NCBI GenBank assembly: GCA_022711595.1
Contig: JAKLET010000003.1
Coordinates: 124,001-188,000, forward strand
Reading direction: 5' to 3'
DNA: 64,000 bases
Origin: Deltaproteobacteria bacterium
GTDB taxonomy: Bacteria; Desulfobacterota; Syntrophorhabdia; Syntrophorhabdales; Syntrophorhabdaceae
Shown: one piece after another, positions 1-64,000 of the stretch
How the letters are laid out: each line of letters begins with the position of its first letter
Numbering within the stretch: the stretch's first letter is position 1
Translations under genes and position numbers: made by a program
The notes under the pieces: model-generated
The model's input: only the letters and a program-made list of their open reading frames with translations
Database searches by the model: none
What the model was told of the DNA's origin: nothing

Positions 1-495
1 ATAGGGGGTATATCGATCCTGGCGGCCATTTTCGACTTCAATTTCATGGGTGGTTCTCTTGGCAGTGTTGTCGGGGAAAAGATTACCAGGACCCTTGAAG
101 AAGGCGCCGGGCAAAGATTGCCGGTCATTCTTTTCTGCTCCTCCGGCGGGGCCAGGATGCAGGAGGGCATTATGTCCCTCATGCAGATGTCCAAAGTTTC
201 CGGGGCCATATATAATCTGAAGAGCAGCAGGGTCCCTTATATCACTGTCCTTACCGATCCGACGCTCGGAGGCGTGTCTGCAAGCATGGGTATGCTTGGC
301 GACGTCATTATCGCCGAACCGAAGGCAATGATCGGATTTGCCGGAGAGCGGGTCATCAGGGAGACCATAAAGGCCAAACTCCCCCCGGGGTTCCAACGGG
401 CCGAGTACCTCCTGGAGCATGGCATGATCGATATGATCTCCTCCCGTAAAGAGTTAAAACAGAAGCTTTACACACTGCTCTCTCTAATTACATGA
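1..495 (+). CDS. accD: Acetyl-CoA carboxylase carboxyltransferase subunit beta (C-terminal part)
   Basis: Reading frame 1 is open from the first base of the window, so the 5' part of the gene lies outside. The visible 164 codons carry the crotonase-like carboxyltransferase core: [17 protein letters not shown], the [10 protein letters not shown] segment and the [16 protein letters not shown] segment that form the acyl-CoA/biotin site. AccD with AccA transfers the carboxyl group from biotin to acetyl-CoA, making malonyl-CoA for fatty acid synthesis in the cytoplasm. The accD zinc finger would be upstream. The stop TGA overlaps the folC start by 4 bp (ATGA). An accD-folC pairing is common in proteobacteria. 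Confidence 0.95.
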
Positions 496-1763
496 ATAAT
501 GATTCCTATGAAAGCTCTCTGAAATACCTTTACGGTCTGGAGAAGTTCGGCATGGTCTTCGGCCTCGGTAATGTGCGCCGGCTCCTTGAAAGTATTGGCG
601 ACCCGCACAGGCCGCTCAGGACGGTCCACATAGCGGGGACGAACGGCAAGGGTTCTGCGGCCAGAATGATCTCCTGCATCCTTAAGGAGGCCGGCTTCAG
701 GGTCGGCAAATATACTTCGCCTCACCTCGTTTCGTTCACCGAGAGGATCACCGTCGATGAGGAGGAGATCAGCGAAGAGGACGTGGCGTCCCTGACAGAT
801 TATATCAGGACCAGGGCGGATGCCGGGTGCCCCGGGGGTTTTTATACGTTCTTTGATTTTACTACCGCCCTTGCTTTTGAGTATTTTAAGAGAAAAAAGG
901 TCGACATTGCCGTTATCGAAACAGGTCTCGGCGGCAGGCTCGATTCAACGAATGTCATCACCCCGCTGGCAAGTGCTATAACCAATGTGGCCTTCGACCA
1001 CATGGGAGAACTGGGCGCTACCCTGGGGAAGATCGCGGCGGAAAAGGCCGGGATCATAAAGAAAGGCGTTCCCGTAGTGACCGGTGCCGCCGGCATGGCC
1101 CTCGGGGTCATTAAAAAAAAGGCCGCCGAACTGGCAAGTCCTCTTTTTGTTCTCGGGAAGGATTTTTTTTTCGAAAAGACCGGCGATAATCGCCTTTCAT
1201 ACAGGGGCATCATGGAAAATTACAGCGATGTTCCTGTAAATCTAAACGGTGATCACCAGCTTGCCAATGCTTCGCTGGCATTGTGTGTGATAGAGATATT
1301 GTCACGGAAAGGGTTCATCGTCCGTGAGTCCGATGTTTGCGGTGCATTGAAGTGTGTCACCTGGCAGGGTCGTCTTGAGATGGTCAGGGAGCGGCCGCTC
1401 GTTTTTCTTGACGGCGCCCATAATGTATCCGGTATCCGGGCGATTGCGCAGTTTCTCATGTCCCGGTACCGTGACCGCAGGAAAGTCCTTGTTTTCGGCG
1501 TGATGAAGGACAAGGAGTACGGCAGGATGCTTGAGGAACTGGACAGTTGCGTGGACATGGCCATCCTCACGAGGCCCGTCACAGACCGGGCGCTGGCTCC
1601 GGAGGCCATGAAGGGATATACACGCAATACCATCGTTGTCAAGGACACGAAGAGCGCTCTCGAGGAAGCTCGAAGGCTTACCGGAGAAAAAGACCTTATA
1701 CTTGTCACCGGTTCATTCTATACGATCGGAGAGGCTAAACAGGCCGTTAATGAGATCTTTTAG
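492..1763 (+). CDS. folC: Bifunctional folylpolyglutamate synthase / dihydrofolate synthase
   Basis: 423 residues, a normal FolC length. The Mur-ligase-type P-loop GTNGKGS is at residues 49-55, followed by the [14 protein letters not shown] substrate loop. FDHMGELG and LDGAHN are the other family signatures. The enzyme adds glutamate to dihydropteroate and to reduced folates. This is relevant here because MetF/MetV in the same window use tetrahydrofolate. The ATG lies inside the accD stop (4-bp overlap), indicating translational coupling. The 3' end overlaps the lptD start by 14 bp. Confidence 0.96.
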
Positions 1764-3807
1764 CATTTTTATCATCATAATGATGATCGTCGCAGCCGGC
1801 TGCCCGCTGCTCGCGGAAGGTGCGGCCGAGATAGGGTTCGGCGGAGGCGAGATAAAGGGACCCGTTGATATCACGGCGGAACGGGTTGAACACGACAGCG
1901 CCGAGAACACCTATACCGCCATAGGAAATGTGGAGATGAGGGACGCCACCCGCACCCTCTTCGCTGATTACGTTTTCCTCGATGACAATACGCATGACGT
2001 CACCGCGATAGGTAACGTTGTGTTCGAGGACGAGGGTGACAGGGTCGAGTGCGACAGGATGGACCTCAATCTCGAGACAAGGAAAGGGACGCTCGAAAAA
2101 GCGAGGATATTCATAAAGAAAGGAAACGTCTACATCTCGGGCCAGGATGTTCAGAAAACCGGCGATTCCCAGTACAAGATCAAAAAAGGGAAGTTCACTA
2201 CCTGCGGATGGGATAAACCGGAGTGGACGTTCACTTCAGAAGACGTTGACGTGACAATGGAAGGATACGCGAAAACAAAGAGCACTACATTTTATATCCT
2301 CGGCGTTCCGGTCTTTTACATACCCCGCGGGGTGTTTCCCGTCAAATCGGAGCGGCAATCGGGATTTCTCATGCCGGAGTTCACCCTTTCATCGAGCGAC
2401 GGCGTGAAATTCAAACAGTCTTACTTCTGGGCGATTTCCAAGGACAAGGATGCCACGATGTTTGCCGAGTTCATTGAGAACAGGGGTATCAACGTTGGCG
2501 GGCAGTTCAGATACGCCATCAAGGAAGACCTGAAGGGTGAATGGGAATCGGCGATAATCGACGACAGGGATTACGGCCACACAAGGTATAATATCAAAGG
2601 CAAGCATGAGCAGGTTTTTTTCAAGGACCTCCAGTTCAAGGCGAATGTCTGGCATGTTTCCGACAAGGATTACCTCAAGGATTTCGGCAAGGATGTTCAG
2701 GAACGCAGCGAGAACATGATCAAGTCGTCGGTGTTTGTGGAAAAGCCGTTTACCAGATCGCTTTTTACCGCGGAGATGGCTGCCTTCAGGAACCTCATGG
2801 TTAAAGACAACGATTCGACGTTTCAGTATTTCCCCGAGGTATCGTATTTCACTGAATTCATCCCGGTGTTCGGTGGAAAGATGTATTTCGACCTCAACAG
2901 CAACCTTACCAATTTTTACCGCGAGAAAGGGAGCACCTTTACCCGTTTTGGTGTGGACCCGTCGCTGAGGCTGCCTTATTCCTTTAAGGGGATCAACACA
3001 CTGGTCAGCGCCACCGCCTATGAGACGGCGTACCTTGTCAACCGTGGTGATACCATAAGCAACGGTACGAAACAGCGCCAGGTCTTCCGTCTTGAAGGCG
3101 ACGTGAACACGCAGTTCATGAGGAGCTACAACCCGCAGCTTTCCTGGCTCGAATCGGCCCAGAGCATTATCAAGCCCAGCATTAAATACAATTTCATCCC
3201 CGGCACGTCGTTCAAGGACCTGCCGCAGATCGACGAACGGGACAAGATGGATGATGTGAACACCATTACCTATTCGATCAACCATTACCTCTTCGAGACT
3301 TCCAGCGACGGCAAGAGCAGCCGCGAGGTCTCGTACCTGGAGGTTTCCCAGACCTACGGCATCTCCGGTGACCTGGAAGAATCCTTCATTTACAAGGGCT
3401 ACGGTTCGCGGTTCTCCGATATCGATGTCAGGTTTACGTTCAACCCGACGGATAACTTCAGCTTCGCCCATGAGAGCGTGATCAGCGTGAGCGGTCAAGG
3501 GGCCAGGACGCTGAGGAACGGGTTCACCTACAAGGTGCCCAACAGTTATTACGTCGTTGTGGCCCACAACTACAACAAGGACGCCAACAACGACATTTAT
3601 CTTGACTTCGGCGGGGCATATAAAGTTTTTGAAGGAGGCTACCAGATACGGTATTCTTTCATGGAGAAGGAATGGATAGATACCCTGTACAGCCTCAGAT
3701 ACAGGCCGGGGTGCTGGTCAACGACACTGTCGTTGTCACAGACGAAAAGGCCGAGGGACACAAGCTTCAAGATCTCCTTTGACCTTACGGGCATCACATC
3801 GAAATAA
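1750..3807 (+). CDS. lptD: LPS-assembly outer membrane protein LptD
   Basis: 685 residues from the ATG at 1750. A start further upstream would lie deep inside folC, whereas 1750 begins directly with a hydrophobic export signal (residues 1-25). Residues ~35-170 are an OstA/LptA-like beta-jellyroll (ITAERVEHD, GNVEMRD and GNVVFEDEGDRVECDRMDLN are typical). The rest is the LptD barrel, rich in alternating aromatic strands, with YIPRGVFPVKSERQSGFLMPEF at its entry. LptD with LptE inserts LPS into the outer leaflet. The signal region contains AAGC, which resembles a lipobox, but LptD is normally cleaved by signal peptidase I. It overlaps folC by 14 bp and is followed by sugar-nucleotide genes. Confidence 0.9.
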   Translation: MRSFSIFIIIMMIVAAGCPLLAEGAAEIGFGGGEIKGPVDITAERVEHDSAENTYTAIGNVEMRDATRTLFADYVFLDDNTHDVTAIGNVVFEDEGDRVECDRMDLNLETRKGTLEKARIFIKKGNVYISGQDVQKTGDSQYKIKKGKFTTCGWDKPEWTFTSEDVDVTMEGYAKTKSTTFYILGVPVFYIPRGVFPVKSERQSGFLMPEFTLSSSDGVKFKQSYFWAISKDKDATMFAEFIENRGINVGGQFRYAIKEDLKGEWESAIIDDRDYGHTRYNIKGKHEQVFFKDLQFKANVWHVSDKDYLKDFGKDVQERSENMIKSSVFVEKPFTRSLFTAEMAAFRNLMVKDNDSTFQYFPEVSYFTEFIPVFGGKMYFDLNSNLTNFYREKGSTFTRFGVDPSLRLPYSFKGINTLVSATAYETAYLVNRGDTISNGTKQRQVFRLEGDVNTQFMRSYNPQLSWLESAQSIIKPSIKYNFIPGTSFKDLPQIDERDKMDDVNTITYSINHYLFETSSDGKSSREVSYLEVSQTYGISGDLEESFIYKGYGSRFSDIDVRFTFNPTDNFSFAHESVISVSGQGARTLRNGFTYKVPNSYYVVVAHNYNKDANNDIYLDFGGAYKVFEGGYQIRYSFMEKEWIDTLYSLRYRPGCWSTTLSLSQTKRPRDTSFKISFDLTGITSK

Positions 3808-3822
3808 AAGGAGGGCGGTTAT

Positions 3823-4551
3823 ATGAAGGGAATTATACTGGCGGGCGGACTAGGCAGCAGGCTTGCCCCGCTGACGCGCATTACCAACAAACACTTGCTC
3901 CCCGTCTATGACAAGCCCATGATCTATTACCCGATCCAGACGCTCATCAACGCGGGTATTACCGATATCATGATCGTGACGGGCGGCAACCACGCGGGTG
4001 ATTTTTTAAGGCTCATGGGCAATGGGAAAGACTTCGGCCTCAAGCACCTCAATTATACCTATCAGGAAGGTGAAGGCGGCATAGCCGCCGCCCTTTCCCT
4101 TGCGGAGTATTTTGCCGACGGAGAGTCGATCTGTGTTGTCCTTGGCGATAATATCATAGAGAAAAACATCATCAGGGCAGTTGAAGATTTCAAAAAACAG
4201 GGGAAAGGCGCAAAGATAATGCTCAAGGAGGTACCCGATCCGGAGAGGTTCGGCGTGGCCGAGATAAATGACGGAAGGCTCGTCAGCATAGTCGAAAAGC
4301 CGAAACACCCCAGGAGCAATCTTGCCGTCATAGGTATTTACCTTTATGACGCTGAGGTGTTCAATATCGTTAAGACATTAAAGCCCTCGGACAGGGGAGA
4401 ACTTGAGATCACCGACGTGAACAACGCATATGTCAGGGAAGGCACAATGACCTGGGAGATGCTCGACGGATGGTGGACGGACGCAGGTACCTTCGAATCG
4501 CTCCTTCGCGCGAGCGTTCTCGTTGCCCAGTCCGGTGCAAACAACAAGTGA
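3823..4551 (+). CDS. rmlA: Glucose-1-phosphate thymidylyltransferase, short form
   Basis: 242 residues. The nucleotidyltransferase signature LAGGLGSRLAPLT is at the N-terminus, followed by NKHLLPVYDKPMIYYPI (sugar-phosphate site) and VVLGDNII (metal site). It makes dTDP-glucose from glucose-1-phosphate and dTTP, the first step to dTDP-L-rhamnose. It is ~50 residues shorter than the classical ~290-residue RmlA and lacks the C-terminal helical allosteric/dimer segment, a form known in several bacteria and archaea. A strong ribosome site (AAGGAGGG) lies just before the ATG. The next genes complete the rhamnose pathway, which supports this assignment over a generic nucleotidyltransferase. Confidence 0.85.
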   Translation: MKGIILAGGLGSRLAPLTRITNKHLLPVYDKPMIYYPIQTLINAGITDIMIVTGGNHAGDFLRLMGNGKDFGLKHLNYTYQEGEGGIAAALSLAEYFADGESICVVLGDNIIEKNIIRAVEDFKKQGKGAKIMLKEVPDPERFGVAEINDGRLVSIVEKPKHPRSNLAVIGIYLYDAEVFNIVKTLKPSDRGELEITDVNNAYVREGTMTWEMLDGWWTDAGTFESLLRASVLVAQSGANNK

Positions 4552-4566
4552 CCAGGGGGAATGTAT

Positions 4567-5022
4567 ATGATCAACGGCGTTGCAGTAAAAATATTGAAAT
4601 TCATACCCGATGAACGGGGAAGGCTCATGGAGATCCTTCGCAGCGACGATGAGATGTTCACGCGCTTCGGCCAGGTCTATATGACAACGACATATCCCCA
4701 TGTGGTCAAGGCCTGGCATTTCCACAGGAAGCAGGATGACCTCATCACCTGCGTCCGGGGGATGATAAAGCTCGTTCTTTATGATGACCGAAAAGGGTCG
4801 CCGACGAAGGGCGAGGTTAACGAGTTCTACATGGGCGACCACCAGCCCATGCTCATCATGGTGCCGAAAATGGTCTATCACGGCTGGAAATGTGTGAGCC
4901 AGGAGGAAGCGATCATAATCAATACCGTCACGGTACCCTATAACCACAAAAAACCGGACGAGTTCAGGATCGACCCCCATGTCAACGACATACCGTACAA
5001 GTGGGAGAGGAAAGATGGCTGA
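4567..5022 (+). CDS. rmlC: dTDP-4-dehydrorhamnose 3,5-epimerase family cupin
   Basis: 151 residues from the ATG at 4567. That start is 7 bp from the AGGGGGA ribosome site, whereas the ATG at 4561 touches it. This is a single cupin domain: WHFH supplies the probable catalytic/base histidine, YHGWKCVSQEEAII is the core strand pair, and the tail PYNHKKPDEFRIDPHVNDIPYKW matches the RmlC C-terminus. It is ~30 residues shorter than classical RmlC, so an epimerase giving another dTDP-6-deoxyhexose is possible. Its position between rmlA and rmlB makes rhamnose the best guess. The stop overlaps the rmlB start by 8 bp. Confidence 0.78.
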   Translation: MINGVAVKILKFIPDERGRLMEILRSDDEMFTRFGQVYMTTTYPHVVKAWHFHRKQDDLITCVRGMIKLVLYDDRKGSPTKGEVNEFYMGDHQPMLIMVPKMVYHGWKCVSQEEAIIINTVTVPYNHKKPDEFRIDPHVNDIPYKWERKDG

Positions 5023-6025
5023 AACTATTCTCGTCACCGGCGGATGTGGTTTTATCGGGACCAATTTCGTCCGCCACATGCTTGGCAAATATGATTACCA
5101 TATCATCAACCTCGACAAATTGACCTACGCGGGCAATCTCGAGAACCTTCAAGACATTACCGGAGATGACCGGTACACCTTCGTGAAGGGTGACATAGCC
5201 GATACGGCCGATCTTGAGCGGGTCTTTGAAAGAACCATCGATGTGATCGTCAATTTTGCCGCCGAATCCCACGTGGACAGAAGCATCATAGACCCTGATG
5301 CCTTCATAAAGACCAACATAAACGGCACCTTCAACCTTCTTGAAATGGCGAGAAAGAAGAAGGTGAGGCGATTTGTACAGATCTCCACGGACGAGGTCTA
5401 CGGTTCCCTTGGTGCAACGGGGGCCTTTCGCGAGGACACCCCGCTGGCGCCGAACAGCCCTTATTCGGCCTCAAAGACGTCTGCCGATATCCTTGCCATC
5501 GCATATTTCAAGACATACGGCATGCCTGTCCTCGTTACCCGCTGTTCCAATAATTATGGACCCTACCAGTTTCCCGAGAAGCTCATTCCCCTCATGATCA
5601 CAAATGCCCTTGCCGGCATGGAATTGCCTGTTTACGGGGACGGTCTCAACGTCCGCGACTGGATCCACGTGATAGACCACTGCGCGGCCATCGATCTTGT
5701 GCTTCACCGGGGAGAGGACGGCAACGTCTACAATATCGGCGCGGGAAAAGAAAAGACCAATATTGATATCGTCAGGCTTGTCCTTGAGATACTGGGGAGG
5801 CCCGAGTCCCTCATAAGGTATGTGAAGGACAGGCCGGGCCACGACAGGCGCTACGCTATAGATTCAGGGAAGATCACCAAAAACCTGGGTTTCAGGCCGT
5901 CCGTTGATTTTGCCGAAGGAATGCGCCAGACAGTGCAATGGTATGTTGAAAACAAAGGCTGGTGGGAGCGGATAAAGACGGGGGCGTATCTCGATTATTA
6001 CGAAAAGATGTACGGGAACCGATGA
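5015..6025 (+). CDS. rmlB: dTDP-glucose 4,6-dehydratase
   Basis: 336 residues from the ATG at 5015, preceded by GGGAGAGGAAAG. It is an extended SDR enzyme with the NAD site TGGCGFIGTNFVR, the catalytic STDEVYGS segment and YSASK (Tyr-xxx-Lys), then GPYQFPEKLIPL, typical of RmlB. It converts dTDP-glucose to dTDP-4-keto-6-deoxyglucose. It overlaps rmlC by 8 bp and rmlD by 4 bp (ATGA), so the four genes form one tight operon. Confidence 0.94.
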   Translation: MAETILVTGGCGFIGTNFVRHMLGKYDYHIINLDKLTYAGNLENLQDITGDDRYTFVKGDIADTADLERVFERTIDVIVNFAAESHVDRSIIDPDAFIKTNINGTFNLLEMARKKKVRRFVQISTDEVYGSLGATGAFREDTPLAPNSPYSASKTSADILAIAYFKTYGMPVLVTRCSNNYGPYQFPEKLIPLMITNALAGMELPVYGDGLNVRDWIHVIDHCAAIDLVLHRGEDGNVYNIGAGKEKTNIDIVRLVLEILGRPESLIRYVKDRPGHDRRYAIDSGKITKNLGFRPSVDFAEGMRQTVQWYVENKGWWERIKTGAYLDYYEKMYGNR

Positions 6026-6852
6026 AGATACTTATTGCCGGCGCGAATGGATTGCTCGGTGCCAGTATTGTTCCCCTCCTTGCCGAGCGTTTCGATCTTT
6101 GGGTTCACGATGTAGATTCATGGGACATCACCTGCGGCCCGGCCGGGGAGGAACTGGTCTGCCGCTATCGGCCTGACGTGGTTCTGAACCTTGCGGCCAT
6201 GACCGATGTCGACGGTTGTGAAGGGGCATCGGAGCTTGCGGAAAAGGTCAACGCACAAGGGGCGGCGATCGTGGCTGACCTTTGCGGAAAAGCGGGGACG
6301 AAGCTCATACATGTCAGTACGGATTATGTTTTTGACGGCAAGAAAGGCCTGCCTTATTGTGAGGACGATGAACCAAACCCGGCTTCAGTGTACGGAAGGA
6401 CCAAACTCGAGGGTGAAAGGATGGTCTTTGAGAAGCTTCCTTCGGCTGTTGTTATCAGGACGCAGTGGCTCTATGGAAAGACGGGGGCCAGCTTTGTCGA
6501 AAAGATCATAAGGGCTGCCGGAGAGCAGGGGAGCGTGCGCGTTGTCAACGATCAGACGGGTTCTCCGACGTATGCGAAGGACCTTGCCGTGCCCATTATG
6601 GCCGTCATAGAGAAAGGGCTGACGGGAATCGTCCATGTGTCGAACAGCGGTTCCTGTACCTGGTATGAGTTCGCAAGGGCGATCTTTTCCTTAAAGGGCA
6701 TGGATGTGGAGGTAAGTCCTATCACCACGCGGGAACTGGGACGTGCGGCGCCGCGTCCCCCATACTCTGTTTTCGATCTGTCAAGGCTGGAGCGTGACAC
6801 AGGGGTCAGGATGCGTCATTGGATGGAAGCGCTGAAAGAATATCTGGCCTGA
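6022..6852 (+). CDS. rmlD: dTDP-4-dehydrorhamnose reductase
   Basis: 276 residues from the ATG at 6022, which overlaps the rmlB TGA. The SDR signature GANGLLGAS lies at the N-terminus. VSTDYVFDGKKGLPYCEDD and YGRTKLEGE carry the catalytic Tyr/Lys pair typical of RmlD. QTGSPTYAKDLA is the substrate-binding region. It reduces dTDP-4-keto-L-rhamnose to dTDP-L-rhamnose for O-antigen or other surface glycans. Last gene of the rml set. Confidence 0.93.
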   Translation: MKILIAGANGLLGASIVPLLAERFDLWVHDVDSWDITCGPAGEELVCRYRPDVVLNLAAMTDVDGCEGASELAEKVNAQGAAIVADLCGKAGTKLIHVSTDYVFDGKKGLPYCEDDEPNPASVYGRTKLEGERMVFEKLPSAVVIRTQWLYGKTGASFVEKIIRAAGEQGSVRVVNDQTGSPTYAKDLAVPIMAVIEKGLTGIVHVSNSGSCTWYEFARAIFSLKGMDVEVSPITTRELGRAAPRPPYSVFDLSRLERDTGVRMRHWMEALKEYLA

Positions 6853-6888
6853 CACAAACCGCCCGCTGTCTTGCTTGGGCAGCCGGCA

Positions 6889-7632
6889 ATGGAGAGATCC
6901 CCCCTGAAGATCATTTTTTTCTCTGATACCCATATCAGCCGCAGGAGCGATGACAGGATAGTCCTTTTCCTGCGTTTTATCGCCGACCATTGCGCCGACG
7001 CCGATATGATCTTTATACTGGGAGACCTCTTCGAGTTCTACCATGGTTATGACGACTATATATACCCCTGGTTCAACCCTGTAGCCGGTGCCCTGAAAGA
7101 CCTGGCGGCACGGGGCAAGATCATCTATTTCCTGGAAGGCAACCATGAGTTCTCCATGGGAAAATACTTCGGAGATCATACAGGTGTCAAATGCGCGAGA
7201 GAACTGACCATTGAGATCGACGGAAAGAAGGTCTATGCCGCCCACGGCGACGGGCTTTCCCGTTTTTCCCTGGCCCGGTTCCTGAAGCGTCCTCTTTTTT
7301 ACGGGCTTATGGACCGTCTCGGGCCTGCGGCTACGTGGAACATCGCCATGCTCATGCACCCCCTGCTTTCGCGGCGCAGGAAAGGGCACAGCGAGGCCGT
7401 CAGGGGCGCTTTCAGGGCATTCGCGCAAACAAAGTTCTCCGAAGGGTATGATGTGGTCTTGCTCGCCCATTCTCATATACCCGATGTTTTCGAGACCAAT
7501 GACGGCGCGGCTGAAAAAATATACCTCAATACAGGCGATCTCATCACGAGTGAGAGTTTTGTTTTTTATGAAACCTCTTCCGGTTTTTCTCTCAGGACAT
7601 TTTCTCGGGCAGACAAACAGACCAATCTGTAA
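6889..7632 (+). CDS. Metallophosphoesterase, LpxH-like UDP-2,3-diacylglucosamine pyrophosphatase
   Basis: 247 residues from the ATG at 6889 (a TTG at 6871 is the only longer start). The calcineurin-like two-metal motifs are complete and in order: SDTHIS, GDLFEF, GNHE, AHGD and AHSH. GDLFEF with a 240-250-residue size fits the LpxH/LpxG group, which releases lipid X in lipid A synthesis. Classical LpxH has GNRD where this protein has GNHE, so the substrate assignment is inferred, helped by lptD and the rml genes just upstream. No transmembrane segment is obvious. Confidence 0.72.
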   Translation: MERSPLKIIFFSDTHISRRSDDRIVLFLRFIADHCADADMIFILGDLFEFYHGYDDYIYPWFNPVAGALKDLAARGKIIYFLEGNHEFSMGKYFGDHTGVKCARELTIEIDGKKVYAAHGDGLSRFSLARFLKRPLFYGLMDRLGPAATWNIAMLMHPLLSRRRKGHSEAVRGAFRAFAQTKFSEGYDVVLLAHSHIPDVFETNDGAAEKIYLNTGDLITSESFVFYETSSGFSLRTFSRADKQTNL

Positions 7633-7639
7633 AAAGTGA

Positions 7640-7668
7640 TTGCCAATTCACTGTATCATCACTATATA
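7640..7668 (+). promoter_or_regulatory. Promoter of the CNB-GGDEF gene
   Basis: TTGCCA at 7640-7645 and TATATA at 7663-7668 are 17 bp apart; an alternative TATAAT starts at 7667. The segment is AT-rich, lies between two genes and is followed by GGGGAGG ahead of the ATG at 7702. Confidence 0.5.
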
Positions 7669-7701
7669 TAATAGTATCCTTTTGGTTAATGGGGAGGCGC
7701 A

Positions 7702-8664
7702 ATGGCGGATAGTGAAAAAACCGGGTTCGACGAAAGGGATTTGGAAGGCATACAGCTCTTCAAGAATGTGCATCTAGCGTCCATAAAGGGCCTCATAGAT
7801 GTGTGCAGGACTCAGGTCCTTGAACCGGGCGCAGTGCTGATATCGCCGGGACGACTTAACAAAAAGATATACTTCGTAATGGAGGGCAGCCTGAGGGTCC
7901 ACCTCGAATCTCCTGAAAGTGAACCGATTGCGACATTGGGCCCCGGTGAGAGCGTGGGAGAGATATCGGTCATCGATAATCAGGCCGCGAGCGCCTATGT
8001 GGTGGCAGATGAGCGCTGCCGGCTTCTCGTGATGGAGGAAGATGTCCTATGGTCACTCATCCAGGCGTCCCACGCGGCGGCCTGCAACCTTCTTTTCGTT
8101 CTTGCGAAGCGTCTTCGCCAGACAGACTGCATTATTGTCGAAGGGGCGCAGCTTGAACAGGATTTTCAGCATTACGGGAGCGTAGATGCCCTGACGGGAC
8201 TTCACAACCGTTATTGGTTCGATACCGTGTACAAAAGGCAATTTGCGCGCTCGATAGCCTCGGGCAGGCCTTTTTCTCTTATTATGGCCGACATTGACCA
8301 CTTCAAGGAGGTAAACGATACATACGGCCATCTCGTCGGCGACAGGGTGCTCTATAGTATTGCGCGGATCATTACCAACTACATTCGCGCCACCGAGGTG
8401 GTCGCCCGCTATGGCGGGGACGAGTTCGTGATCATTCTTGCAGACCAGGGCCTTGACACGGCCAGGACCGTTGCCGAACGGCTCCTGCTTGCCGCCAGGG
8501 ATGCCCTTCCTATACGGATAGGGGACAAGACCATCACCCACCCCACCCTGTCGGTCGGCATTGCTGAAATAAATGTGGGTGAGAGTCCTGATGAACTTAT
8601 CCGCAGGGCCGATGAAGCGCTCTATAGGAGCAAGATCGGCGGCAGAGACTGCGTTGCCGATTAG
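7702..8664 (+). CDS. Cyclic-nucleotide-binding domain / GGDEF diguanylate cyclase
   Basis: 320 residues. Residues ~18-140 form a CRP-type beta-roll (LEPGAVLISPG, YFVMEGSLRVHL, LGPGESVGEISVIDNQAASAYVVA). Residues ~165-320 are a GGDEF domain with the intact active-site string RYGGDEFVI and DIDHFKEVNDTYGH. It probably makes cyclic di-GMP under control of a small ligand bound to the N-terminal domain. It has no membrane segment or DNA-binding domain, so it is a cytoplasmic signalling enzyme. No RxxD inhibitory site was noticed before GGDEF. Rubrerythrin follows 27 bp downstream and may be co-transcribed. Confidence 0.88.
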   Translation: MADSEKTGFDERDLEGIQLFKNVHLASIKGLIDVCRTQVLEPGAVLISPGRLNKKIYFVMEGSLRVHLESPESEPIATLGPGESVGEISVIDNQAASAYVVADERCRLLVMEEDVLWSLIQASHAAACNLLFVLAKRLRQTDCIIVEGAQLEQDFQHYGSVDALTGLHNRYWFDTVYKRQFARSIASGRPFSLIMADIDHFKEVNDTYGHLVGDRVLYSIARIITNYIRATEVVARYGGDEFVIILADQGLDTARTVAERLLLAARDALPIRIGDKTITHPTLSVGIAEINVGESPDELIRRADEALYRSKIGGRDCVAD

Positions 8665-8691
8665 AAAACTATAACAGGAAAGGAGAATATC

Positions 8692-9174
8692 ATGCAGATC
8701 TTCAACCCCGGCGATGTCCTGCAATTTGCCATCCGCATCGAGGAAGATGGAGAGATCTTCTATCACAAGGCAGCCCTCAATGCCGAAGACAAAGAAGTGA
8801 GGGACCTCTTCAACAATCTTGCCGACGAAGAGATAAGACACAAAAGGGTCTTTCAGGAAATGCTCTCCCGCATTGAGGTGAACCCGCAGGCGGAAAGCTA
8901 TCGCGGAGAGTATGGCGCCTATCTGCGCGATTACATCGACGGAAAGGTTGTATTCACCAGGAAGACCGGCGCCGAGGCCGCAGGCGATACCAAAGACGCG
9001 CTGTCGGCGATAGTTTTTGCCATGAATCGCGAGGCCGACTCCATACTGTACTACCATGAGGTGAAACAATTCGTGGACGAAAAAAATTACAGAGAGATCG
9101 ATAAGGTCATTGAGGAGGAGCGCAAGCATTTCCTGAAACTCTCCGCGGCGGCGAAGAAGTATAGAGACGGGTAA
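8692..9174 (+). CDS. Rubrerythrin-like ferritin-family protein
   Basis: 160 residues in a four-helix-bundle pattern with diiron ligand motifs: EEDGEIFY near the start, ADEEIRHKRVF in helix 2, NREADSILYYHE and EEERKHF near the end. It lacks the C-terminal rubredoxin domain of classical rubrerythrin. Such proteins typically act in peroxide defence of anaerobes, but the electron donor is not evident here. A strong GGAAAGGAG precedes the ATG. The stop TAA lies in the first bases of an intergenic repeat. Confidence 0.82.
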   Translation: MQIFNPGDVLQFAIRIEEDGEIFYHKAALNAEDKEVRDLFNNLADEEIRHKRVFQEMLSRIEVNPQAESYRGEYGAYLRDYIDGKVVFTRKTGAEAAGDTKDALSAIVFAMNREADSILYYHEVKQFVDEKNYREIDKVIEEERKHFLKLSAAAKKYRDG

Positions 9175-9318
9175 TGGGTGATAGGTAATAGGTGATGGGG
9201 CGTAGGTGAAAAAGCAAAAGCTGCTTGAACTGCTTGAGCCGCTTAAACCGCTTGAACGTTAAGTTTAAAAGAAAGGTGGTTTTCCCTATGACCTATAACC
9301 CATTACCCATGACCTATC
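9171..9318. repeat. Intergenic palindromic repeat, families A and B
   Basis: Left arm 9171-9208 is built of short units such as GGGTGATAGG and TAATAGGTGATGGG (family A). Its reverse complement is at 9284-9317 (CCTATGACCTATAACCCATT). Between them, 9219-9259 holds family B units (GCTTGAACTGCTTGAGCCGC). The element sits between two convergent genes and reaches into both stop codons: the rubrerythrin TAA and the permease TAG. It could fold into a long imperfect hairpin in either transcript. Confidence 0.8.
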
Positions 9319-10078
9319 TTTTAAAGAAAAGGTCGTAACCTAATTTTATGATGAGGCAGGAGACGACGATGAGGAAAAAAACCCTCACGAAGCGGCTTCC
9401 TTTCAGTATGGCGAGCCTGGTTCCTGCCACGGCGCCGAGGATATTGCACAGGGCCATGAATATTGCAGTTTTGTAGAGAATATTATCCGTGGCGGCAAAG
9501 TACAGGACGGCTGAGAGGTTTGTAGCGAAATTGATCACCTTCGATGATGCGGAAGCGGCGAGGAAACTGAAACCGAACATGCCGATGAACACAAAGATGA
9601 GAAAACTCCCCGTACCCGGACCGAAAAATCCGTCGTAAAAACCAAGCACCGCGCCTGTGGCGACACTGACGAAGGACCGTTTGACGCCATCGAGTTTCGG
9701 TGCATGGAGAGAACCGAAGTCTTTCTTGATGAAGGTGTAGATAGCGATTGCGATGAGCATGAAGAGGACGAGGGGCCTCATGACGGCGGGGTTCATGAGA
9801 GTAACGGTCCTGGCACCCAGAAACGAGAAAAGGAGCGCCGCCATCGTGGCTGGCATGGTCGACCTCCAGTCTATGCGGATGTGTCTGGCATACTGGAGCG
9901 TCGCGATCGATGTTCCTGCGATGGAGGCAAGTTTGTTCGTGCCGAAGAGTGCTGCCACCGGAAGGCCGGGAAGTACGATAAAGAGCGCCGGCAATTGAAT
10001 GAGGCCACCCCCTCCCGCAACGGAATCGATGAGGCCCGCGAGAAAGGCAAAAAAGCAAAGAATGGCTGTTTCTATCAA
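9314..10078 (-). CDS. TSUP-family (TauE/SafE) membrane permease
   Basis: 254 residues, about eight hydrophobic segments. The family signature GLIDSVAGGGGLIQLPAL is at residues ~15-32, and its pseudo-repeat GFYDGFFGPGTGSFLIF is at ~145-161. TSUP proteins move sulfite, sulfoacetate or related anions across the inner membrane; the substrate cannot be told from the sequence. The start is TTG at 10078 with GAGAGG just upstream. The final Arg codon and TAG stop come from the adjacent A repeat. Confidence 0.85.
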   Translation of the reverse strand: MIETAILCFFAFLAGLIDSVAGGGGLIQLPALFIVLPGLPVAALFGTNKLASIAGTSIATLQYARHIRIDWRSTMPATMAALLFSFLGARTVTLMNPAVMRPLVLFMLIAIAIYTFIKKDFGSLHAPKLDGVKRSFVSVATGAVLGFYDGFFGPGTGSFLIFVFIGMFGFSFLAASASSKVINFATNLSAVLYFAATDNILYKTAIFMALCNILGAVAGTRLAILKGSRFVRVFFLIVVSCLIIKLGYDLFFKR

Positions 10079-10098
10079 TCAACCTCTCGGTGAATGCG

Positions 10099-10139
10099 AA
10101 ACACCCTCCGTTTACCATGAACGTTTCCGGAGGGTGTTT
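10099..10139 (-). terminator. Terminator downstream of ilvE
   Basis: Twelve-base perfect inverted repeat AAACACCCTCCG / CGGAGGGTGTTT with a 17-base loop. It ends in a T-run on the minus strand about 20 bp beyond the ilvE stop. Confidence 0.75.
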
Positions 10140-10158
10140 TGTGAGCGGCAGCGGTATT

Positions 10159-11220
10159 TCAGAGCACAAGGCACCAACCGAAGGGATCGGCCTTCTCGCC
10201 GTACTGCATACCGGTGATCTCGTCGTAGAGCCGTTGTGAAACCGGTCCGATCTCACCGTTGTGGATGGTGATCGTGTTGTCATTGTGCTGGATCCAGCCG
10301 ACAGGTGAAATAACGGCTGCGGTCCCGGTACCGAAAACCTCCTGGAGACGTTCTTTCTTTGCTTCCGACATGACCTCGTCGATGGTGATCTTTCTTTCTT
10401 CCAGGGGGAGCCCCCAGTGTTTTGCCAGCGAGATGACGGAGTTGCGCGTGACGCCGGGAAGTATGGAGCCTTCAAGGGGCGGTGTCACAAGCGTGCCGTC
10501 TATAACGAACATGATGTTCATCGTCCCTACTTCTTCAATGTAGCGGTTCTCGATGCCGTCAAGCCAGAGGACCTGCGTGAAACCTTTCTTTTTCGCGACC
10601 TCTCCTGGATAGAGGGAGGCGGCATAGTTTGCGGGTGTTTTAACAGCCCCCAGCCCGCCCTTGACGGCACGGACGAATTCCCCCGAAGTGATGAGCTTGA
10701 CAGGGTTGAGCCCTTCCTTGTAATAAGCCCCGACAGGCGAAGCGATGATCATAAACCGGTACGTGTAGGAAACCCGGACGCCAAGGAAGTTGTCCGTTGC
10801 GAAGACGAATGGCCTGATGTATAGCGAACAGCCTCGTTTTTCCGGAACCCAGGCATGGTCCAGTTCCACAAGTTTCTTAATGCCTTCCAGAAAGAGTTCG
10901 TATGAGATGGCGGGTATGCACATGCGTTCGCACGACATGTTATGGCGTTCATGGTTCTTATCGGGCCTGAAGAGCCTTATCTTTCCATCGATCCCGCGAA
11001 ATGCCTTGAGCCCTTCGAATACAGCCTGACCATAGTGGAGCGTAGAAAGGGCGGGGTACATCTTCATCGGGCCGTATGGTTCGATGTGAGGTGTGCCCCA
11101 TTTACCGTTTTCGTAGTCCACGAAATACATATGATCGGAGAAATGGACACCGAACTCGAGGTTGTCGAAATCCACCTCGTTCCTTGTGGTTTTTTTGCTT
11201 TTTCTGACGCTTATCTTCAC
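10159..11220 (-). CDS. ilvE: Branched-chain amino acid aminotransferase
   Basis: 353 residues, a fold-type IV PLP aminotransferase of the long (BCAT type II) form. The catalytic lysine is in GLGAVKTPANYAAS, the cofactor loop is LDGIENRYIEEVGTMNIMF, and TPPLEGSILPGVTRNS is the phosphate-binding signature. It interconverts Val, Leu and Ile with their 2-oxo acids. It starts with GTG at 11220, with AGAGGA six bases before. A DUF3617 gene ends 16 bp upstream on the same strand, and a hairpin terminator follows the stop. Confidence 0.93.
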   Translation of the reverse strand: MKISVRKSKKTTRNEVDFDNLEFGVHFSDHMYFVDYENGKWGTPHIEPYGPMKMYPALSTLHYGQAVFEGLKAFRGIDGKIRLFRPDKNHERHNMSCERMCIPAISYELFLEGIKKLVELDHAWVPEKRGCSLYIRPFVFATDNFLGVRVSYTYRFMIIASPVGAYYKEGLNPVKLITSGEFVRAVKGGLGAVKTPANYAASLYPGEVAKKKGFTQVLWLDGIENRYIEEVGTMNIMFVIDGTLVTPPLEGSILPGVTRNSVISLAKHWGLPLEERKITIDEVMSEAKKERLQEVFGTGTAAVISPVGWIQHNDNTITIHNGEIGPVSQRLYDEITGMQYGEKADPFGWCLVL

Positions 11221-11236
11221 GGCCGGTCCTCTTGTT

Positions 11237-11677
11237 TTATTTTTTCGTTGCCGGGCATGGCCCCAGACGTTTTCCGCTCATTTTTGTTGTGATCTCCTGG
11301 GGTTTTGCACCCTTGCCGGTGATGGTCGTTTTGGTTGTCCCATCGAAGCTGTCGCCTTTATAGGTGATCGAGCCCTTGCCTTCAATGGTACCGTCCTTTT
11401 CTTTACAGACCATCGTCCAGGTCACCGTGTCCCCGCTTACTTTTTGATCGACCATCTTGCAGTTCGATTTGGGGTCCTTGTTCTGCGGGACACTTTCTTT
11501 TTTGGTGAGGCACTGTTTCATTACGTTGGCCGGTATCTTGCCGGGCATCCCCTTCATCTCTGTTTTTGTTGTGATCTCCCAGAGCCCGTCTTTCATGTTG
11601 GGTTCCGCGGCGTGTGAAGCGGTGAGCCACATCAGCGCGAGAACAATGACCAGTGCTGCAAAAATACCCCGTTTCAT
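11237..11677 (-). CDS. Exported DUF3617 family protein
   Basis: 146 residues. A signal peptide (residues 1-23, ending in SHA-AEP) precedes a domain with the DUF3617 pattern: DGLWEITTKTEMKGMPGKIP, a cysteine pair around KQCLTKKE and NCKM, then repeated strands ending GPC. It is probably periplasmic. The biochemical role of the family is unknown. AGGAGG lies four bases before the ATG. It is followed closely by ilvE, though a functional link is not apparent. Confidence 0.8.
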   Translation of the reverse strand: MKRGIFAALVIVLALMWLTASHAAEPNMKDGLWEITTKTEMKGMPGKIPANVMKQCLTKKESVPQNKDPKSNCKMVDQKVSGDTVTWTMVCKEKDGTIEGKGSITYKGDSFDGTTKTTITGKGAKPQEITTKMSGKRLGPCPATKK

Positions 11678-11753
11678 GTAACCTCCTGTTTTTTTCCGGA
11701 TGGTGTTGATACGGAAAAAAATATCATTAATAAAGCGGTCGGGTCAAATTAAA

Positions 11754-11773
11754 AAAACAGTTTCGACTGTTTC
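11754..11773 (-). terminator. Possible short hairpin terminator
   Basis: On the minus strand, AAACAGT-CGAA-ACTGTTT is followed by more T. It lies ~80 bp upstream of the minus-strand DUF3617 gene and no minus-strand gene ends there, so it may act as an attenuator or be chance. Related AACTGTT/AACAGTT segments occur at ~11823 and ~11877. Confidence 0.3.
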
Positions 11774-11902
11774 ACCATCAAAGGCAAATGAAAAGGCGGT
11801 AAAAAAAGTTTTATGAGGGTCCAACTGTTCAAGCAAAATCTTTTCCGGAATAAAAATGAAAAAGATCTTTGTACTGAAACAGTTGAAAATGTCTTTAATC
11901 GC

Positions 11903-11931
11903 TTGTCCCTGCTGGCCTCATGAGTTAGAAT
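11903..11931 (+). promoter_or_regulatory. Promoter of the exported 160-residue protein
   Basis: TTGTCC at 11903-11908 and TAGAAT at 11926-11931 are separated by 17 bp. The start codon at 11972 follows ~40 bp later, behind AAGGAG. Confidence 0.55.
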
Positions 11932-11971
11932 AGATCTGCCAGCCCATTCTTTTGTGAAGAAGGAGACATGT

Positions 11972-12454
11972 ATGAAGAGAGCCGGTCTTTTTGTTGCCAC
12001 GATACTGTCTACCCTTATCTTTTGTTCCGTGATTATTTTGCCGTTGTACGGGCAGGAGGGGAAGCAGGATTTCAGCACCCTGTACAGGAATTATTTCAAG
12101 ACGATCATTGACGGGAATTATTCCGGAGCGTGGGATGGTTTGACCGGTGAAAGCAAGCTCGCTTTAGCCAGGCTTATAGCCCGTGAAGCAAAGATCGAAC
12201 CCTCAAGGGCCCTCCAGATGCTCAATGATAATGAACAGGGCGTCAGGGACGAGTATTTCAAGGCCTTCCGGGAGAACATCCGGGAAATTCTGGACAATCT
12301 CTATGAAAAAGGCAAATACACCATCAGGAGCACAGGCGCGGAGTTTGCCGTTATTACCATCGAGATCGAGAACGAACCGAAGGACTTCAAGATCCTCAAG
12401 CAGGACGGCAAGTGGAAGGTAAACTTCTTCCAGGATTTGCTGGAAGGAAATTGA
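11972..12454 (+). CDS. Exported protein of unknown function
   Basis: 160 residues from the ATG at 11972, which has AAGGAG six bases before; a GTG at 11954 would start upstream of that site. A signal peptide of ~28 residues ends near LYGQ. The mature part begins FSTLYRNYFKTIIDGNYSGAWDGLT and ends with a strand pair KDFKILKQDGKWKVNFFQDL. This layout resembles DUF4878/NTF2-like lumazine-type domains, in which a substrate-free cone fold carries a final 'DGKWKV' strand. There is no lipobox. Monocistronic between a promoter and a C-type repeat. The function is not recognisable. Confidence 0.65.
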   Translation: MKRAGLFVATILSTLIFCSVIILPLYGQEGKQDFSTLYRNYFKTIIDGNYSGAWDGLTGESKLALARLIAREAKIEPSRALQMLNDNEQGVRDEYFKAFRENIREILDNLYEKGKYTIRSTGAEFAVITIEIENEPKDFKILKQDGKWKVNFFQDLLEGN

Positions 12455-12582
12455 GAAGCGGTTTTTCTGGTTTCTATGGTTTCTTCAGTTTATCTGGTTT
12501 GAATAACAAAAGAAACTGAAGAAACCATAGAAACCAGAAAAACCATAGAAACCAGAAAAACTGAAGAAACCGTATAAACCGT
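12455..12582. repeat. Intergenic palindromic repeat, family C
   Basis: Left arm 12459-12500 uses units like TTTCTGGTTTCTATGG and TTTCTTCAG. The right arm 12508-12580 has the complementary units GAAACCATAGAAACCAG and AAACTGAAG, repeated about twice. It lies between convergent genes and could form alternative long hairpins. The metF stop lies directly beside it. Confidence 0.8.
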
Positions 12583-13500
12583 TCAAGGCCGTGTTCCCAA
12601 TCCGGCCTTGCTGACGATCTCCGGGACCGCCTGTTCCCATTCGATGGCCATGATGTGAATTCCTGCAACACCCTTGATGGCACGCAGCCGTTCGATGGTT
12701 TCAACGCAGATCGAGATGCCTTCCTCCCGGTACTTTTCTTTCGACACGGCGCTCATGCGTTCGATAAGATCGTCGGGAACGTCCATGCCCGGAACGGAGC
12801 CTTTCATGTATCGCGCCATGGCCGGCGACTTCATAGGCGTGACACCTGCAAGTATGAAGGCCTTTTCGTGAAGACCGAGATCGCGGACCATCTCCATCCA
12901 CTGCACAAACTTTTCTACATTGAAGACACACTGCGTCTGAACGAACTGTGCGCCCGCCTTCACCTTTTTCGCGAGGCGCAGCGCCCTTATATCGAAAGGG
13001 TCGGCAAAGGGGTTCTCGACGCAGCCGATAAAAAGGTCCGGTCTGCCCTTGATCTCTTCGCCGCTCAGAAACTTTCCCTCGTCACGCATACCCCTCACCG
13101 TGTCAATGAGCTGAATGGAGTCGATGTCGTAAACATTTTTTGCACCCCTGTGGTCGCCGAAGGACTGGTGGTCCCCGGAGAGGCACAGCACGTTTTTGAT
13201 CCCCAGCGCAGAAGCGCCAAGGATATCGCTCTGGAGCGCTATGCGGTTCCTGTCCCGGACGGTCATCTGGAGGACCGTATCGAATCCCATCTCTTTGAGG
13301 ACCACACAGGCGGCGAGGCTTGACATCCTGACAACGGCGGTCTGGTTGTCGGTGACATTTACGGCATCGACAACGTCTTTCAGGCAGTTGCCTTTTTTCC
13401 TGACGGATTCGGGATCAGCGCCGCGGGGCGGCCCGCACTCGGCCGTCACGGCAAAATGCCCGCCCCTGAGGACCCTCTCCAGGTTACCTGTCGCGGTCAT
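12583..13500 (-). CDS. metF: Methylene-tetrahydrofolate reductase, MetF-type catalytic subunit
   Basis: 305 residues, TIM-barrel MTHFR family: TAECGPPRGADPE near the N-terminus, NVTDNQTAVVRMSS, LSGDHQSFGDH (FAD-binding region), and QTQCVFNVEKF with PMKSPAMARYM in the second half. It lacks the C-terminal regulatory extension of eukaryotic enzymes. The start ATG overlaps the metV stop (ATGA). In acetogens such as Moorella, MetF works in complex with MetV, HdrABC and MvhD. The same set precedes it here, so NADH or ferredoxin-coupled reduction (or oxidation) of methylene/methyl-THF in a Wood-Ljungdahl branch is likely. Confidence 0.9.
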   Translation of the reverse strand: MTATGNLERVLRGGHFAVTAECGPPRGADPESVRKKGNCLKDVVDAVNVTDNQTAVVRMSSLAACVVLKEMGFDTVLQMTVRDRNRIALQSDILGASALGIKNVLCLSGDHQSFGDHRGAKNVYDIDSIQLIDTVRGMRDEGKFLSGEEIKGRPDLFIGCVENPFADPFDIRALRLAKKVKAGAQFVQTQCVFNVEKFVQWMEMVRDLGLHEKAFILAGVTPMKSPAMARYMKGSVPGMDVPDDLIERMSAVSKEKYREEGISICVETIERLRAIKGVAGIHIMAIEWEQAVPEIVSKAGLGTRP

Positions 13501-14165
13501 ATTTTAATATCCTCTCTTACCCTTTTGCGGGGACCTGCGTCGCGCGATGCGGACCAGTCCTTCGGTTTTTCTATATCGAGATATCTGTCGAGTTCTCCGC
13601 GCGCCTTAAGCCGTTCGATAATAAGGTGCCAGGCGCAGGGGGTTTCATTTTTCAATTCGCACAGTCCGCCGTGTGAACCGCCGCAGGGACCGTTCATGAT
13701 GCTCTTGGCGCATCGTGCGACGGGGCAGATCCCGCATGTCCTGTCGAGGACGCAGTCCCCGCAGCCCTGGCAGCGTTCGGACCACACGCCGTGCTGCTCG
13801 GTTACCCCCATGAAGCGGGTGTTCACGCCAGGCAAGACCGTTTTCTCAGGATAGGTCTCCGCGATGAACTGGACACCGCAGCCGCAGGCGATGGAAAGTA
13901 CGGCATCATAGTCTGCGATAACCGGGGCGAGCGCCTGTGCATATTCGGGATCGCACTGGCGCTCCAATGTCTTTTCGTCGACCTCGACAGGCACGCCGTC
14001 GCCCTGTCTTTTCAAACGGATCTGCGAGGCGAGGAGTGCAACCTCTTTTGTTCCTCCGACGGCACAAACGGTGACGCATTCGTTGCACCCGATGAGGAGT
14101 ATCCTCCCGTAGGGGGCGATCATGTTAATGATCTCATTGAATGGTTTCCTGTCGGCAACGATCAT
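13497..14165 (-). CDS. metV: MetV, iron-sulfur/zinc partner of methylene-THF reductase
   Basis: 222 residues. The N-terminal half has CNECVTVC and CGCGVQF. The C-terminal half carries CQGCGDC, CGICPVARC and the MTHFR_C signature NGPCGGSHGG-LCE with CAWHLIIERL. This is the MetV type that accompanies MetF in acetogens, where it is thought to pass electrons from the Hdr/Mvh part to the MetF flavin. AAAGGAG sits six bases before the ATG. metF overlaps its stop by 4 bp, while a 146-bp repeat-containing gap separates it from mvhD upstream. Confidence 0.88.
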   Translation of the reverse strand: MIVADRKPFNEIINMIAPYGRILLIGCNECVTVCAVGGTKEVALLASQIRLKRQGDGVPVEVDEKTLERQCDPEYAQALAPVIADYDAVLSIACGCGVQFIAETYPEKTVLPGVNTRFMGVTEQHGVWSERCQGCGDCVLDRTCGICPVARCAKSIMNGPCGGSHGGLCELKNETPCAWHLIIERLKARGELDRYLDIEKPKDWSASRDAGPRKRVREDIKI

Positions 14166-14204
14166 ATCGAACTCCTTTGGCAGCAGGCAGCAGGTGTTTC
14201 CCTG

Positions 14205-14330
14205 ATCCCTTTGGTTTCTCTTGTTTCTTTGGTTTGTTCAGTTTCTTTGGTTAATAAAACCAGACAAACCAGACAAACTGAAGAAACAATGTTTTTTCCA
14301 TAACCCATGACCTATAACCTATCACCCGTT
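14205..14330. repeat. Intergenic palindromic repeat, families C and A
   Basis: A C-type left arm at 14210-14250 (TTTGGTTTCTCTTGTTTC) faces a right arm at 14255-14287 (ACCAGACAAACCAGAC). A family A block follows at 14298-14330 (CCATAACCCATGACC). On the minus strand the A block encodes the last residues and the TAG stop of mvhD. Unusually, this copy lies inside an apparent operon (mvhD to metV). Confidence 0.8.
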
Positions 14331-14746
14331 TTCTTAACTGTTTTTATCGGATTTGGCCCCAGCTTCCGGACTCTTTCTGTGATCTCCCGGGTCACCTGCG
14401 CGAACCTTCTGCCGTCCGCGGAGGACAGGTTATACATCTCGAGGCGTTCTCCCCCGATGCCCGCTTCATCAAGGAGCACCCGTGTGTATTCGACACGCTT
14501 GCGCGCCCTTATGTTGCCCGTCATGAAATGGCAATCCCCTTCAAGGCACCCCACGAGGCAGACGCCGTCCGCTCCTCCTTCGAAGGCCTGCAGGATATGG
14601 ATGGCATCGACCCTGCCCGTACAGGGGACCTTGACGATCTTTACCGATGCCGGGTAGGAAAGCCTCATCGAACCTGCCAGGTCCGCCGCGGTATAACCTC
14701 AGTATTCACAGCAAAAAGCGATGATCTGCGGATTAAAATACTGCAT
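14312..14746 (-). CDS. mvhD: MvhD/FlpD-type [2Fe-2S] subunit, selenoprotein (in-frame TGA)
   Basis: 144 residues when the TGA at 14699-14701 is read as selenocysteine (Sec, residue 16). The start is the ATG at 14744-14746 with AGAGGAAAG before it. The N-terminus reads QIIAFCCEY-Sec-GYTAADLAGSMR. Ordinary MvhD proteins have Cys at that place, one of the cluster ligands, and the downstream sequence continues the family (IVKVPCTGRVD, GADGVCLVGCLEGDCHF, RVEYTRVLLDEAGI). A start after the TGA would remove the conserved N-terminal cysteines. A short stem-loop of bacterial SECIS type follows the TGA. MvhD relays electrons to HdrA. It lies between hdrA and metV as in the Moorella MTHFR cluster. Sec in MvhD/VhuD-like proteins is known from methanogens. 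Confidence 0.88.
14670..14684 (-). promoter_or_regulatory. Putative bacterial SECIS element of mvhD
   Basis: Starting 14 bases after the TGA, GGACCT and AGGTTC can pair (one G-U) around the loop GGC. The loop lies ~20 bases after the TGA and begins with G, as in SelB-binding bacterial SECIS hairpins. Confidence 0.55.
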
Positions 14747-14763
14747 TCTTTCCTCTTCTCGTA

Positions 14764-14890
14764 AAGCATGAGGCGTCAGGCGCGAGGAGATAAAGATCAA
14801 TATTGTCAGATCGCTCCCTGCATTTGTGCCCCACGTTTAGCACTGTGTTGTTTTTCTTCTCCTTACGTTTCACGCCTTACGCCTTACGGT
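14764..14890. repeat. Intergenic repeat, family D
   Basis: Left segment 14764-14787 (GCATGAGGCGTCAGGCGCG) and right segment 14864-14890 (CGTTTCACGCCTTACGCC) are imperfect inverted copies of a unit close to GTAAGGCGTGA. It lies between hdrA and mvhD on the minus strand. This is the only D copy noticed in the window. Confidence 0.55.
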
Positions 14891-14894
14891 TTTA

Positions 14895-17800
14895 TTAACG
14901 CTTCACGGTTCTTACCGCTGCCCTCGTTTTTGCGATGATCTGCCTGTCCCGGTAGTGCATGATGTCTATGGCCTTTGCGGGACATTCGGCGGCGCAGCTG
15001 CCGCAGCCCTTGCATTTGCTCGTGTCGATGACGGCCTTCCCTTCGTCGCTTATCACGGGTACGCCGAAGGGGCAGATGCGCACGCATGTCAGGCAGGCGG
15101 CGCATTTTTCCGCGTCGACGGCCGCCACGATACCGCCGACCATAATGGAATCCTTCGCGAGGATCGTTAAGGCCCGCGCCGCCGCTCCCTCGGCCTGGAC
15201 AATGCTCTCGCGTATATTCCTGGGGGAGTGGCAGGCTCCCGCCAGATAGAGACCGTCGGTTGCGAAATCGATGGGTTTCAGTTTCATGTGTGCCTCGAGG
15301 AAGAACCCTTCACGGGTCCTGGGGACCTTGAAGATGCCTGCCAGGACCCCCGTGTCGTTCGGGACCGTGGCGCTTGCCAGTATGACCATGCCGGCCTTGT
15401 ATTCGATGGTTTCGCCGAGAGTGCGGTCTTCACAGCGCACCAGGAGTCCGTCAGCCGACCTTTCGATAACGGGAGGGTTTTCGGGTTTGAAGCGGATGAA
15501 TCGTATCCCCATTGTTCTGGCCAGGGTGTAGTATTTTTCATAGAAGCCGTACGTCATCATATCGCGGAATATAACGGTGATCTCCGTGCGGGGCCAAAGC
15601 TTTTTTAAGGAGATGGCGTTCTTCAGAGCTGTTATGCAGCAGGTCCTGCTGCAGTATTGTCTTTCTTCAACGCGGGAGCCGACACACTGGATCATGGTGC
15701 ATTGATCGACGGGCGGGAGCGTTTTATCGTGAAGTGCCTTCTCGAGCTCCAGCTGTGTCATGACACGTTTATCTTCTCCGTAAAGGTAATGGCCGACGGG
15801 TTTGTATTCGGAGGCGCCCGTGGCCAGGATCGTAATGGCATGCTTGATCTCCATCGGTTCCGTGCGGCCGGCGGCCATGATCTCCGTTATGAAGTTTCCC
15901 TTGAAGCCTTCCGACCCGATGATCTCTGTGTCCGTGTGGACGTGGATGCGGCGGTGACGTCTGACCTTTTCGATCGTGTCAGAGAGGAAACCCTGGATGT
16001 CAATTCCCTCGATAGTATGAAAAATGTTGACGAGGTTCCCCCCGAGCCGCGGCTCTTTTTCGACGAGATACACTATGAAGCCCTGGTCGGCAAGACGAAG
16101 CGCCGAAGTCATGCCGGCAATCCCTCCGCCTGCGACAAGGGCGCTTTTTTCCACGGGCAACATGGACTCCGTGAGCGGTTCGATGTGATGGGCGTTGGCA
16201 ACGGCCATTTTGACAAGGTCCTTGGCTTTTTCCGTCGCGTCGGATCTTTCGTGCATGTGGACCCACGAACACTGGTCCCTGATGTTGGCCATTTCAAAGA
16301 GATATTTGTTCAACCCCGCGTCGCGGATAAGGCTGCGGAAGATAGGTTCATGGGTCCTCGTGGAACAGGAGGCGACGATAACACGGTTGAGCCCTTTCTC
16401 ATAGATGATCTTTTTGATCTTTTCCTGGGTGTCCTGGGAACAGGTGAAGAGATATTCGTCGGCGAAGACGACATTCGGGAGGCCCTGGGCGTAGTTTTTT
16501 ACCTCGGGGACGTTGACGATTCCCCCTATGTTGACGCCGCAGTTGCATATGAATACGCCGATCCTCGGTGCCTGCCCGGCGACGTTTAACTCGTCGGGCA
16601 GGGTGTGTATTTTTATATCGTGCCAGCGCTTATCGGTGAGCTCCAGGGTTGCCTCACAAGCAGCGGCGGAGCCGTCAACGACTGTTTCCGATATGTCCTT
16701 GGGTGATTCTGAACCGCCGCAGACGTATATGCCCTCCCGCGAGGTCACAAGCGGTGAAAGGGGTCCCGTGTCGATGAAACCGTGATCGTTGAGCTTGACG
16801 CCGATGATCCCGGCGAGCCCGCCGAGTTGTTTCGATGGTCTCAGACCGACGGCGAGGACGACGAGATCGAAGGTCTCCGTCGTGACGGTGCCTTCATCGT
16901 CAGTGTAGGTAAGGTCCAGGTCTTTCGTTTGGGGGTGCTCGTAGATCTTGGAGATCGATGACCTTATGTAGCGTATCCCGTATTCCTTCTTCGCGTGCTC
17001 GTAGTGTTCGTCATAGCCCTTACCGAAAGTTCTCGTGTCCATGTAGAAGACCGTGGACTCGATATCGCGGTGGTGCTCCCTTGAGATGATCGCCTCTTCC
17101 ATGGCGAACATGCAGCAGATCGATGAACAATAGGGGTTTTTCGTATTCCTGCTTCCGACACACTGGATGAAGGCGATCTTCTTCGGTATCTTCCCGTCCG
17201 ATGGGCGCATGACAACGGCGCCTGTCGGCCCCGTGGCTGAAAGGACCCTCTCGTAGTCAACGCTGGTGAGCACGTTGGCACAGGAATGGTATCCCAGCTC
17301 TTTCATGTTCGCGGCGTCGAATTCATCAAAACCGCTGGCTATTATGATGCTCCCAACCTCGAGGACTTGTTCCGCGGGGCCCTGGGTGTATTCAACAGCC
17401 TCCGGTTTGCATGATTCCCCGCAGATACCGCAGCCGAGACAGCGCCTGCAGCTCAGGCACCGCCTGGCCTCGGTCACGGCGCTTTTTTCGTCAAGGGTCC
17501 TCACTGTTTCCACGAAGCCGGTGCGTTCCCCGGCGGGCACCCTGGGGATGTTGACACGCGTTCTTTGAGGGACGGGGAAGGGGACCTCGTCGAGTATCTT
17601 GTCGTCCTCCGCGAGGCGCCCCTCAAGGAGATCATACCCTTCGAGGTAACGGATGATGGAGTCTGCGGCCCTTTTCCCCTGGGCTATGGCATCAATGGCG
17701 CTGCGGGGGCCGGTCACCGCGTTTCCCCCGGCGAAGACACCTCTCTGCGTTGTTTCGAGGGAAACCGGGTCTACCTTTATCCTGCCGTCATCATGGCGCT

Positions 17801-19340
17801 CGATCGTCTCCGATGCCGCGATATATGCCGTGTCAATGGTTTCGTAGATCACGAGAATGAGGGTGTCCATTTCGAATGTGACCGTTACCGATGGGTCATA
17901 TGCGGGATCGAAGGATCCTTTTTCATCATAGACCCTGACGCATCGGGCAAGCTCCATACCAACTAGTGTATCGCCGTTGGCCAGGATCCGCCTTGGGCCC
18001 CAGGCGTTGTGAAAGGTGATGCCTTCCTCTATGGCCTGGTCGATCTCCCAGCGGTGTGCGGGCATGGCATCCCATGTTTCCAGGGCAACGATGTGGACGT
18101 CCGCAACACCGAGACGTCTTGCCGTTATTGCGGTGTCCATAGCGACATTGCCGCCGCCGACCACGAATACCCTTTTTCCCAGGGTGACCGGTTTTCCCGT
18201 GTTGACCGCCTTCAGAAAATCAAGGGCCGTGAGCACGCCCCGGGCCTCCTCGTTTTCAAGGCCAAGCTTCCTTCTCCCGTGGGCTCCCGAGGCGATGAAC
18301 GTGGAGTCATAAGAGCCCAGGACGCTTTCGAGGGAAACGTCTTTGCCTATCCGCGTGCTGCATCGCATCTCCACTCCCATCCGTTCCGCGATGGAGAATT
18401 CCCGTTTCAGGACATCTCTGGGAAGCCTGTAGGCGGGTACTCCCGCAAAGAGCATGCCGCCCGGTTTTTCATTGGCATCAAAGACCGTTACGGAGTAACC
18501 TGCCTTGCGAAGTTCGATGGCGCAGGTTACTCCTGCAGGGCCCGCGCCGATGACGGCGACCTTTTTGTCCTTCATACTCCCCGTTACGGGCAGGGGGGGC
18601 TCACGAACTCCGGTCTCGTGATCGGCGACGAAACGTTTCAGCGCGCATATGGCAATGGGCTGATCGACCTGCCTGCCCCGCAGGCATGCGTTTTCGCACG
18701 GGTGGGCGCAGATCCTCCCGATGATACCGGGGAAGGGAAGCTTTTCCCGTATAAGGTCAAGCGCTTTAAGGAACTCTCCCTCGGCGATGAGGCCGATGTA
18801 ATCACGGGCATTGAGGTTGATGGGGCAGGTATAGATACAGGGAGACAACTGCCGGTCGATCATGTAGGTCGAAGGTATGGCCTGGGGAAAGTTTATGAAA
18901 GCGGCGCTGCGGAGCGACATCTCTTCGTTGTATACGTTGCCGACCTCCAGCGGGCAGGCCTCGCCGCACGCGCCGCAGGAGGTGCATTTTTCCGGCAGCA
19001 CCCGTCTCGGTCTTGTCCGGAGGGTTACCCTGAAACGGCCCGCCTCTCCCTCGAGGCGTACGATTTCGGAATTCATAAGGAGTTCAATGTTGGGGTTTTT
19101 GCCCACCTCGACGAGTTTGGGGGCCATGACGCACATGGAGCAATCGTTGGTGGGGAATATCTTGTCAAGCTGGGCCATGTTCCCGCCGATGTTCGGTTTG
19201 CGGTCGGCGAGATAGACCTTGAAACCCGCCTCGACGAGGTTAAGGGATGCCTCCATCCCTGCGATGCCGCCTCCGACGACGAGGACCTTTCCTGTTTTGC
19301 CAGTTCCGTTGTTCTCTGCGGATGCGCGGCCCGGTTTCAA
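14895..19340 (-). CDS. hdrA: HdrA-NfnB/GltD-HdrA fusion flavoprotein (heterodisulfide reductase A type)
   Basis: 1481 residues; ordinary HdrA is ~650. Residues ~15-165: HdrA FAD core start (VVGGGIAGMEAS, IFPTNDCSMCVMAPKL) and a ferredoxin motif CTSCGACGEACP. Residues ~165-570: an inserted GltD/NfnB-like unit with TCPINLNARDYIG, AHPCENACLRGRQVDQP, GAGPAGVTCAIEL and GGGNVAMDTA (NAD(P)H and FAD sites). Residues ~628-915: more Fe-S (CLSCRRCLGCGICGESC) and the HdrA remainder. Residues ~926-1481: a second, complete HdrA (IGVFICNCGVNIGG, VASCSTRTHEP, GGGIAGMTSA) ending in two 4Fe-4S motifs. The inferred role is flavin-based electron bifurcation with NAD(P)H. The start is TTG at 19340, six bases after the preceding stop, with a weak ribosome site. 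Confidence 0.9.
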   Translation of the reverse strand: MKPGRASAENNGTGKTGKVLVVGGGIAGMEASLNLVEAGFKVYLADRKPNIGGNMAQLDKIFPTNDCSMCVMAPKLVEVGKNPNIELLMNSEIVRLEGEAGRFRVTLRTRPRRVLPEKCTSCGACGEACPLEVGNVYNEEMSLRSAAFINFPQAIPSTYMIDRQLSPCIYTCPINLNARDYIGLIAEGEFLKALDLIREKLPFPGIIGRICAHPCENACLRGRQVDQPIAICALKRFVADHETGVREPPLPVTGSMKDKKVAVIGAGPAGVTCAIELRKAGYSVTVFDANEKPGGMLFAGVPAYRLPRDVLKREFSIAERMGVEMRCSTRIGKDVSLESVLGSYDSTFIASGAHGRRKLGLENEEARGVLTALDFLKAVNTGKPVTLGKRVFVVGGGNVAMDTAITARRLGVADVHIVALETWDAMPAHRWEIDQAIEEGITFHNAWGPRRILANGDTLVGMELARCVRVYDEKGSFDPAYDPSVTVTFEMDTLILVIYETIDTAYIAASETIERHDDGRIKVDPVSLETTQRGVFAGGNAVTGPRSAIDAIAQGKRAADSIIRYLEGYDLLEGRLAEDDKILDEVPFPVPQRTRVNIPRVPAGERTGFVETVRTLDEKSAVTEARRCLSCRRCLGCGICGESCKPEAVEYTQGPAEQVLEVGSIIIASGFDEFDAANMKELGYHSCANVLTSVDYERVLSATGPTGAVVMRPSDGKIPKKIAFIQCVGSRNTKNPYCSSICCMFAMEEAIISREHHRDIESTVFYMDTRTFGKGYDEHYEHAKKEYGIRYIRSSISKIYEHPQTKDLDLTYTDDEGTVTTETFDLVVLAVGLRPSKQLGGLAGIIGVKLNDHGFIDTGPLSPLVTSREGIYVCGGSESPKDISETVVDGSAAACEATLELTDKRWHDIKIHTLPDELNVAGQAPRIGVFICNCGVNIGGIVNVPEVKNYAQGLPNVVFADEYLFTCSQDTQEKIKKIIYEKGLNRVIVASCSTRTHEPIFRSLIRDAGLNKYLFEMANIRDQCSWVHMHERSDATEKAKDLVKMAVANAHHIEPLTESMLPVEKSALVAGGGIAGMTSALRLADQGFIVYLVEKEPRLGGNLVNIFHTIEGIDIQGFLSDTIEKVRRHRRIHVHTDTEIIGSEGFKGNFITEIMAAGRTEPMEIKHAITILATGASEYKPVGHYLYGEDKRVMTQLELEKALHDKTLPPVDQCTMIQCVGSRVEERQYCSRTCCITALKNAISLKKLWPRTEITVIFRDMMTYGFYEKYYTLARTMGIRFIRFKPENPPVIERSADGLLVRCEDRTLGETIEYKAGMVILASATVPNDTGVLAGIFKVPRTREGFFLEAHMKLKPIDFATDGLYLAGACHSPRNIRESIVQAEGAAARALTILAKDSIMVGGIVAAVDAEKCAACLTCVRICPFGVPVISDEGKAVIDTSKCKGCGSCAAECPAKAIDIMHYRDRQIIAKTRAAVRTVKR

Positions 19341-19346
19341 GGTGTC

Positions 19347-19730
19347 TTATTTTCTCCTGTAAAGCGCGTTGCGCTCTTCGTATTCCGCGATCTCCACAAG
19401 GTCCCGGCGCAGGAGTTCTTTCATGTGATCGAAGACGATGTCCGCCGGCAGCCCCAATTCCCGGGCAAGCACCGGAACGGACATCGCGCGGCGCCCGATA
19501 CTTTCGAGTATCCTGGCCCGCTCTACGGCCCTTTTTAGCAGCGGATCGAAAACAAGGGAGAACTGCCTTTGGGTGAAGCGTTCATGGTACACATTTTCTT
19601 TCATAAGGGACCCTTTCTTTTCCAGGAGCTTTTCGAGCTTCTGTGCGCCCTCAGGGTCCAGGGACCTCACATATGCGAGCATCTCATCGGGACTGTCCCC
19701 TGTTGTTTTGTCCTTTACCCGGGCGCTCAT
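19347..19730 (-). CDS. Small winged-helix-like protein inside the hdr cluster
   Basis: 127 residues, overlapping hdrB by 4 bp (ATGA) and ending 6 bp before hdrA, so clearly co-translated with them. Residues ~60-125 look like a winged helix (AVERARILESIGRRAMSVPVLARELGLPADIVFDHMKELLRRDLVEI). The N-terminus is charged and helical. There are no cysteines, so it is not an electron carrier. It may be a regulator or an assembly/structural subunit of the Hdr complex. I do not recognise a named family. Confidence 0.75.
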   Translation of the reverse strand: MSARVKDKTTGDSPDEMLAYVRSLDPEGAQKLEKLLEKKGSLMKENVYHERFTQRQFSLVFDPLLKRAVERARILESIGRRAMSVPVLARELGLPADIVFDHMKELLRRDLVEIAEYEERNALYRRK

Positions 19731-20599
19731 GCTACATCATCCCCCGGTGTTCCGATGGACTTGAGAATGTCGTCGACGGGTATGAGGTGTCTTTTGCCCC
19801 ACTCGATGGCGCCAAAAAGGGCAAGCTCGAAGATCTCCGTCAGGAAAAAGACCGGGAGCTTTGCGGAATCCTTTTTGAGGTGGGGCGTAAGGTCAAGATT
19901 GAGCTGGCACAGCGGGCAGGTGGTGACGACCGCATTGGCGCCGGCCGCGGCCGCCATGTCCATGATGTGCCCGGAGAGGGAGGCGGTCATTTTTTTGTTT
20001 GTAATGGTTGCTCCCGCGCCGCAGCACTCTGTTTTATGCTGCCAGGCAACGGGGTCTGCGCCGAGACATCGCAGGATAATGTCCATGCCGACGGGATCTT
20101 CAATGTCATCGGAAGGAGGAGCGCCCGTGGTGCGGGTCAGGACGCACCCGTAATACGCTGCGGCCCTGACCGTCCCGAGGTCGTACACGGCGGAATCAGA
20201 AATACGCTCGGTTCCGATATATTCCAGGAAGACCTCGATAACGTTCCTTACTTCCAAGGAACCGGTGCATACAAGGGGCGAGATGGCCCTGTTGACCATT
20301 TCCCTCGTTTCCCTGTCCTGCTGTATCCTTGATGCGGCCACCTTTGTCCGCGCATAACACGCGGAACAGGGAGCCACAAGATGGAGGCCTTCACGCTCCG
20401 CGATGGCGATATTTCTTGCTCCCAGGACATCAGTTATCTTATCGTTTATCGTGGGGGCGGCCGATGCCCCGCAGCACGACCAGTCATCGAGCTCTTTCAG
20501 TTCGATGCCGTAAAAGGACAGTATCTTTCTGAGTGAATGTTCATAGAAACTGCTCGATGTCTTCAGGGAACATCCGGGATAATATGAGAGCGTGGTCAT
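19727..20599 (-). CDS. hdrB: Heterodisulfide reductase subunit B-type protein
   Basis: 290 residues with two CCG domains: YPGCSLKTSS with WSCCGASAA, then YYGCVLTRTTGAP with TECCGAGATI and TCPLCQLNLD. In methanogenic HdrB these ligate two non-cubane [4Fe-4S] clusters that reduce a disulfide. In MetFV-linked complexes the natural HdrB partner is unclear. It overlaps hdrC upstream and the small winged-helix gene downstream by 4 bp each. Confidence 0.93.
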   Translation of the reverse strand: MTTLSYYPGCSLKTSSSFYEHSLRKILSFYGIELKELDDWSCCGASAAPTINDKITDVLGARNIAIAEREGLHLVAPCSACYARTKVAASRIQQDRETREMVNRAISPLVCTGSLEVRNVIEVFLEYIGTERISDSAVYDLGTVRAAAYYGCVLTRTTGAPPSDDIEDPVGMDIILRCLGADPVAWQHKTECCGAGATITNKKMTASLSGHIMDMAAAAGANAVVTTCPLCQLNLDLTPHLKKDSAKLPVFFLTEIFELALFGAIEWGKRHLIPVDDILKSIGTPGDDVA

Positions 20600-21132
20600 A
20601 TTTTTACCTTTCCAGCCATTTCTCTCATCACCTTTCCCAGTTTTTTCCTGTCCCTGATGTTGTGGGGGGTAAGGCCAATCCTCCCTTTTCTCATCATGGC
20701 AAGGCCCATGTCGGCGTCCCCGAAGAACTCCTTTTTGTGAAGCCGGTAGCGCATCACCGCCTCCATTTCATAAAGACGGCCATGCTTGGAAATGTTTTCG
20801 ATGAAGATCTCGTCGAAGAGCCGTGTGTCCATTGCAGTGGCCAGATGTGCTTCAACAGAGAGGACCCGCAGCGTTTCAAAGACGCGGGCGACATCGATGC
20901 CGTTGGGACAGCGGACGCTGCAGGTTGCGCAATTAAGGCATGTCCAGATCGTTCCCGACGACAGGGCCTTTTCCCGCTCACCGTCGATGATGTAACGGAT
21001 GAGCCTGTGGGGGACAATATCCATGTCCTGCGCGACGGGGCACCCGTTGGTGCACCGGCAGCACTGGTAACAGGAGGATATCCCTGCTTTCGATACCGTC
21101 TCTATCTCGTTGAGGAAGGAAAATTGAGGCAT
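20596..21132 (-). CDS. hdrC: Heterodisulfide reductase subunit C-type ferredoxin protein
   Basis: 178 residues. Two [4Fe-4S] motifs, CYQCCRCTNGCP and CLNCATCSVRCP, sit in a helical HdrC scaffold (PHRLIRYIIDGE, GIDVARVFETLR). It passes electrons between HdrA and HdrB. First gene of the seven-gene minus-strand cluster. The ribosome site is weak. TTGACA at 21168-21173 on the minus strand is the best -35 candidate in the 95-bp divergent gap. Confidence 0.93.
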   Translation of the reverse strand: MPQFSFLNEIETVSKAGISSCYQCCRCTNGCPVAQDMDIVPHRLIRYIIDGEREKALSSGTIWTCLNCATCSVRCPNGIDVARVFETLRVLSVEAHLATAMDTRLFDEIFIENISKHGRLYEMEAVMRYRLHKKEFFGDADMGLAMMRKGRIGLTPHNIRDRKKLGKVMREMAGKVKI

Positions 21133-21144
21133 CTTTCAACTTTA

Positions 21145-21173
21145 ATTTTTAAATTTTATTCTTCTTATGTCAA
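21145..21173 (-). promoter_or_regulatory. Candidate promoter of the hdr-mvhD-met cluster
   Basis: On the minus strand, TTGACA (21173-21168) is followed 16-17 bp later by an A/T-only -10 region (TAAAAA or AAAAAT). The -35 is perfect, the -10 poor. It would also overlap regulation of the divergent AmmB gene. Confidence 0.35.
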
Positions 21174-21227
21174 ATGGATTTTCCCGCGGTCTTCCATCTT
21201 TCTTTTTGTTATGGTATATCATTTGCC

Positions 21228-22424
21228 ATGGAAAAACCAAAACTGCGTTTTATCGAAGCGGTCCCTTTTGTCCAGGATGAACAGGAGCTCATACTTCTTC
21301 GTGATGCCGAGGGTGTTGTGGAACAGGCCCTTGCCGTGACGAGAGAGGTGGCGTTCATGATATCGCTCATGGACGGCAGCCGTACGCTGCGCGAGATCCA
21401 GGCGGATTTCATGCGCGCCACGGGTGAAATGGTCTACATGGAGCGTATTGAAGAGCTCGTCCGCCTGATGGATGAGAACCTCATGTTTCAGGGTGACCGC
21501 TATTATTCATACATGAAAGGCCTCCGTGATGAGTACGACCGAAGGCCGGCGAGAGAGGCCCACCTTGCGGGCAAGAGCTATTCGTCGAATCCCATAGAGC
21601 TCCTTGCCTTTCTCGAAGATATGTTCGAGAGCGCAAAAGACGGTATTGTGCCTTCGGGAGAGATAACAGGTATCCTGGCGCCCCATATCGACTATCAGAG
21701 AGGTGCGGGTGTATACAGACAGGTCTACCGGTATCTCAAGCATGCCGGCAAGCCGCTTATTGTCATTTTCGGAACATGCCACCGCCCCACTGACCGGTTG
21801 TGGAGCATATCGCTGAAGGATTTTGAAACGCCGCTGGAGACCATTCCCTGCGGTCAGGGATTGCGTGATCTTGTCAGGCAGAACAGCGTGCTCAACCGGT
21901 ACATCGACGAGTGGCCGCACCGCACGGAACATTCCATTGAGCTGCAATTGCCGCTCATTCAGTTCATGGTGCAGGAGGATTTCGAGATCCTGCCCATACT
22001 GACGGGTTCCATGCACGAATTTATCGAAGGCGGCAGGGATACTGACGACGAAGAGGTGGGGCTGCTCATCGGGGGCTTGAAAGATGTCCTTGGAAGTTAT
22101 GGAAGGCCCTGTTGTATTCTTGCCGGGGCCGACCTTGCCCATATCGGGGACCAGTTCGGCGACAGCTATCCCCTTGACCGCGTAGCGCTCCAGGGATCAA
22201 GGGAAAAGGACGAACAGATCCTGTCTCATATAAGGAACGTCGACGGGGAGGGTTTTTTCAGGGTCATAGAGGCAGAGAAGGACAGCAGGAGGATCTGCGG
22301 CCTGACGCCCATATATTTTCAGCTCAAGCTCCTCGAGGGGTGCAGGGCCGATATCGTCGGCTATGATCAATGGACGGACGGCAGGTCTTCAGTGAGCTTT
22401 GCAGGCGGTGTTTTTTACCGGTAA
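21228..22424 (+). CDS. amrB: AmmeMemoRadiSam system protein B (Memo-like) with N-terminal extension
   Basis: 398 residues from the ATG at 21228. Residues ~130-398 are a Memo-fold domain: ILAPHIDYQRGAGVYRQVY, FGTCHRP, HRTEHSIELQLPL, AGADLAHIGDQFGD and CGLTPIYFQLKLL. Its His/Asp/Cys pattern resembles extradiol dioxygenases. The N-terminal ~125 residues (LREIQADFMRATGEM, EELVRLMDENLMF) look like a small helical, PqqD-like domain. Memo proteins usually occur with an AMMECR1 protein and a radical-SAM enzyme, neither of which is in this window. No clear ribosome site precedes the ATG. The biochemical role is not established. Confidence 0.82.
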   Translation: MEKPKLRFIEAVPFVQDEQELILLRDAEGVVEQALAVTREVAFMISLMDGSRTLREIQADFMRATGEMVYMERIEELVRLMDENLMFQGDRYYSYMKGLRDEYDRRPAREAHLAGKSYSSNPIELLAFLEDMFESAKDGIVPSGEITGILAPHIDYQRGAGVYRQVYRYLKHAGKPLIVIFGTCHRPTDRLWSISLKDFETPLETIPCGQGLRDLVRQNSVLNRYIDEWPHRTEHSIELQLPLIQFMVQEDFEILPILTGSMHEFIEGGRDTDDEEVGLLIGGLKDVLGSYGRPCCILAGADLAHIGDQFGDSYPLDRVALQGSREKDEQILSHIRNVDGEGFFRVIEAEKDSRRICGLTPIYFQLKLLEGCRADIVGYDQWTDGRSSVSFAGGVFYR

Positions 22425-22460
22425 GAGGGAAAAGGATATACGTATACGGGGGTAAGTGCC

Positions 22461-22910
22461 GTGGAAAAGAGTAATGGTGAAGCCGCGCTTGATTCGATAA
22501 AAAGACCTGCGCAGACAGCTTTTGTGCCTGAACTGGCCGGTTTTGTCCGCGCCATGGCCAGGGAGTGCGGATACAGCGACAACACTATAAAAGAACTCGG
22601 CCTTGCCACGGAAGAGGCGGCCGGCAACATCATACGTTTTGCATGCAGCGAAGAGGAAGGAGAGATTGAAATATCTTGTAGTGTCCACGACAACGGGGCG
22701 CTCTATATCACGATCACCGATACCGGTGTGCCTTTCAACATGCTGCTGGCCGGCACGTTCCCCGAGACGGATGATTTTTTCGTGCCCGGGGAGAAACCAT
22801 CTACAAAGGTCATGAAAAGGGCTGCGCGGAACATCGAGTACAAGCGCAACTCTGACAGGAATATCCTCATTTTCACCGTTTCCCACGACCCGGGAGGGAT
22901 AAGAAGGTAG
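22461..22910 (+). CDS. RsbW-like anti-sigma factor / histidine-kinase-type ATPase
   Basis: 149 residues starting with GTG (GGGGGT seven bases upstream). GHKL ATPase motifs of the small RsbW/SpoIIAB type: ELGLATEEAAGNIIRFA (N box) and ITDTGVPFN (G1). The expected last motif is degenerate, around STKVMKRAARNIEYKR. Such proteins phosphorylate an antagonist and bind a sigma factor. No partner STAS or sigma gene is adjacent. It follows the Memo gene by 36 bp. A family A repeat begins directly after it. Confidence 0.8.
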   Translation: MEKSNGEAALDSIKRPAQTAFVPELAGFVRAMARECGYSDNTIKELGLATEEAAGNIIRFACSEEEGEIEISCSVHDNGALYITITDTGVPFNMLLAGTFPETDDFFVPGEKPSTKVMKRAARNIEYKRNSDRNILIFTVSHDPGGIRR

Positions 22911-22913
22911 AGA

Positions 22914-22981
22914 AGAAAGGTCATGGGTCATGGGAAAGACCAGAGAAACCCCATCACCTAAGACCTATGACCGATTACCCG
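22914..22981. repeat. Intergenic palindromic repeat, family A
   Basis: AGGTCATGGGTCATGGG at 22919-22935 faces CCATCACCTAAGACCTATGA at 22950-22969, continuing to 22981. It lies between convergent genes; the lipoprotein TAA directly abuts ACGGGTAAT on the minus strand. Confidence 0.75.
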
Positions 22982-23491
22982 TTATTTTGATGTTATGGTC
23001 ACCGTGGTGCCCGGGGCGGCATTGACCTTCTGGTTATCCCACTTGAGTATCCCATCATCCGAGAAATAGGTCACCAGCTGATGTCCCGGGAGAACGGCTA
23101 CCTTTATCTGGAGAAACTTCCCGTCATCTGACAGGAGCATGAACGTATGTTCGCCCGGTTGTATCTGCAGGGAATCCAGCGATCCCGTATAGGCATCTTC
23201 TTCGGGGATATCGCGGTGCCCCGGTGGCAGAGTGACATTGTAAATGCCGTCTATGTAGAGTTTGCCGTCTTTTTTGATGAGGGTCTGTATGAATTTTCCG
23301 GCAGGTTTTCCATCAATGGACACAGATGCGTCAGAGAACAGTTCCCCCTCGACGTTGAAGATGATTTTGGCTGGATCGGGCTTTTTGCATCCCGGGATAA
23401 ACAAGAGAGGCGTCATAATAGCAAAACACAGCAGGAGTGTTGCGTATTTTTTTCCCAATGAGCGTGAACGAATGGAAGACACGGATATCAT
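22982..23491 (-). CDS. Putative lipoprotein of unknown function
   Basis: 169 residues from the ATG at 23491; a longer frame to 23623 adds a non-signal-like leader. The N-terminus has basic residues, a hydrophobic stretch and FIPGC-KK, a plausible though imperfect lipobox. The mature part reads as beta-rich: VEGELFSDASVSIDGKPAGKF, IQPGEHTFMLLSDDGKFLQIKVAVLPGHQ and NAAPGTTVTITSK. This resembles PEGA-like periplasmic domains that carry 'GxHxxxxxxxG' hairpins. It probably faces the periplasm. Confidence 0.65.
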   Translation of the reverse strand: MISVSSIRSRSLGKKYATLLLCFAIMTPLLFIPGCKKPDPAKIIFNVEGELFSDASVSIDGKPAGKFIQTLIKKDGKLYIDGIYNVTLPPGHRDIPEEDAYTGSLDSLQIQPGEHTFMLLSDDGKFLQIKVAVLPGHQLVTYFSDDGILKWDNQKVNAAPGTTVTITSK

Positions 23492-23904
23492 AAAAGGCTC
23501 TTTTCGTTGGCCGTTAACTGATAATGTTCTTGCTTTGTTCCAGTATATTCCATTTCTGCCGCGGCGTACAATGAAAAAACAGGGACAGGTGAAAAGGTTA
23601 ATAAAGAAAAGCCTCGGGTTCAAAACACAGGATTCTGTCCATGAAATGAACTAAGAATGAATTAAATAGAACACATGTGTCGATAAAATAGTATTACCGG
23701 AGAATAATTTAATGATTTCCTTTGATGCCAATGGAGATAGCGCCGAGGCTTGAATAAATCTATTAAAATAATAGATATGAATATAATAATAAGTATATGT
23801 TCTATATAAATAATGTTATTGGTATTTAATACAACGAATACAATAACCTCTTATCAAATATCAGTCCTTTTGATCGTTGGGGTTTGAATACTGTAAGTTG
23901 TTGT
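23492..23904. other. 413-bp intergenic region with an AT-rich core
   Basis: About 23640-23870 is strikingly AT-rich (runs such as AATAATTTAATGATTT and AATATAATAATAAGTATAT) against a GC-rich background. No open frame, tRNA or strong hairpin is seen. It probably holds the promoter of the downstream minus-strand lipoprotein and may be a protein-binding or foreign segment. Confidence 0.5.
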
Positions 23905-24324
23905 TCATTCTCCCATCATTTGTATGATCACCAGCCGCTTGCGGGGGCGGTTGTCGAACTCTGCAAGGACTACCTGTTGCCATGTCCCGAGAAGAGGCCG
24001 GCCGGATTCGAAAGGGACGGTGAAGGACTGTCCCGTCAAGGCGGCACGAAGGTGGCTGAAACCGTTGGCATCTCCCCAGGTCTCATCGTGGTGGTAGCTT
24101 CGATCCGATGGGACCATCCTTTCGTGGAATTCCTTCACATCACTTATCAGGCCTGGTTCGTATTCGAAGGTGGTTATACCTGCCGTTGAGCCCTGAACGA
24201 ATACCAGTATGCTGCCGGTCGCGAGGTTCGAATTTGATAAGGCGCGAATGATATCCCCGGTGATGTCGATAAGGTCTCCGCTCCCCTTTGTTGAGAACTC
24301 CCTGTGTTCATTGACAATCTTCAT
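23905..24324 (-). CDS. yjbQ: YjbQ family protein (UPF0047)
   Basis: 139 residues, full-length single-domain protein. The family signature is clear: GSILVFVQGSTAGITTFEYEPGL, WGDANGFSHLRAALTGQS and GTWQQVVLAEFDNRPRKRLV. YjbQ homologues have weak thiamine-phosphate synthase activity in vitro, and the physiological role is uncertain. AAAGGTGAAG precedes the ATG. The nitroreductase gene ends 15 bp upstream on the same strand. Confidence 0.9.
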   Translation of the reverse strand: MKIVNEHREFSTKGSGDLIDITGDIIRALSNSNLATGSILVFVQGSTAGITTFEYEPGLISDVKEFHERMVPSDRSYHHDETWGDANGFSHLRAALTGQSFTVPFESGRPLLGTWQQVVLAEFDNRPRKRLVIIQMMGE

Positions 24325-24339
24325 TCTTCACCTTTCCTG

Positions 24340-24840
24340 TCATTGTTCCAGAAGAAGCTCCGGGAGGGGCTTGCGCTGCCCGTCCTCGATGTTTCCTGCC
24401 GGATAGCCCATGGCTATGACCGCCATGATCTCGAGGCTGTCGGCGAGCTTGAGATAGCGGGCCACCTCCTCTTTCCTGTTAATGATCTCTCCGAGCCAGC
24501 AGGTTCCAAGGCCCAACGAGCAGGCGCACAGGAGGATGTTCTGTATTGCGGCGCCGACGGCCATGACGTCCTTGTCCCGATTATAACTCGAATCGTGATC
24601 AAGACATGCAATTATCGACACCGGTGCGCCAAGAATGATACCGGAATATTTCGTGAATCCTGCCAGCCCTTCTTTCGTTTCAGTGTCCCGGACAACAAGG
24701 AATCTCCAGGGCTGGTTATTGAGCCCCGACGGCGCCCATCGGGCAGCTTCAAGGGTCTTCATTATGGTTCTCTCATCGGGAGGTTTTTCACTGAATTCCC
24801 TGACGGAACGCCGTTTTCTTATTGTTTCTATCATGTCCAT
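24340..24840 (-). CDS. Nitroreductase family FMN protein
   Basis: 166 residues. FMN-binding signatures are RRSVREFSEKPP at the start, AARWAPSGLNNQPWRFLVV, and GLGTCWLGEI with MGYPAGN near the end. Such flavoproteins reduce nitro compounds, quinones or specific cofactors with NAD(P)H. The substrate is not predictable. GGGGGAGG stands seven bases before the ATG. The upstream gap is filled by the perfect B-type hairpin. Confidence 0.87.
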   Translation of the reverse strand: MDMIETIRKRRSVREFSEKPPDERTIMKTLEAARWAPSGLNNQPWRFLVVRDTETKEGLAGFTKYSGIILGAPVSIIACLDHDSSYNRDKDVMAVGAAIQNILLCACSLGLGTCWLGEIINRKEEVARYLKLADSLEIMAVIAMGYPAGNIEDGQRKPLPELLLEQ

Positions 24841-24855
24841 ACTTTTACCTCCCCC

Positions 24856-24929
24856 AAAGAAGGTTTCAACCGCTTGAACCGTTTCAGCCGATCAGGCGTT
24901 CAAGCATTCAAGCGGTTGAAACCTTCTTT
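24856..24929. repeat. Perfect 23-bp palindrome of family B
   Basis: 24856-24878 (AAAGAAGGTTTCAACCGC...) and 24907-24929 are exact inverted copies of 23 bp around a 28-base loop that itself holds CGCTTGAACC/GGCGTTCAAGC. The right arm encodes the end of the alpha/beta hydrolase on the minus strand (Val-Ser-Thr-Ala-stop). Confidence 0.85.
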
Positions 24930-25609
24930 GCAAACTCCATTATCTTTTCCGCACACTCTGCCGGTCTTGTCTGCAGAAGACAGTGGGGTGCTTCGAACCG
25001 GGCGAGTTCGAAGGATGTGAAATGTCCGGCGAACCACTGTGCCGCATGCTTTGGGACAAGGCGGTCGCGTGACGCCTGAAGATACAGGCAGGGGACATCG
25101 AACCTTTCATCCAGAAATGGGTACCCCAGGGCTATGAGTTCCGCCCTGTGCCTCAGGATATCCGGGGAGAGCCGTACAAGTGTTTCACGCAGCAGTTCCT
25201 TTAACTCCTTGTTGGCATAAGGTCCGAAAAGCAAAAAGTTCATGGCTGACGCCGGCATTCTCAGGACCATTGAAGGTGTAGCGGCGATTGAAGAGGAAAT
25301 GGTGATGAATAAATGATGGAGCGGTTCCGCAAAGGCCGCGCTGAAGACAACGCCCCGTACATTCACCGGCCGTTCATGAAGGAGCATGAGGGCCACAAGG
25401 CCTGAGAAAGATTCGGCAACAAGCACAACATCGTCCTCGGGCAGCTGCCCCCCGACAAAGCGCGCATATTCGGCAAGGGAAAACCTCTCTTCGGCAGGAT
25501 ATGTTATGACATAGGGAGATACGCCCGATACAAGGGAACGAATAATAGGCCGGAAGAACATTCCCGTACCGTCGAGGCCGGGCATTAGCACAAGGCGGGG
25601 CGATCTCAT
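24908..25609 (-). CDS. Alpha/beta hydrolase
   Basis: 233 residues. LMPGLDGTGMFFRPI is the oxyanion/HG-type start, AESFSGLVAL the nucleophile elbow (Ser in ESFSG), and YLQASRDRLVPKHAAQWFAGHF carries the late acid, with a His in FEAPHCLLQTRP. The hydrolase substrate is unknown. The last four residues and the TGA stop are supplied by a B repeat, so the original C-terminus may have differed. Confidence 0.8.
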   Translation of the reverse strand: MRSPRLVLMPGLDGTGMFFRPIIRSLVSGVSPYVITYPAEERFSLAEYARFVGGQLPEDDVVLVAESFSGLVALMLLHERPVNVRGVVFSAAFAEPLHHLFITISSSIAATPSMVLRMPASAMNFLLFGPYANKELKELLRETLVRLSPDILRHRAELIALGYPFLDERFDVPCLYLQASRDRLVPKHAAQWFAGHFTSFELARFEAPHCLLQTRPAECAEKIMEFAKKVSTA

Positions 25610-25718
25610 GGATATTCAGGTCCCTTTTCCGCGTTAAAATCCTGCAAACATGGCACGCAGTAATATAATAAATTGTAGCAGGGAATTGACAATGATGCTA
25701 CTAATTGAAGCGGTGAAA

Positions 25719-25797
25719 TGGTCGGGATGACTGGATTTGAACCAGCGGCCTCTTGCTCCCGAAGCAAGCGCTCTACACCATGCTGAGCTACATCCCG
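25719..25797 (-). tRNA. tRNA-Pro (anticodon CGG)
   Basis: On the minus strand: acceptor CGGGATG pairs with CATCCCG, D-arm GCTC...GAGC, anticodon stem CTTGC/GCAAG with loop TTCGGGA (anticodon CGG), and T-arm CTGG-TTCAAAT-CCAG. The 3' CCA is encoded. Confidence 0.95.
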
Positions 25798-25834
25798 CAG
25801 CCATTACAATAACAGACTTGCCCGAAAATATCCA

Positions 25835-25863
25835 TTGATTTTTAATAATGGGCGTGATACTAA
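25835..25863 (+). promoter_or_regulatory. Promoter of the carboxyltransferase gene
   Basis: TTGATT at 25835-25840 and TACTAA at 25858-25863, spacer 17 bp, ~28 bp before the start codon. Confidence 0.5.
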
Positions 25864-25893
25864 TTCGCACTTCTGCCGAGGAGGTCAACGGTG

Positions 25894-27288
25894 ATGGAGA
25901 AAAAGCCTGTCAGGGTTACTGACCTTACATTAAGGGATGGTCACCAGTCGCTTTTCGCTACGAGAATGAAGACAGAGGACATGCTGCCCATCGCTGACAT
26001 GATGGATTCCATCGGGTTTTACTCTATGGAGGTCTGGGGCGGGGCCACCTTCGACGTGATGACCCGTTTTCTCAACGAAGACCCATGGGAACGCGTCAGG
26101 CTCCTGAAGGAGAGAATGCCCAATACGAAGTTCCAGATGCTGCTTCGGGGACAGAACCTTGTGGGATACCGCAATTACGCCGACGATGTCGTGGAGGCCT
26201 TTGTAGAGAAGAGTTGTGAAGTGGGGATCGATATCTTCCGGGTCTTCGATGCCTTGAACGACGAGCGCAATTTCATTGCGGCCTTCAGGGCGATTAAAAA
26301 ATGCGGCAGACACATTCAGGGGGCCATCTCCTATTCGCTGACCGAAAAGAGGCTTGGCGGCCCTATATTCAATATTGATTACTACATATCAAAAGCGAAA
26401 AAGATCGAGGATATGGGTGCCGATTCGCTGTGCATTAAGGATATGGCCGGCATCATATCCCCCTACGATGCCTACGAGCTTGTGTCCCGGCTCAAAGAGG
26501 TCCTCTCGATACCCGTGCACCTGCATACACACTATACGAGCGGTATGGCTTCAATGTCCCTTCTGAAGGCGATAGAGGCCGGTGCTGACGGCATAGATAC
26601 CTGTCTGGCACCCTTTGCGCTGCGCTCGTCCCATTCGGCCGGGGAACCTTTCGTCATCGCGCTGAAAGGCACGCCTTACGATCCAGGACTGGATATTGAA
26701 AAGATGTCCGAGGCAGGCAAGTACCTTGAGGAGATAATTCCGGTAAAATTGCAATCCTTTGCGGACGGGACGAGGTATTCGGTGATCGATACGGGTGTTC
26801 TCATGCACCAGATACCCGGCGGCATGATCTCGAACCTCGTGGGCCAGCTTAAACAGGCCAGGGCCCTTCACAGGCTGACGGAGGTCTACGGAGAGATACC
26901 AAGGACAAGGCAAGATATGGGTTTCCCTCCCCTCGTCACGCCTACGAGCCAGATCGTTGGTGTCCAGGCGGTATTTAATGTGATCGCCGGAAGATACAGC
27001 ATGATCTCAAACGAGGTTAAGGATTATTTTTTTGGCCTGTACGGAAGACCGCCCGCGCCTGTGAACGAAGAGATACGTGCGAAAGCGCTCAAAGGGTATC
27101 ACAATGGCACGACGCCCATAGATGTGAGGCCCGGCGACATCCTTGAACCAGAGATGCAAAAGGCCGCGGAGGCGTTGAAGGGCATCAGCGAGGATATGGG
27201 TGATATTCTTACCTACGCTCTTTATCCCATGACCGGCCTTGAGTTCCTGAAGAAAAAATACGGTGTCGAGGAAACGAAAGGTAAATAG
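25894..27288 (+). CDS. PycB / oxaloacetate decarboxylase alpha-type carboxyltransferase, no biotin domain
   Basis: 464 residues from the ATG at 25894; a GTG directly before it (25891) is equally placed behind GAGGAGG. TIM-barrel carboxyltransferase: DLTLRDGHQSLFATRM, IDIFRVFDALND, SLCIKDMAGI (the lysine that becomes carboxylated) and HLHTHYTSGMA (metal ligands). The C-terminal conserved region follows (RQDMGFPPLVTPTSQIVG, GRPPAP). It stops before the biotinyl domain found in long PycB/OadA, so it resembles the transcarboxylase 5S subunit and needs a separate biotin carrier. It could serve pyruvate carboxylation or oxaloacetate decarboxylation. Confidence 0.88.
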   Translation: MEKKPVRVTDLTLRDGHQSLFATRMKTEDMLPIADMMDSIGFYSMEVWGGATFDVMTRFLNEDPWERVRLLKERMPNTKFQMLLRGQNLVGYRNYADDVVEAFVEKSCEVGIDIFRVFDALNDERNFIAAFRAIKKCGRHIQGAISYSLTEKRLGGPIFNIDYYISKAKKIEDMGADSLCIKDMAGIISPYDAYELVSRLKEVLSIPVHLHTHYTSGMASMSLLKAIEAGADGIDTCLAPFALRSSHSAGEPFVIALKGTPYDPGLDIEKMSEAGKYLEEIIPVKLQSFADGTRYSVIDTGVLMHQIPGGMISNLVGQLKQARALHRLTEVYGEIPRTRQDMGFPPLVTPTSQIVGVQAVFNVIAGRYSMISNEVKDYFFGLYGRPPAPVNEEIRAKALKGYHNGTTPIDVRPGDILEPEMQKAAEALKGISEDMGDILTYALYPMTGLEFLKKKYGVEETKGK

Positions 27289-27369
27289 CCGCAAGGGGGG
27301 GGGTCAGGCAACAGATCCCAATTTATTATTGGTCATTTCTGTTCCGATCTTTGTTCCCCGTCTCTTCCC

Positions 27370-27398
27370 TTGAAAATTACCTGTTCCTGATGTAATCT
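27370..27398 (+). promoter_or_regulatory. Promoter of holA, possibly giving a leaderless mRNA
   Basis: TTGAAA at 27370-27375 and TAATCT at 27393-27398 have an ideal 17-bp spacer. The holA ATG begins only nine bases after the -10, with no ribosome site between. Confidence 0.5.
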
Positions 27399-27407
27399 TA
27401 ACCTCAC

Positions 27408-28370
27408 ATGAAAGAACTGCTTGTTGCAATCGGATCGAAAGAGAACATCCTTGAGGATATCCATGTTCTGGCCCGCAGATATACCGGCCAGCCGGATATA
27501 GCAATAGTTCAGGGAAAAGACCTGAGACAGGCGGTCATCGAAAAGGCTTCCAACCTTTTTCTTGCCGAAAACCTTGTTGTTGCCGTCGTAGATCCCGGAG
27601 CGGCGGATGCCGCCGCGATCAAAGACCACCTTTACGTTTTGAAGGAAAGGATCGGTGTGATCGTCTACCTCACGTCTGATGCGAAGGATGTGCAGGGGAT
27701 CCTTGGAGGGAAAACGGTCGTTCTCGAAAAGGACAAGGACAAACGGATCAGGGAAAGAGTCAGGATGACATTGAAAGGCAACGGAAAAAAGATGACCGAT
27801 AAGGCCTTTGCTCTTTTAACAACAAGGATCAGGGACGAAGCGATCCTGGATCAGGAGGTGCTCAAGCTTATCGGGTATGTCGGGGACAGGGCGACGATAG
27901 AATCAAAAGACATCAACGCCGTGGTGGCCGAAACACACGAAGAGAGTCTCATGGCCCTCTTCGATGCCTTCTCGAAGATGGACAGGAAAGAGGTGCTGGG
28001 CATCTTCGAGGGACTGCTCGAAAACGGCCAGCATATCCTCGTCATTCAGAGCTATCTCGTCAACCAGATGCGCCTTCTTATCCAGGCAAAAGACCTTGAG
28101 CCGCATATCGTGGATGTCAGGGCCTACCCGGCCTTTGCCACAGTTTTTAAAAAATGGAAAGAAAAGACCGCCGTGGAAACGTCAGGTAAAAAACGTTACC
28201 TGCCCTACCAGCATCCTTATTACGCCTTCAAACTTTCCGGTACGTCTCGCAGGATCCCGAAGCAAAGCCTCATCGAATTCTACGAATTTCTTTGTTTCCT
28301 GGACGCGAAGATCAAGAGGGGGACGAAACACGACCGGGCCCTCATGGAGTACGGACTTCTGAAGGTCTGA
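27408..28370 (+). CDS. holA: DNA polymerase III delta subunit-like protein
   Basis: 320 residues. The order fits HolA: an N-terminal Rossmann-like region without a functional Walker A (IGSKENILEDI), a middle lid region (DKDKRIRERVRMTLKG...FALLTTRI, QEVLKLIGYVG, TIESKDINAVV) and the delta C-terminal helical domain (ALFDAFSKMDRKEVLGIFEGLLENGQHILVIQSYLVNQMRLLIQAK). Delta opens the sliding clamp within the clamp loader. The identification rests on the overall pattern. The stop overlaps the next ATG by one base. Confidence 0.75.
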   Translation: MKELLVAIGSKENILEDIHVLARRYTGQPDIAIVQGKDLRQAVIEKASNLFLAENLVVAVVDPGAADAAAIKDHLYVLKERIGVIVYLTSDAKDVQGILGGKTVVLEKDKDKRIRERVRMTLKGNGKKMTDKAFALLTTRIRDEAILDQEVLKLIGYVGDRATIESKDINAVVAETHEESLMALFDAFSKMDRKEVLGIFEGLLENGQHILVIQSYLVNQMRLLIQAKDLEPHIVDVRAYPAFATVFKKWKEKTAVETSGKKRYLPYQHPYYAFKLSGTSRRIPKQSLIEFYEFLCFLDAKIKRGTKHDRALMEYGLLKV

Positions 28371-29188
28371 TGATTTACCTGCATGTCCTCCTTTTTCTCC
28401 TGACGATTGCGTCCACGGTCTTTGTGGGCGGGTTTCTCTACAGTCTTGCGATTATGACGATCCTTCTCTCCCACGAGATGGGTCACTATGTCATGAGCAG
28501 ACGCTACGGTATTCCGGCGACGCTTCCTTTTTTCATACCTCTCCCCCTGCCGCCCTTCGGGACCTTCGGCGCAGTCATCAAGATGAAAGGGATCATCGTC
28601 AACAAGAGGGCGCTTTTCGATGTGGGCGTGGCGGGACCGCTCTGCGGGTTCATTGTGGCCGTGCCCTTTATCATGGCAGGGATCAGGCTCTCCGCCGTGG
28701 TGTCCCTTGCAGACATACCGGCTTCTTCAATGCAGCTGGGCAACCCTCTCCTGTTCCGCGTCCTCCAGTTTTTCCTCGTGGGGGATATCCCGGACGGGTA
28801 CGATCTCGTGCTCCACCCTTTTGCCTATGCCGGCTGGGTGGGGCTCTTTGTGACCTCTCTCAACCTTCTTCCTGTCGGCCAGCTCGACGGCGGACATGTC
28901 GTGTACGCGGTTTTTGGTGATAAAAGCAGGTGGGCTTATCTGGGGACCGTCATATTTCTCGGAGTGCTGACCATACTTTGCAATGTGGGATGGCTCACCC
29001 TTGTAATCCTTCTCATCATCTTCGGGATGCGCCACCCCCGCCCTTTCGATGACGAAACACAGCTTGATGGAAGAAGGAAAAAACTGGCTCTTGCCGTCCT
29101 CATCGTTTTTGTCCTTTCATTTATACCATCGCCTTTTCCCGGTATGGACATAATGCATTTGCTTGAAAAAGCGGGTCTCTTCCAATAA
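28370..29188 (+). CDS. Site-2 protease family membrane metalloprotease (M50)
   Basis: 272 residues from the ATG at 28370 (TGATG junction with holA). Six or so hydrophobic segments. The zinc motif HEMGH is at residues ~37-41 within a membrane helix, and the third ligand is in LLPVGQLDGGH at ~175. There is no PDZ domain, so it resembles the short archaeal/bacterial S2P group rather than RseP. It probably cleaves membrane-embedded substrates; the target is unknown. An E/B-type repeat follows immediately after the stop. Confidence 0.85.
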   Translation: MIYLHVLLFLLTIASTVFVGGFLYSLAIMTILLSHEMGHYVMSRRYGIPATLPFFIPLPLPPFGTFGAVIKMKGIIVNKRALFDVGVAGPLCGFIVAVPFIMAGIRLSAVVSLADIPASSMQLGNPLLFRVLQFFLVGDIPDGYDLVLHPFAYAGWVGLFVTSLNLLPVGQLDGGHVVYAVFGDKSRWAYLGTVIFLGVLTILCNVGWLTLVILLIIFGMRHPRPFDDETQLDGRRKKLALAVLIVFVLSFIPSPFPGMDIMHLLEKAGLFQ

Positions 29189-29193
29189 TAAAG

Positions 29194-29406
29194 ACAGTTC
29201 CAGGTTCAAAGTTCCAGGCAAAAAACATTCTTTTTTTATTAAGTCTTTCCCTTTCAAGCGGTTGAAACGGTTGAAACCTTTTTTACCAGCCGGAGACCTT
29301 CCGAAGCGGAGATCGAAATGACAGACAAAAAAAAGTCCCCCTTTAAGCCGCTGAGCCGGCTCAAAGGGGGTTGCTGACTTTCAAACTCTGGAACTTTGAA
29401 CTGTCT
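29194..29406. repeat. Intergenic repeat, families E and B nested
   Basis: The outer arms are GACAGTTCCAGGTTCAAAGT (29195-29214) and the inverse near 29380-29406 (CTGGAACTTTGAACTGTC), family E. Inside lie B units at 29253-29280 (TTCAAGCGGTTGAAACGGTT) and a separate strong hairpin at 29336-29370, CCCCCTTTAAGCCG / CGGCTCAAAGGGGG. It fills the gap between convergent genes and probably terminates both. Confidence 0.75.
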
Positions 29407-30033
29407 TTAAAAGACCGGCCTGATTGCCTGTGCCGGTTTCAGTTCAAGACTGGTCATGACCTCTGACTGGTCGATCGCCTCAACGAGGCTCATCTTTCCG
29501 TCAAGATAGTTCTTGGCGGCGTTTTTCGGGAAAAAGATATAGAGGTATTCTATGTGGCCGCCGTAAGTGTCGCACTGGGAAAAGTCTCTGGCTGCCCAGT
29601 AAATACCGAAGGCAAGGCCTTCGATGCCGTCCTGGTCGAGGTCGCGGCTCTTAATGGTTTTAATGTGTTTTGGAACGAAATCACGTATTATCCTGGTGAC
29701 GCGCTCAATGGGCTTGGTGGAGTTGACGTCGAATGACGCATCCATTGGCCTAACGTAGACCATGAGGTAGTGGAGCTTTTCTTTGCTGTTCGTATCGTCG
29801 AGTGTCGTAATACCGATCCCGTCAGTGTATACCCCCACATTGTAGGAGTTGTACCTCGTATAGATATCCTTGAAAAGGGCCTTGTTCTTATTGTAGAGTT
29901 CCTGGGTCTTTTTGTCGCTGTAGGTGTGCTTGATGCTGTCCGATTCTCCTTTGGCAACGTACACGGGGCCAGGGTTACAGGATAACAGGGAAAAGGAAAG
30001 TAGGGCCAAGATAAAGGCGGTAAAGATTTTCAT
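29407..30033 (-). CDS. Putative lipoprotein of unknown function
   Basis: 208 residues. Signal peptide with lipobox LLSC at residues ~16-19. The mature part has KTIKSRDLDQDGIEGLAFGIYWAARDF, an acidic loop (DLDQDGIEG) resembling an EF-hand-like calcium loop, and YIFFPKNAAKNY. The start ATG overlaps the stop of the MerR gene (ATGA), so it is the last member of the thrS-to-merR run. The function is not recognisable. Confidence 0.7.
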   Translation of the reverse strand: MKIFTAFILALLSFSLLSCNPGPVYVAKGESDSIKHTYSDKKTQELYNKNKALFKDIYTRYNSYNVGVYTDGIGITTLDDTNSKEKLHYLMVYVRPMDASFDVNSTKPIERVTRIIRDFVPKHIKTIKSRDLDQDGIEGLAFGIYWAARDFSQCDTYGGHIEYLYIFFPKNAAKNYLDGKMSLVEAIDQSEVMTSLELKPAQAIRPVF

Positions 30034-30350
30034 TTTTTCTCCTCTTTTTTTAACATTGCTACGAGTTCGGTCAATTCTTCCCGGATCTCGTTCAGAATAC
30101 GCTTGTGGTTTGCAAGATATTGCTTTGCTCCATCGATGGTAAACCTTTTTTCATGCAGGAGTTTCTTTATGGTGAATATGATCTCGAGATCTTTCTTTTT
30201 GTAGAGCCTCTGCCCGGTGGGGCTTTTGACCGGTTTGATGTCTTTGAACTCCTGTTCCCAGTAACGCAGAACATGAGGTTTCAGACCTGTCAAGGTACAG
30301 ACCTCTTTGATGCGGTAAAAGACCCGATCGGGTATTTCTTTGCTATTCAT
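30030..30350 (-). CDS. MerR family transcriptional regulator
   Basis: 106 residues. The N-terminal winged helix reads FYRIKEVCTLTGLKPHVLRYWEQEF, followed by the second wing segment GQRLYKKKDLEIIFTIKKLLHEKRFTIDGAKQYL and a short coiled C-terminus. No ligand domain is present. A similar gene follows ihfA in many deltaproteobacteria. TAATG overlap with ihfA upstream; ATGA overlap with the lipoprotein downstream. Confidence 0.9.
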   Translation of the reverse strand: MNSKEIPDRVFYRIKEVCTLTGLKPHVLRYWEQEFKDIKPVKSPTGQRLYKKKDLEIIFTIKKLLHEKRFTIDGAKQYLANHKRILNEIREELTELVAMLKKEEKK

Positions 30351-30634
30351 TACTGCCTTCTGTCGTTAATCTCGTCCTTCAGCACCTGGCTCAACCTGAA
30401 ACTCAGTACCTTACGTTCAGTGATCTTGATCTCTTCGCCTGTTTGCGGATTTCTTCCCCTGCGTGCTTTTTTCTTTCTTACGAAGAAATTGCCGAAACCC
30501 GATATCTTTACGTTCTCGTCATTGGCGAGAGTCTCCTTTATGATCTCAAAGAACCGGTCAACGATGTGTGCGCACTCCCGCTTTGAGAATCCGAGTTTTT
30601 CGTAAAGATCGGTCACTATATCTATCTTCGTCAT
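30350..30634 (-). CDS. ihfA: Integration host factor alpha subunit
   Basis: 94 residues, typical HU/IHF size. MTKIDIVTDLYEKLGFSKRE opens as in IhfA, and GNFFVRKKKARRGRNPQTGEEI is the DNA-bending arm with the intercalating proline. Located after pheT as in many proteobacteria. It bends DNA as a heterodimer with IhfB, which is not in the window. Confidence 0.94.
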   Translation of the reverse strand: MTKIDIVTDLYEKLGFSKRECAHIVDRFFEIIKETLANDENVKISGFGNFFVRKKKARRGRNPQTGEEIKITERKVLSFRLSQVLKDEINDRRQ

Positions 30635-30643
30635 AGCTCCTCC

Positions 30644-33022
30644 TTATGCCCTTAACGAAATTCCGTCAATATTGGTAAGCTCGCCGATGATCTGTTCCTG
30701 CAATGCATTGACCCGTTCATCGGTAAGTGTGTCTTCATATGATTGGAATACCACCCGTATGGATACGCTCCTGGTCTCTTTCCGGAACATATCGAATATC
30801 CCCACGGACACGATAAGGGGTGAGATGCCCTTGATCTTATCAACGAGCATGGATATGGGTATCCTGTCATCCGCATGGAACGAAAAATCCCTTATCATCT
30901 GTGGATAACGGGGTATCGGTCTGTATTGTAGTGCCAGGTTCCCTTTTTTTAAGATTATATCAAATTGTAATTCAGCGCAATAAATACTTTGTTCTATCTC
31001 GTAGACCCTGAGGATGTCGTCGCGGATGGCGCCGACCCACCCGGCATTTACGCCATCGATGGCAATATTCGCGCTTCGTGCAGGGTCGAGAAAGGGTTCG
31101 GTGCATTCTACCACGGTGCAGTCTGCGCCTAAAGCCTCCATCAGCCCCTCTATCACGCCTTTTATGTCGAACAGGTCATATTCCGGATATTTTTCTCTCC
31201 AGAAATACTCTTTCTCTCTCCCCGTCATGGCAAAGCAGAGGATTGTTTCTTCACGGATACGGTCTGCGTTCTCCTGAAAAAAGACTTTTCCCTTTTCGAA
31301 GAACCTCAGGTTTTTGGCACCCCTGTTAAGGTTGTATGCCATGCATTTGAGCACGGCAGGCGTCATGAACGTCCGCATGACACCCCAGTCACGTGAAATG
31401 GGGTTCATGATAGGTACGCATTTTGTACGGTCGTCACTCTGGGGAATGAGAAAATTCTCGACATCTTTCGTTGAAAAGAAGGAGAAATTGATGATCTCAT
31501 AAAAACCAGTTGCCTTGAAGTATTCCTTCGCCATGTCGAGGAAGCGTCCCTTCCTTTCCGATATTTGAGGTTTCAAGACTGAAACGGGGCTGGTATCCGG
31601 GATGTGCTCGAACCCGTGGACCCTCGATATCTCCTCTATGACGTCGGCTGCTTCATCAATGTCGTGCCTGAAGTTTGGTACCGATATGACGAGACCGTTC
31701 TCGTCCTCTTTCATGATATGCAGGTCGATGGAGCGCAGCGCCCTTGTGATCTCATGCTGACCGATGTGGGTGCCCAGCAGACCGTTGATGTTGCTGTAGG
31801 ATATGTATATGGTCTTTGTTTCCTTCTTTTCGAATATCTCCCGTTCGCCTTTTACCGGTGTTCCGCCTGCAACCTGCTGCATAAGGTGAATGGCCCGCTC
31901 GGCCGCATATCCGGAATTGTCGATATCAATGCCTTTTTCGAACCGCAGCGATGCTTCGGACTTGATGCCGAGCCGCCGCGCCGTTGCCCTGATCGAGAAA
32001 GGGTTGAAATAGGCGCTCTCAAGCGCCATGTCCCGGGTGGTATCGGTGATTTCGGAATTCTCGCCCCCCATGATGCCGGCGATGGCGACGGGGCCGGAGC
32101 CGTCGCAGATGAGGATGTCGCCTTTTTCCAGGCCACGGTCAATGCTGTCAAGGGTGCGGAACACAGATGGGCCTTCGGCGACCTTAACCTCAATCCTTGC
32201 ATCCGTCAGGCGGTCAAGATCGAAAGCGTGCAGGGGCTGACCGAGTTCAAGCATGACGTAGTTGGTAACATCGACGATATTGTTGATGGGCCGCATGCCG
32301 GAACGTGTGATCCTCCTTCTCATCCAGAACGGGGATGGACCGATCGATATCCCTTTTATCAGCTTGAGGACATAGCGGGGGCAGGCTGCGGTGTCGTGTA
32401 TTTCAAGGGCGATCTCGTCCCTGACATTGTCTTTTCCACCGGCTTCGAGCTTGAAGCCCGGGAGCTTAGCTTTTTGATTGAGTATGCTTGCGACTTCCCT
32501 TGCTATACCGAATACGCTGAGGCAATCGCCCCGGTTCGGGGGTACATTGATGTCGAAGACGACGTCCCTGGCAAGGGACAGGCCGGCAATCTCGCTTCCC
32601 GGTGTGACATCGTCGGGAAGAATGAAGATGCCGCTATGATCATCGGAAAGGCCAAGCTCTTTTTCGGAACAAAGCATACCGAAGGACTCAATGCCGCGGA
32701 GCTTTCGTTTTTCAATGTTGAAATTTCCCAGCACAGCCCCCACTTTGGCAAGGGGCACCCTGTCGTTCACGGCGATATTGGGAGCGCCGCAGACAACAGC
32801 AAGCTCTTCGCTCCCGGTATCGATCATACAGATATGAAGGTTGTCGGCGTTGGGGTGCGCGTCGATCTTTGTAATAACTCCCGCAACGACACCGGTGAAA
32901 CCGGGTCTTAACACCTCAAGGCCTTCAACTTCAAGCCCGCGCATTGTGAGGCGCCTGGCGAGGTCTTCCGGTTCTATGTCGATTACGACGAATTCGCTTA
33001 GCCACTCAAGGGGTACTTTCAA
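30644..33022 (-). CDS. pheT: Phenylalanyl-tRNA synthetase beta subunit
   Basis: 792 residues, bacterial full-length type. Order: tRNA-binding OB fold (VAGVITKIDAHPNADNLHICMID, residues ~45-150), B3/B4 editing domain (RYVLKLIKGISIGPSPFW), B5 domain (YISYSNINGLLGTHIG), a catalytic-like core (NPISRDWGVMRTFMTPA) and a C-terminal anticodon-binding ferredoxin fold (RYPQMIRDFSFHADDRIPI). It starts with TTG at 33022 and follows pheS by 11 bp. Confidence 0.96.
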   Translation of the reverse strand: MKVPLEWLSEFVVIDIEPEDLARRLTMRGLEVEGLEVLRPGFTGVVAGVITKIDAHPNADNLHICMIDTGSEELAVVCGAPNIAVNDRVPLAKVGAVLGNFNIEKRKLRGIESFGMLCSEKELGLSDDHSGIFILPDDVTPGSEIAGLSLARDVVFDINVPPNRGDCLSVFGIAREVASILNQKAKLPGFKLEAGGKDNVRDEIALEIHDTAACPRYVLKLIKGISIGPSPFWMRRRITRSGMRPINNIVDVTNYVMLELGQPLHAFDLDRLTDARIEVKVAEGPSVFRTLDSIDRGLEKGDILICDGSGPVAIAGIMGGENSEITDTTRDMALESAYFNPFSIRATARRLGIKSEASLRFEKGIDIDNSGYAAERAIHLMQQVAGGTPVKGEREIFEKKETKTIYISYSNINGLLGTHIGQHEITRALRSIDLHIMKEDENGLVISVPNFRHDIDEAADVIEEISRVHGFEHIPDTSPVSVLKPQISERKGRFLDMAKEYFKATGFYEIINFSFFSTKDVENFLIPQSDDRTKCVPIMNPISRDWGVMRTFMTPAVLKCMAYNLNRGAKNLRFFEKGKVFFQENADRIREETILCFAMTGREKEYFWREKYPEYDLFDIKGVIEGLMEALGADCTVVECTEPFLDPARSANIAIDGVNAGWVGAIRDDILRVYEIEQSIYCAELQFDIILKKGNLALQYRPIPRYPQMIRDFSFHADDRIPISMLVDKIKGISPLIVSVGIFDMFRKETRSVSIRVVFQSYEDTLTDERVNALQEQIIGELTNIDGISLRA

Positions 33023-33033
33023 TTACACTCACC

Positions 33034-34044
33034 TCAGAACTGCGAAAGAAACCTGATATCGTTATAATAGAACTGACGTATGTCGTCTATGCCGTACCTG
33101 ATCATTGCGATGCGCTCGACCCCCATGCCGAAGGCAAATCCGGTGATTTCTTCCTGATCGTAGCCGACATTGCGGAAGACCTGGGGATGGACCATGCCCG
33201 AGCCTAGTATCTCAAGCCAGCCCGTGTCTTTGCAGACCCTGCATCCTTTGCCGGCGCATATGACGCAGCCTATGTCGACCTCGGCCGACGGTTCGGTGAA
33301 GGGGAAATAGCTCGGGCGGAACCGTAGCGGCGTGTCCGGCCCGAACATCTCGTGAATGAATATGCTGAGGATCCCTTTCAGATCGGAAAAACGTACGTTC
33401 TTGTCGACCATGAGCCCTTCAACCTGGTGGAACATAGGTGTATGAGAGATGTCATTGTCGCAGCGGTAGACGCATCCGGGTGCGATGATCTTTACAGGGG
33501 GGAGCTGTGATTCCATGACCCGTATCTGAACCGGGGATGTGTGGGTCCTCAAGACGACGCCTGGTCTGATGTAAAAGGTATCCTGCATATCTCTGGCAGG
33601 ATGGTCTGACGGGATGTTCAATGCCTCGAAGTTGTAATATTCGGCCTCGATGTCGGGGCCTTCGGCCACGGCAAAACCAAGGGATCCGAAGATCCTGATG
33701 ATCTCTTCCAGTGTCTGGGTCAGGGGGTGTTTTTTGCCGAAAAGGGGCTTCTTGCCAGGCATGGTGATATCGATAAGCGATGCCTGTTCACGCTTTTTCT
33801 TTTCGATCTCCTCGAAACGCCTCTCCAGCTCGCCCAGTCGCTCCTCGGCCCAGGATTTCACCTCGTTGATGGTTTTCCCGGCCTCGCGGCGCAACTCTTT
33901 GTCGAGGGTTTTGAGCTTGTCGATGTAGTCGGTGAAGGTTCCCTTCCGTCCGAGGACGGACACCCTGATCCGCTTCAGATCTTCAATATTTCGGATCGAG
34001 GATATTTCGTTTTCGATTTTTTCTCTCAGCCCGCTTATATCCAA
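33034..34044 (-). CDS. pheS: Phenylalanyl-tRNA synthetase alpha subunit
   Basis: 336 residues. N-terminal coiled coil (~1-85) and class II catalytic core: [32 protein letters not shown] (motif 2), [31 protein letters not shown] and [15 protein letters not shown] (motif 3). It attaches phenylalanine to tRNA-Phe with PheT. It starts with TTG at 34044 and follows rplT closely. Confidence 0.96.
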
Positions 34045-34052
34045 GCGTCACC

Positions 34053-34412
34053 CTATTGTATCACCACTTCTTTGACTTTTGCCACGACCTGTTCGAATGC
34101 GGCAGGATCGTTGACCGCCATATCGGCGAGTGATTTTCTGTTCAGGGCTATGTTGGCAACCTTGAGCCCGTTCATGAAACGGTTGTAAGGGATGCCGTAA
34201 GATCTGCACGCGGCGTTTATACGGACTATCCACAGCGATCTGAAGTCCCGCTTGCGCTCCTTGCGCCCGCTATATGCGTTCTTGAGGGCCTTGAAGACGC
34301 TTCTTTTCGCCACGCTGTAAACATTCTTTCTGCGTGCCGTCATGCCCTTCGCGAGCTTGAATATCTTTTTCCTTCTTTGCCTTGCCTTAAATCCTCGTTT
34401 TGCCCTTGGCAT
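34053..34412 (-). CDS. rplT: 50S ribosomal protein L20
   Basis: 119 residues, full length, with the invariant start [17 protein letters not shown] and the region [21 protein letters not shown]20 is needed for early 50S assembly, and in E. coli and Bacillus it represses its own infC-rpmI-rplT operon. The same gene order is present here; I did not identify the L20 operator. Confidence 0.97.
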
Positions 34413-34436
34413 GTTACTGTACCTCTCTCTACATTT

Positions 34437-34634
34437 CTATGAATATGGCAGTAATGATTTGAGCCGTTTTGCGTCGGCCGGATGGATCGTATCGGCTTTT
34501 GAAAGCCTTCTTTTCATCTTCGGTGTCTTTGAAGAAAGAAGATGACTGTGAAAGGCCTTGCCGCGCTTGATCTTGCCGCTGGCGGTCACCTTCACGCGCT
34601 TCGCGAGTCCCCGGTGAGTTTTTATCTTCGGCAT
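34437..34634 (-). CDS. rpmI: 50S ribosomal protein L35
   Basis: 65 residues from the ATG at 34634, which has AAGGAGG five bases upstream. MPKIKTHRGLAKRVKVTASGKIKRGKAFHSHLL is the standard L35 sequence. A longer frame to 34664 lacks a ribosome site. It lies between infC and rplT. Confidence 0.96.
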   Translation of the reverse strand: MPKIKTHRGLAKRVKVTASGKIKRGKAFHSHLLSSKTPKMKRRLSKADTIHPADAKRLKSLLPYS

Positions 34635-34650
34635 ATGAACCTCCTTGGTA

Positions 34651-35169
34651 TTACAGGGGGGCAAAAATCATAACAATGTTTCTGCCGTCGAACCGGGACT
34701 TTTGTTCCAGTTCCCCTACATCTTTCAATGATTCTATAACCTTCTGGGCCAACTTCTCACCCATGTCAACGTGAAGTATCTCTCTTCCCCTGAACATGAT
34801 GATGACCTTTAGTTTGTGGCCCTCTTCAAGGAATTCCCTGAGGTGTTTCATCTTGAACTGGAGATCATGCTCCTCGATCTTGAGCCCCAGTTTCATTTCC
34901 TTGATCTGTATTATGGTCTGTTTCTTTTTCGCCTCTTGCGCCTTTTTTGCAAGCTGATATTTGTACTTGCCGTAGTCCATTATCTTGCAGACCGGCGGGG
35001 ATGATTTACCCGATACTTCCACAAGATCAAGCTCACGCTCCCTGGCAAGCCTTAGTGCGTCGACCGTGGGGACGATACCGAGCTGTTCGCCGTTCTCATC
35101 TATGAGCCGCACTTCCCGGACCCGGATCTTTTCATTGACACTGGTATCTTTGAAGTCTTTACCTGCTAT
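34651..35169 (-). CDS. infC: Translation initiation factor IF-3 (probable AUA start)
   Basis: 172 residues. NEKIRVREVRLIDENGEQLGIV is the N-domain, then PPVCKIMDYGKYKY at the linker, and the C-domain KLGLKIEEHDLQFKMKHLREFLEEGHKLKVIIMFRGRE. The only conventional upstream start is GTG at 35178, but it is overlapped by the strong ribosome site AAGGAGGT (35184-35177). The in-frame ATA at 35169-35167 lies seven bases after that site. IF-3 genes are known for rare start codons (AUU, AUC, AUA), by which IF-3 represses its own translation. The thrS stop lies inside the ribosome site. Confidence 0.93.
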   Translation of the reverse strand: MAGKDFKDTSVNEKIRVREVRLIDENGEQLGIVPTVDALRLARERELDLVEVSGKSSPPVCKIMDYGKYKYQLAKKAQEAKKKQTIIQIKEMKLGLKIEEHDLQFKMKHLREFLEEGHKLKVIIMFRGREILHVDMGEKLAQKVIESLKDVGELEQKSRFDGRNIVMIFAPL

Positions 35170-35174
35170 AAGGC

Positions 35175-36890
35175 TCACCTCCTTGTTGTATTTTCATCCT
35201 TTACCCGGTTGATGAAATCCTCAAGACTGATATCTTTCAGTTCGCCGCCGTCACGCACCCGGACGGTGAGGGTCTTGCTTTCCATCTCTTTTTTCCCTGC
35301 AATGATCATGTAGGGGATTTTCTTTACCACACTTTCACGGATTTTTAAACTGAGTTTTTCGTTCCTCAGGTCTGTTTCGGCCCTGACACCTTCCCTGATA
35401 AGGGCATCAAAGATATCCTTCACATATGGGCCCTGGTCGTCGGTGATGTTCATGACCATTACCTGGACAGGTGCCAGCCAGAGGGGAAATTTTCCCCCGA
35501 AGTGTTCTATGAGGACACCCATGAATCTTTCCAATGCGCCGAGAACCACGCGGTGAAGCATAACGGGACGCTTGCGCAGGCCGTCGGAATCGGTATAGTG
35601 AAGATCGAAGCGCTCCGGCAGGGCGAAATCACATTGTATGGTGGCGCATTGCCACTTTCTGCCGATCGCATCCTTGAGCTTGATGTCTATCTTGGGCCCG
35701 TAGAAGGCCCCGTCGCCGGCATTTATCTCGTATGGCAGACCTTCGCTGTCGAGGACCTCCTGAAGCGCCTTTTCCGCTCTTTCCCAATCCTCATCACTGC
35801 CGATGGACTTGGCGGGCCTGGTGCTTATCTCCATCTCGAACTGGAATCCGAAGATGGCCATCACATCCTGCACGAAGCGGATGATGCCGAGGATCTCCTC
35901 GTGGAGCTGGTCGGGGCGCAGGAAAATGTGGGCGTCATCCTGGGTGAATTCCCTGACCCTCATGAGTCCGTGGAGAACACCGGATTTCTCGTGACGGCAT
36001 ACCGTGCCGAGTTCGAAGTACCGAAGCGGCAGTTCGCGGTAGCTCCGCACCTGCGATTTGTAGACCATGATGTGGGAGAGGCAGTTCATCGGCTTGATGC
36101 CGTATTCCACTTCATCGACCTTTGTGAAGTACATATTCTCTCGATAGTTTTCGAAATGGCCGGACTTTTTCCACATGTCGAGCTTCAGGATGTGGGGACC
36201 GACGACGAAGTGGTATCCCCTTTTCAGGTGCTCCCTACGTTCGAAATCCTCCAGGAGCCAGCGAAGGAGCGCGCCCTTGGGGTGATAGATGACGAGTCCG
36301 GCTCCGACCTCATCGGATATGCTGAAGAGGTCGAGGTCTTTTCCGAGCCTGCGGTGGTCTCTCTTTTTGACCTCTTCGAGGAAGGTCAGGTAATCTTTGA
36401 GGGACTTCTCGTCTGGGAACGCGGTGCCGTAGATGCGGGTGAGCATCTTGTTGTGCTCGTCACCCCTCCAATAGGCGCCGGCAAGGCTCAGGAGCTTGAA
36501 GGCCTTGATCTCGCCCGTTGAGGCCAGATGGGGACCGCGGCAGAGATCGGTGAATGTACCCTGCGTGTATGTGCTCACCTCGTCATCGGTGATGCTTTCC
36601 AGGAGGTCTACCTTATACAGCTCACCCATCTTTGTGAACATGTCGATCGCGTCCTGCCTTTTCATGACCTTTCGTTCGATGGGGATGTTCGCCGCGGCGA
36701 TCTCGTGCATGCGTTTCTCGATCTTTTCCAGATCTTCCTCGGTGAAGCCGGGTTCATAATCGAAATCATAATAGAAACCCGTTTCGATGGAAGGGCCTAT
36801 GGCCACCTTGACGCCGGGATAGAGGTCTTTGACGGCCTGTGCCATGAGATGTGATGTGCTGTGGCGCACTGTTTCGAGGTTTTTATCCAT
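35175..36890 (-). CDS. thrS: Threonyl-tRNA synthetase lacking the N-terminal TGS domain
   Basis: 571 residues from the ATG at 36890 (GAAGGA seven bases upstream; the TTG at 36905 overlaps that site). It begins directly with the editing domain, [13 protein letters not shown] (HxxxH) and [11 protein letters not shown] (editing Cys). The class II core follows ([62 protein letters not shown]) and then the anticodon domain ([12 protein letters not shown]). The ~60-residue TGS domain of E. coli ThrRS is absent. First gene of the run thrS-infC-rpmI-rplT-pheS-pheT-ihfA. Confidence 0.96.
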
Positions 36891-37019
36891 ATCAGGGTCC
36901 TTCAATTACCGCACTGCTTTCACAAGCAACCTGAGCAACATTGTCTGAACAGAAAGATATTATTACCATTTTTGTGTTTATCTTGTCAATTTTAATAGTG
37001 AAAAAGATGAAGGAAAAAT

Positions 37020-37130
37020 TAAAACCGGTCATAGGCCATTGGTCGCAGGCTTGGATTACCTCTCCTGATTTTCTTTTGCTTTTCAAACTCAGGCGGTCTG
37101 AGCGGCTGAAACGGCCCAAACTCTTCTTTT
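37020..37130. repeat. Degenerate intergenic repeat, A-like and B-like pieces
   Basis: An A-like piece (CGGTCATAGGCCATTGG) at 37024-37040 is followed by B-like units at 37081-37125 (CAGGCGGTCTGAGCGGCTGA). It lies between thrS and the caspase gene, both on the minus strand. The match to the family consensus is looser than elsewhere. Confidence 0.45.
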
Positions 37131-37136
37131 AAAGTT

Positions 37137-40100
37137 TTACCTCACGCCTGTTATTATGAAATCCTGGCCGAAGTTTCTTATGAGCGGTTCCTGCTGTCCC
37201 CGAGAGGCGGTTTTCATGCTTCGGGTGAGATAGGGGTTCATCTCCATGACGCTCACCTTTTTGTCTTTGTTGAGGTCCGCCTTTCCTGCAAAGCCTTTCA
37301 GAAGGAAATGCGTGAAAAGGCCATTGCCCTCAAAGTTGTCGATGGCCTGCTGGTAGGTCTTGGAACCGGCAAGGATGTGCATGCCCAGGGACCTGGCGAG
37401 GACAGAGAGGCGGGAATCATAAAGCCCGGAAACAATTGAACTCACTCCGCCGGCATGACATGTGTCGAGGATGTATACCTGACGCAAAGAAGGGACGGCC
37501 TTGGAGTATTCCATAAGTTCAATAGAGGAGACGGAGGTCTGCTTGTCGATTGAATTCCCATCGAAATCAGACGTGAAGATATAATACAGGTCGTCCTGTG
37601 CCGCCCCGTGGCTTGCCGCATAGAAAATGAACACGTCCTCGGGGTACATCTTTGCCGCGATAGCGTTAAGGTCCTCCACAAGCCGCGCCTTTGTCGCGTC
37701 GGCGCGAACCTCGACGAAGACATTTTCAAAAAGAGGGCCCGAATATCGCCTGATAAGCTCAGCGAGATCTTTCGCATCTTTTACCGCGAAGGTCAGATCG
37801 ATCTTTTTGTCCTTGAAATGGTTATTTCCGATAATGAGCGCAAAGAGGCGAGGCTGGCGCGCGGACACATCAGCCTCGACTGTGATCGTCCGGAGGGAAC
37901 TCATGACCGTATTCGTGCCGTTGAATGCAGACAGGGATATCGTGTTCTGTCCGTGGATGAGATCGACATCGCAGGTCATCTCCCTTGTCCCGTGTTCGGG
38001 CGGCGATTGTACGAAATCCATTTCCCCCGGAACCCTGCTCCGTTTTGCAGATATTGTTTCCACCCCGCGCATGGCGATGCTATAAGGGCTGGAAGCCGGC
38101 CCCTTTTCTTTTGGCCCATTCCCTGCCGCCGGAATCCTGGCTATTCGATAGACACCCCTGGAGTTGACAAGCTTTCCGTTGTTAAAGATCCTGATATCCC
38201 CGATGCCCCCGCCGGAATCGCTGACCCTGGTCCTGACCGTGATGCGCCTCTGGCTCACTTTTGTATCCCGGACAGGCGCAACTATAGAGACGGCAGGCGG
38301 AGGATTCTTCAATGCCTCACCGATGCTGAGTCCCAGGGTGTAACGGGAGATGTCCTCCCCTCTGAGCTTCATCTCAACAAGGTCCGGACGATAGAAGACA
38401 TCGTAGAACTGGTTGAAACCGTAAACTTCCGTGCTTCTGACGAAATGAATGTCCCTGTCAAATTCGCCGCTTCCGGCGAAAAAGCCCTCAGGGGTCAACG
38501 TGACCGCGCTTTTCATGAATGTATAAATGGACACCCGCTCCCTGCCGTCGGGAAGACCCATTATCCTGATGCCTCCGTCATGGGTCTGGTATGCGTGTAT
38601 CCCTCCACCGGGGCTGATGGATGTGGAATGGCCGCCGCCTGTGTAAAAAGACCCAGGAGACCTTCCGGAAAGATCTGAAGGGGTCTTGATGGCTGCCACT
38701 TGCCTGCCGTCTGATACCCTGAAGACCTTTCTGCCGGCAAGGATCTCGTTGCCATCGGAACTGAAGGCCAGGATGTCCGTTGCGAGTACCTGTCTTTCGA
38801 GGGACCGTGCGGAATCCCGGCTGCCGTATTGCCCCGCATCGATCGTTCTTACCGGTCTCTTTCCTTCTATGTCCCATATTTCAACAATCATATGTTCCAC
38901 ATAGAGAGGGCCGTCCTCTGAACCGCCGGCCCGCACGCTCCGGGTGAGGGATTTTGCCACATACCTGCCATCAGGACTGAACGCCATGGCTTCGGTCTGA
39001 AACTTCCGTTCCCCAGATATGTTCCTTTCCAGCCTCGTAACACACGCGCCGTCTGATACCCTGAAGAGGCACGCCGCCGGTCTGAGCGGGGTTTTGGCGT
39101 CGACGGCTGCAAAGAACCTGCCGTCAGGGCTGATCGCTATACCGCTGCTGAACTTGTCGTAGGCCACTTCAATTTTCTTGATCAATTTCCCTTCAGGCAT
39201 CTCCCATATGCAGACCGCCTCCGTGTCCCTCGATATGAGATATCTTCCGCTGTGGGAATAACCGATGTCCTTGAAGCGGTCGCCTTCTTCATTTGTTTTT
39301 TCCCAGATCAGCTTTCCGTCGTGGAGACTCAGCAGTTTGAGACGCGACAGGACAATGTCGTTACCGTCCTCATCACCGGATGGCCCCCTTTGTTCATTGA
39401 GGACAAGGTATTTCCCGTCGGGGGATATGGCGATGTGGTCGGTCCACTTCCCTTCTTCGTAGATCGGTCTTCTCGATCCGCGCCTTACGTCATGCAGGGT
39501 TACGAGATATGTAACGTAGTAGCTTCCGCTCCCCATCAGGCCGCCGGCACCCTCTGCGATATACCGGGCGGTGGGGCTCACCGCCGTGGATCTTCTCGTG
39601 TCCAGCTTTCCTTCGTATACAGCCTTCCAGTCCGTGGTGTCCAGCACCCGCACCATTTCAGTCTTTTTATCGGCGGCCATACCGGGATAGACGAAACGCT
39701 TTCCGTCTGTACTGAACCGGCAGGGGTGATCGGAATCTGCGGCCAGCATGGATTTCAGCAAAGACATGTCGCGACTGCGGCGTATCTCGATGATTGCCTG
39801 CGTTTTCACCCCGGACTGCCCCATGTCGTTTCGCTTGAGGGCGATAAGGCTTCCATCGTCGCTTATCGCCAGGGCACGCATCCTGGATGATAACCTTTGT
39901 GCCGCGGACTGCTTGTTGTCAAATGAACTTGACTGAACGACAGACCCGCTGCGGGTGTGCCATATCTCAAGGGAAGAACCCTCTGCTGCCAGTCTGAGGC
40001 AACCGAGAATGCTGCCGGAAGGTGAAAGAAGGACATCACATGGACCGGCCGCAGGGAAGGAGCGTACCGGTTCTCCTTTACCGATGTCCCAGACCTCGAT

Positions 40101-40625
40101 CCCGGGTTTGAGCGGGGTTTTCCCGTCGGTGCCCGCGAAGGTCCACATGGCAAGAATTGCACCGTTGGGACTTACAACGTAGTATTCGTCACCGCCAGGT
40201 GGCAGCTTCATCCTTTGAACTTCCTTGCCCGAAATGGGGTCCCAACGGGTAAGGAAGTTGTTTTCCATCATGACGAGATGGCCAGTGTCGTCAAAGATGA
40301 ACACCTTATTCCCATTGCTGCCTTCGCTTTTTTTCTTGCCCGCTGCCTGCCAGAAGTTTATCAGCCGTCCCTCGGGCAACTGCCAGATTTTGATCCTGTT
40401 GATGTCGTCCAGGGAAGCGAAGATGCTCTCATCCCTCGCGAAGGCAACGAAAGCAACATCGATATTGTGACCGCTCTGCACGACGGTCCTTATGGGTGCG
40501 TCAGAAGGTTGTCCTGAAGCTGTCCGCACGGCGCAAAAGCCGAAAAGAAGGACTAAGACAAAGAGATGGAACAGGAAAGATCGTTGCCGAAAACACCTGG
40601 TGCGCCGCCCGGACCGTCGAAACAT
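37137..40625 (-). CDS. Exported WD40/beta-propeller protein with C-terminal caspase (C14) domain
   Basis: 1162 residues from the ATG at 40625 (AAAGGAGG upstream). Basic start, hydrophobic stretch and RTASGQP indicate a signal peptide. Residues ~40-700 hold many WD40/YVTN-like blades (IKIWQLPEGR, AISPDGRFFAAVD, MAFSPDGRYVAKSL, KVFRVSDGRQVA). Residues ~800-900 look like a beta-sandwich. Residues ~920-1150 are a caspase-like peptidase with catalytic His in FYAASHGAA and Cys in ILDTCHAGG. Near the end, DLNKDKKVSVME matches an EF-hand calcium loop. It is probably a periplasmic or surface calcium-dependent orthocaspase. No substrate is evident and it stands alone. Confidence 0.88.
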   Translation of the reverse strand: MFRRSGRRTRCFRQRSFLFHLFVLVLLFGFCAVRTASGQPSDAPIRTVVQSGHNIDVAFVAFARDESIFASLDDINRIKIWQLPEGRLINFWQAAGKKKSEGSNGNKVFIFDDTGHLVMMENNFLTRWDPISGKEVQRMKLPPGGDEYYVVSPNGAILAMWTFAGTDGKTPLKPGIEVWDIGKGEPVRSFPAAGPCDVLLSPSGSILGCLRLAAEGSSLEIWHTRSGSVVQSSSFDNKQSAAQRLSSRMRALAISDDGSLIALKRNDMGQSGVKTQAIIEIRRSRDMSLLKSMLAADSDHPCRFSTDGKRFVYPGMAADKKTEMVRVLDTTDWKAVYEGKLDTRRSTAVSPTARYIAEGAGGLMGSGSYYVTYLVTLHDVRRGSRRPIYEEGKWTDHIAISPDGKYLVLNEQRGPSGDEDGNDIVLSRLKLLSLHDGKLIWEKTNEEGDRFKDIGYSHSGRYLISRDTEAVCIWEMPEGKLIKKIEVAYDKFSSGIAISPDGRFFAAVDAKTPLRPAACLFRVSDGACVTRLERNISGERKFQTEAMAFSPDGRYVAKSLTRSVRAGGSEDGPLYVEHMIVEIWDIEGKRPVRTIDAGQYGSRDSARSLERQVLATDILAFSSDGNEILAGRKVFRVSDGRQVAAIKTPSDLSGRSPGSFYTGGGHSTSISPGGGIHAYQTHDGGIRIMGLPDGRERVSIYTFMKSAVTLTPEGFFAGSGEFDRDIHFVRSTEVYGFNQFYDVFYRPDLVEMKLRGEDISRYTLGLSIGEALKNPPPAVSIVAPVRDTKVSQRRITVRTRVSDSGGGIGDIRIFNNGKLVNSRGVYRIARIPAAGNGPKEKGPASSPYSIAMRGVETISAKRSRVPGEMDFVQSPPEHGTREMTCDVDLIHGQNTISLSAFNGTNTVMSSLRTITVEADVSARQPRLFALIIGNNHFKDKKIDLTFAVKDAKDLAELIRRYSGPLFENVFVEVRADATKARLVEDLNAIAAKMYPEDVFIFYAASHGAAQDDLYYIFTSDFDGNSIDKQTSVSSIELMEYSKAVPSLRQVYILDTCHAGGVSSIVSGLYDSRLSVLARSLGMHILAGSKTYQQAIDNFEGNGLFTHFLLKGFAGKADLNKDKKVSVMEMNPYLTRSMKTASRGQQEPLIRNFGQDFIITGVR

Positions 40626-40752
40626 GCAATCCTCCTTTTTGCCGCTCGTTATTGTATTATAGTATGTTTTTTCATTCTCCGCATCAGGGTATTGGTGTCG
40701 GTTATGCGTGGCCTTCCATTGACAGTTGCCACATACCTTGATAGGATTTGCC

Positions 40753-41493
40753 GTGGCCGCGGCGATATCAAACATGCCCGGGGATGTTCATCGAAGGATA
40801 CGGGCCCTGGGAAACGAAGAAAAGGCAAAGATTCTGCAAAGATTCTTCAAGACCGGGCCCGGCCAGTACGGTGAGGGCGACAGGTTCCTGGGTGTTGCCG
40901 TGCCGCAGCTCAGGAGGCTCGCCGCTTCGTTTCCCGCGCTTGCAGAAGATGAAATCGCGGCGGTCCTCCATTCACCCTTTCATGAAGAAAGACTGTTCGC
41001 CCTCCTTTGCATGATGGCCATTTTTAAAAAAGCCGACGGAAAACTGCAGCGGCGCATTTACGATATGTATCTTGCCAATACCCGTTACATCAATAACTGG
41101 GATCTCGTAGACATCTCGGCGCCGCATATTGTCGGCGCCTTTTTGCAGGAGAGGCAAAGGGACCCGCTCTATCGTCTTGCTGTTTCAGAGAGCCTCTGGG
41201 AGAGGCGCATTGCGATCATCGCGACACTTCATTTTATCCGCAGGAGCGATCTCGCCGATACCTTCGGGATAGCACGGCTTCTTCTCGGGGACCGGGAGGA
41301 CCTCATTCGCAAGGCGGTGGGGTGGATGCTCCGCGAGGCCGGGAAGCGCGATCTCGGCGCGGAGGAATCTTTTCTCGAACAGCATGCCGGCAGCATGCCG
41401 AGAACGATGCTGCGTTACGCCATCGAAAGGCTCCCAGAAGCAAGAAGGCTGCACTGGCTTAAAAGGAAAGGCCCGAACACTCTCTTCGTGTAA
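40753..41493 (+). CDS. AlkD-like DNA alkylation repair protein
   Basis: 246 residues from a GTG at 40753 that has AGGA six bases upstream; the ATG at 40774 has no ribosome site but is also possible. HEAT-like helical repeats of the AlkD family: FFKTGPGQYGEGDRFLGVAVPQLRRLA, HEERLFALLCMM, NNWDLVDISAPHIVG, ESLWERRIAIIATLHFIR and KAVGWMLREAGKRD. The Trp and Asp of NNWDLVD correspond to conserved AlkD active-site positions. The family excises positively charged alkylated bases. Confidence 0.82.
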   Translation: MAAAISNMPGDVHRRIRALGNEEKAKILQRFFKTGPGQYGEGDRFLGVAVPQLRRLAASFPALAEDEIAAVLHSPFHEERLFALLCMMAIFKKADGKLQRRIYDMYLANTRYINNWDLVDISAPHIVGAFLQERQRDPLYRLAVSESLWERRIAIIATLHFIRRSDLADTFGIARLLLGDREDLIRKAVGWMLREAGKRDLGAEESFLEQHAGSMPRTMLRYAIERLPEARRLHWLKRKGPNTLFV

Positions 41494-41511
41494 CAGGGGG
41501 GGGGAGGGAAA

Positions 41512-42885
41512 TTACCTTGCGTCCTTAAGGCTGCCTTTTCTCTTGTAGAGATCTTCCAGGGGGTTCACATGTTCGACATCTATCGTCAGGTTTTTAACGT
41601 CTATGGGAAGCAGCCTGACTGCAAGAGTGAGGATCGCCACTTCGCGCTGCGACCGCGTCAGGTCGCGGGAAAAGAAGTATCTCAGGAATGGTATCCTTGA
41701 CAGATAGGGGAGTCCTATCTGGGTCTTGTACTGGGCGTCATTGACGAAGGTGCCCACGATGTAGCGTTCGTTGTTGGCCTTGAGTATTCTGGTGGTCGCA
41801 AATGTTTTTGTCGTGTATTCCGGTGCCGACGCGTCTCCGTAACTGTGTGTGCCGGTTATGACGCTGATCTTTACCAGCACGTCAACGCGGACCTGGCTCT
41901 CTTCAGGCTTGTCCTTCCGGTAATCAACTGTGGTGGGGATGACGTCAACGCTTGTTTCGAGCTGCTGATAGGCGGTCATGACGTTCTTGTTGGAGTCCGT
42001 ACTGAATATGGGGACCTGCTGCACGTTCGTCAGGAGCGCCTTGGTGCCGTTGCGCGTGTAGACCTCGCTGGAAACAAGGACCTTGCTCCTGTCGAGGGCT
42101 TCCTGGAGCCGCACGATGTTCGAAACAGGCACGGCCAAAAGGTCAACTGAACCGGAGAACATGTAGTCGGCTATCTGGGAGGACTGCTTGTTCATTTGCC
42201 CGGAGGTTGTGATGGTGGCGCCAATGATGTCGGGGCTCAGGGTGAGCCCGATGTTCATCGCGTCGTCATCCATCAATTCCCGCAGGCTGGCGGCTATGAC
42301 GACCATATGGGCCTGGCTCTGGTCGGGCATGAATTCCTTGAAGAGCGCTATCTTCCGGAGCAGTTCCTCTTTTTCTCCTATGAGGATGAGCATCGGTGTG
42401 AAACCAGCCGCGGAGTAGACTATCCCCTTCACCTTTCCCATGTGCCCGCTCTGTTCGAGCTGGGTGATGAGGAGCTTCATCGCCTCCACGCTCTCCCGGT
42501 CGAAAAGTATGGTGGCAACCGTGCCGTCCCGGCTGAGCTTGAAATTGAGAGGGTTGTATTCGGCAGGCGGGGCTGACGGGTCCGATGCTGTGTCCCCCGG
42601 TGCCTTTGAAGGTTCAGCCGTTTTGGTGTCAACAGGTGTTGTTGCTGTCCCGGCCCCCCCGGTGTTCCCGGCCGGTTTTGCGTTCCCGGGTGCCGTCTTC
42701 AGGCCGCCGGGCGGCTGCGCCTGAGGGGTTGCAGCTTTGCTCTCCGGAGGGGTTACCGGCGAGGAAGCACCCGCGCCCGCGGACGGGTTTGCCGGAGAAG
42801 CGGTCTGGGACATGCCTTCGAAGGCTGCCGGCGGCAGCAGAAGGAAGAACGTCAGAATGAAAAAAACTGTCCCGTACGTTCGCAC
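41512..42885 (-). CDS. Orphan secretin-domain outer membrane protein
   Basis: 457 residues, starting with GTG at 42885. A signal peptide (~1-25) is followed by a Pro/Ala/Thr/Gly-rich linker (~28-108), an N-domain-like part (FKLSRDGTVATILFDRESVEAMKLLITQLEQSG) and a secretin C-domain (GTKALLTNVQQVPIF, the long strand ISVITGTHSY, then IGLPYLSRIPFLRYFFSRDLTRSQREVAILTLAVRLLP). It resembles GspD/PilQ/MshL pore-forming subunits. It is shorter than GspD, and no other secretion or pilus gene is near. It could instead be a secretin homologue without a full pore function. Confidence 0.75.
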   Translation of the reverse strand: MRTYGTVFFILTFFLLLPPAAFEGMSQTASPANPSAGAGASSPVTPPESKAATPQAQPPGGLKTAPGNAKPAGNTGGAGTATTPVDTKTAEPSKAPGDTASDPSAPPAEYNPLNFKLSRDGTVATILFDRESVEAMKLLITQLEQSGHMGKVKGIVYSAAGFTPMLILIGEKEELLRKIALFKEFMPDQSQAHMVVIAASLRELMDDDAMNIGLTLSPDIIGATITTSGQMNKQSSQIADYMFSGSVDLLAVPVSNIVRLQEALDRSKVLVSSEVYTRNGTKALLTNVQQVPIFSTDSNKNVMTAYQQLETSVDVIPTTVDYRKDKPEESQVRVDVLVKISVITGTHSYGDASAPEYTTKTFATTRILKANNERYIVGTFVNDAQYKTQIGLPYLSRIPFLRYFFSRDLTRSQREVAILTLAVRLLPIDVKNLTIDVEHVNPLEDLYKRKGSLKDAR

Positions 42886-42995
42886 GGTCAGGCTGCCTCC
42901 AGATCAACAGGATGTTTTTTTATATGATATTTTGACAAGATGAACGACCGTGCTTTGTTGAATACCATAGGTGATTGAAGATACCGGTAAAATTA

Positions 42996-43070
42996 TGGTA
43001 GGCGCTAGGGGTATTGAACCCCTGACCTCTACCGCGTCAAGGTAGCGCTCTCCCACTGAGCTAAGCGCCT
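42996..43070 (-). tRNA. tRNA-Val (anticodon GAC)
   Basis: On the minus strand: acceptor AGGCGCT/AGCGCCT, D-arm GCTC...GAGC, anticodon stem CTACC/GGTAG with loop TTGACGC (anticodon GAC), T-arm AGGGG-TTCAATA-CCCCT, encoded CCA. Confidence 0.95.
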
Positions 43071-43130
43071 ACAGCAATCCATTTATATCAGCAACGTCGA
43101 GGCAAAGTCAAGACAAACTTTGGAAGGGGG

Positions 43131-43168
43131 CGGGCCTGAGAACGCCGCATAGGCGCGCTCAGGCCCCT
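43131..43168 (-). terminator. Hairpin downstream of clpB
   Basis: GGGCCTGAG and CTCAGGCCC pair, with inner CGCC/GGCG, 12 bp beyond the clpB stop on the minus strand. The following T-run is poor, so termination may be only partial or factor-assisted. Confidence 0.55.
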
Positions 43169-43179
43169 TCGTATAAAGC

Positions 43180-45762
43180 CTATTTCCTGAAGGTCACGTC
43201 GCCTTTTTCATCTGCATCGACGATGACAATGTCGCCATCCTTGACCTCGCCTTTCAGGATCATGAGCGCCAGCACGTCCTGGACCTTTTTCTGGATGAGG
43301 CGCTTGAGCGGTCTCGCGCCGTAGGCGGGATCGTAGCCTTCTTTTGAGATCAGTTCTTTCAGGCTGTCCGTGAAATCAAGTTCGATATCACGCTGAAGGG
43401 CTCGCCTGGCCATGATGTCGAGCTGGAGCCTGACTATTTCCCTGATGTTGTCCTCTGAGAGGGACTTGAAGATGATGATATCATCGATGCGGTTGATGAA
43501 CTCCGGCTTGAAGTGTGTTTTGACCGCCTCCGTGACGCGGTCTTTCATCTCATCGTAGTCCTTGTCGGTGAGGTCTGTTATCCACTGGCTGCCGATGTTG
43601 GAGGTCATGATGATGACAGAGTTCTTGAAGTCGACGGTGCGGCCCTGACCGTCAGTTAAACGGCCGTCGTCGAGTACCTGGAGAAGCACGTTGAAGACCT
43701 CGGGATGGGCCTTTTCCACCTCGTCAAGGAGTATAATGGAATATGGCCGCCTGCGGACGGCCTCTGTGAGGTAGCCGCCTTCCTCGTACCCCACGTATCC
43801 GGGAGGTGCACCGATGAGGCGCGAAACCGAGTGTTTTTCCATGAACTCGCTCATGTCGATGCGCACGATGGCCTGTTCATCGTCGAAGAGGAATTCCGCC
43901 AATGCCCGGGCGAGCTCAGTCTTGCCCACGCCGGTGGGGCCCAGGAATAGGAAAGACCCGAGGGGGCGGTTTGGGTCCTGCAGTCCTGCCCGCGCACGCC
44001 GTATGGTGTTGGAAACGGCGTTTATGGCCTCATCCTGGCCGATGACCCGAAGGTGTATGCGCTCTTCCATTCGGACGAGCTTGTCCATCTCGCCTTCAAG
44101 CATCTTGGATACGGGGATACCGGTCCACTTGGAAACAACCCTTGCGATGTCCTCCTCATCCACTTCTTCCTTGAGCATTTTCTTGCCTTTCTGCAGGGCG
44201 GCAAGCTCATCGTTCTTCTCTTTCAGCTCCTGTTCCAGTGTGGAGATGGTGCCGTATCGGATCTCGGCGACCCTGCCGAAATCGCCCTTGCGCTCAAGCT
44301 CTTCCGCCTGCGTCCTGGCGTGCTCGATCCTTTCTTTTGTCTCGGTGATTCCCGTGATAAAGGCCTTTTCCTGTTCCCAGTGTTTGCGTTTTTCGGCCAC
44401 CTCGTCCTTGAGCCCGGTCAGTTCCTCTTCGAGCTTTTTTTTGCGGTCTTTAGACGCCTCGTCCTTTTCCTTTTTCATGGCTTCGATCTCGATCTGGGAC
44501 TGGATGATCTTCCTTTCGATCTCGTCGATCTCGGTGGGCACGCTGTCGATCTCCATGCGAAGCCTCGACGATGCCTCGTCCACGAGGTCGATGGCCTTGT
44601 CAGGGAGGAACCGGTCCGTGATGTACCGGTGAGAGAGCGTGGCCGCGGCTATAAGCGCAGGGTCCTTGATGCGGACCCCGTGGTGGAGCTCGTATTTCTC
44701 CTTTAGGCCGCGAAGGATAGCGATGGTTTCCTCAACGGAGGGTTCGCCGACATAGACAGGCTGAAAACGCCTCTCGAGGGCGGCGTCCTTCTCTATGTAC
44801 TTTCTGTATTCATCGAGGGTCGTGGCTCCGATACAGCGAAGCTCTCCCCGGGCAAGGGCGGGTTTGAGCATGTTCGACGCGTCGACGGCGCCCTGCGCCC
44901 CGCCTGCGCCGACGATGGTGTGGAGTTCGTCGATGAAGAGGATGATCGTGCCCGCCGCTTCGTCTATCTCTTTGAGCACTGCCTTGAGCCTGTCTTCGAA
45001 CTCGCCGCGGTATTTCGCGCCCGCCAGCAGCGATCCCAGATCGAGGGAGAGGACGCGTTTATTCCTGAGGGTTTCCGGGATATCGCCTGATATGATGCGC
45101 TGGGCGAGGCCTTCCACGATGGCTGTCTTGCCGACCCCGGGCTCGCCGATGATGACGGGGTTGTTCTTTGTTCTGCGGGTGAGGACCTGCATGACTCTGC
45201 GGACCTCCTCGTCGCGGCCGATGACGGGGTCGAGCCTGCCCTTTCTTGCCTCTTCGGTCAGGTCGCGGCAGTAGCGCTGAAGGGCCTGGTATTTTTCCTC
45301 CGGGGCCTGATCGGTCACGCGCTGCGTCCCCCGTATGTCCTTAAGCACCGCGTATATGTTGTCCTTTGTTATCCCGTAGATCCTCAGGATTGCCGCAGCG
45401 GGCCCTTCCTTGCCGTCGGCGATGCCGATGAGGATGTGTTCGGTGCTGACGAACTCGTCCTTGAGGCGCCCAGCCTCATTGAAGGCCGTGTCCAGGGTCT
45501 GTTTGAACCTCGGGGAAATGTATGTTTCCGTTGCGCCGTCGACGCGGGGTATTTTGACAAGTTCCCTGTCCAGGTCCCGCGCGATAATGTCAGACTTTGC
45601 CCCGAGCTTGTCCAGTATGGGTTTTATGACACCTTCTTTCTGCGTGATGAGGGCAAAAAGCAGGTGTTCGTTCTCAATGCTCTGATGGCCCAGCGACTCA
45701 GCCTTTTTCTGTGCCTCCTGAATGGCTTCCTGGGCCTTGATGGTCAGTTTTTCCCAGTTCAT
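43180..45762 (-). CDS. clpB: ATP-dependent disaggregase ClpB
   Basis: 860 residues, the usual ClpB length. Two Clp_N repeats (1-145), AAA1 with Walker [10 protein letters not shown] and Walker B LFIDELH, the coiled-coil M domain (~400-525: [31 protein letters not shown]), AAA2 with Walker [10 protein letters not shown] and [14 protein letters not shown], then a C-terminal D2-small domain. With DnaK it rescues aggregated proteins. GGTGGAG precedes the ATG. I saw no CIRCE operator in the upstream 280 bp. Confidence 0.97.
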
Positions 45763-46051
45763 ATCTCCACCCCTCGTATTAAGGTATTATATGGATCAGC
45801 GCTCACCGGCATGACCGTTTAAATGGACCGAACAATTAACTGAGCGTGGCGGCCGCTGAATACTGGGTAAAATATAATCACGATATGGCAGGAATCAACC
45901 GGGCGCGCCTTATGCGGGGAGGCCTCACGGAACAAAACAGGGAATGGCGGATCTTTGTGAAATGTAAAGCGATACAAAGATATGCCTTGTGAATGCCATT
46001 TAATCTTGATAGATTAGCGAAGCGTTTTAAATCATCCAGGAGGCTGTCATA

Positions 46052-46708
46052 ATGAAAAAAGCTTTTGTGGTTTCAGGTTTGTTGGTTTTGGCCGTGCTCA
46101 TCGGCAGCGTGTGCGACGCGGATGCAGCGGCAAAACAGAAGAGAGTGGTGATCAAGAACCAGCAGTCGTCATCCGTCACGGCAAGTATCAGTTTCGCGGC
46201 CGATTCCGAGGTCAACGCGCAGACTCTCGGCACCTTTTGCAAGTCTTCAACGGGTAAGCTCAATTGCGTGTTTGATGTTCCGGCGAACGGCAGCAAGGAG
46301 ATACCCAACCCCGGGTATAAATACCTGAACATGGCGTTGGCTTTCAAGGCCAATGTAGGTTGCGGCTCAACCAAGGCAGAGGTCACCGTCAACAACCCCA
46401 AGTGGTATGATGTGCTGGATGTCAGCCTTGTTGACGGTTTCAATGAAAAGATACAGATAAATGTCACGCCCGCCGGGGGAAAGGCGACCGTTCTGGGGCC
46501 GCCGAAGGGAAAATCAGGGAATCAGAAGGTTTTTGGCGTTTTCCCCGAAGGATGCGATGTGTGCGTGGAAAGGAGAAACCCTCCATGCGGCTATTCGAAG
46601 GGCAAAAGTCCTGAATGCAAGGCCGGGACAGAGATGAAACCTGATGTTGTGTGCCAGTACCAGGACAACTCGAACAATGGCATGATAGAGGTCATCCTGG
46701 TGCCGTGA
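46052..46708 (+). CDS. Exported thaumatin-like protein
   Basis: 218 residues, with AGGAGG eight bases upstream. A signal peptide ends near ADA-AAK. The mature part is beta-rich with eight cysteines. WYDVLDVSLVDGFNEKIQINV closely resembles the thaumatin/PR-5 core string 'SLVDGFNxPM'. The preceding NCVFDVPANGSKEIPNPG and the later CDVCVERRNPPCGYSKG...CKAGTEMKPDVVCQYQ also fit its disulfide pattern. Bacterial members are little studied. Without that resemblance it would be an exported protein of unknown function. A terminator follows. Confidence 0.65.
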   Translation: MKKAFVVSGLLVLAVLIGSVCDADAAAKQKRVVIKNQQSSSVTASISFAADSEVNAQTLGTFCKSSTGKLNCVFDVPANGSKEIPNPGYKYLNMALAFKANVGCGSTKAEVTVNNPKWYDVLDVSLVDGFNEKIQINVTPAGGKATVLGPPKGKSGNQKVFGVFPEGCDVCVERRNPPCGYSKGKSPECKAGTEMKPDVVCQYQDNSNNGMIEVILVP

Positions 46709-46731
46709 CCCTTTGGTTGACAGGGAATCGC

Positions 46732-46764
46732 AAGGGGCGGGCCCATGGCCGGCCCCTTTTTTAT
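46732..46764 (+). terminator. Terminator after the thaumatin-like gene
   Basis: AAGGGGC and GCCCCTT pair, with further inner GGCC/GGCC pairing possible, followed by TTTTTAT, 24 bp past the stop. Confidence 0.7.
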
Positions 46765-46813
46765 CCGTCCCGTGATGGTTGTGGAAAGGACATTTGTCGT
46801 TATTCAGGCTCTT

Positions 46814-46842
46814 TTGACATCACCCCTCCGTTGTGCTAAGAA
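46814..46842 (+). promoter_or_regulatory. Promoter of the TtuB/TtuA pair, leaderless arrangement
   Basis: Perfect TTGACA at 46814-46819, 17-bp spacer, TAAGAA at 46837-46842. The ATG follows after only six bases (46849), so the transcript would start at or next to the start codon. Confidence 0.55.
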
Positions 46843-46848
46843 ATAGCC

Positions 46849-47037
46849 ATGAAAGTCAATTGGGAGGGCAGGGAATACACATTTGAAAAACCCATGCTCG
46901 TCTCCCGGCTTCTTGATGAGCTTGAGGTAAGCAAAGAAGCGCATCTCGTTGTTGCCAACAACCGGCTCGTTACCGAGGACCACAAGCTCGGAGCGGACGA
47001 TAACGTGAAGGTCATACGGGTCATATCGGGCGGATGA
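46849..47037 (+). CDS. ThiS/MoaD/TtuB-like sulfur carrier protein
   Basis: 62 residues, beta-grasp ubiquitin-like fold (KVNWEGREYTFEKPMLVSRLLDELEVSKEAHLVVANNRLVTEDHKLGADDNVKVIRVISGG). The Gly-Gly C-terminus is the site of adenylation and thiocarboxylate formation. Its stop overlaps the start of the TtuA-like gene by 4 bp. This links it to tRNA thiolation rather than thiamine or molybdopterin, since no thi or moa genes are near. No ribosome site precedes the ATG. Confidence 0.85.
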   Translation: MKVNWEGREYTFEKPMLVSRLLDELEVSKEAHLVVANNRLVTEDHKLGADDNVKVIRVISGG

Positions 47038-47972
47038 AGTGCAGGATCTGCGGACAGACGGCGAGTATCAGCCTGCGATCTCACAAGACCGCTTTTTGCG
47101 ATGCAGATTTTCTCCGTTTTTTTGAAAGACGGGTTGCTGTGACCATCAGGAAATACCGTCTAATCGGCAAGGATGACAGGCCTGTCGTGGCTGTTTCGGG
47201 AGGCAAGGACTCTCTGTCCCTCTGGCATCTTCTCAACAGCACGGGTATCGCATCAGACGGCATCTACGTGGATCTCGGCATCGGCGATTATTCCCGGATC
47301 TCGCTCGAGAAGATCAAGGCTGTAGCCGACAGGCTCGGCAGAAAGGTCTTTATCTTCCATGTCGGGGACATCTTCCAGAGGGGGATTAACGAAGTTGCGA
47401 GGGCCATACGGAGGGTCCCATGCTCGGCATGCGGCATGATCAAGCGCTACGTAATGAACAGGGTCTGCATGGACAAAGGGTACAACCTGCTTCTCACGGG
47501 TCACAACCTCGACGACGAGGCGGCGGCCCTTTTCGGCAATGTTCTTTACTGGAAGAAGGAATATCTGTGGAGGAAAGACATTGTCCTTGACGAAGAGGAG
47601 GGGCACCTTTCGCGAAAGGCAAAGCCTTTCTTTTTGTGTTCGGAACGGGAGGTGGCCGCCTACGCGATCATCTCCGGCATCGACTATGTCTACGAGGAGT
47701 GCCCCTTTTCGAAGGGCGCCAAGACCCTTGCCTATAAGGGGATACTCAACAAACTCGAGGAATCGTCGCCCGGTACGAAGCTCATGTTCATCAAGGGGTA
47801 TCTGGGTGAACTGAAACAGATGAAGGCACGGGACAAGGCCGCCGATGACGTGAGGGGAGCGGCTTACTGCGACACCTGCGGTTATCCCACTCTCGGGGGG
47901 CGCTGCGGGTTCTGCCTGACGCTTCAAAAACTGGATCTTCCATACCGTGCGGAATTCGAGCAGTACGGTTGA
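47034..47972 (+). CDS. TtuA/TtcA-family tRNA 2-thiolation enzyme
   Basis: 312 residues. N-terminal zinc motif KCRICG...FCDADF, PP-loop VVAVSGGKDSLSL (AMP-forming), PCSACGMIKR and YEECPFSKG (cysteines placed like the three [4Fe-4S] ligands of TtuA), and a C-terminal zinc motif CDTCGYPTLGGRCGFC. Both zinc knuckles separate it from TtcA. TtuA inserts sulfur from thiocarboxylated TtuB into U54 of tRNA in thermophiles. The overlapping carrier gene upstream supports the same chemistry here; the target base is inferred. Confidence 0.85.
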   Translation: MKCRICGQTASISLRSHKTAFCDADFLRFFERRVAVTIRKYRLIGKDDRPVVAVSGGKDSLSLWHLLNSTGIASDGIYVDLGIGDYSRISLEKIKAVADRLGRKVFIFHVGDIFQRGINEVARAIRRVPCSACGMIKRYVMNRVCMDKGYNLLLTGHNLDDEAAALFGNVLYWKKEYLWRKDIVLDEEEGHLSRKAKPFFLCSEREVAAYAIISGIDYVYEECPFSKGAKTLAYKGILNKLEESSPGTKLMFIKGYLGELKQMKARDKAADDVRGAAYCDTCGYPTLGGRCGFCLTLQKLDLPYRAEFEQYG

Positions 47973-47979
47973 TATTCAA

Positions 47980-48009
47980 TTGACAGTGAACAGCCGGTAA
48001 TGACATAAT
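47980..48009 (+). promoter_or_regulatory. Promoter of the GAF protein gene
   Basis: TTGACA at 47980-47985, 18-bp spacer, CATAAT at 48004-48009; the start codon at 48022 is only 12 bases later. Confidence 0.5.
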
Positions 48010-48021
48010 TCGGGTATAGGA

Positions 48022-49392
48022 ATGATCGACGGACTTTCTCAGCTTATCTTCAATATCTACGAGGCGTTTACCGTGGCTCTCTATGTGAGGGAGGACGACA
48101 GGCTGAACTGCCTCTCGTCGGTAACATTCGCAAGGAGCTTCGACAGCAAAAAGAGTATTCCCATCGAGGGTACCCTGCCCGGATGGGTCATCAAGCACAA
48201 CGCTCCCCTGATCATACCCAATTTCGACCGTGATGAAGGCGCCCTCGGTTACTACGGGAGCAACGAGGGGATCAAATCCTTCATGGGGTATCCCATGGAC
48301 AGCAAAGGCGTCATCATAGTCGACAGCAAGAAGAAGTATGTTTTCACCGACAAGGAGAAGAAGATACTGGGTTCCTTCGTTTCCGTGATCGACGAAGAGC
48401 TTGAGAGGGAAAAGAGGACCCTCCATACGGAGGAGACCATTGAGGAGCTTTACGCGGAGAAGCGCATCCTGAACCTGCTGAGCGCCCTTAATACTTCTAA
48501 AATATCCATTCACGGGGTGCTGACGGAAATACTCGGCCTCTCGGGAGGTAATTTTTGCTTTATTGGAATGGAAAAAAAAGGACACCTTGTTATCCAGGAT
48601 GTTGTCGGTGTAGAGTACGCTGATGCCATTAAGAAGGAATGCTATCCCGGCGAAAGCATAGCCTCGGTGGTCCTTGAAGGGGGCAGGGAACTGCTCTTGC
48701 CTCATGGGAGCGGGTATCTCCGCGAAAAACCTCTTTTTTTTCCAAACGAGCCCTTGAAGGCCCGGCAGTTCTTCGGTTTTCCCCTCATCACCGAGGACAC
48801 GGCCTTCGGTGTCATAGGTTTTGTTTCGCTCTACGACCGTGAACTCAAGGAAAGCTCCATCGCGGCGCTGAGAAACCTTTCATCCCTTCTGTCCCTCTAT
48901 TACACGGCCCAGTGGATGCGTGATCACCTGGACAGGATAAAGGACTTCGATCCGGTCACGGGCGCAGTGCAGTTCCCCGTGTTCCTGGGCATTGTTGAAA
49001 AGATGGCACGAAAAAACGAGCGTTTTTCCATTCTTTGTGTCAAACTGGGGAACATCGGTCTTTATAATAAAAGGTTGGGTTCTGAAGGCACGAACGACTT
49101 TTTGAGGAGGATCTGCCAGGTCATAAGGTACTGTGCGGGCGGCAAGGCATTTGTGACGCGCAAGGGAGGCGGGCGCTTCTTTGTCCTGCTCAAAGGCGGC
49201 GAGACCTTCGAGACGCGCAACATGATGAAACTCCTTTATCACGCGATAGGCAAAAGCCTGGCCGAAGAAGGGCTTTCGGCAAGCGCAGGGGTGATCGAAC
49301 TGGGAACGGCGAGCTTTCCTGACGATTCACCGGACCTGTGGGAGCTTTTCGACAGGATAGAGGAAAAGAAGATACGAAAATTCATTGAATAA
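48022..49392 (+). CDS. Two-GAF signalling protein with a degenerate GGDEF domain
   Basis: 456 residues. GAF 1 (~1-130: TLPGWVIKHNAPLIIPNFDRD), a coiled linker (ERDKRT-like, ~132-155), GAF 2 (~160-295: YPGESIASVVLEGGRELLL, FGFPLITEDTAFGVIGFVSLYD) and a C-terminal domain (~305-456) with the length and start (DFDPVTGAVQFPVF) of a GGDEF. Its active site reads RKGGGRFFV instead of GGDEF, so catalysis is unlikely. It may be a sensor that binds c-di-GMP or a protein. It lies 12 bp before mreB on the same strand, which hints at a link with cell shape. Confidence 0.75.
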   Translation: MIDGLSQLIFNIYEAFTVALYVREDDRLNCLSSVTFARSFDSKKSIPIEGTLPGWVIKHNAPLIIPNFDRDEGALGYYGSNEGIKSFMGYPMDSKGVIIVDSKKKYVFTDKEKKILGSFVSVIDEELEREKRTLHTEETIEELYAEKRILNLLSALNTSKISIHGVLTEILGLSGGNFCFIGMEKKGHLVIQDVVGVEYADAIKKECYPGESIASVVLEGGRELLLPHGSGYLREKPLFFPNEPLKARQFFGFPLITEDTAFGVIGFVSLYDRELKESSIAALRNLSSLLSLYYTAQWMRDHLDRIKDFDPVTGAVQFPVFLGIVEKMARKNERFSILCVKLGNIGLYNKRLGSEGTNDFLRRICQVIRYCAGGKAFVTRKGGGRFFVLLKGGETFETRNMMKLLYHAIGKSLAEEGLSASAGVIELGTASFPDDSPDLWELFDRIEEKKIRKFIE

Positions 49393-49404
49393 GGAGGAGG
49401 GGGA

Positions 49405-50436
49405 ATGGGTTTTTTCAAGCAATTGTTTGGGATGTTTTCCACGCATCTTGCCATGGACCTTGGCACCGCAAATACGTTGATTTACATGAAGGGAGAGGGT
49501 ATTGTGCTAAACCAGCCTTCCGTCGTTGCCATAGATAACAATTCCGGCAAGGTGATCGCCGTCGGGAAGGAAGCGAAGGAATACATCGGCAGGACCCCTC
49601 CGAACATAAGCGCGATAAGGCCGTTGAAGGACGGAGTGATCGCCGATTTCGACGTCGCGAAGGCCATGATCAAATACTTTCTCAAGGTTGTCAGCAGCGA
49701 ACGGAAGATATCGAAGCCGAGGATGGTGGTAGGGGTTCCCTCGGGAATCACGCAGGTGGAGAAAAAAGCAGTCATCGACGCCTGTTTCCAGGTGGGGATC
49801 AGGGACGTTTATCTCATCGAAGAACCCATGGCAGCTTCCATAGGTGCCGGCATGCCCATCGAGCTGCCCAGGGGGAACATGATCGTCGACATAGGAGGCG
49901 GCACGACAGAGGTTGCCATCATAAGCCTTTCAGCCGTGGCATACAGCGAGTCGCTCAGGGTTGCCGGGGACGAGCTCGACGAGGCGATCGTCCGGTATCT
50001 CCAGAAAAAGCACCAGCTTGCCATTGGCGTCATTGCCGCGGAAAAGATCAAGATCGAGGGGGCATCGGCATACCCCATAGATTCCATCAGCGACTCCATC
50101 AACGTGGTGGGTAAGGATCTCCTGACAAGCATACCCAGGAGCATCAAGATCTCCAAGGAAGAGGTCAGGGAGGCCATCGAGGAGCCGGTATCGGCCATAC
50201 TGGACTCCGTCAGGAGGGCGCTGGAAAAACTGCCCGCCGAATTCGTTTCCGACCTCAATGAAACCGGTATGGTCCTGACGGGTGGCGGCGCGCTCCTCAA
50301 GGGTCTGGAGCAGAGGATCGAGAGCGAAACGGGTATAACCGTCATCGTCGCAGACGACCCTCTCGTCTCGGTGACCATGGGTTGCGGCAAGTCCCTGGAA
50401 GAGATGCCGAAGTACAAGAAGGTGTTCATAAACTGA
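49405..50436 (+). CDS. mreB: Rod-shape-determining actin homologue MreB
   Basis: 343 residues. The actin-fold phosphate motifs are MDLGTANTLIY and MIVDIGGGTTEVAIIS, with the adenosine motif VLTGGGALLKGLE. The N-terminal GFFKQLFGMFSTH is the amphipathic membrane-binding helix. Filaments guide peptidoglycan synthesis in rod cells. AAGGAGGAGGGGG precedes the ATG. mreC and mreD do not follow; a repeat and a convergent helicase gene do. Confidence 0.97.
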   Translation: MGFFKQLFGMFSTHLAMDLGTANTLIYMKGEGIVLNQPSVVAIDNNSGKVIAVGKEAKEYIGRTPPNISAIRPLKDGVIADFDVAKAMIKYFLKVVSSERKISKPRMVVGVPSGITQVEKKAVIDACFQVGIRDVYLIEEPMAASIGAGMPIELPRGNMIVDIGGGTTEVAIISLSAVAYSESLRVAGDELDEAIVRYLQKKHQLAIGVIAAEKIKIEGASAYPIDSISDSINVVGKDLLTSIPRSIKISKEEVREAIEEPVSAILDSVRRALEKLPAEFVSDLNETGMVLTGGGALLKGLEQRIESETGITVIVADDPLVSVTMGCGKSLEEMPKYKKVFIN

Positions 50437-50449
50437 AGAGAAGACGGGT

Positions 50450-50580
50450 GATGGGTTATAGGTTATAGGTGATAGGAAAAACAAAAAGACGGGTGATGGG
50501 TCATAGGTTATAGGAAAAAGAGCTTGAGAGGCTATGGTCTTTCCCATAACCCATAACCTATAACCCCTCACCTATGACCT
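50450..50580. repeat. Intergenic palindromic repeat, family A (double left arm)
   Basis: Two left arms (50453-50477 and 50488-50514), each opening with GACGGGTGATGGG, face one right arm at 50541-50580 (CCCATAACCCATAACC). It lies between convergent mreB and the helicase gene. One pairing leaves the other left arm unpaired, so alternative hairpins are possible. Confidence 0.85.
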
Positions 50581-50584
50581 TTTT

Positions 50585-52570
50585 TCAGTATTCGCTTATA
50601 GACCATTCCTCGTAGCGATTACCGTCGAGCTCTGTGAGGAAACGGGATGGGCGCATGATGATATGCCCTGCCTGCCTGTCAAAAGCGAGGATCGGGTAGC
50701 ACAGGTACAATTCATCCATGGCGCGCGTCGAGGCGACATAGAAAAGCCGCCTCTCCTCTTCGATGGCCCCTTCCTCTAAGGCCTTGGGGTTGGGGAACCT
50801 TCCTTCAGCGCACCAGATAATGAAAACGATGTGCCATTCAAGGCCCTTTGCCTGGTGTATTGTGCTCAGGACCACCCGCTCTTCGTCCGTGTCGCCCGCG
50901 GCTATGATCTCTTCACCGCTTAAGCCGCTCATAAGGGAGAGCTCGCTCAGAAAGGTATCCAGGGAATGGTATCTGGTGGAGAAATTGATGAGCTGTCCCA
51001 GGTCTTCAAGGCGCGCCTCGTAGTTGGGGTAGGTGAATTTCAGGTATTCAATGTAGCCATGCTTGAGGACGGCGGAGATCATGTCTCCCGGGGCCTCGTC
51101 GTTCCTTAAGTTTTTCAGCTCGCTGAAAAGCTCCGACCATGTTTCGACATTCTCTTTCCTGATACTCTTGAAGGTCTCGGCTATCTTCTTCGAGATAAGG
51201 GGGTCGAAGGGGTCTTCGCATTCCTTGATGTACGTGTATATATGATCGGCGGTCTTCTTCCCGATGCGGGGGAAGATCTTGAACATACGCTTCCACGATA
51301 TCTCATCGTTGGGGTTCGACATGACACGCAGGAAAGAAACGACGTCCTTGATGTGGGCCTGCTCAAAGAAACGCAGCCCGCTTCTGATCTCGAAGGGGAT
51401 GCCGCGCCGGGTCAGCTCCATTTGCACTTCCATCGAGTGGTAATGCGCCCGGTAAAGGACCGATATGCGGTCGAGGGTCACACCCTCGTCGGAGAGTTCC
51501 AGGATACGCTGGGCAACGAACTCGGCCTGTTGTATGACGTCCCGCGACGGGGCAATGACGGGGATGACGCCGCTTTTCTTGACGCTCCGCAGGGTCTTTT
51601 CGAACTGGCTCATGTTGTGGGAGATGGAGTTGTTTGCAAGTTCGAGGATCTCCGGGGTGCTGCGGTAATTTGTTTCCAGTTTGAATATCCTTGCTTCTTC
51701 GTAATTTTTCGGGAAATCGAGGATGTTCTGGAAATTGGCCCCCCGGAAGGAGTAGATACTCTGCGCGTCGTCGCCGACGACCATGACGTTGCGGTTGATG
51801 ACCCCCATGAAGTCGACGATCTCCGACTGGATGCGGTTGGTGTCCTGGTATTCGTCGACGAGGATATGACGGAAGGTCATCGCATAGAGTTTGCGCAGTT
51901 CTTCGTCTTCGGCAAGTATCCTGTGCCAGCACGTGAGCAGGTCGTCGAAGTCCATGGCGTTCGTTTCGCGTTTCTTTTGAGTGTATAGTTTATGGATGGT
52001 CGCAATTTCTCCGGCAAGGTCGTAAAAGAAGGGGCTTTTCTCGTGTATGGCCTCCTCAATTGTCTGCATTGTATTGGCGGCATAGCTAAAGAGTTCCTTC
52101 AATACCCCGCCTTTCGGGAACATCCTGCTTTTGGTGTCGATCTTCGATTCTTTGACGGCAAGTTCCACGACGTCCTTGGCATCCTCGTTGTCAAGGATGG
52201 TGAAGTTCCTGCGATAGCCGACGCGCTCGGCGTGCTGGCGGAGGATCATATTGCCGATGTGATGGAAGGTCCCTCCCCAGATATAACGCGTGTCCATCTT
52301 GACCAGGTGCTCCACCCTGTGCAGCATCTCGCGGGCCGCTTTGTTCGTGAAGGTCAGAAGCAATATGCCTCCGGGAGGGACGCCCTTTTCGAGAAGGCGG
52401 GCCACCCGGTAGGTAACGACCCGTGTCTTGCCGCTGCCCGCCCCGGCGATGACAAGGATGGGTCCGTCCTCGCTGAGGACCACATTGAGCTGTTCCTCGT
52501 TGAGCTCCCGGGCATAATCGATGATTGCCTTTACGGGGGATATATCGCGATGGATGGTATATTTTTTCAT
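50585..52570 (-). CDS. UvrD/Rep/PcrA-type superfamily 1 DNA helicase
   Basis: 661 residues. Motifs in order: Q motif LNEEQLNVV, Walker A IAGAGSGKTRVV, Ia TFTNKAAREM, DEYQDTN (II), GDDAQSIYSFRGA (III), LETNYRST (IV), VLSTIHQAKGLEWHIVFI (V) and RRLFYVASTRAMDEL (VI). Shorter at the C-terminus than PcrA/UvrD (~720), lacking the Tudor-like tail. A 3'-5' helicase for repair or replication restart. Confidence 0.9.
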   Translation of the reverse strand: MKKYTIHRDISPVKAIIDYARELNEEQLNVVLSEDGPILVIAGAGSGKTRVVTYRVARLLEKGVPPGGILLLTFTNKAAREMLHRVEHLVKMDTRYIWGGTFHHIGNMILRQHAERVGYRRNFTILDNEDAKDVVELAVKESKIDTKSRMFPKGGVLKELFSYAANTMQTIEEAIHEKSPFFYDLAGEIATIHKLYTQKKRETNAMDFDDLLTCWHRILAEDEELRKLYAMTFRHILVDEYQDTNRIQSEIVDFMGVINRNVMVVGDDAQSIYSFRGANFQNILDFPKNYEEARIFKLETNYRSTPEILELANNSISHNMSQFEKTLRSVKKSGVIPVIAPSRDVIQQAEFVAQRILELSDEGVTLDRISVLYRAHYHSMEVQMELTRRGIPFEIRSGLRFFEQAHIKDVVSFLRVMSNPNDEISWKRMFKIFPRIGKKTADHIYTYIKECEDPFDPLISKKIAETFKSIRKENVETWSELFSELKNLRNDEAPGDMISAVLKHGYIEYLKFTYPNYEARLEDLGQLINFSTRYHSLDTFLSELSLMSGLSGEEIIAAGDTDEERVVLSTIHQAKGLEWHIVFIIWCAEGRFPNPKALEEGAIEEERRLFYVASTRAMDELYLCYPILAFDRQAGHIIMRPSRFLTELDGNRYEEWSISEY

Positions 52571-52725
52571 CGGGTTACATTATGCCCCTGCCGTGCGCAC
52601 CATGTCAAGCCGCCTTAGGCATAAGAAAGGGACAGGGAGTTTTTGTCGGTGATTTTTTTGCTTTTTTTTGGTAAACTCAGGGAAATTTTGTGTCCGATCA
52701 TTAATCACGCAAAGGAGGATCTATC

Positions 52726-53373
52726 ATGCGTATCGTATTATTGGGAGCACCGGGAGCCGGCAAGGGTACAGTGGCAAAATCGTTGACGGATTTTGACGGT
52801 TCGGTACAGATCTCCACGGGAGACATACTGCGCAATGCCGTCAAGGCGGGTTCGGAGTTGGGCAAGAAGGCGAAAGGCTACATGGAACGGGGCGAACTCG
52901 TACCCGACGACCTCATCATGGACATAATGGAGGTGCGGATGAAAGAGCCGGACTGCCAGAAAGGCTTTCTCCTGGATGGTTTCCCCAGGACCATCCCCCA
53001 GGCTGAGGCATTGAAGAAGCTCCTTGAGAAGATCGGCATGAAGCTCGACGCGGCGATCAATCTCGACGTGCCCACCGATGTTATCCTCGACAGGCTGACA
53101 ACCAGGCGGACATGCTCCAACCCCGATTGCCAGGAGATCTACAACATAAAGAGCAAACCGCCGAAAGCGGACGGTACCTGTTTCAAGTGCGGGTCCCCCG
53201 CCGTTCAGCGCGCCGACGAAACCGAGGAAGCCATCAAGCAGAGGCTTGCCACATACAATGAAAAGACGGCCCCCCTGATCGATTTCTACAAGAACGAAGG
53301 ACTGCTGAAGACCATCAGCTCATTGAGCAGCCAGGAAATAGTGGACCAGGTAAAGGCAGCGGTGAAGAAGTAA
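52726..53373 (+). CDS. adk: Adenylate kinase with zinc LID
   Basis: 215 residues. Walker A GAPGAGKGT, NMP-binding STGDILRNAV and LLDGFPRTIPQAEAL. The LID carries a Cys4 zinc site, TCSNPDCQEIY...TCFKCGS, and ends with the usual DRLTTRR/AVQRADETEEAI arginines. It converts ATP and AMP to two ADP. AAAGGAGG is seven bases before the ATG. Confidence 0.97.
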   Translation: MRIVLLGAPGAGKGTVAKSLTDFDGSVQISTGDILRNAVKAGSELGKKAKGYMERGELVPDDLIMDIMEVRMKEPDCQKGFLLDGFPRTIPQAEALKKLLEKIGMKLDAAINLDVPTDVILDRLTTRRTCSNPDCQEIYNIKSKPPKADGTCFKCGSPAVQRADETEEAIKQRLATYNEKTAPLIDFYKNEGLLKTISSLSSQEIVDQVKAAVKK

Positions 53374-53380
53374 ACAATAC

Positions 53381-53527
53381 AGGTCATGGGTGAGGGGCCG
53401 GTTTTTCCTGTTTCTTTGGTTTCTTTAGTTTGTCTGTCTATTTATTGACCAAACAAACCAGATGAACCAGAAGAACAAAAGAAACCGGTTCCTTACCTGT
53501 TGCCTATAAACTATCACCCATAACCAG
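53381..53527. repeat. Nested intergenic repeat, C inside A
   Basis: Outer A arms: AGGTCATGGGTGAGG (53381-53395) and CCTATAAACTATCACCC (53503-53519). Inner C arms: 53397-53433 (TTTCTTTGGTTTCTTTAG) and 53447-53490 (AACAAACCAGATGAACC). It follows adk. The next plus-strand gene begins seven bases after it without a ribosome site. Confidence 0.8.
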
Positions 53528-53533
53528 TCTTCC

Positions 53534-54349
53534 ATGCACTTCGGATTTTCCACATATTTTCTCACCAATAAGAAACTGGATGGCGTGATCGACGCCATTC
53601 TCGCCTCGGGGCTCAGGACGGTCGAGCTTTCCTATGAGCCGCCGCATCTTTTTTCCATGGATGAAAGGTTCGCCGGAGAGGCCCTGCGGCTTGGCCGCGA
53701 GGGCGTCAAGTTCTCCATGCACGGCCCGTTTATTGAGATCAATCTCGGAAGCTATCTTGATGAGATAAGAGACCTGTCAATACGGCGGGTCATGGACGCC
53801 CTGCGCCTTGCCGCAAGGCTCGGTGCCGATCCGCTCGTCGTTCATCCGGGATATTCTTTTTTCCGAAAGCTCAAGGAGTTCGACGCAAGGCTGCGGTCCC
53901 GTTTCCTTGAGGACCTGGGAACCATCGGGAAGGAGGCGGGGAGGCTCGGCGTCAGAGTGGCCCTGGAGAACGTCTATATGTCCTATTTTTATTTTCAGGA
54001 ACTTGACGGATTTGATGCTATAAGGGAGGCGGTTCCCGGCATCGGCGTAACTCTCGATGTGGGGCACGCATTCATATCTAAACGGACGGCAAAACACCCC
54101 GAGCCGGAAGAGGCCATCATCGATGACGTCCGCCGCATGGGCATCGAGCACCTCTTCCATGTCCACCTGCACAACAATGACGGTACACGCGACGACCACG
54201 ATCTCATCAATGGTTCCATCGATATGGGAAAGGTGCTGCGGGGCCTTGGGGAACTGGGCTATGACGGCAAGGTCATCATAGAGACCCTCGACGCAGAGCG
54301 CTTCGGTTTCGGCCCGGTAATGGAAAAGCTCCGGAAAATAATGCCCTGA
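53534..54349 (+). CDS. Sugar phosphate isomerase/epimerase-like TIM barrel protein
   Basis: 271 residues, AP-endonuclease-2 fold: STYFLTNKKLDGVIDAILASGLRTVELSYEPPH, FSMHGPFIEINLGS, LVVHPGYSFF, VALENVYM (metal Glu), GVTLDVGHAF (Asp/His), HVHLHNNDGTRDDH and VIIETLD. All metal ligands typical of xylose-isomerase-like enzymes are present. The substrate is unknown. No ribosome site precedes the ATG; the upstream repeat ends close to it. Confidence 0.85.
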   Translation: MHFGFSTYFLTNKKLDGVIDAILASGLRTVELSYEPPHLFSMDERFAGEALRLGREGVKFSMHGPFIEINLGSYLDEIRDLSIRRVMDALRLAARLGADPLVVHPGYSFFRKLKEFDARLRSRFLEDLGTIGKEAGRLGVRVALENVYMSYFYFQELDGFDAIREAVPGIGVTLDVGHAFISKRTAKHPEPEEAIIDDVRRMGIEHLFHVHLHNNDGTRDDHDLINGSIDMGKVLRGLGELGYDGKVIIETLDAERFGFGPVMEKLRKIMP

Positions 54350-54350
54350 A

Positions 54351-54472
54351 AGCTGCTTGAACCGCTTAAATGTTTGATTGCTTGAGCGTCAGAAGCACAT
54401 TCCTTGAAAAACGATTTTAAAAGATCCTTGTACATTCAAGCATTCGGGCCGCCTTTCAGCGCTCAAGCCGCC
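54351..54472. repeat. Intergenic repeat, family B (degenerate arms)
   Basis: Left units at 54351-54389 (GCTGCTTGAACCGCTTAAAT, TTGCTTGAGCG) face right units at 54435-54472 (TTCAAGCATTCGGGCC, CGCTCAAGCCGCCC). Between convergent genes. On the minus strand the right arm gives the last residues and TGA stop of the AEC transporter. Confidence 0.75.
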
Positions 54473-55377
54473 CTTAAGATCCACATCCACACTACATAGG
54501 TAAATGGGGAAACAAGGGTTGTCAGTGTGATTGCGCCGGAGGCAAGCCGGGTGTCACCGCCCAGTTCTCGGGCCATTATGTAGGACGTGGTGGCTACGGG
54601 TGTCGCCAGCAGGATGATGACGGGGAGAGATTCCTGACTGTTTAAAGAGAAGAAGCGGCATAAGAGAGCGGCCAACCCGGGCAGGACGATTGCCTTGAGG
54701 ATGGTCGAGATAACGGAAAAGTGGAGCGTTCTTTTGAGCATCTCAAGAGAAATGGACCCTCCAATGATAATGAGCGCCATGGGCAGGGCGATATTCGCGA
54801 CGATCGAGATGCTTCTCATGATCACCCCGGGGATCCTTATCCCGAGGAATAGACAGAACATGCCCGCAAGGGTGGCGATGATCACCGGGTTGGTCAGCAT
54901 CGAAAGCAGGGTCCTGAGTATGTTGGGATATGTCCCTGATGACAGGGCAAGGAGAAATACCGCCAGTGCGTTGTTGAGAAGGATGAGTATCCCGACGAGG
55001 AGGCTTCCTTTTTCCAGGCCTGTCTCACCGAGAAGATAAAAGAGCACGGCAAGACCGATATAGGTTACGTTGCCGTGGAATGAAGTCTGTAAGAACGTAC
55101 CCAGCCTGCCGCCCTTGAGACCGGCGATGACCGCTATGACAAAGGCGGTGAGGATCACGGTGAATGTCGGTACTGTTATCGTAAGTATGGATTGGACCCC
55201 GATGTCCCTGATATTCGCCTTGATAATACCGGTGAATATCAGGAAGGGGAGGGGGAAGAGAAAAACGAAACGGTTTGCCTCGGAAATGAAACCTTCTGAA
55301 AGCACCCCCCTGCTCTTGAGGACATACCCGAAGGCGATGATGGCGAAGATGGGCGCTATGGTCTCTATGATCGCCAT
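54463..55377 (-). CDS. AEC (auxin efflux carrier) family transporter
   Basis: 304 residues with about ten hydrophobic segments, in the two five-helix halves typical of AEC/MdcF carriers: IAPIFAIIAFGYVLKSRG at the start, TFLQTSFHGNVTYIGLAVL, and TNPVIIATLAGMFCLFLG with SISLEMLK and LLATPVATTSYIMARELGGD in the second half. The family moves dicarboxylates such as malonate or malate, or other anions. The C-terminus is encoded by the flanking repeat. A tandem 10-bp repeat lies ~35 bp upstream of its start. Confidence 0.86.
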   Translation of the reverse strand: MAIIETIAPIFAIIAFGYVLKSRGVLSEGFISEANRFVFLFPLPFLIFTGIIKANIRDIGVQSILTITVPTFTVILTAFVIAVIAGLKGGRLGTFLQTSFHGNVTYIGLAVLFYLLGETGLEKGSLLVGILILLNNALAVFLLALSSGTYPNILRTLLSMLTNPVIIATLAGMFCLFLGIRIPGVIMRSISIVANIALPMALIIIGGSISLEMLKRTLHFSVISTILKAIVLPGLAALLCRFFSLNSQESLPVIILLATPVATTSYIMARELGGDTRLASGAITLTTLVSPFTYVVWMWILRAA

Positions 55378-55410
55378 GGAAGACCTGCACAGGGGGTGTT
55401 CCGGGCTGTG

Positions 55411-55439
55411 TTTTGTTCACCCGGTATCATTTTGTTCAC
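55411..55439. promoter_or_regulatory. Direct repeat, possible operator upstream of the AEC gene
   Basis: TTTTGTTCAC occurs at 55411-55420 and again at 55430-55439, 19 bp apart (two helical turns), 34 bp upstream of the minus-strand AEC start. A dimeric regulator could bind here. No regulator gene is adjacent. Confidence 0.35.
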
Positions 55440-55517
55440 TATGGAAAACATTATGATTGTTTACCATTTTTTTTCATCGGCCCGCAAGGCTTTACTGTAG
55501 CAAAATACTTGATATCA

Positions 55518-55540
55518 AGGGGGTTTCGCCCCTCTTTTTT
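55518..55540 (+). terminator. Hairpin with T-run upstream of the glcD-like operon
   Basis: AGGGG/CCCCT around GTTTCG, followed by CTTTTTT. No plus-strand gene ends before it, so it may insulate the promoter that begins three bases later. Confidence 0.5.
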
Positions 55541-55542
55541 CA

Positions 55543-55572
55543 TTGACAAGACTCGATGGAAAAAGATATAAG
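55543..55572 (+). promoter_or_regulatory. Promoter of the glcD-glcF-like operon
   Basis: Perfect TTGACA at 55543-55548, 18-bp spacer, TATAAG at 55567-55572. The start codon at 55622 follows ~43 bp after the probable transcription start. Confidence 0.65.
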
Positions 55573-55621
55573 AAAGTGAAATTAGGAACAATATCAAAAT
55601 CGTTTTCAAGGGGGTACGTGG

Positions 55622-57001
55622 ATGTTAAAAGAATCTTTGATAAGTGAATTTCAAAAGATTGTCGGTAAAGAGAATGTCCTCACCTCACCCGAGGCACTGA
55701 AGGCCTATTCCTATGATGGAACGACAAGCTGGATCAAAGAGCCCGACGTGGTGATCTTTCCCAAATCGACAAGCGAAGTATCGCAGATAATGAAATTGGC
55801 CAACGCCGAAAAAATACCCGTTACCCCCAGGGGCGGCGGCACAAACGTCAGCGGCGGTTCCGTTCCCTGGCATGGCGGCATTGTTCTGGCCATGACAAAG
55901 TTCAACCAGATCGTCAAGATCGACAAAGAGAACCTTACCGCCACCGTTGAACCGGGTGTCGTTCTCCAGGATCTGACATTGCGGCTCATGAAGGACGGAC
56001 TCTTTTTCCCGCCCGATCCCCAGAGCTTTTTAGGCGCGACCATGGGCGGCATCATATCCGAGAATGCCGGCGGTCCCGCATGCGTGAAATACGGCGTGAC
56101 GAAACAGTACATCCTCGGCATCGAGGTTGTCCTCCCCACCGGCGAAGTAGTTCATCTTGGCGGCCGGACACTGAAGAACGTTGTTGGTTACGACCTCCTT
56201 CACATATTCATCAGCGCTGAAGGCACCCTCGGCGTTATCACGCAGGCCGAACTGAAGCTGAACCCCATACCTCCGGCAAAGAAAACACTCTGTGTTGTCT
56301 ATGACGATGTGGCCATTGCCGGCGAGAGCGTTTACCATGTCCTCGAGAATGGCGTCATCCCGGACAAGATCGAGCTTATCGACAACTGGGTCATCAACAG
56401 GATCGAGGAGATGATGCCCATCGGTCTTCCGAAAGACGCTGACGCCTGTCTGCTCTTCGAGGTTGACGGTATACCCGAGGCCGTTGAGAAAGAGGCCGAG
56501 AAAATTGCCGAGATCACGAAGAAATTCGGTGCAAAAGAGGTCCGCGTGGCAAAGGACGCAGATGATGCCAACAAATACTGGATGGCGCGCCGGGCCGGTT
56601 TCGCAGCCGTTTTCGGCAAGGCGAAGACCGTTTTCGCGGAAGACGTCACGGTACCCCGCGGCAATATCCCCAAGCTCATCAACAGGTGCAAGGAGCTTGC
56701 AAAGAAATACAACCTTGAGATCGTTGTCCTCGGCCATGCCGGGGACGGGAACCTCCACCCGGCCATTCTCACGGACATCAGCAACAAAGACCACTATGAC
56801 CGCGCCGTGAAAGCAATGGACGAGATCATTGAAGGGGCGGTGGAGTTCGGCGGCGTACTCTCCGGCGAGCACGGAGTCGGCCTTGAAAAGCAGAAATTCA
56901 TGAAGAAGGTTACAGAACCGGCGGTGATAAACATGATGAAGAACATCAAGGCCATTATCGATCCGAACAACATCATGAACCCGGGCAAGATCTGGGAGTA
57001 G
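55622..57001 (+). CDS. GlcD-like FAD-dependent 2-hydroxyacid dehydrogenase subunit
   Basis: 459 residues. VAO-type FAD domain (PVTPRGGGTNVSGGSVPWHGGIVLAM, GATMGGIISENAGGPACVKYG, GEVVHLGGRTLKNVVGYDL) and a FAD-oxidase C-terminal domain (VLGHAGDGNLHPAI, GVLSGEHGVGLEKQKFM, DPNNIMNPGKIW). This is the GlcD/D-lactate dehydrogenase type. It oxidises a 2-hydroxyacid such as glycolate or D-lactate and passes electrons to the Fe-S protein encoded 21 bp downstream. A ribosome site is formed by AAGGGGG. Confidence 0.88.
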   Translation: MLKESLISEFQKIVGKENVLTSPEALKAYSYDGTTSWIKEPDVVIFPKSTSEVSQIMKLANAEKIPVTPRGGGTNVSGGSVPWHGGIVLAMTKFNQIVKIDKENLTATVEPGVVLQDLTLRLMKDGLFFPPDPQSFLGATMGGIISENAGGPACVKYGVTKQYILGIEVVLPTGEVVHLGGRTLKNVVGYDLLHIFISAEGTLGVITQAELKLNPIPPAKKTLCVVYDDVAIAGESVYHVLENGVIPDKIELIDNWVINRIEEMMPIGLPKDADACLLFEVDGIPEAVEKEAEKIAEITKKFGAKEVRVAKDADDANKYWMARRAGFAAVFGKAKTVFAEDVTVPRGNIPKLINRCKELAKKYNLEIVVLGHAGDGNLHPAILTDISNKDHYDRAVKAMDEIIEGAVEFGGVLSGEHGVGLEKQKFMKKVTEPAVINMMKNIKAIIDPNNIMNPGKIWE

Positions 57002-57022
57002 CCTATACAAGGGGGTTTTAGA

Positions 57023-58294
57023 GTGAAAGACCTGAAAGAGCTTAAAAAGATAGAACAATTTGCTGACCAGTGCATGAAGTGCGGCTTTTGCAGCTTTTTT
57101 TGCCCCGTGTACCAGGAAGAGAAGATGGAACAATCCGTCGCCCGCGGCAAGAACTATCTCGTTAAACAGATACTTGCCGGGAACCAGGAATTCACCCCGG
57201 AAATGGCGGACATTATCGGAAAATGCCTCCTCTGTAAACGCTGTGCGGCGAACTGTCCCGCCAAGACCCAGATAGACCGGGTCGTTGTTGCTGCGCGTGC
57301 GCAGATGGTCAAAGAAAAGGGGCTCGGAGCTATCAAGAACTTTGCCTTCCGTAAGGTCATGGCCGACAGGAAGGCTTTCGGGCGTTACGCAAAGCTCATG
57401 CAGGCGTTCCAGTGGATGATGCCGAAGACGGAAGGCAAGATACGCCACCTTCCCGATTTCGTGAAAAACCTGGGTAGAAGGAATTTCCCGGAACTTGCAA
57501 AGACGTTTCTGCGGGACCAGGTGAAACCGTTGTATAAACCCCAGGACGGCCAGCAGCCCAAAATGCGGGTAGGTTTCTTCACGGGATGTGCAACGGATTT
57601 TGTTTATCCCGATTTCGGTCTCAAATTCATTGATTTCCTGACCCGTCATGGTGTGGAAGTAGTGGTTCCCGATACCCAGAATTGCTGCGGCGCCGCGATC
57701 TATTTCAGCGGCGATTTCGAGACGGGCCGAATGCTGGCGGATCTTAACGTGAAGGCCTTCAAGGACCTGAACGTGGATTATATCGTCACCACGTGTGCGA
57801 CCTGCAGTTCAACGCTCAAGGACTATCAGAAATATCTTCCCGATAACGAGGAACAGAAGCAGCGTTACGAGGAATTCGAAAAGAAGATCAAGGATAGTAT
57901 GGAGTTCATCATAGATATCCTGAAGATCAAACCAGAAGACTTTAAACTGAAAAAGGAGTTCGAAGGCAAAACAGTAACATGGCATGACCCCTGCCATCTT
58001 GTCAGGTACCAGAACATCAAGGATCAGCCGAGGGCGATCCTCAAAGCGCTTAAGGGTATTAAGTATGTGGAAATGCCTAACGCAGACCTGTGTTGTGGGA
58101 TGGGTGGTTCGTTCAGCGTCTACCATTACGATCTGACCAAGAAAATAGCGGGCAAGAAAATGGACGGCATCAAAGCGACCGGTGCGGATATCGTTGTGAC
58201 CGCTTGCCCAGGCTGTATGATCAACCTCATCGACAATGTTTTATTAAACAAAATGCCGCAAAAGGTGCATCATCTCCTGGAGCTTGTAGAGTAA
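57023..58294 (+). CDS. GlcF/HdrD-like Fe-S protein with two CCG domains
   Basis: 423 residues, starting with GTG (AGGGGG upstream). Two [4Fe-4S] motifs, CMKCGFCSFFCP and CLLCKRCAANCP, are followed by two CCG domains: TGCATDFVYP with QNCCGAAIYF, and HDPCHLVRYQ with ADLCCGMGG. This is the architecture of GlcF and of HdrD. It accepts electrons from the flavin subunit upstream and may pass them to quinone, to a membrane carrier or to a disulfide. The acyl-CoA ligase follows 62 bp later on the same strand. Confidence 0.9.
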   Translation: MKDLKELKKIEQFADQCMKCGFCSFFCPVYQEEKMEQSVARGKNYLVKQILAGNQEFTPEMADIIGKCLLCKRCAANCPAKTQIDRVVVAARAQMVKEKGLGAIKNFAFRKVMADRKAFGRYAKLMQAFQWMMPKTEGKIRHLPDFVKNLGRRNFPELAKTFLRDQVKPLYKPQDGQQPKMRVGFFTGCATDFVYPDFGLKFIDFLTRHGVEVVVPDTQNCCGAAIYFSGDFETGRMLADLNVKAFKDLNVDYIVTTCATCSSTLKDYQKYLPDNEEQKQRYEEFEKKIKDSMEFIIDILKIKPEDFKLKKEFEGKTVTWHDPCHLVRYQNIKDQPRAILKALKGIKYVEMPNADLCCGMGGSFSVYHYDLTKKIAGKKMDGIKATGADIVVTACPGCMINLIDNVLLNKMPQKVHHLLELVE

Positions 58295-58356
58295 CAGACT
58301 GATATCTCGAATACCAACTGCACATCTACATTTCTAACTCACAGGAGGAGTATACC

Positions 58357-59964
58357 ATGAAGAACGGCCACTGGATGACAGCGAAAGATGTTCTAAGAAT
58401 TCAGGCATTTAAGTACCCGGACAAGATTGGCGCAAAAGATCTTTACAAGGCTTTTACATTCAAAGAATGGAATGAAAGAACCTGCAGGCTCGCCAATGCC
58501 CTTGCAGACCTGGGCATGAAGAAAGGCGATCGTTTCGCGGTTCTCGCATACAACTGTGTTGAATGGATGGATTTTTATGGCGCAGCAGCAAAGGGCGGTT
58601 TTCTTTGCGTACCGTTAATGTTCAGGCTTGCGGCACCGGAGATGGAATATATCACCAACCACTGCGAGGCAAAGGTCTTCATCGTTCAGAGCGGCAAGGA
58701 CCCGGCGGATGGCAAGGACTTCCCCTGGATCGAACAGGTCAACGGCATGAAAAAGAACCTTAAGACCGTTGAGCACTACATCAACTTTGCTGTTGACAGC
58801 CCCAGCTATGACGGATACATCAACTACGAGCAGATGCTCGCGAAGGCAAGCCCTGAGGAGCCGGCGGTGGAAGTGACACCGGACGATATCTGGGTCATCA
58901 TGTACACCGGCGGAACGACGGGCCTTCCCAAGGGCGTTATGAAAAGCCACGCGAACCTGTTCTCCCAGTATTTCATCATGATCTATGACCATGAGTTCAA
59001 TTTCGACGACACTATTCTGCTCGTCATGCCCTGCTGCCACGTCAACTCCCTCTTCTATTCATTCGTCGTGACCTGGGTCGGCGGCACTGTTATGTGCTAC
59101 AACATGGTCTCATTCAACCCTGAAAATCTCATCAAGACCTTCTCGGACCACGGGGTCACCTTCACATCCCTCGTCCCGACACACTACATCATGATGCTGG
59201 CCCTTCCCGACGAAGTGAAGGCCAAATACAACCTCGGCGCTATCAAGAAACTGCTCTGCTCCTCGGCTCCCGCAAGGCGCGATACGAAGCAGGGTATCCT
59301 CGCGATGTTCCCCAACTCAAGGCTCTTTGAGGCCTACGGATCCACCGAGGCAGGCTGTGTGACGATCCTGAAACCGGAAGAACAGATGAAAAAACTCGGT
59401 TCCATAGGGCGCGAAGCCATCGGGACCGACATCATCCAGATATACGACGAAGACGGCAAACTTATAACCGAGCCCAACAAGATCGGCGAGCTCTATTCCC
59501 GCAGCCCCATGATCTTCGAGAGCTACTGGAAAGACCCGGAAAAGACGGCAAACGCCATGAAGGGACAGTACTTCAGCGCTGGCGACATGGGTTACCGTGA
59601 CGAGGAAGGTTACTATTACCTCGTTGACAGAAAAGCCAACATGATTATCTCCGGCGGTGAGAACGTTTTCCCGTCAGAGGTCGAGAATTGTGTCGGCGGA
59701 CACCCCGACATTAAAGACGTGGCCGTTATCGGCATACCTCATGAGAAATGGGGCGAACAGGTAACCGCAGTCGTCGTTCTCCACGAAGGCAAGAAGATGG
59801 AGCCCAAAGAAGTAACCGAATGGTGCAAGGGCAAGATCGCCGGCTTCAAGGTTCCCAAGAACATTTACATAATCCCCGACGAAGAGATGCCGAGATCAGG
59901 CGCGGGCAAGATCCTCCACAGGATCCTCCGTGAGCGTTACGGCAAATGGGGCGACAACCAGTAA
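58357..59964 (+). CDS. AMP-forming acyl-CoA synthetase, copy 1
   Basis: 535 residues, ANL superfamily. P-loop MYTGGTTGLPKGVMKSH (~176-192), the YGSTEAG motif (A5), hinge VDRKANMIISGGENVFPSEVEN and catalytic lysine in RSGAGKILHR. The enzyme activates a carboxylic acid with ATP and CoA. The size and YGSTEAG fit fatty, cyclic or aromatic acids, but the acid is not predictable. It stands after the glcD/glcF-like pair behind AGGAGG, and a terminator follows. It is about 88% identical by eye to the next gene over the first 100 residues. Confidence 0.92.
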   Translation: MKNGHWMTAKDVLRIQAFKYPDKIGAKDLYKAFTFKEWNERTCRLANALADLGMKKGDRFAVLAYNCVEWMDFYGAAAKGGFLCVPLMFRLAAPEMEYITNHCEAKVFIVQSGKDPADGKDFPWIEQVNGMKKNLKTVEHYINFAVDSPSYDGYINYEQMLAKASPEEPAVEVTPDDIWVIMYTGGTTGLPKGVMKSHANLFSQYFIMIYDHEFNFDDTILLVMPCCHVNSLFYSFVVTWVGGTVMCYNMVSFNPENLIKTFSDHGVTFTSLVPTHYIMMLALPDEVKAKYNLGAIKKLLCSSAPARRDTKQGILAMFPNSRLFEAYGSTEAGCVTILKPEEQMKKLGSIGREAIGTDIIQIYDEDGKLITEPNKIGELYSRSPMIFESYWKDPEKTANAMKGQYFSAGDMGYRDEEGYYYLVDRKANMIISGGENVFPSEVENCVGGHPDIKDVAVIGIPHEKWGEQVTAVVVLHEGKKMEPKEVTEWCKGKIAGFKVPKNIYIIPDEEMPRSGAGKILHRILRERYGKWGDNQ

Positions 59965-60002
59965 GATAGTAATGGATAGCAGCAGATATCCTTGAGAAAT
60001 TA

Positions 60003-60042
60003 AAAAAAGCGGGGGCTTTTAAGTCCCCGCTTTTTCTTTTTC
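60003..60042 (+). terminator. Terminator after acyl-CoA synthetase copy 1
   Basis: AAAAAGCGGGG and CCCCGCTTTTT pair around a short loop, with a T-rich tail; ~40 bp past the stop. Confidence 0.85.
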
Positions 60043-60373
60043 ATTTTGCAGCCTGATCACAATGGGGATATGTGAAATATTTCGTCATCACGCCCGTCGA
60101 ATGGCATTTTAATGTTGAAAAAAAATATCGTCTAAGGTAAATAAGTATAGTTTCCGGAATAAGGGGTTACGTGAGAAGCTGTAAATGTGCTACTTCCATT
60201 GCTGATTCTGTTTCTGACGGTACATCATCGTATCCATTCTCAAGCATCACCATGTTCATACGGCATTGCGAATTTTGTCTTGTTTTTCAGGAAAATGCTG
60301 ACCGCCGGCACCTCGTGCATGGGGCAGCATTAAATTACAGGGATTTTCATCAATCACATTAAGGAGGGTTTTT
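60043..60373 (+). other. 331-bp leader region before acyl-CoA synthetase copy 2
   Basis: It contains the promoter at 60115-60143 and a ~220-base untranslated leader. A 63-codon frame at 60171-60362 has no ribosome site and no recognisable similarity, so I do not call it a gene. No known riboswitch fold was recognised. Confidence 0.45.
60115..60143 (+). promoter_or_regulatory. Promoter of acyl-CoA synthetase copy 2
   Basis: TTGAAA at 60115-60120, 17-bp spacer, TAAATA at 60138-60143. It gives copy 2 its own transcript, separated from copy 1 by a terminator. Confidence 0.5.
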
Positions 60374-61981
60374 ATGAAGAACGGTCATTGGATGACGGCA
60401 AAGGATGTGTTAAGGGTAAATGCGTTCAAGTGGCCCGACAAGGTGGGCATCAAGGACCTTTACAAGGCCCATACCTTCAAGGAGTGGAATGAGAGGGCAT
60501 GCAGGCTCGCAAACGCTCTTGCGGACCTGGGAATGAAAAAAGGCGATCGTTTTGCGGTACTTGCATACAATTGCGTGGAGTGGCTGGAGTTCTACGCGGC
60601 GGCGGCAAAGGGCGGTTTCCTTTGCGTACCTCTCATGTTCAGGCTTGCTACCCCGGAGATGGAATACATAATCAACCACTGCGAGGCGAAGGTCTTTATC
60701 GTTCAGAGCGGCCAGGACAAAGCGGACGGTAAGGATTTCCCCTGGATCGATCAGGTCAACGGGATGAAGAAGAACATACCCACAGTCCAGCATTACGTGA
60801 ATTTCGCGGTTGACAGCCCGAGCTATGACGGATTCATCAATTACGAGCAGATGCTCGCCAAGGCGAGTGCGGCGGAGCCGGATGTTGTAGTAGAGCCGGA
60901 CGATATCTGGGTCATCATGTACACCGGCGGAACGACGGGCCTTCCCAAGGGCGTTATGAAAAGCCACGCCAACCTGTTCTCCCAGTACTTCATCATGATC
61001 TACGATCACAACTTTAACTTCGATGACTGCAACCTGCTCGTCATGCCCTGCTGCCACGTCAACTCCCTCTTCTATTCATTCGTCGTGACATGGGTCGGCG
61101 GCACCGTTATGGCTTATAACATGGTTTCCTTCAATCCCGAAGACCTCATCAAGACATTTGCGGATTTCGGGGTCACCTTCACATCCCTCGTTCCGACGCA
61201 CTACATCATGATGCTCGCGCTTCCCGACGAGGTGAAGGCGAAATACAACCTCAATGCCATCAAGAAGCTCCTGTGCTCTTCGGCACCGGCACGGCGTGAC
61301 ACGAAACAGGGCATCCTCAAGATGTTCCCCAACTCAGCACTGTATGAGGCCTACGGCTCCACCGAGGCTGGCATCGTTACGATCCTCAAACCACACGAAC
61401 AGATGACGAAGCTTGGCTCCATAGGCCGCGAGGTTGTCGGTACCGATATCCTGCAGCTTTATGATGAAGACGGAAACCTTATCGACAAGCCAAACGTGGT
61501 TGGCGAGCTCTATTCCCGCAGCCCCCAGATCTTCGAGCAGTACTGGAAAGACCCGGAAAAGACCAAAGCTGCCATGAAGGGCGAGTATTTCAGTGCCGGC
61601 GACATGGCAATGAGAGATGAAGACGGGTATTATACCCTCGTCGACAGAAAGGCCAACATGATCATCTCCGGCGGTGAGAACGTCTTCCCGTCAGAAGTCG
61701 AGAACTGCGTGGGCGGACACCCCGACATCAAGGACGTGGCCGTCATCGGCGTGCCTCATGAAAAATGGGGTGAACAGGTAACGGCAGTTATCGTCCTGCA
61801 CGAAGGCAAGACCATGGACGCGAAAGATGTCGGCGCATGGTGCAAGGGCAAGATCGCCGGTTTCAAGGTTCCCAAGAACATCGTTTTCATCAAGGACGAA
61901 GAGATGCCGAGATCAGGCGCAGGAAAGATCCTCCACAGGATCCTCCGTGAGCGTTACGGCAAATGGGGCGATCATCAGTAA
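60374..61981 (+). CDS. AMP-forming acyl-CoA synthetase, copy 2 (tandem paralogue)
   Basis: 535 residues, the same length as copy 1 and alignable without gaps. All ANL motifs are intact (YTGGTTGLPKGVMKSH, YEAYGSTEAG, DRKANMIISGGENVFPS, RSGAGKILHR). Differences from copy 1 include E-to-N in DHEF/DHNF, C-to-A in MCYN/MAYN and G-to-A in FYGA/FYAA, some of which may line the acyl pocket. Strong GGAGGG ribosome site. Preceded by its own promoter and followed by a terminator, so it is regulated separately from copy 1. Confidence 0.92.
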   Translation: MKNGHWMTAKDVLRVNAFKWPDKVGIKDLYKAHTFKEWNERACRLANALADLGMKKGDRFAVLAYNCVEWLEFYAAAAKGGFLCVPLMFRLATPEMEYIINHCEAKVFIVQSGQDKADGKDFPWIDQVNGMKKNIPTVQHYVNFAVDSPSYDGFINYEQMLAKASAAEPDVVVEPDDIWVIMYTGGTTGLPKGVMKSHANLFSQYFIMIYDHNFNFDDCNLLVMPCCHVNSLFYSFVVTWVGGTVMAYNMVSFNPEDLIKTFADFGVTFTSLVPTHYIMMLALPDEVKAKYNLNAIKKLLCSSAPARRDTKQGILKMFPNSALYEAYGSTEAGIVTILKPHEQMTKLGSIGREVVGTDILQLYDEDGNLIDKPNVVGELYSRSPQIFEQYWKDPEKTKAAMKGEYFSAGDMAMRDEDGYYTLVDRKANMIISGGENVFPSEVENCVGGHPDIKDVAVIGVPHEKWGEQVTAVIVLHEGKTMDAKDVGAWCKGKIAGFKVPKNIVFIKDEEMPRSGAGKILHRILRERYGKWGDHQ

Positions 61982-61995
61982 GATCGCCAAAAAAA

Positions 61996-62036
61996 GCACA
62001 AAAAAAGGGGACCTTATCGGTCCCCTTTTTTTGTGC
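61996..62036 (+). terminator. Terminator after acyl-CoA synthetase copy 2
   Basis: Perfect 18-bp stem: GCAC, seven A, GGGGACC paired with GGTCCCC, seven T, GTGC, loop TTATC. It is active-looking in both directions and runs directly into an A repeat. Confidence 0.88.
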
Positions 62037-62157
62037 GGGTGATAGGTCATGGGTCATGGGTGATAGGCAAAACCATTTTTTAATGACCTGTAATCCATGA
62101 CCCATGACACGTCTTCTCGTTTTTCCCATGACCCATGACCTATCACCCATGACCCGT
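62036..62157. repeat. Intergenic palindromic repeat, family A (three arms)
   Basis: Forward arm 62036-62067 (GGGTGATAGGTCATGGG twice). Inverse arms at 62083-62110 (AATCCATGACCCATGAC) and 62124-62157 (CCCATGACCCATGACC). One forward arm can pair with either inverse arm. It lies between two plus-strand genes and just after a conventional terminator. Confidence 0.85.
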
Positions 62158-62161
62158 TTTA

Positions 62162-62190
62162 TTGTTCCCCCGCCTGTTTTATGATATGCT
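62162..62190 (+). promoter_or_regulatory. Promoter of the DUF3553 gene, leaderless arrangement
   Basis: TTGTTC at 62162-62167, 17-bp spacer, TATGCT at 62185-62190. The ATG begins six bases later (62197) with no ribosome site. Confidence 0.45.
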
Positions 62191-62196
62191 TACCCC

Positions 62197-62487
62197 ATGA
62201 TAGCCGATTATTCGCTGTACCTGCAGGTTGGCGATCATGTTTACCACAAGCGGTTCACCAGGTGGGGGATGGGGACAGTGGTAGAAGAGCGCCGTTCTGA
62301 ACTGCCCGGCGGGTTCTGTTATGTCCGCATCAGTTTTCAGGACGGCAAGGTCCGAGTTTTCGATAATAATTTCAAGAGTGTGAACTGCTGCTACTATGCG
62401 GGGATCGAAAAGCTTGAGCCAAAATATGTCGCCGTCGATGAACCCCGGCCTGCGAAAAAAAAATCAAAAAGGATGCTCCCGCCTTGA
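62197..62487 (+). CDS. DUF3553 family protein
   Basis: 96 residues. LQVGDHVYHKRFTRWGMGTVVEERRSELPGGFCYVRISFQDGKVRVFDNNF matches the DUF3553 pattern (SH3-like, reminiscent of the CarD/PcrA-C beta barrel), with a CCYYAGIEKL end and a basic lysine-rich tail. It may bind nucleic acid or RNA polymerase. The function is unknown. Apparently leaderless. Confidence 0.78.
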   Translation: MIADYSLYLQVGDHVYHKRFTRWGMGTVVEERRSELPGGFCYVRISFQDGKVRVFDNNFKSVNCCYYAGIEKLEPKYVAVDEPRPAKKKSKRMLPP

Positions 62488-62533
62488 GGCAGCATTTTGC
62501 ACACATAGATAATATGAAAGGAATGAAGGGGAA

Positions 62534-63559
62534 ATGGACGAGGGATTGACAAAATTTGTCCGCGGCGGAGGGTGAGCGTCGAAGATAGGTCCGGGTGACC
62601 TGGCGAACATTCTCTGCGGGATCGAGATCCCGGCGGATGAAAATGTGATGGTTGGTATCGAAGGCTTTGAGGACGCAGGTGTCTACAAAGTAACGGACGA
62701 TATCGCCCTTGTTCAGACCGTGGACTTTTTCACCCCCGTTGTGGATGACCCTTACTGGTTCGGCCAGATAGCCGCCGCCAACGCGCTGAGCGACATCTAT
62801 GCCATGGGGGCCGTGCCGAAGACAGCCCTGAACCTCGTCTGCTTTTCACCGAAAAAATTTGATATATCCATCCTGAAGGAGATCATACGGGGCGGAGCAG
62901 ACAAGATCCGCGAGGCGGGTGTGAGCCTCCTTGGCGGCCACAGCGTGGAGGATGAAGAGATCAAGTACGGTCTGTCCATCACGGGGGTTGTCCACCCAGA
63001 CAGGGTGCTGCTCAATGAAGGGGCAAGGCCGGGCGACCTTCTTGTTCTTACGAAACCCCTCGGAACGGGTATTATGAACACCGCCATCAAGGGGAACCTG
63101 CTCGATGCTGATGCCGTGACAGATCTTATCAGGGTCATGGCCATGCTCAACAGGAACGCGGCAGAGGCGATGCTCACCGTGGGGCCCCACGCATGCACCG
63201 ACGTGACCGGTTTCGGCCTCGCGGGTCATCTGAAGGAGATGATAAAAGAGTCACTGGGTGTGGAAATAATCGCGGAGCGGCTTCCATATTTCCGGGAAGC
63301 GGTGGAATTTACCTCGTCGGGGTTTGTCCCCGGCGGTCTTTACCGCAACAGGGATTTTTACGGAGAGCACGTGGCGGCCTCGCGGTCGGATTTCTTTTTC
63401 GATATCATATTCGACCCTCAGACGTCCGGAGGGCTCCTTATCGCCATCGATCCCGCGGACAGGGCAAAGTTCGAAAGCGAGGCAATGCGCCTCGGCGTGG
63501 ACCATCATGTGATTGGGACGTTCCTGGCGGAACCAAAAGGGAAGATCCTTCTCAAGTAA
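62534..63559 (+). CDS. selD: Selenide, water dikinase (selenophosphate synthetase), Sec-containing
   Basis: 341 residues when the TGA at 62573-62575 is read as selenocysteine (residue 14: RGGG-Sec-ASKIGPGDL). Family members have Cys or Sec at this catalytic place, followed by a conserved Lys. The start ATG at 62534 has AAGGGG close upstream; starts after the TGA would remove the active site. Later motifs: DFFTPVVDDPYWFGQIAAANALSDIYAMGA (ATP/Mg site), LGGHSVEDEEIKYGLSITG, TDVTGFGLAGHLKEM and DPQTSGGLLIA. It makes selenophosphate from selenide and ATP for Sec-tRNA. selA, selB and selC are not in the window. Confidence 0.95.
62587..62601 (+). promoter_or_regulatory. Putative bacterial SECIS element of selD
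   Basis: AGGTC and GACCT pair around CGGGT, beginning 11 bases after the TGA. Spacing and a G/U-containing loop match the bacterial SelB-binding hairpin of the E. coli fdhF type. Confidence 0.65.
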
Positions 63560-63562
63560 AGG

Positions 63563-63778
63563 ACCGTTTGAACCGCTCGAACAGCTTGAGCCGCTTGAAC
63601 GGGAAAGACAAAACGGGATACAACAGATCAGATTCCCTGAAGCTGTCCGGTGCAGTTCATTCAGACAATCTTACCGACTGACCGTCGAAGCACAAGCGGA
63701 CGTTCCCGGATTCCCTGCAAAGTCTCTGGTATTTAGACGTTCGAGCGGTTCAAGCTGTTCGAGCGGTTCAAACTGTTT
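63563..63778. repeat. Intergenic palindromic repeat, family B (distant arms)
   Basis: Left arm 63563-63603 (ACCGTTTGAACCGCTCGAAC, CAGCTTGAGCCGCTTG) faces right arm 63740-63778 (TTCGAGCGGTTCAAGCTGTT, then again GAGCGGTTC). The ~135 bases between show no gene. Between convergent selD and the rhodanese. The right arm provides the rhodanese stop. Confidence 0.8.
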
Positions 63779-64000
63779 TTACAAGAGGATAGTTCCTGTC
63801 CGTCCAGCCGTGGATGCCGTATTCGAGGTTTTTCACGTTTCGGTATCCGTAAGCCCGAAGGTATATGGCCGCATGGGATGACCGTGCGCCGCTTGCGCAA
63901 TAGACCACGATGGGGGTGTCGAGGTTTCCGGGGAACTCGCTTACCCTTTTTGCCACCTCCCTGACGGGTATGTTCATCGCGCCTTCGATGAAACCGGTCT
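63768..64000 (-). CDS. Rhodanese-domain protein (cut by window end)
   Basis: The frame is open to base 64000, so the N-terminus lies outside. The visible ~77 residues read TGFIEGAMNIPVREVAKRV, then the active-site loop VVYCASGARSSHAAIYLRAYGYRNVKNLEYGIHGWTDRNYPLV. The catalytic Cys is followed by ASGARS. Rhodaneses move sulfane sulfur. Its position convergent with selD might matter, because rhodanese-like proteins have been proposed as selenium carriers; that is speculation. The TGA stop comes from the B repeat. Confidence 0.9.
   Translation of the reverse strand, partial: TGFIEGAMNIPVREVAKRVSEFPGNLDTPIVVYCASGARSSHAAIYLRAYGYRNVKNLEYGIHGWTDRNYPLVKTV

Follow-up and report, generated by a model that had tools for sequence, protein, structure and literature searches.

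Does the short reading frame between hdrA and metV in this Syntrophorhabdaceae genome encode a complete MvhD subunit, or is it the truncated part of a selenoprotein gene? In the window, the whole stretch of 64,000 nucleotides analyzed here, the ordinary mvhD ORF spans positions 14312–14668 and starts at Met27 of a longer frame, giving 118 amino acids. On the minus strand this frame extends from an ATG at 14746 to a stop ending at 14312 and, with an in-frame TGA read as selenocysteine (Sec), specifies 144 residues, MQYFNPQIIAFCCEY-U-GYTAADLAGSMRLSYP....

An MvhD gene truncated by the standard ORF call

An earlier note, made from the letters of this DNA, had proposed a hidden Sec-containing MvhD in an Hdr operon linked to methylenetetrahydrofolate reductase (MTHFR), with a ribosome site before the upstream ATG and N-terminal Cys/Sec residues that the ordinary ORF loses. 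Our analysis bears this out. The read-through product belongs to Pfam FlpD (PF02662), matching the profile over its full length (1–123 of 123; E 1.6e-48; 164.2 bits against a gathering cut-off of 22.3); AGAGGA lies 4 nt ahead of the ATG; and the 118-aa ORF lacks positions 13 and 16, two of the five invariant Cys/Sec positions of the family. Together with the Cys/Sec-only homologues and the sel genes described below, this makes it almost certain that 14312–14746 encodes a selenoprotein, the MvhD subunit of an MTHFR-Hdr complex of the Moorella type (Table 1). Besides correcting a gene that the standard ORF call truncates, the full-length frame yields a product that scores 178.4 bits with the NCBIfam VhuD model NF045873, below its curated cut-off of 215; by profile score it is related to VhuD, but is not a VhuD as NCBI defines it.

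The genes run on the minus strand from 21132 to 12583 in the order hdrC, hdrB, a 127-aa helix-turn-helix (HTH)-like ORF, hdrA, mvhD, metV and metF, so that all six genes of the Met complex are adjacent. In the second flavin module of HdrA, sequence reading and alignment to 5odc_A show that the Glu/Lys pair of the bifurcation signature is kept (E1200/K1240), and the first module keeps E697 and has E748 where Lys is expected. The HTH-like ORF, a possible operon regulator, lies between hdrB and hdrA, overlaps hdrB by 4 nt and has homologues in 28 loci, almost all of the same family and in the same order. The promoter candidate directly upstream of hdrC is weak, since shuffled sequences contain promoter-like sites at least as often as this region does.

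Table 1. Features of the mvhD locus and of selD, numbered within the window.
Feature	Position	Strand	Basis
metF, methylenetetrahydrofolate reductase	12583..13500	-	PF02219, E 1.1e-40
metV, iron-sulfur partner of MetF	13497..14165	-	PF12225 (MTHFR C-terminal), E 1.4e-34
mvhD, probable selenoprotein gene (FlpD/FrhD/VhuD family), 144 codons, in-frame TGA	14312..14746	-	Pfam FlpD, AlphaFold model
SECIS hairpin GGACCU-GGC-AGGUUC; six pairs, extended here by an outer C-G	14670..14684	-	synonymous-site conservation
TGA codon 16 as selenocysteine, context CCEY-U-GYTAADLAG	14699..14701	-	84 TGA and 26 Cys, no other, in clade
AGAGGA, ribosome-binding-like, ending 4 nt 5' of the mvhD ATG	14751..14756	-	sequence reading
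hdrA, 1481 aa, two HdrA-type flavin modules and a GltD-like NAD(P)H domain	14895..19340	-	Pfam/NCBIfam
127-aa helix-turn-helix-like ORF	19347..19730	-	weak HTH_20, E 2e-5
hdrB-like	19727..20599	-	PF02754 CCG, E 1.8e-24; best NCBIfam TIGR03288
hdrC-like	20596..21132	-	Fer4 domains; best NCBIfam HdrC
Candidate operon promoter TTGACA-17-AAAAAT, directly 5' of hdrC	21145..21173	-	10/12 consensus match, weak
selD, selenophosphate synthetase, own in-frame TGA (GGGUASK)	62534..63559	+	TIGR00476 and translation

Selenocysteine and cysteine alternate at residue 16

FlpD genes with one TGA are numerous among 60 related genomes. In an alignment of 157 homologues from the related and from named genomes, positions 13, 16, 42, 67 and 72 are Cys in every sequence (157/157), or Sec at 16 or 67 only; with Sec counted as Cys, the product thus has the conserved Cys residues of the FlpD/MvhD/FrhD delta subunit. 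The family has two alternative places for Sec, residue 16, used in 86 genes, and residue 67, used in 11, and none of the 157 sequences carries Sec at positions 13, 42 or 72.

Within the clade of the present gene, which was delimited by motif and has a support of 100/99 on the tree, 84 distinct genes have a TGA at residue 16 and the other 26 have Cys, with no third state; the tree places one of the TGA genes, L067, outside the clade, and the numbers hardly change without it. The in-frame UGA is therefore aligned with Cys in homologues, as expected for a bacterial selenoprotein and as the earlier note had held for MvhD proteins. A TGA shared at this codon by 84 distinct homologous genes excludes chance. 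Independent assemblies spanning many genera and several phyla share the TGA, and the Sec form is also found in an isolate, Desulfotruncus arcticus DSM 17038 (L167, a RefSeq genome). Named hosts of the clade are mostly Desulfobacterota MAGs, the closest being labelled Syntrophorhabdus sp. and Syntrophobacterales, and in most members metV lies directly downstream of mvhD. On the clade tree, Sec and Cys were exchanged at least seven times, with four of these changes forced by strongly supported branches. In the Sec genes, P6, I8, A10, C12 and C13 are kept as protein while their codons vary (residues 6–13), indicating that translation runs through the TGA.

Other MvhD subfamilies carry Sec at 67 (GGUHxGDC) together with Cys at 16 (L040, L082, L083, L086, L089, L090, L105, L131, L133, L136 and L155). 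Each Sec-encoding gene among the bacterial MvhD genes compared has Sec at 16 or at 67, and none has both.

A hairpin frozen at synonymous sites

The earlier note had also pointed to a SECIS-like hairpin after the TGA. This hairpin begins 14 nt after the TGA, with its apical loop 20 nt after it. In 33 Sec genes, codons 21–25 invariably read GCG GAC CTG GCA GGT as long as the residue itself is conserved (zero synonymous entropy), and mean relative synonymous entropy is 0.15 over codons 19–26 versus 0.83 in the rest of the gene (Mann-Whitney p 0.0002, a guide only, as the sequences are related). The pattern persists across the 84 Sec genes, where codons 21–25 have zero or near-zero synonymous entropy, in contrast to high entropy in the 26 Cys genes; all six hairpin pairs are present in 80 of 84 Sec genes versus 2 of 26 Cys genes. 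The sequence downstream of the UGA is thus under constraint at the RNA level, as in bacterial selenoprotein genes, and the synonymous freezing together with the hairpin provides strong comparative evidence for a working SECIS element.

The folding energy of the hairpin did not differ significantly from that of shuffled sequences (z -0.4 to +0.7) and was dropped as SECIS evidence in favor of synonymous-site conservation; accordingly, a hairpin scan of a single sequence would not have settled the question. RNAalifold detected no covariation in the hairpin, because its pairs hardly vary. Three Cys genes of the clade (L113, L114 and L156) retain five or six of the six pairs. L113 and L114 are close to the Sec gene L172 on the tree and perhaps represent recent Sec-to-Cys changes.

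The genome encodes the selenocysteine machinery

The assembly searched for sel genes comprises 3.5 Mb and is estimated to be 100% complete. It contains selA (573.2 bits), selB (380.6 bits, above the cut-off of the profile search), tRNA-Sec (selC; 73.7 bits, gathering score 47) and selD (TIGR00476, 373.7 bits, with one TGA), and so has the complete gene set expected of a bacterial selenoprotein producer. Thus selA, selB and selC, for which the earlier note had suggested a search, are all present, and selD lies in the window as it had stated. The TGA of selD in GGGUASK is consistent with the UxxK motif listed for Sec-containing SelD (PMC13188914). The ordinary selD ORF starts at a GTG at 62645 and hence loses the TGA near the start of the gene (FVRGGGUASKIG).

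Selenocysteine at the probable [2Fe-2S] cluster site

An AlphaFold model of the 144-residue protein (mean pLDDT 91.9) superimposes on the MvhD of Methanothermococcus thermolithotrophicus, 5odc_D, with a Z of 23.7 and an rmsd of 1.3 over 138 aligned residues at 40% identity. The two share the same fold, and 5odc_D contains a [2Fe-2S] cluster (PMC6019823) and has a hydrogenase and a methanogen Hdr as operon partners, in contrast to the operon described here. A [2Fe-2S] cluster is known in MvhD-family homologues (PMC6019823, PMC12350162). The best PDB sequence match, 9sfi_K, has a non-standard X at positions 16 and 67; both are taken to be Sec, in agreement with the two Sec residues listed for archaeal VhuD (PMC13188914).

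Part of the earlier proposal was that Sec may be a ligand of the cluster. This is a plausible and likely assignment, but the family offers five invariant Cys positions where there are places for four ligands, and Sec occurs at just two of them, 16 and 67, so that sequence does not decide whether Sec16 binds the cluster. The literature searched did not give the ligand identity of residue 16. Alternatively, Cys13, 42, 67 and 72 could hold the cluster, leaving Sec16 as a free selenol beside it with a redox or protective role. This reading, which we consider rather unlikely, would fit the surplus Cys position and the restriction of Sec to 16 and 67, never 13, 42 or 72. However, a strand ending in CxxC or CxxU typically supplies a ligand pair, and residue 67 tolerates Sec as well, so that at least one of 16 and 67 has to be a ligand if four are needed.

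Two further readings dispense with Sec altogether. According to the first, translation genuinely ends at the TGA and the working protein is the 118-residue product, which is exactly the ORF of a standard caller and starts at an in-frame ATG directly after the hairpin. We regard this as very improbable: the codons ahead of the TGA are under selection at the protein level, all 84 genes have retained the TGA, translation continues through the site in the Cys homologues, and the short form would lack two positions that are invariant in all 157 sequences. The second, that TGC/TGT was misread or misassembled as TGA or that the gene is a decaying pseudogene, could explain one genome by a single-base change, but its probability is negligible, as the recurrence of the TGA in independent assemblies across genera and phyla, including the D. 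arcticus isolate, already refutes it, and the hairpin is conserved beside the recurring TGA.

We return to a Sec-containing subunit. On comparative-genomic evidence, SelB with Sec-tRNA reads UGA codon 16 owing to the SECIS hairpin. By homology with solved complexes, the 144-residue product would fold like the methanogen MvhD and carry a [2Fe-2S] cluster, which would relay electrons between HdrA and its partner. At the cluster site, Sec16 would take the place of one of the five invariant Cys, probably ligating the cluster, and may speed up electron transfer, make it more reversible or shift the potential. The complex would probably link the methylene-THF/methyl-THF pair with NAD(H) and a second carrier. 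With a chance that we put slightly below even, the MetVF-linked MvhD proteins may form a large bacterial clade with several Sec/Cys switches at one cluster position, the Sec selenolate coordinating the [2Fe-2S] cluster directly where electrons enter a bifurcating methylene-THF reductase.

Relation to known MvhD proteins and Met complexes

The earlier note regarded Sec as a possible cluster ligand in this subunit as unusual redox tuning, but Sec in MvhD is not unusual. Table 1 of PMC13188914 counts FrhD/MvhD/VhuD proteins with Sec in CxxU among the experimentally verified selenoprotein families; such proteins are already known from Methanococcus and Asgard archaea, and the part of the 2009 report on Desulfobacterium autotrophicum HRM2 that concerns these genes describes four mvhD selenoproteins in this sulfate reducer (mvhD1, 2, 3 and 5; PMC2702500). 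Sec-MvhD as such is hence already known, and the MetVF-linked form is a further member of a known family. It shares the family and the Sec position in CxxU with archaeal VhuD (Methanococcales, Asgard archaea), but archaeal VhuD has two Sec residues, a SECIS element in the 3'-UTR and a hydrogenase as partner, whereas the protein described here has one Sec (67 being Cys), an in-gene bacterial SECIS and MetVF as partner. Like the HRM2 genes, as these are described in that part of the report, it is a bacterial Sec-MvhD adjoining hdrA/hdrL genes; in contrast, the same part of the report describes no metVF link (PMC2702500).

In Moorella thermoacetica and Sporomusa ovata, the Hdr-type methylene-THF reductase HdrABC-MvhD-MetVF is known as the Met complex, and pull-down experiments in S. 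ovata indicate that MetVF, HdrAB and MvhD are in contact; its second electron carrier is still unknown, and bifurcation by this bacterial complex is not established (PMC9430772). The operon described here has the same gene set and order, with an HdrA of nearly the same length (1481 aa versus 1487 aa in M. thermoacetica). In contrast, the MvhD of Moorella mulderi (L154) has Cys at position 16, and selenium goes unmentioned in PMC9430772. In the literature searched, which was incomplete, we found no explicit description of a metV-linked Sec-MvhD, and one may exist elsewhere.

The Sec form of the MetVF-linked MvhD is widespread and conserved, and probably truncated in annotation. These findings indicate that, in many sulfate reducers and syntrophs, the methylene-THF reductase linked to Hdr depends on selenium at its electron-transfer subunit.

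Sec and Cys versions in the same genome

The genome harbors seven FlpD genes, two of them with an in-frame TGA. An additional operon at positions 2948–10044 of locus L176 (G000:C57:44000-58000) has the order hdrC-hdrB-hdrA-mvhD(Cys)-metV but no metF, and both the Sec and the Cys operon occur in four or five genomes of the genus. Speculatively, the Cys operon may stand in under selenium shortage, by analogy to Vhc for Vhu in methanogens. Thanks to the repeated Sec/Cys switches and to genomes that have both versions, the role of Sec near a [2Fe-2S] cluster can be put to the test; if Sec is a selenolate ligand, genomes with both operons would offer a natural test of the effect of selenium.

The other FlpD gene with a TGA (L177, G000:C15:62000-72287, positions 9250–9636, minus strand; CNWUAYGAADLAG) lies beside an HdrA-like domain and belongs to a type with an open frame of ~290 aa that is common to many relatives.
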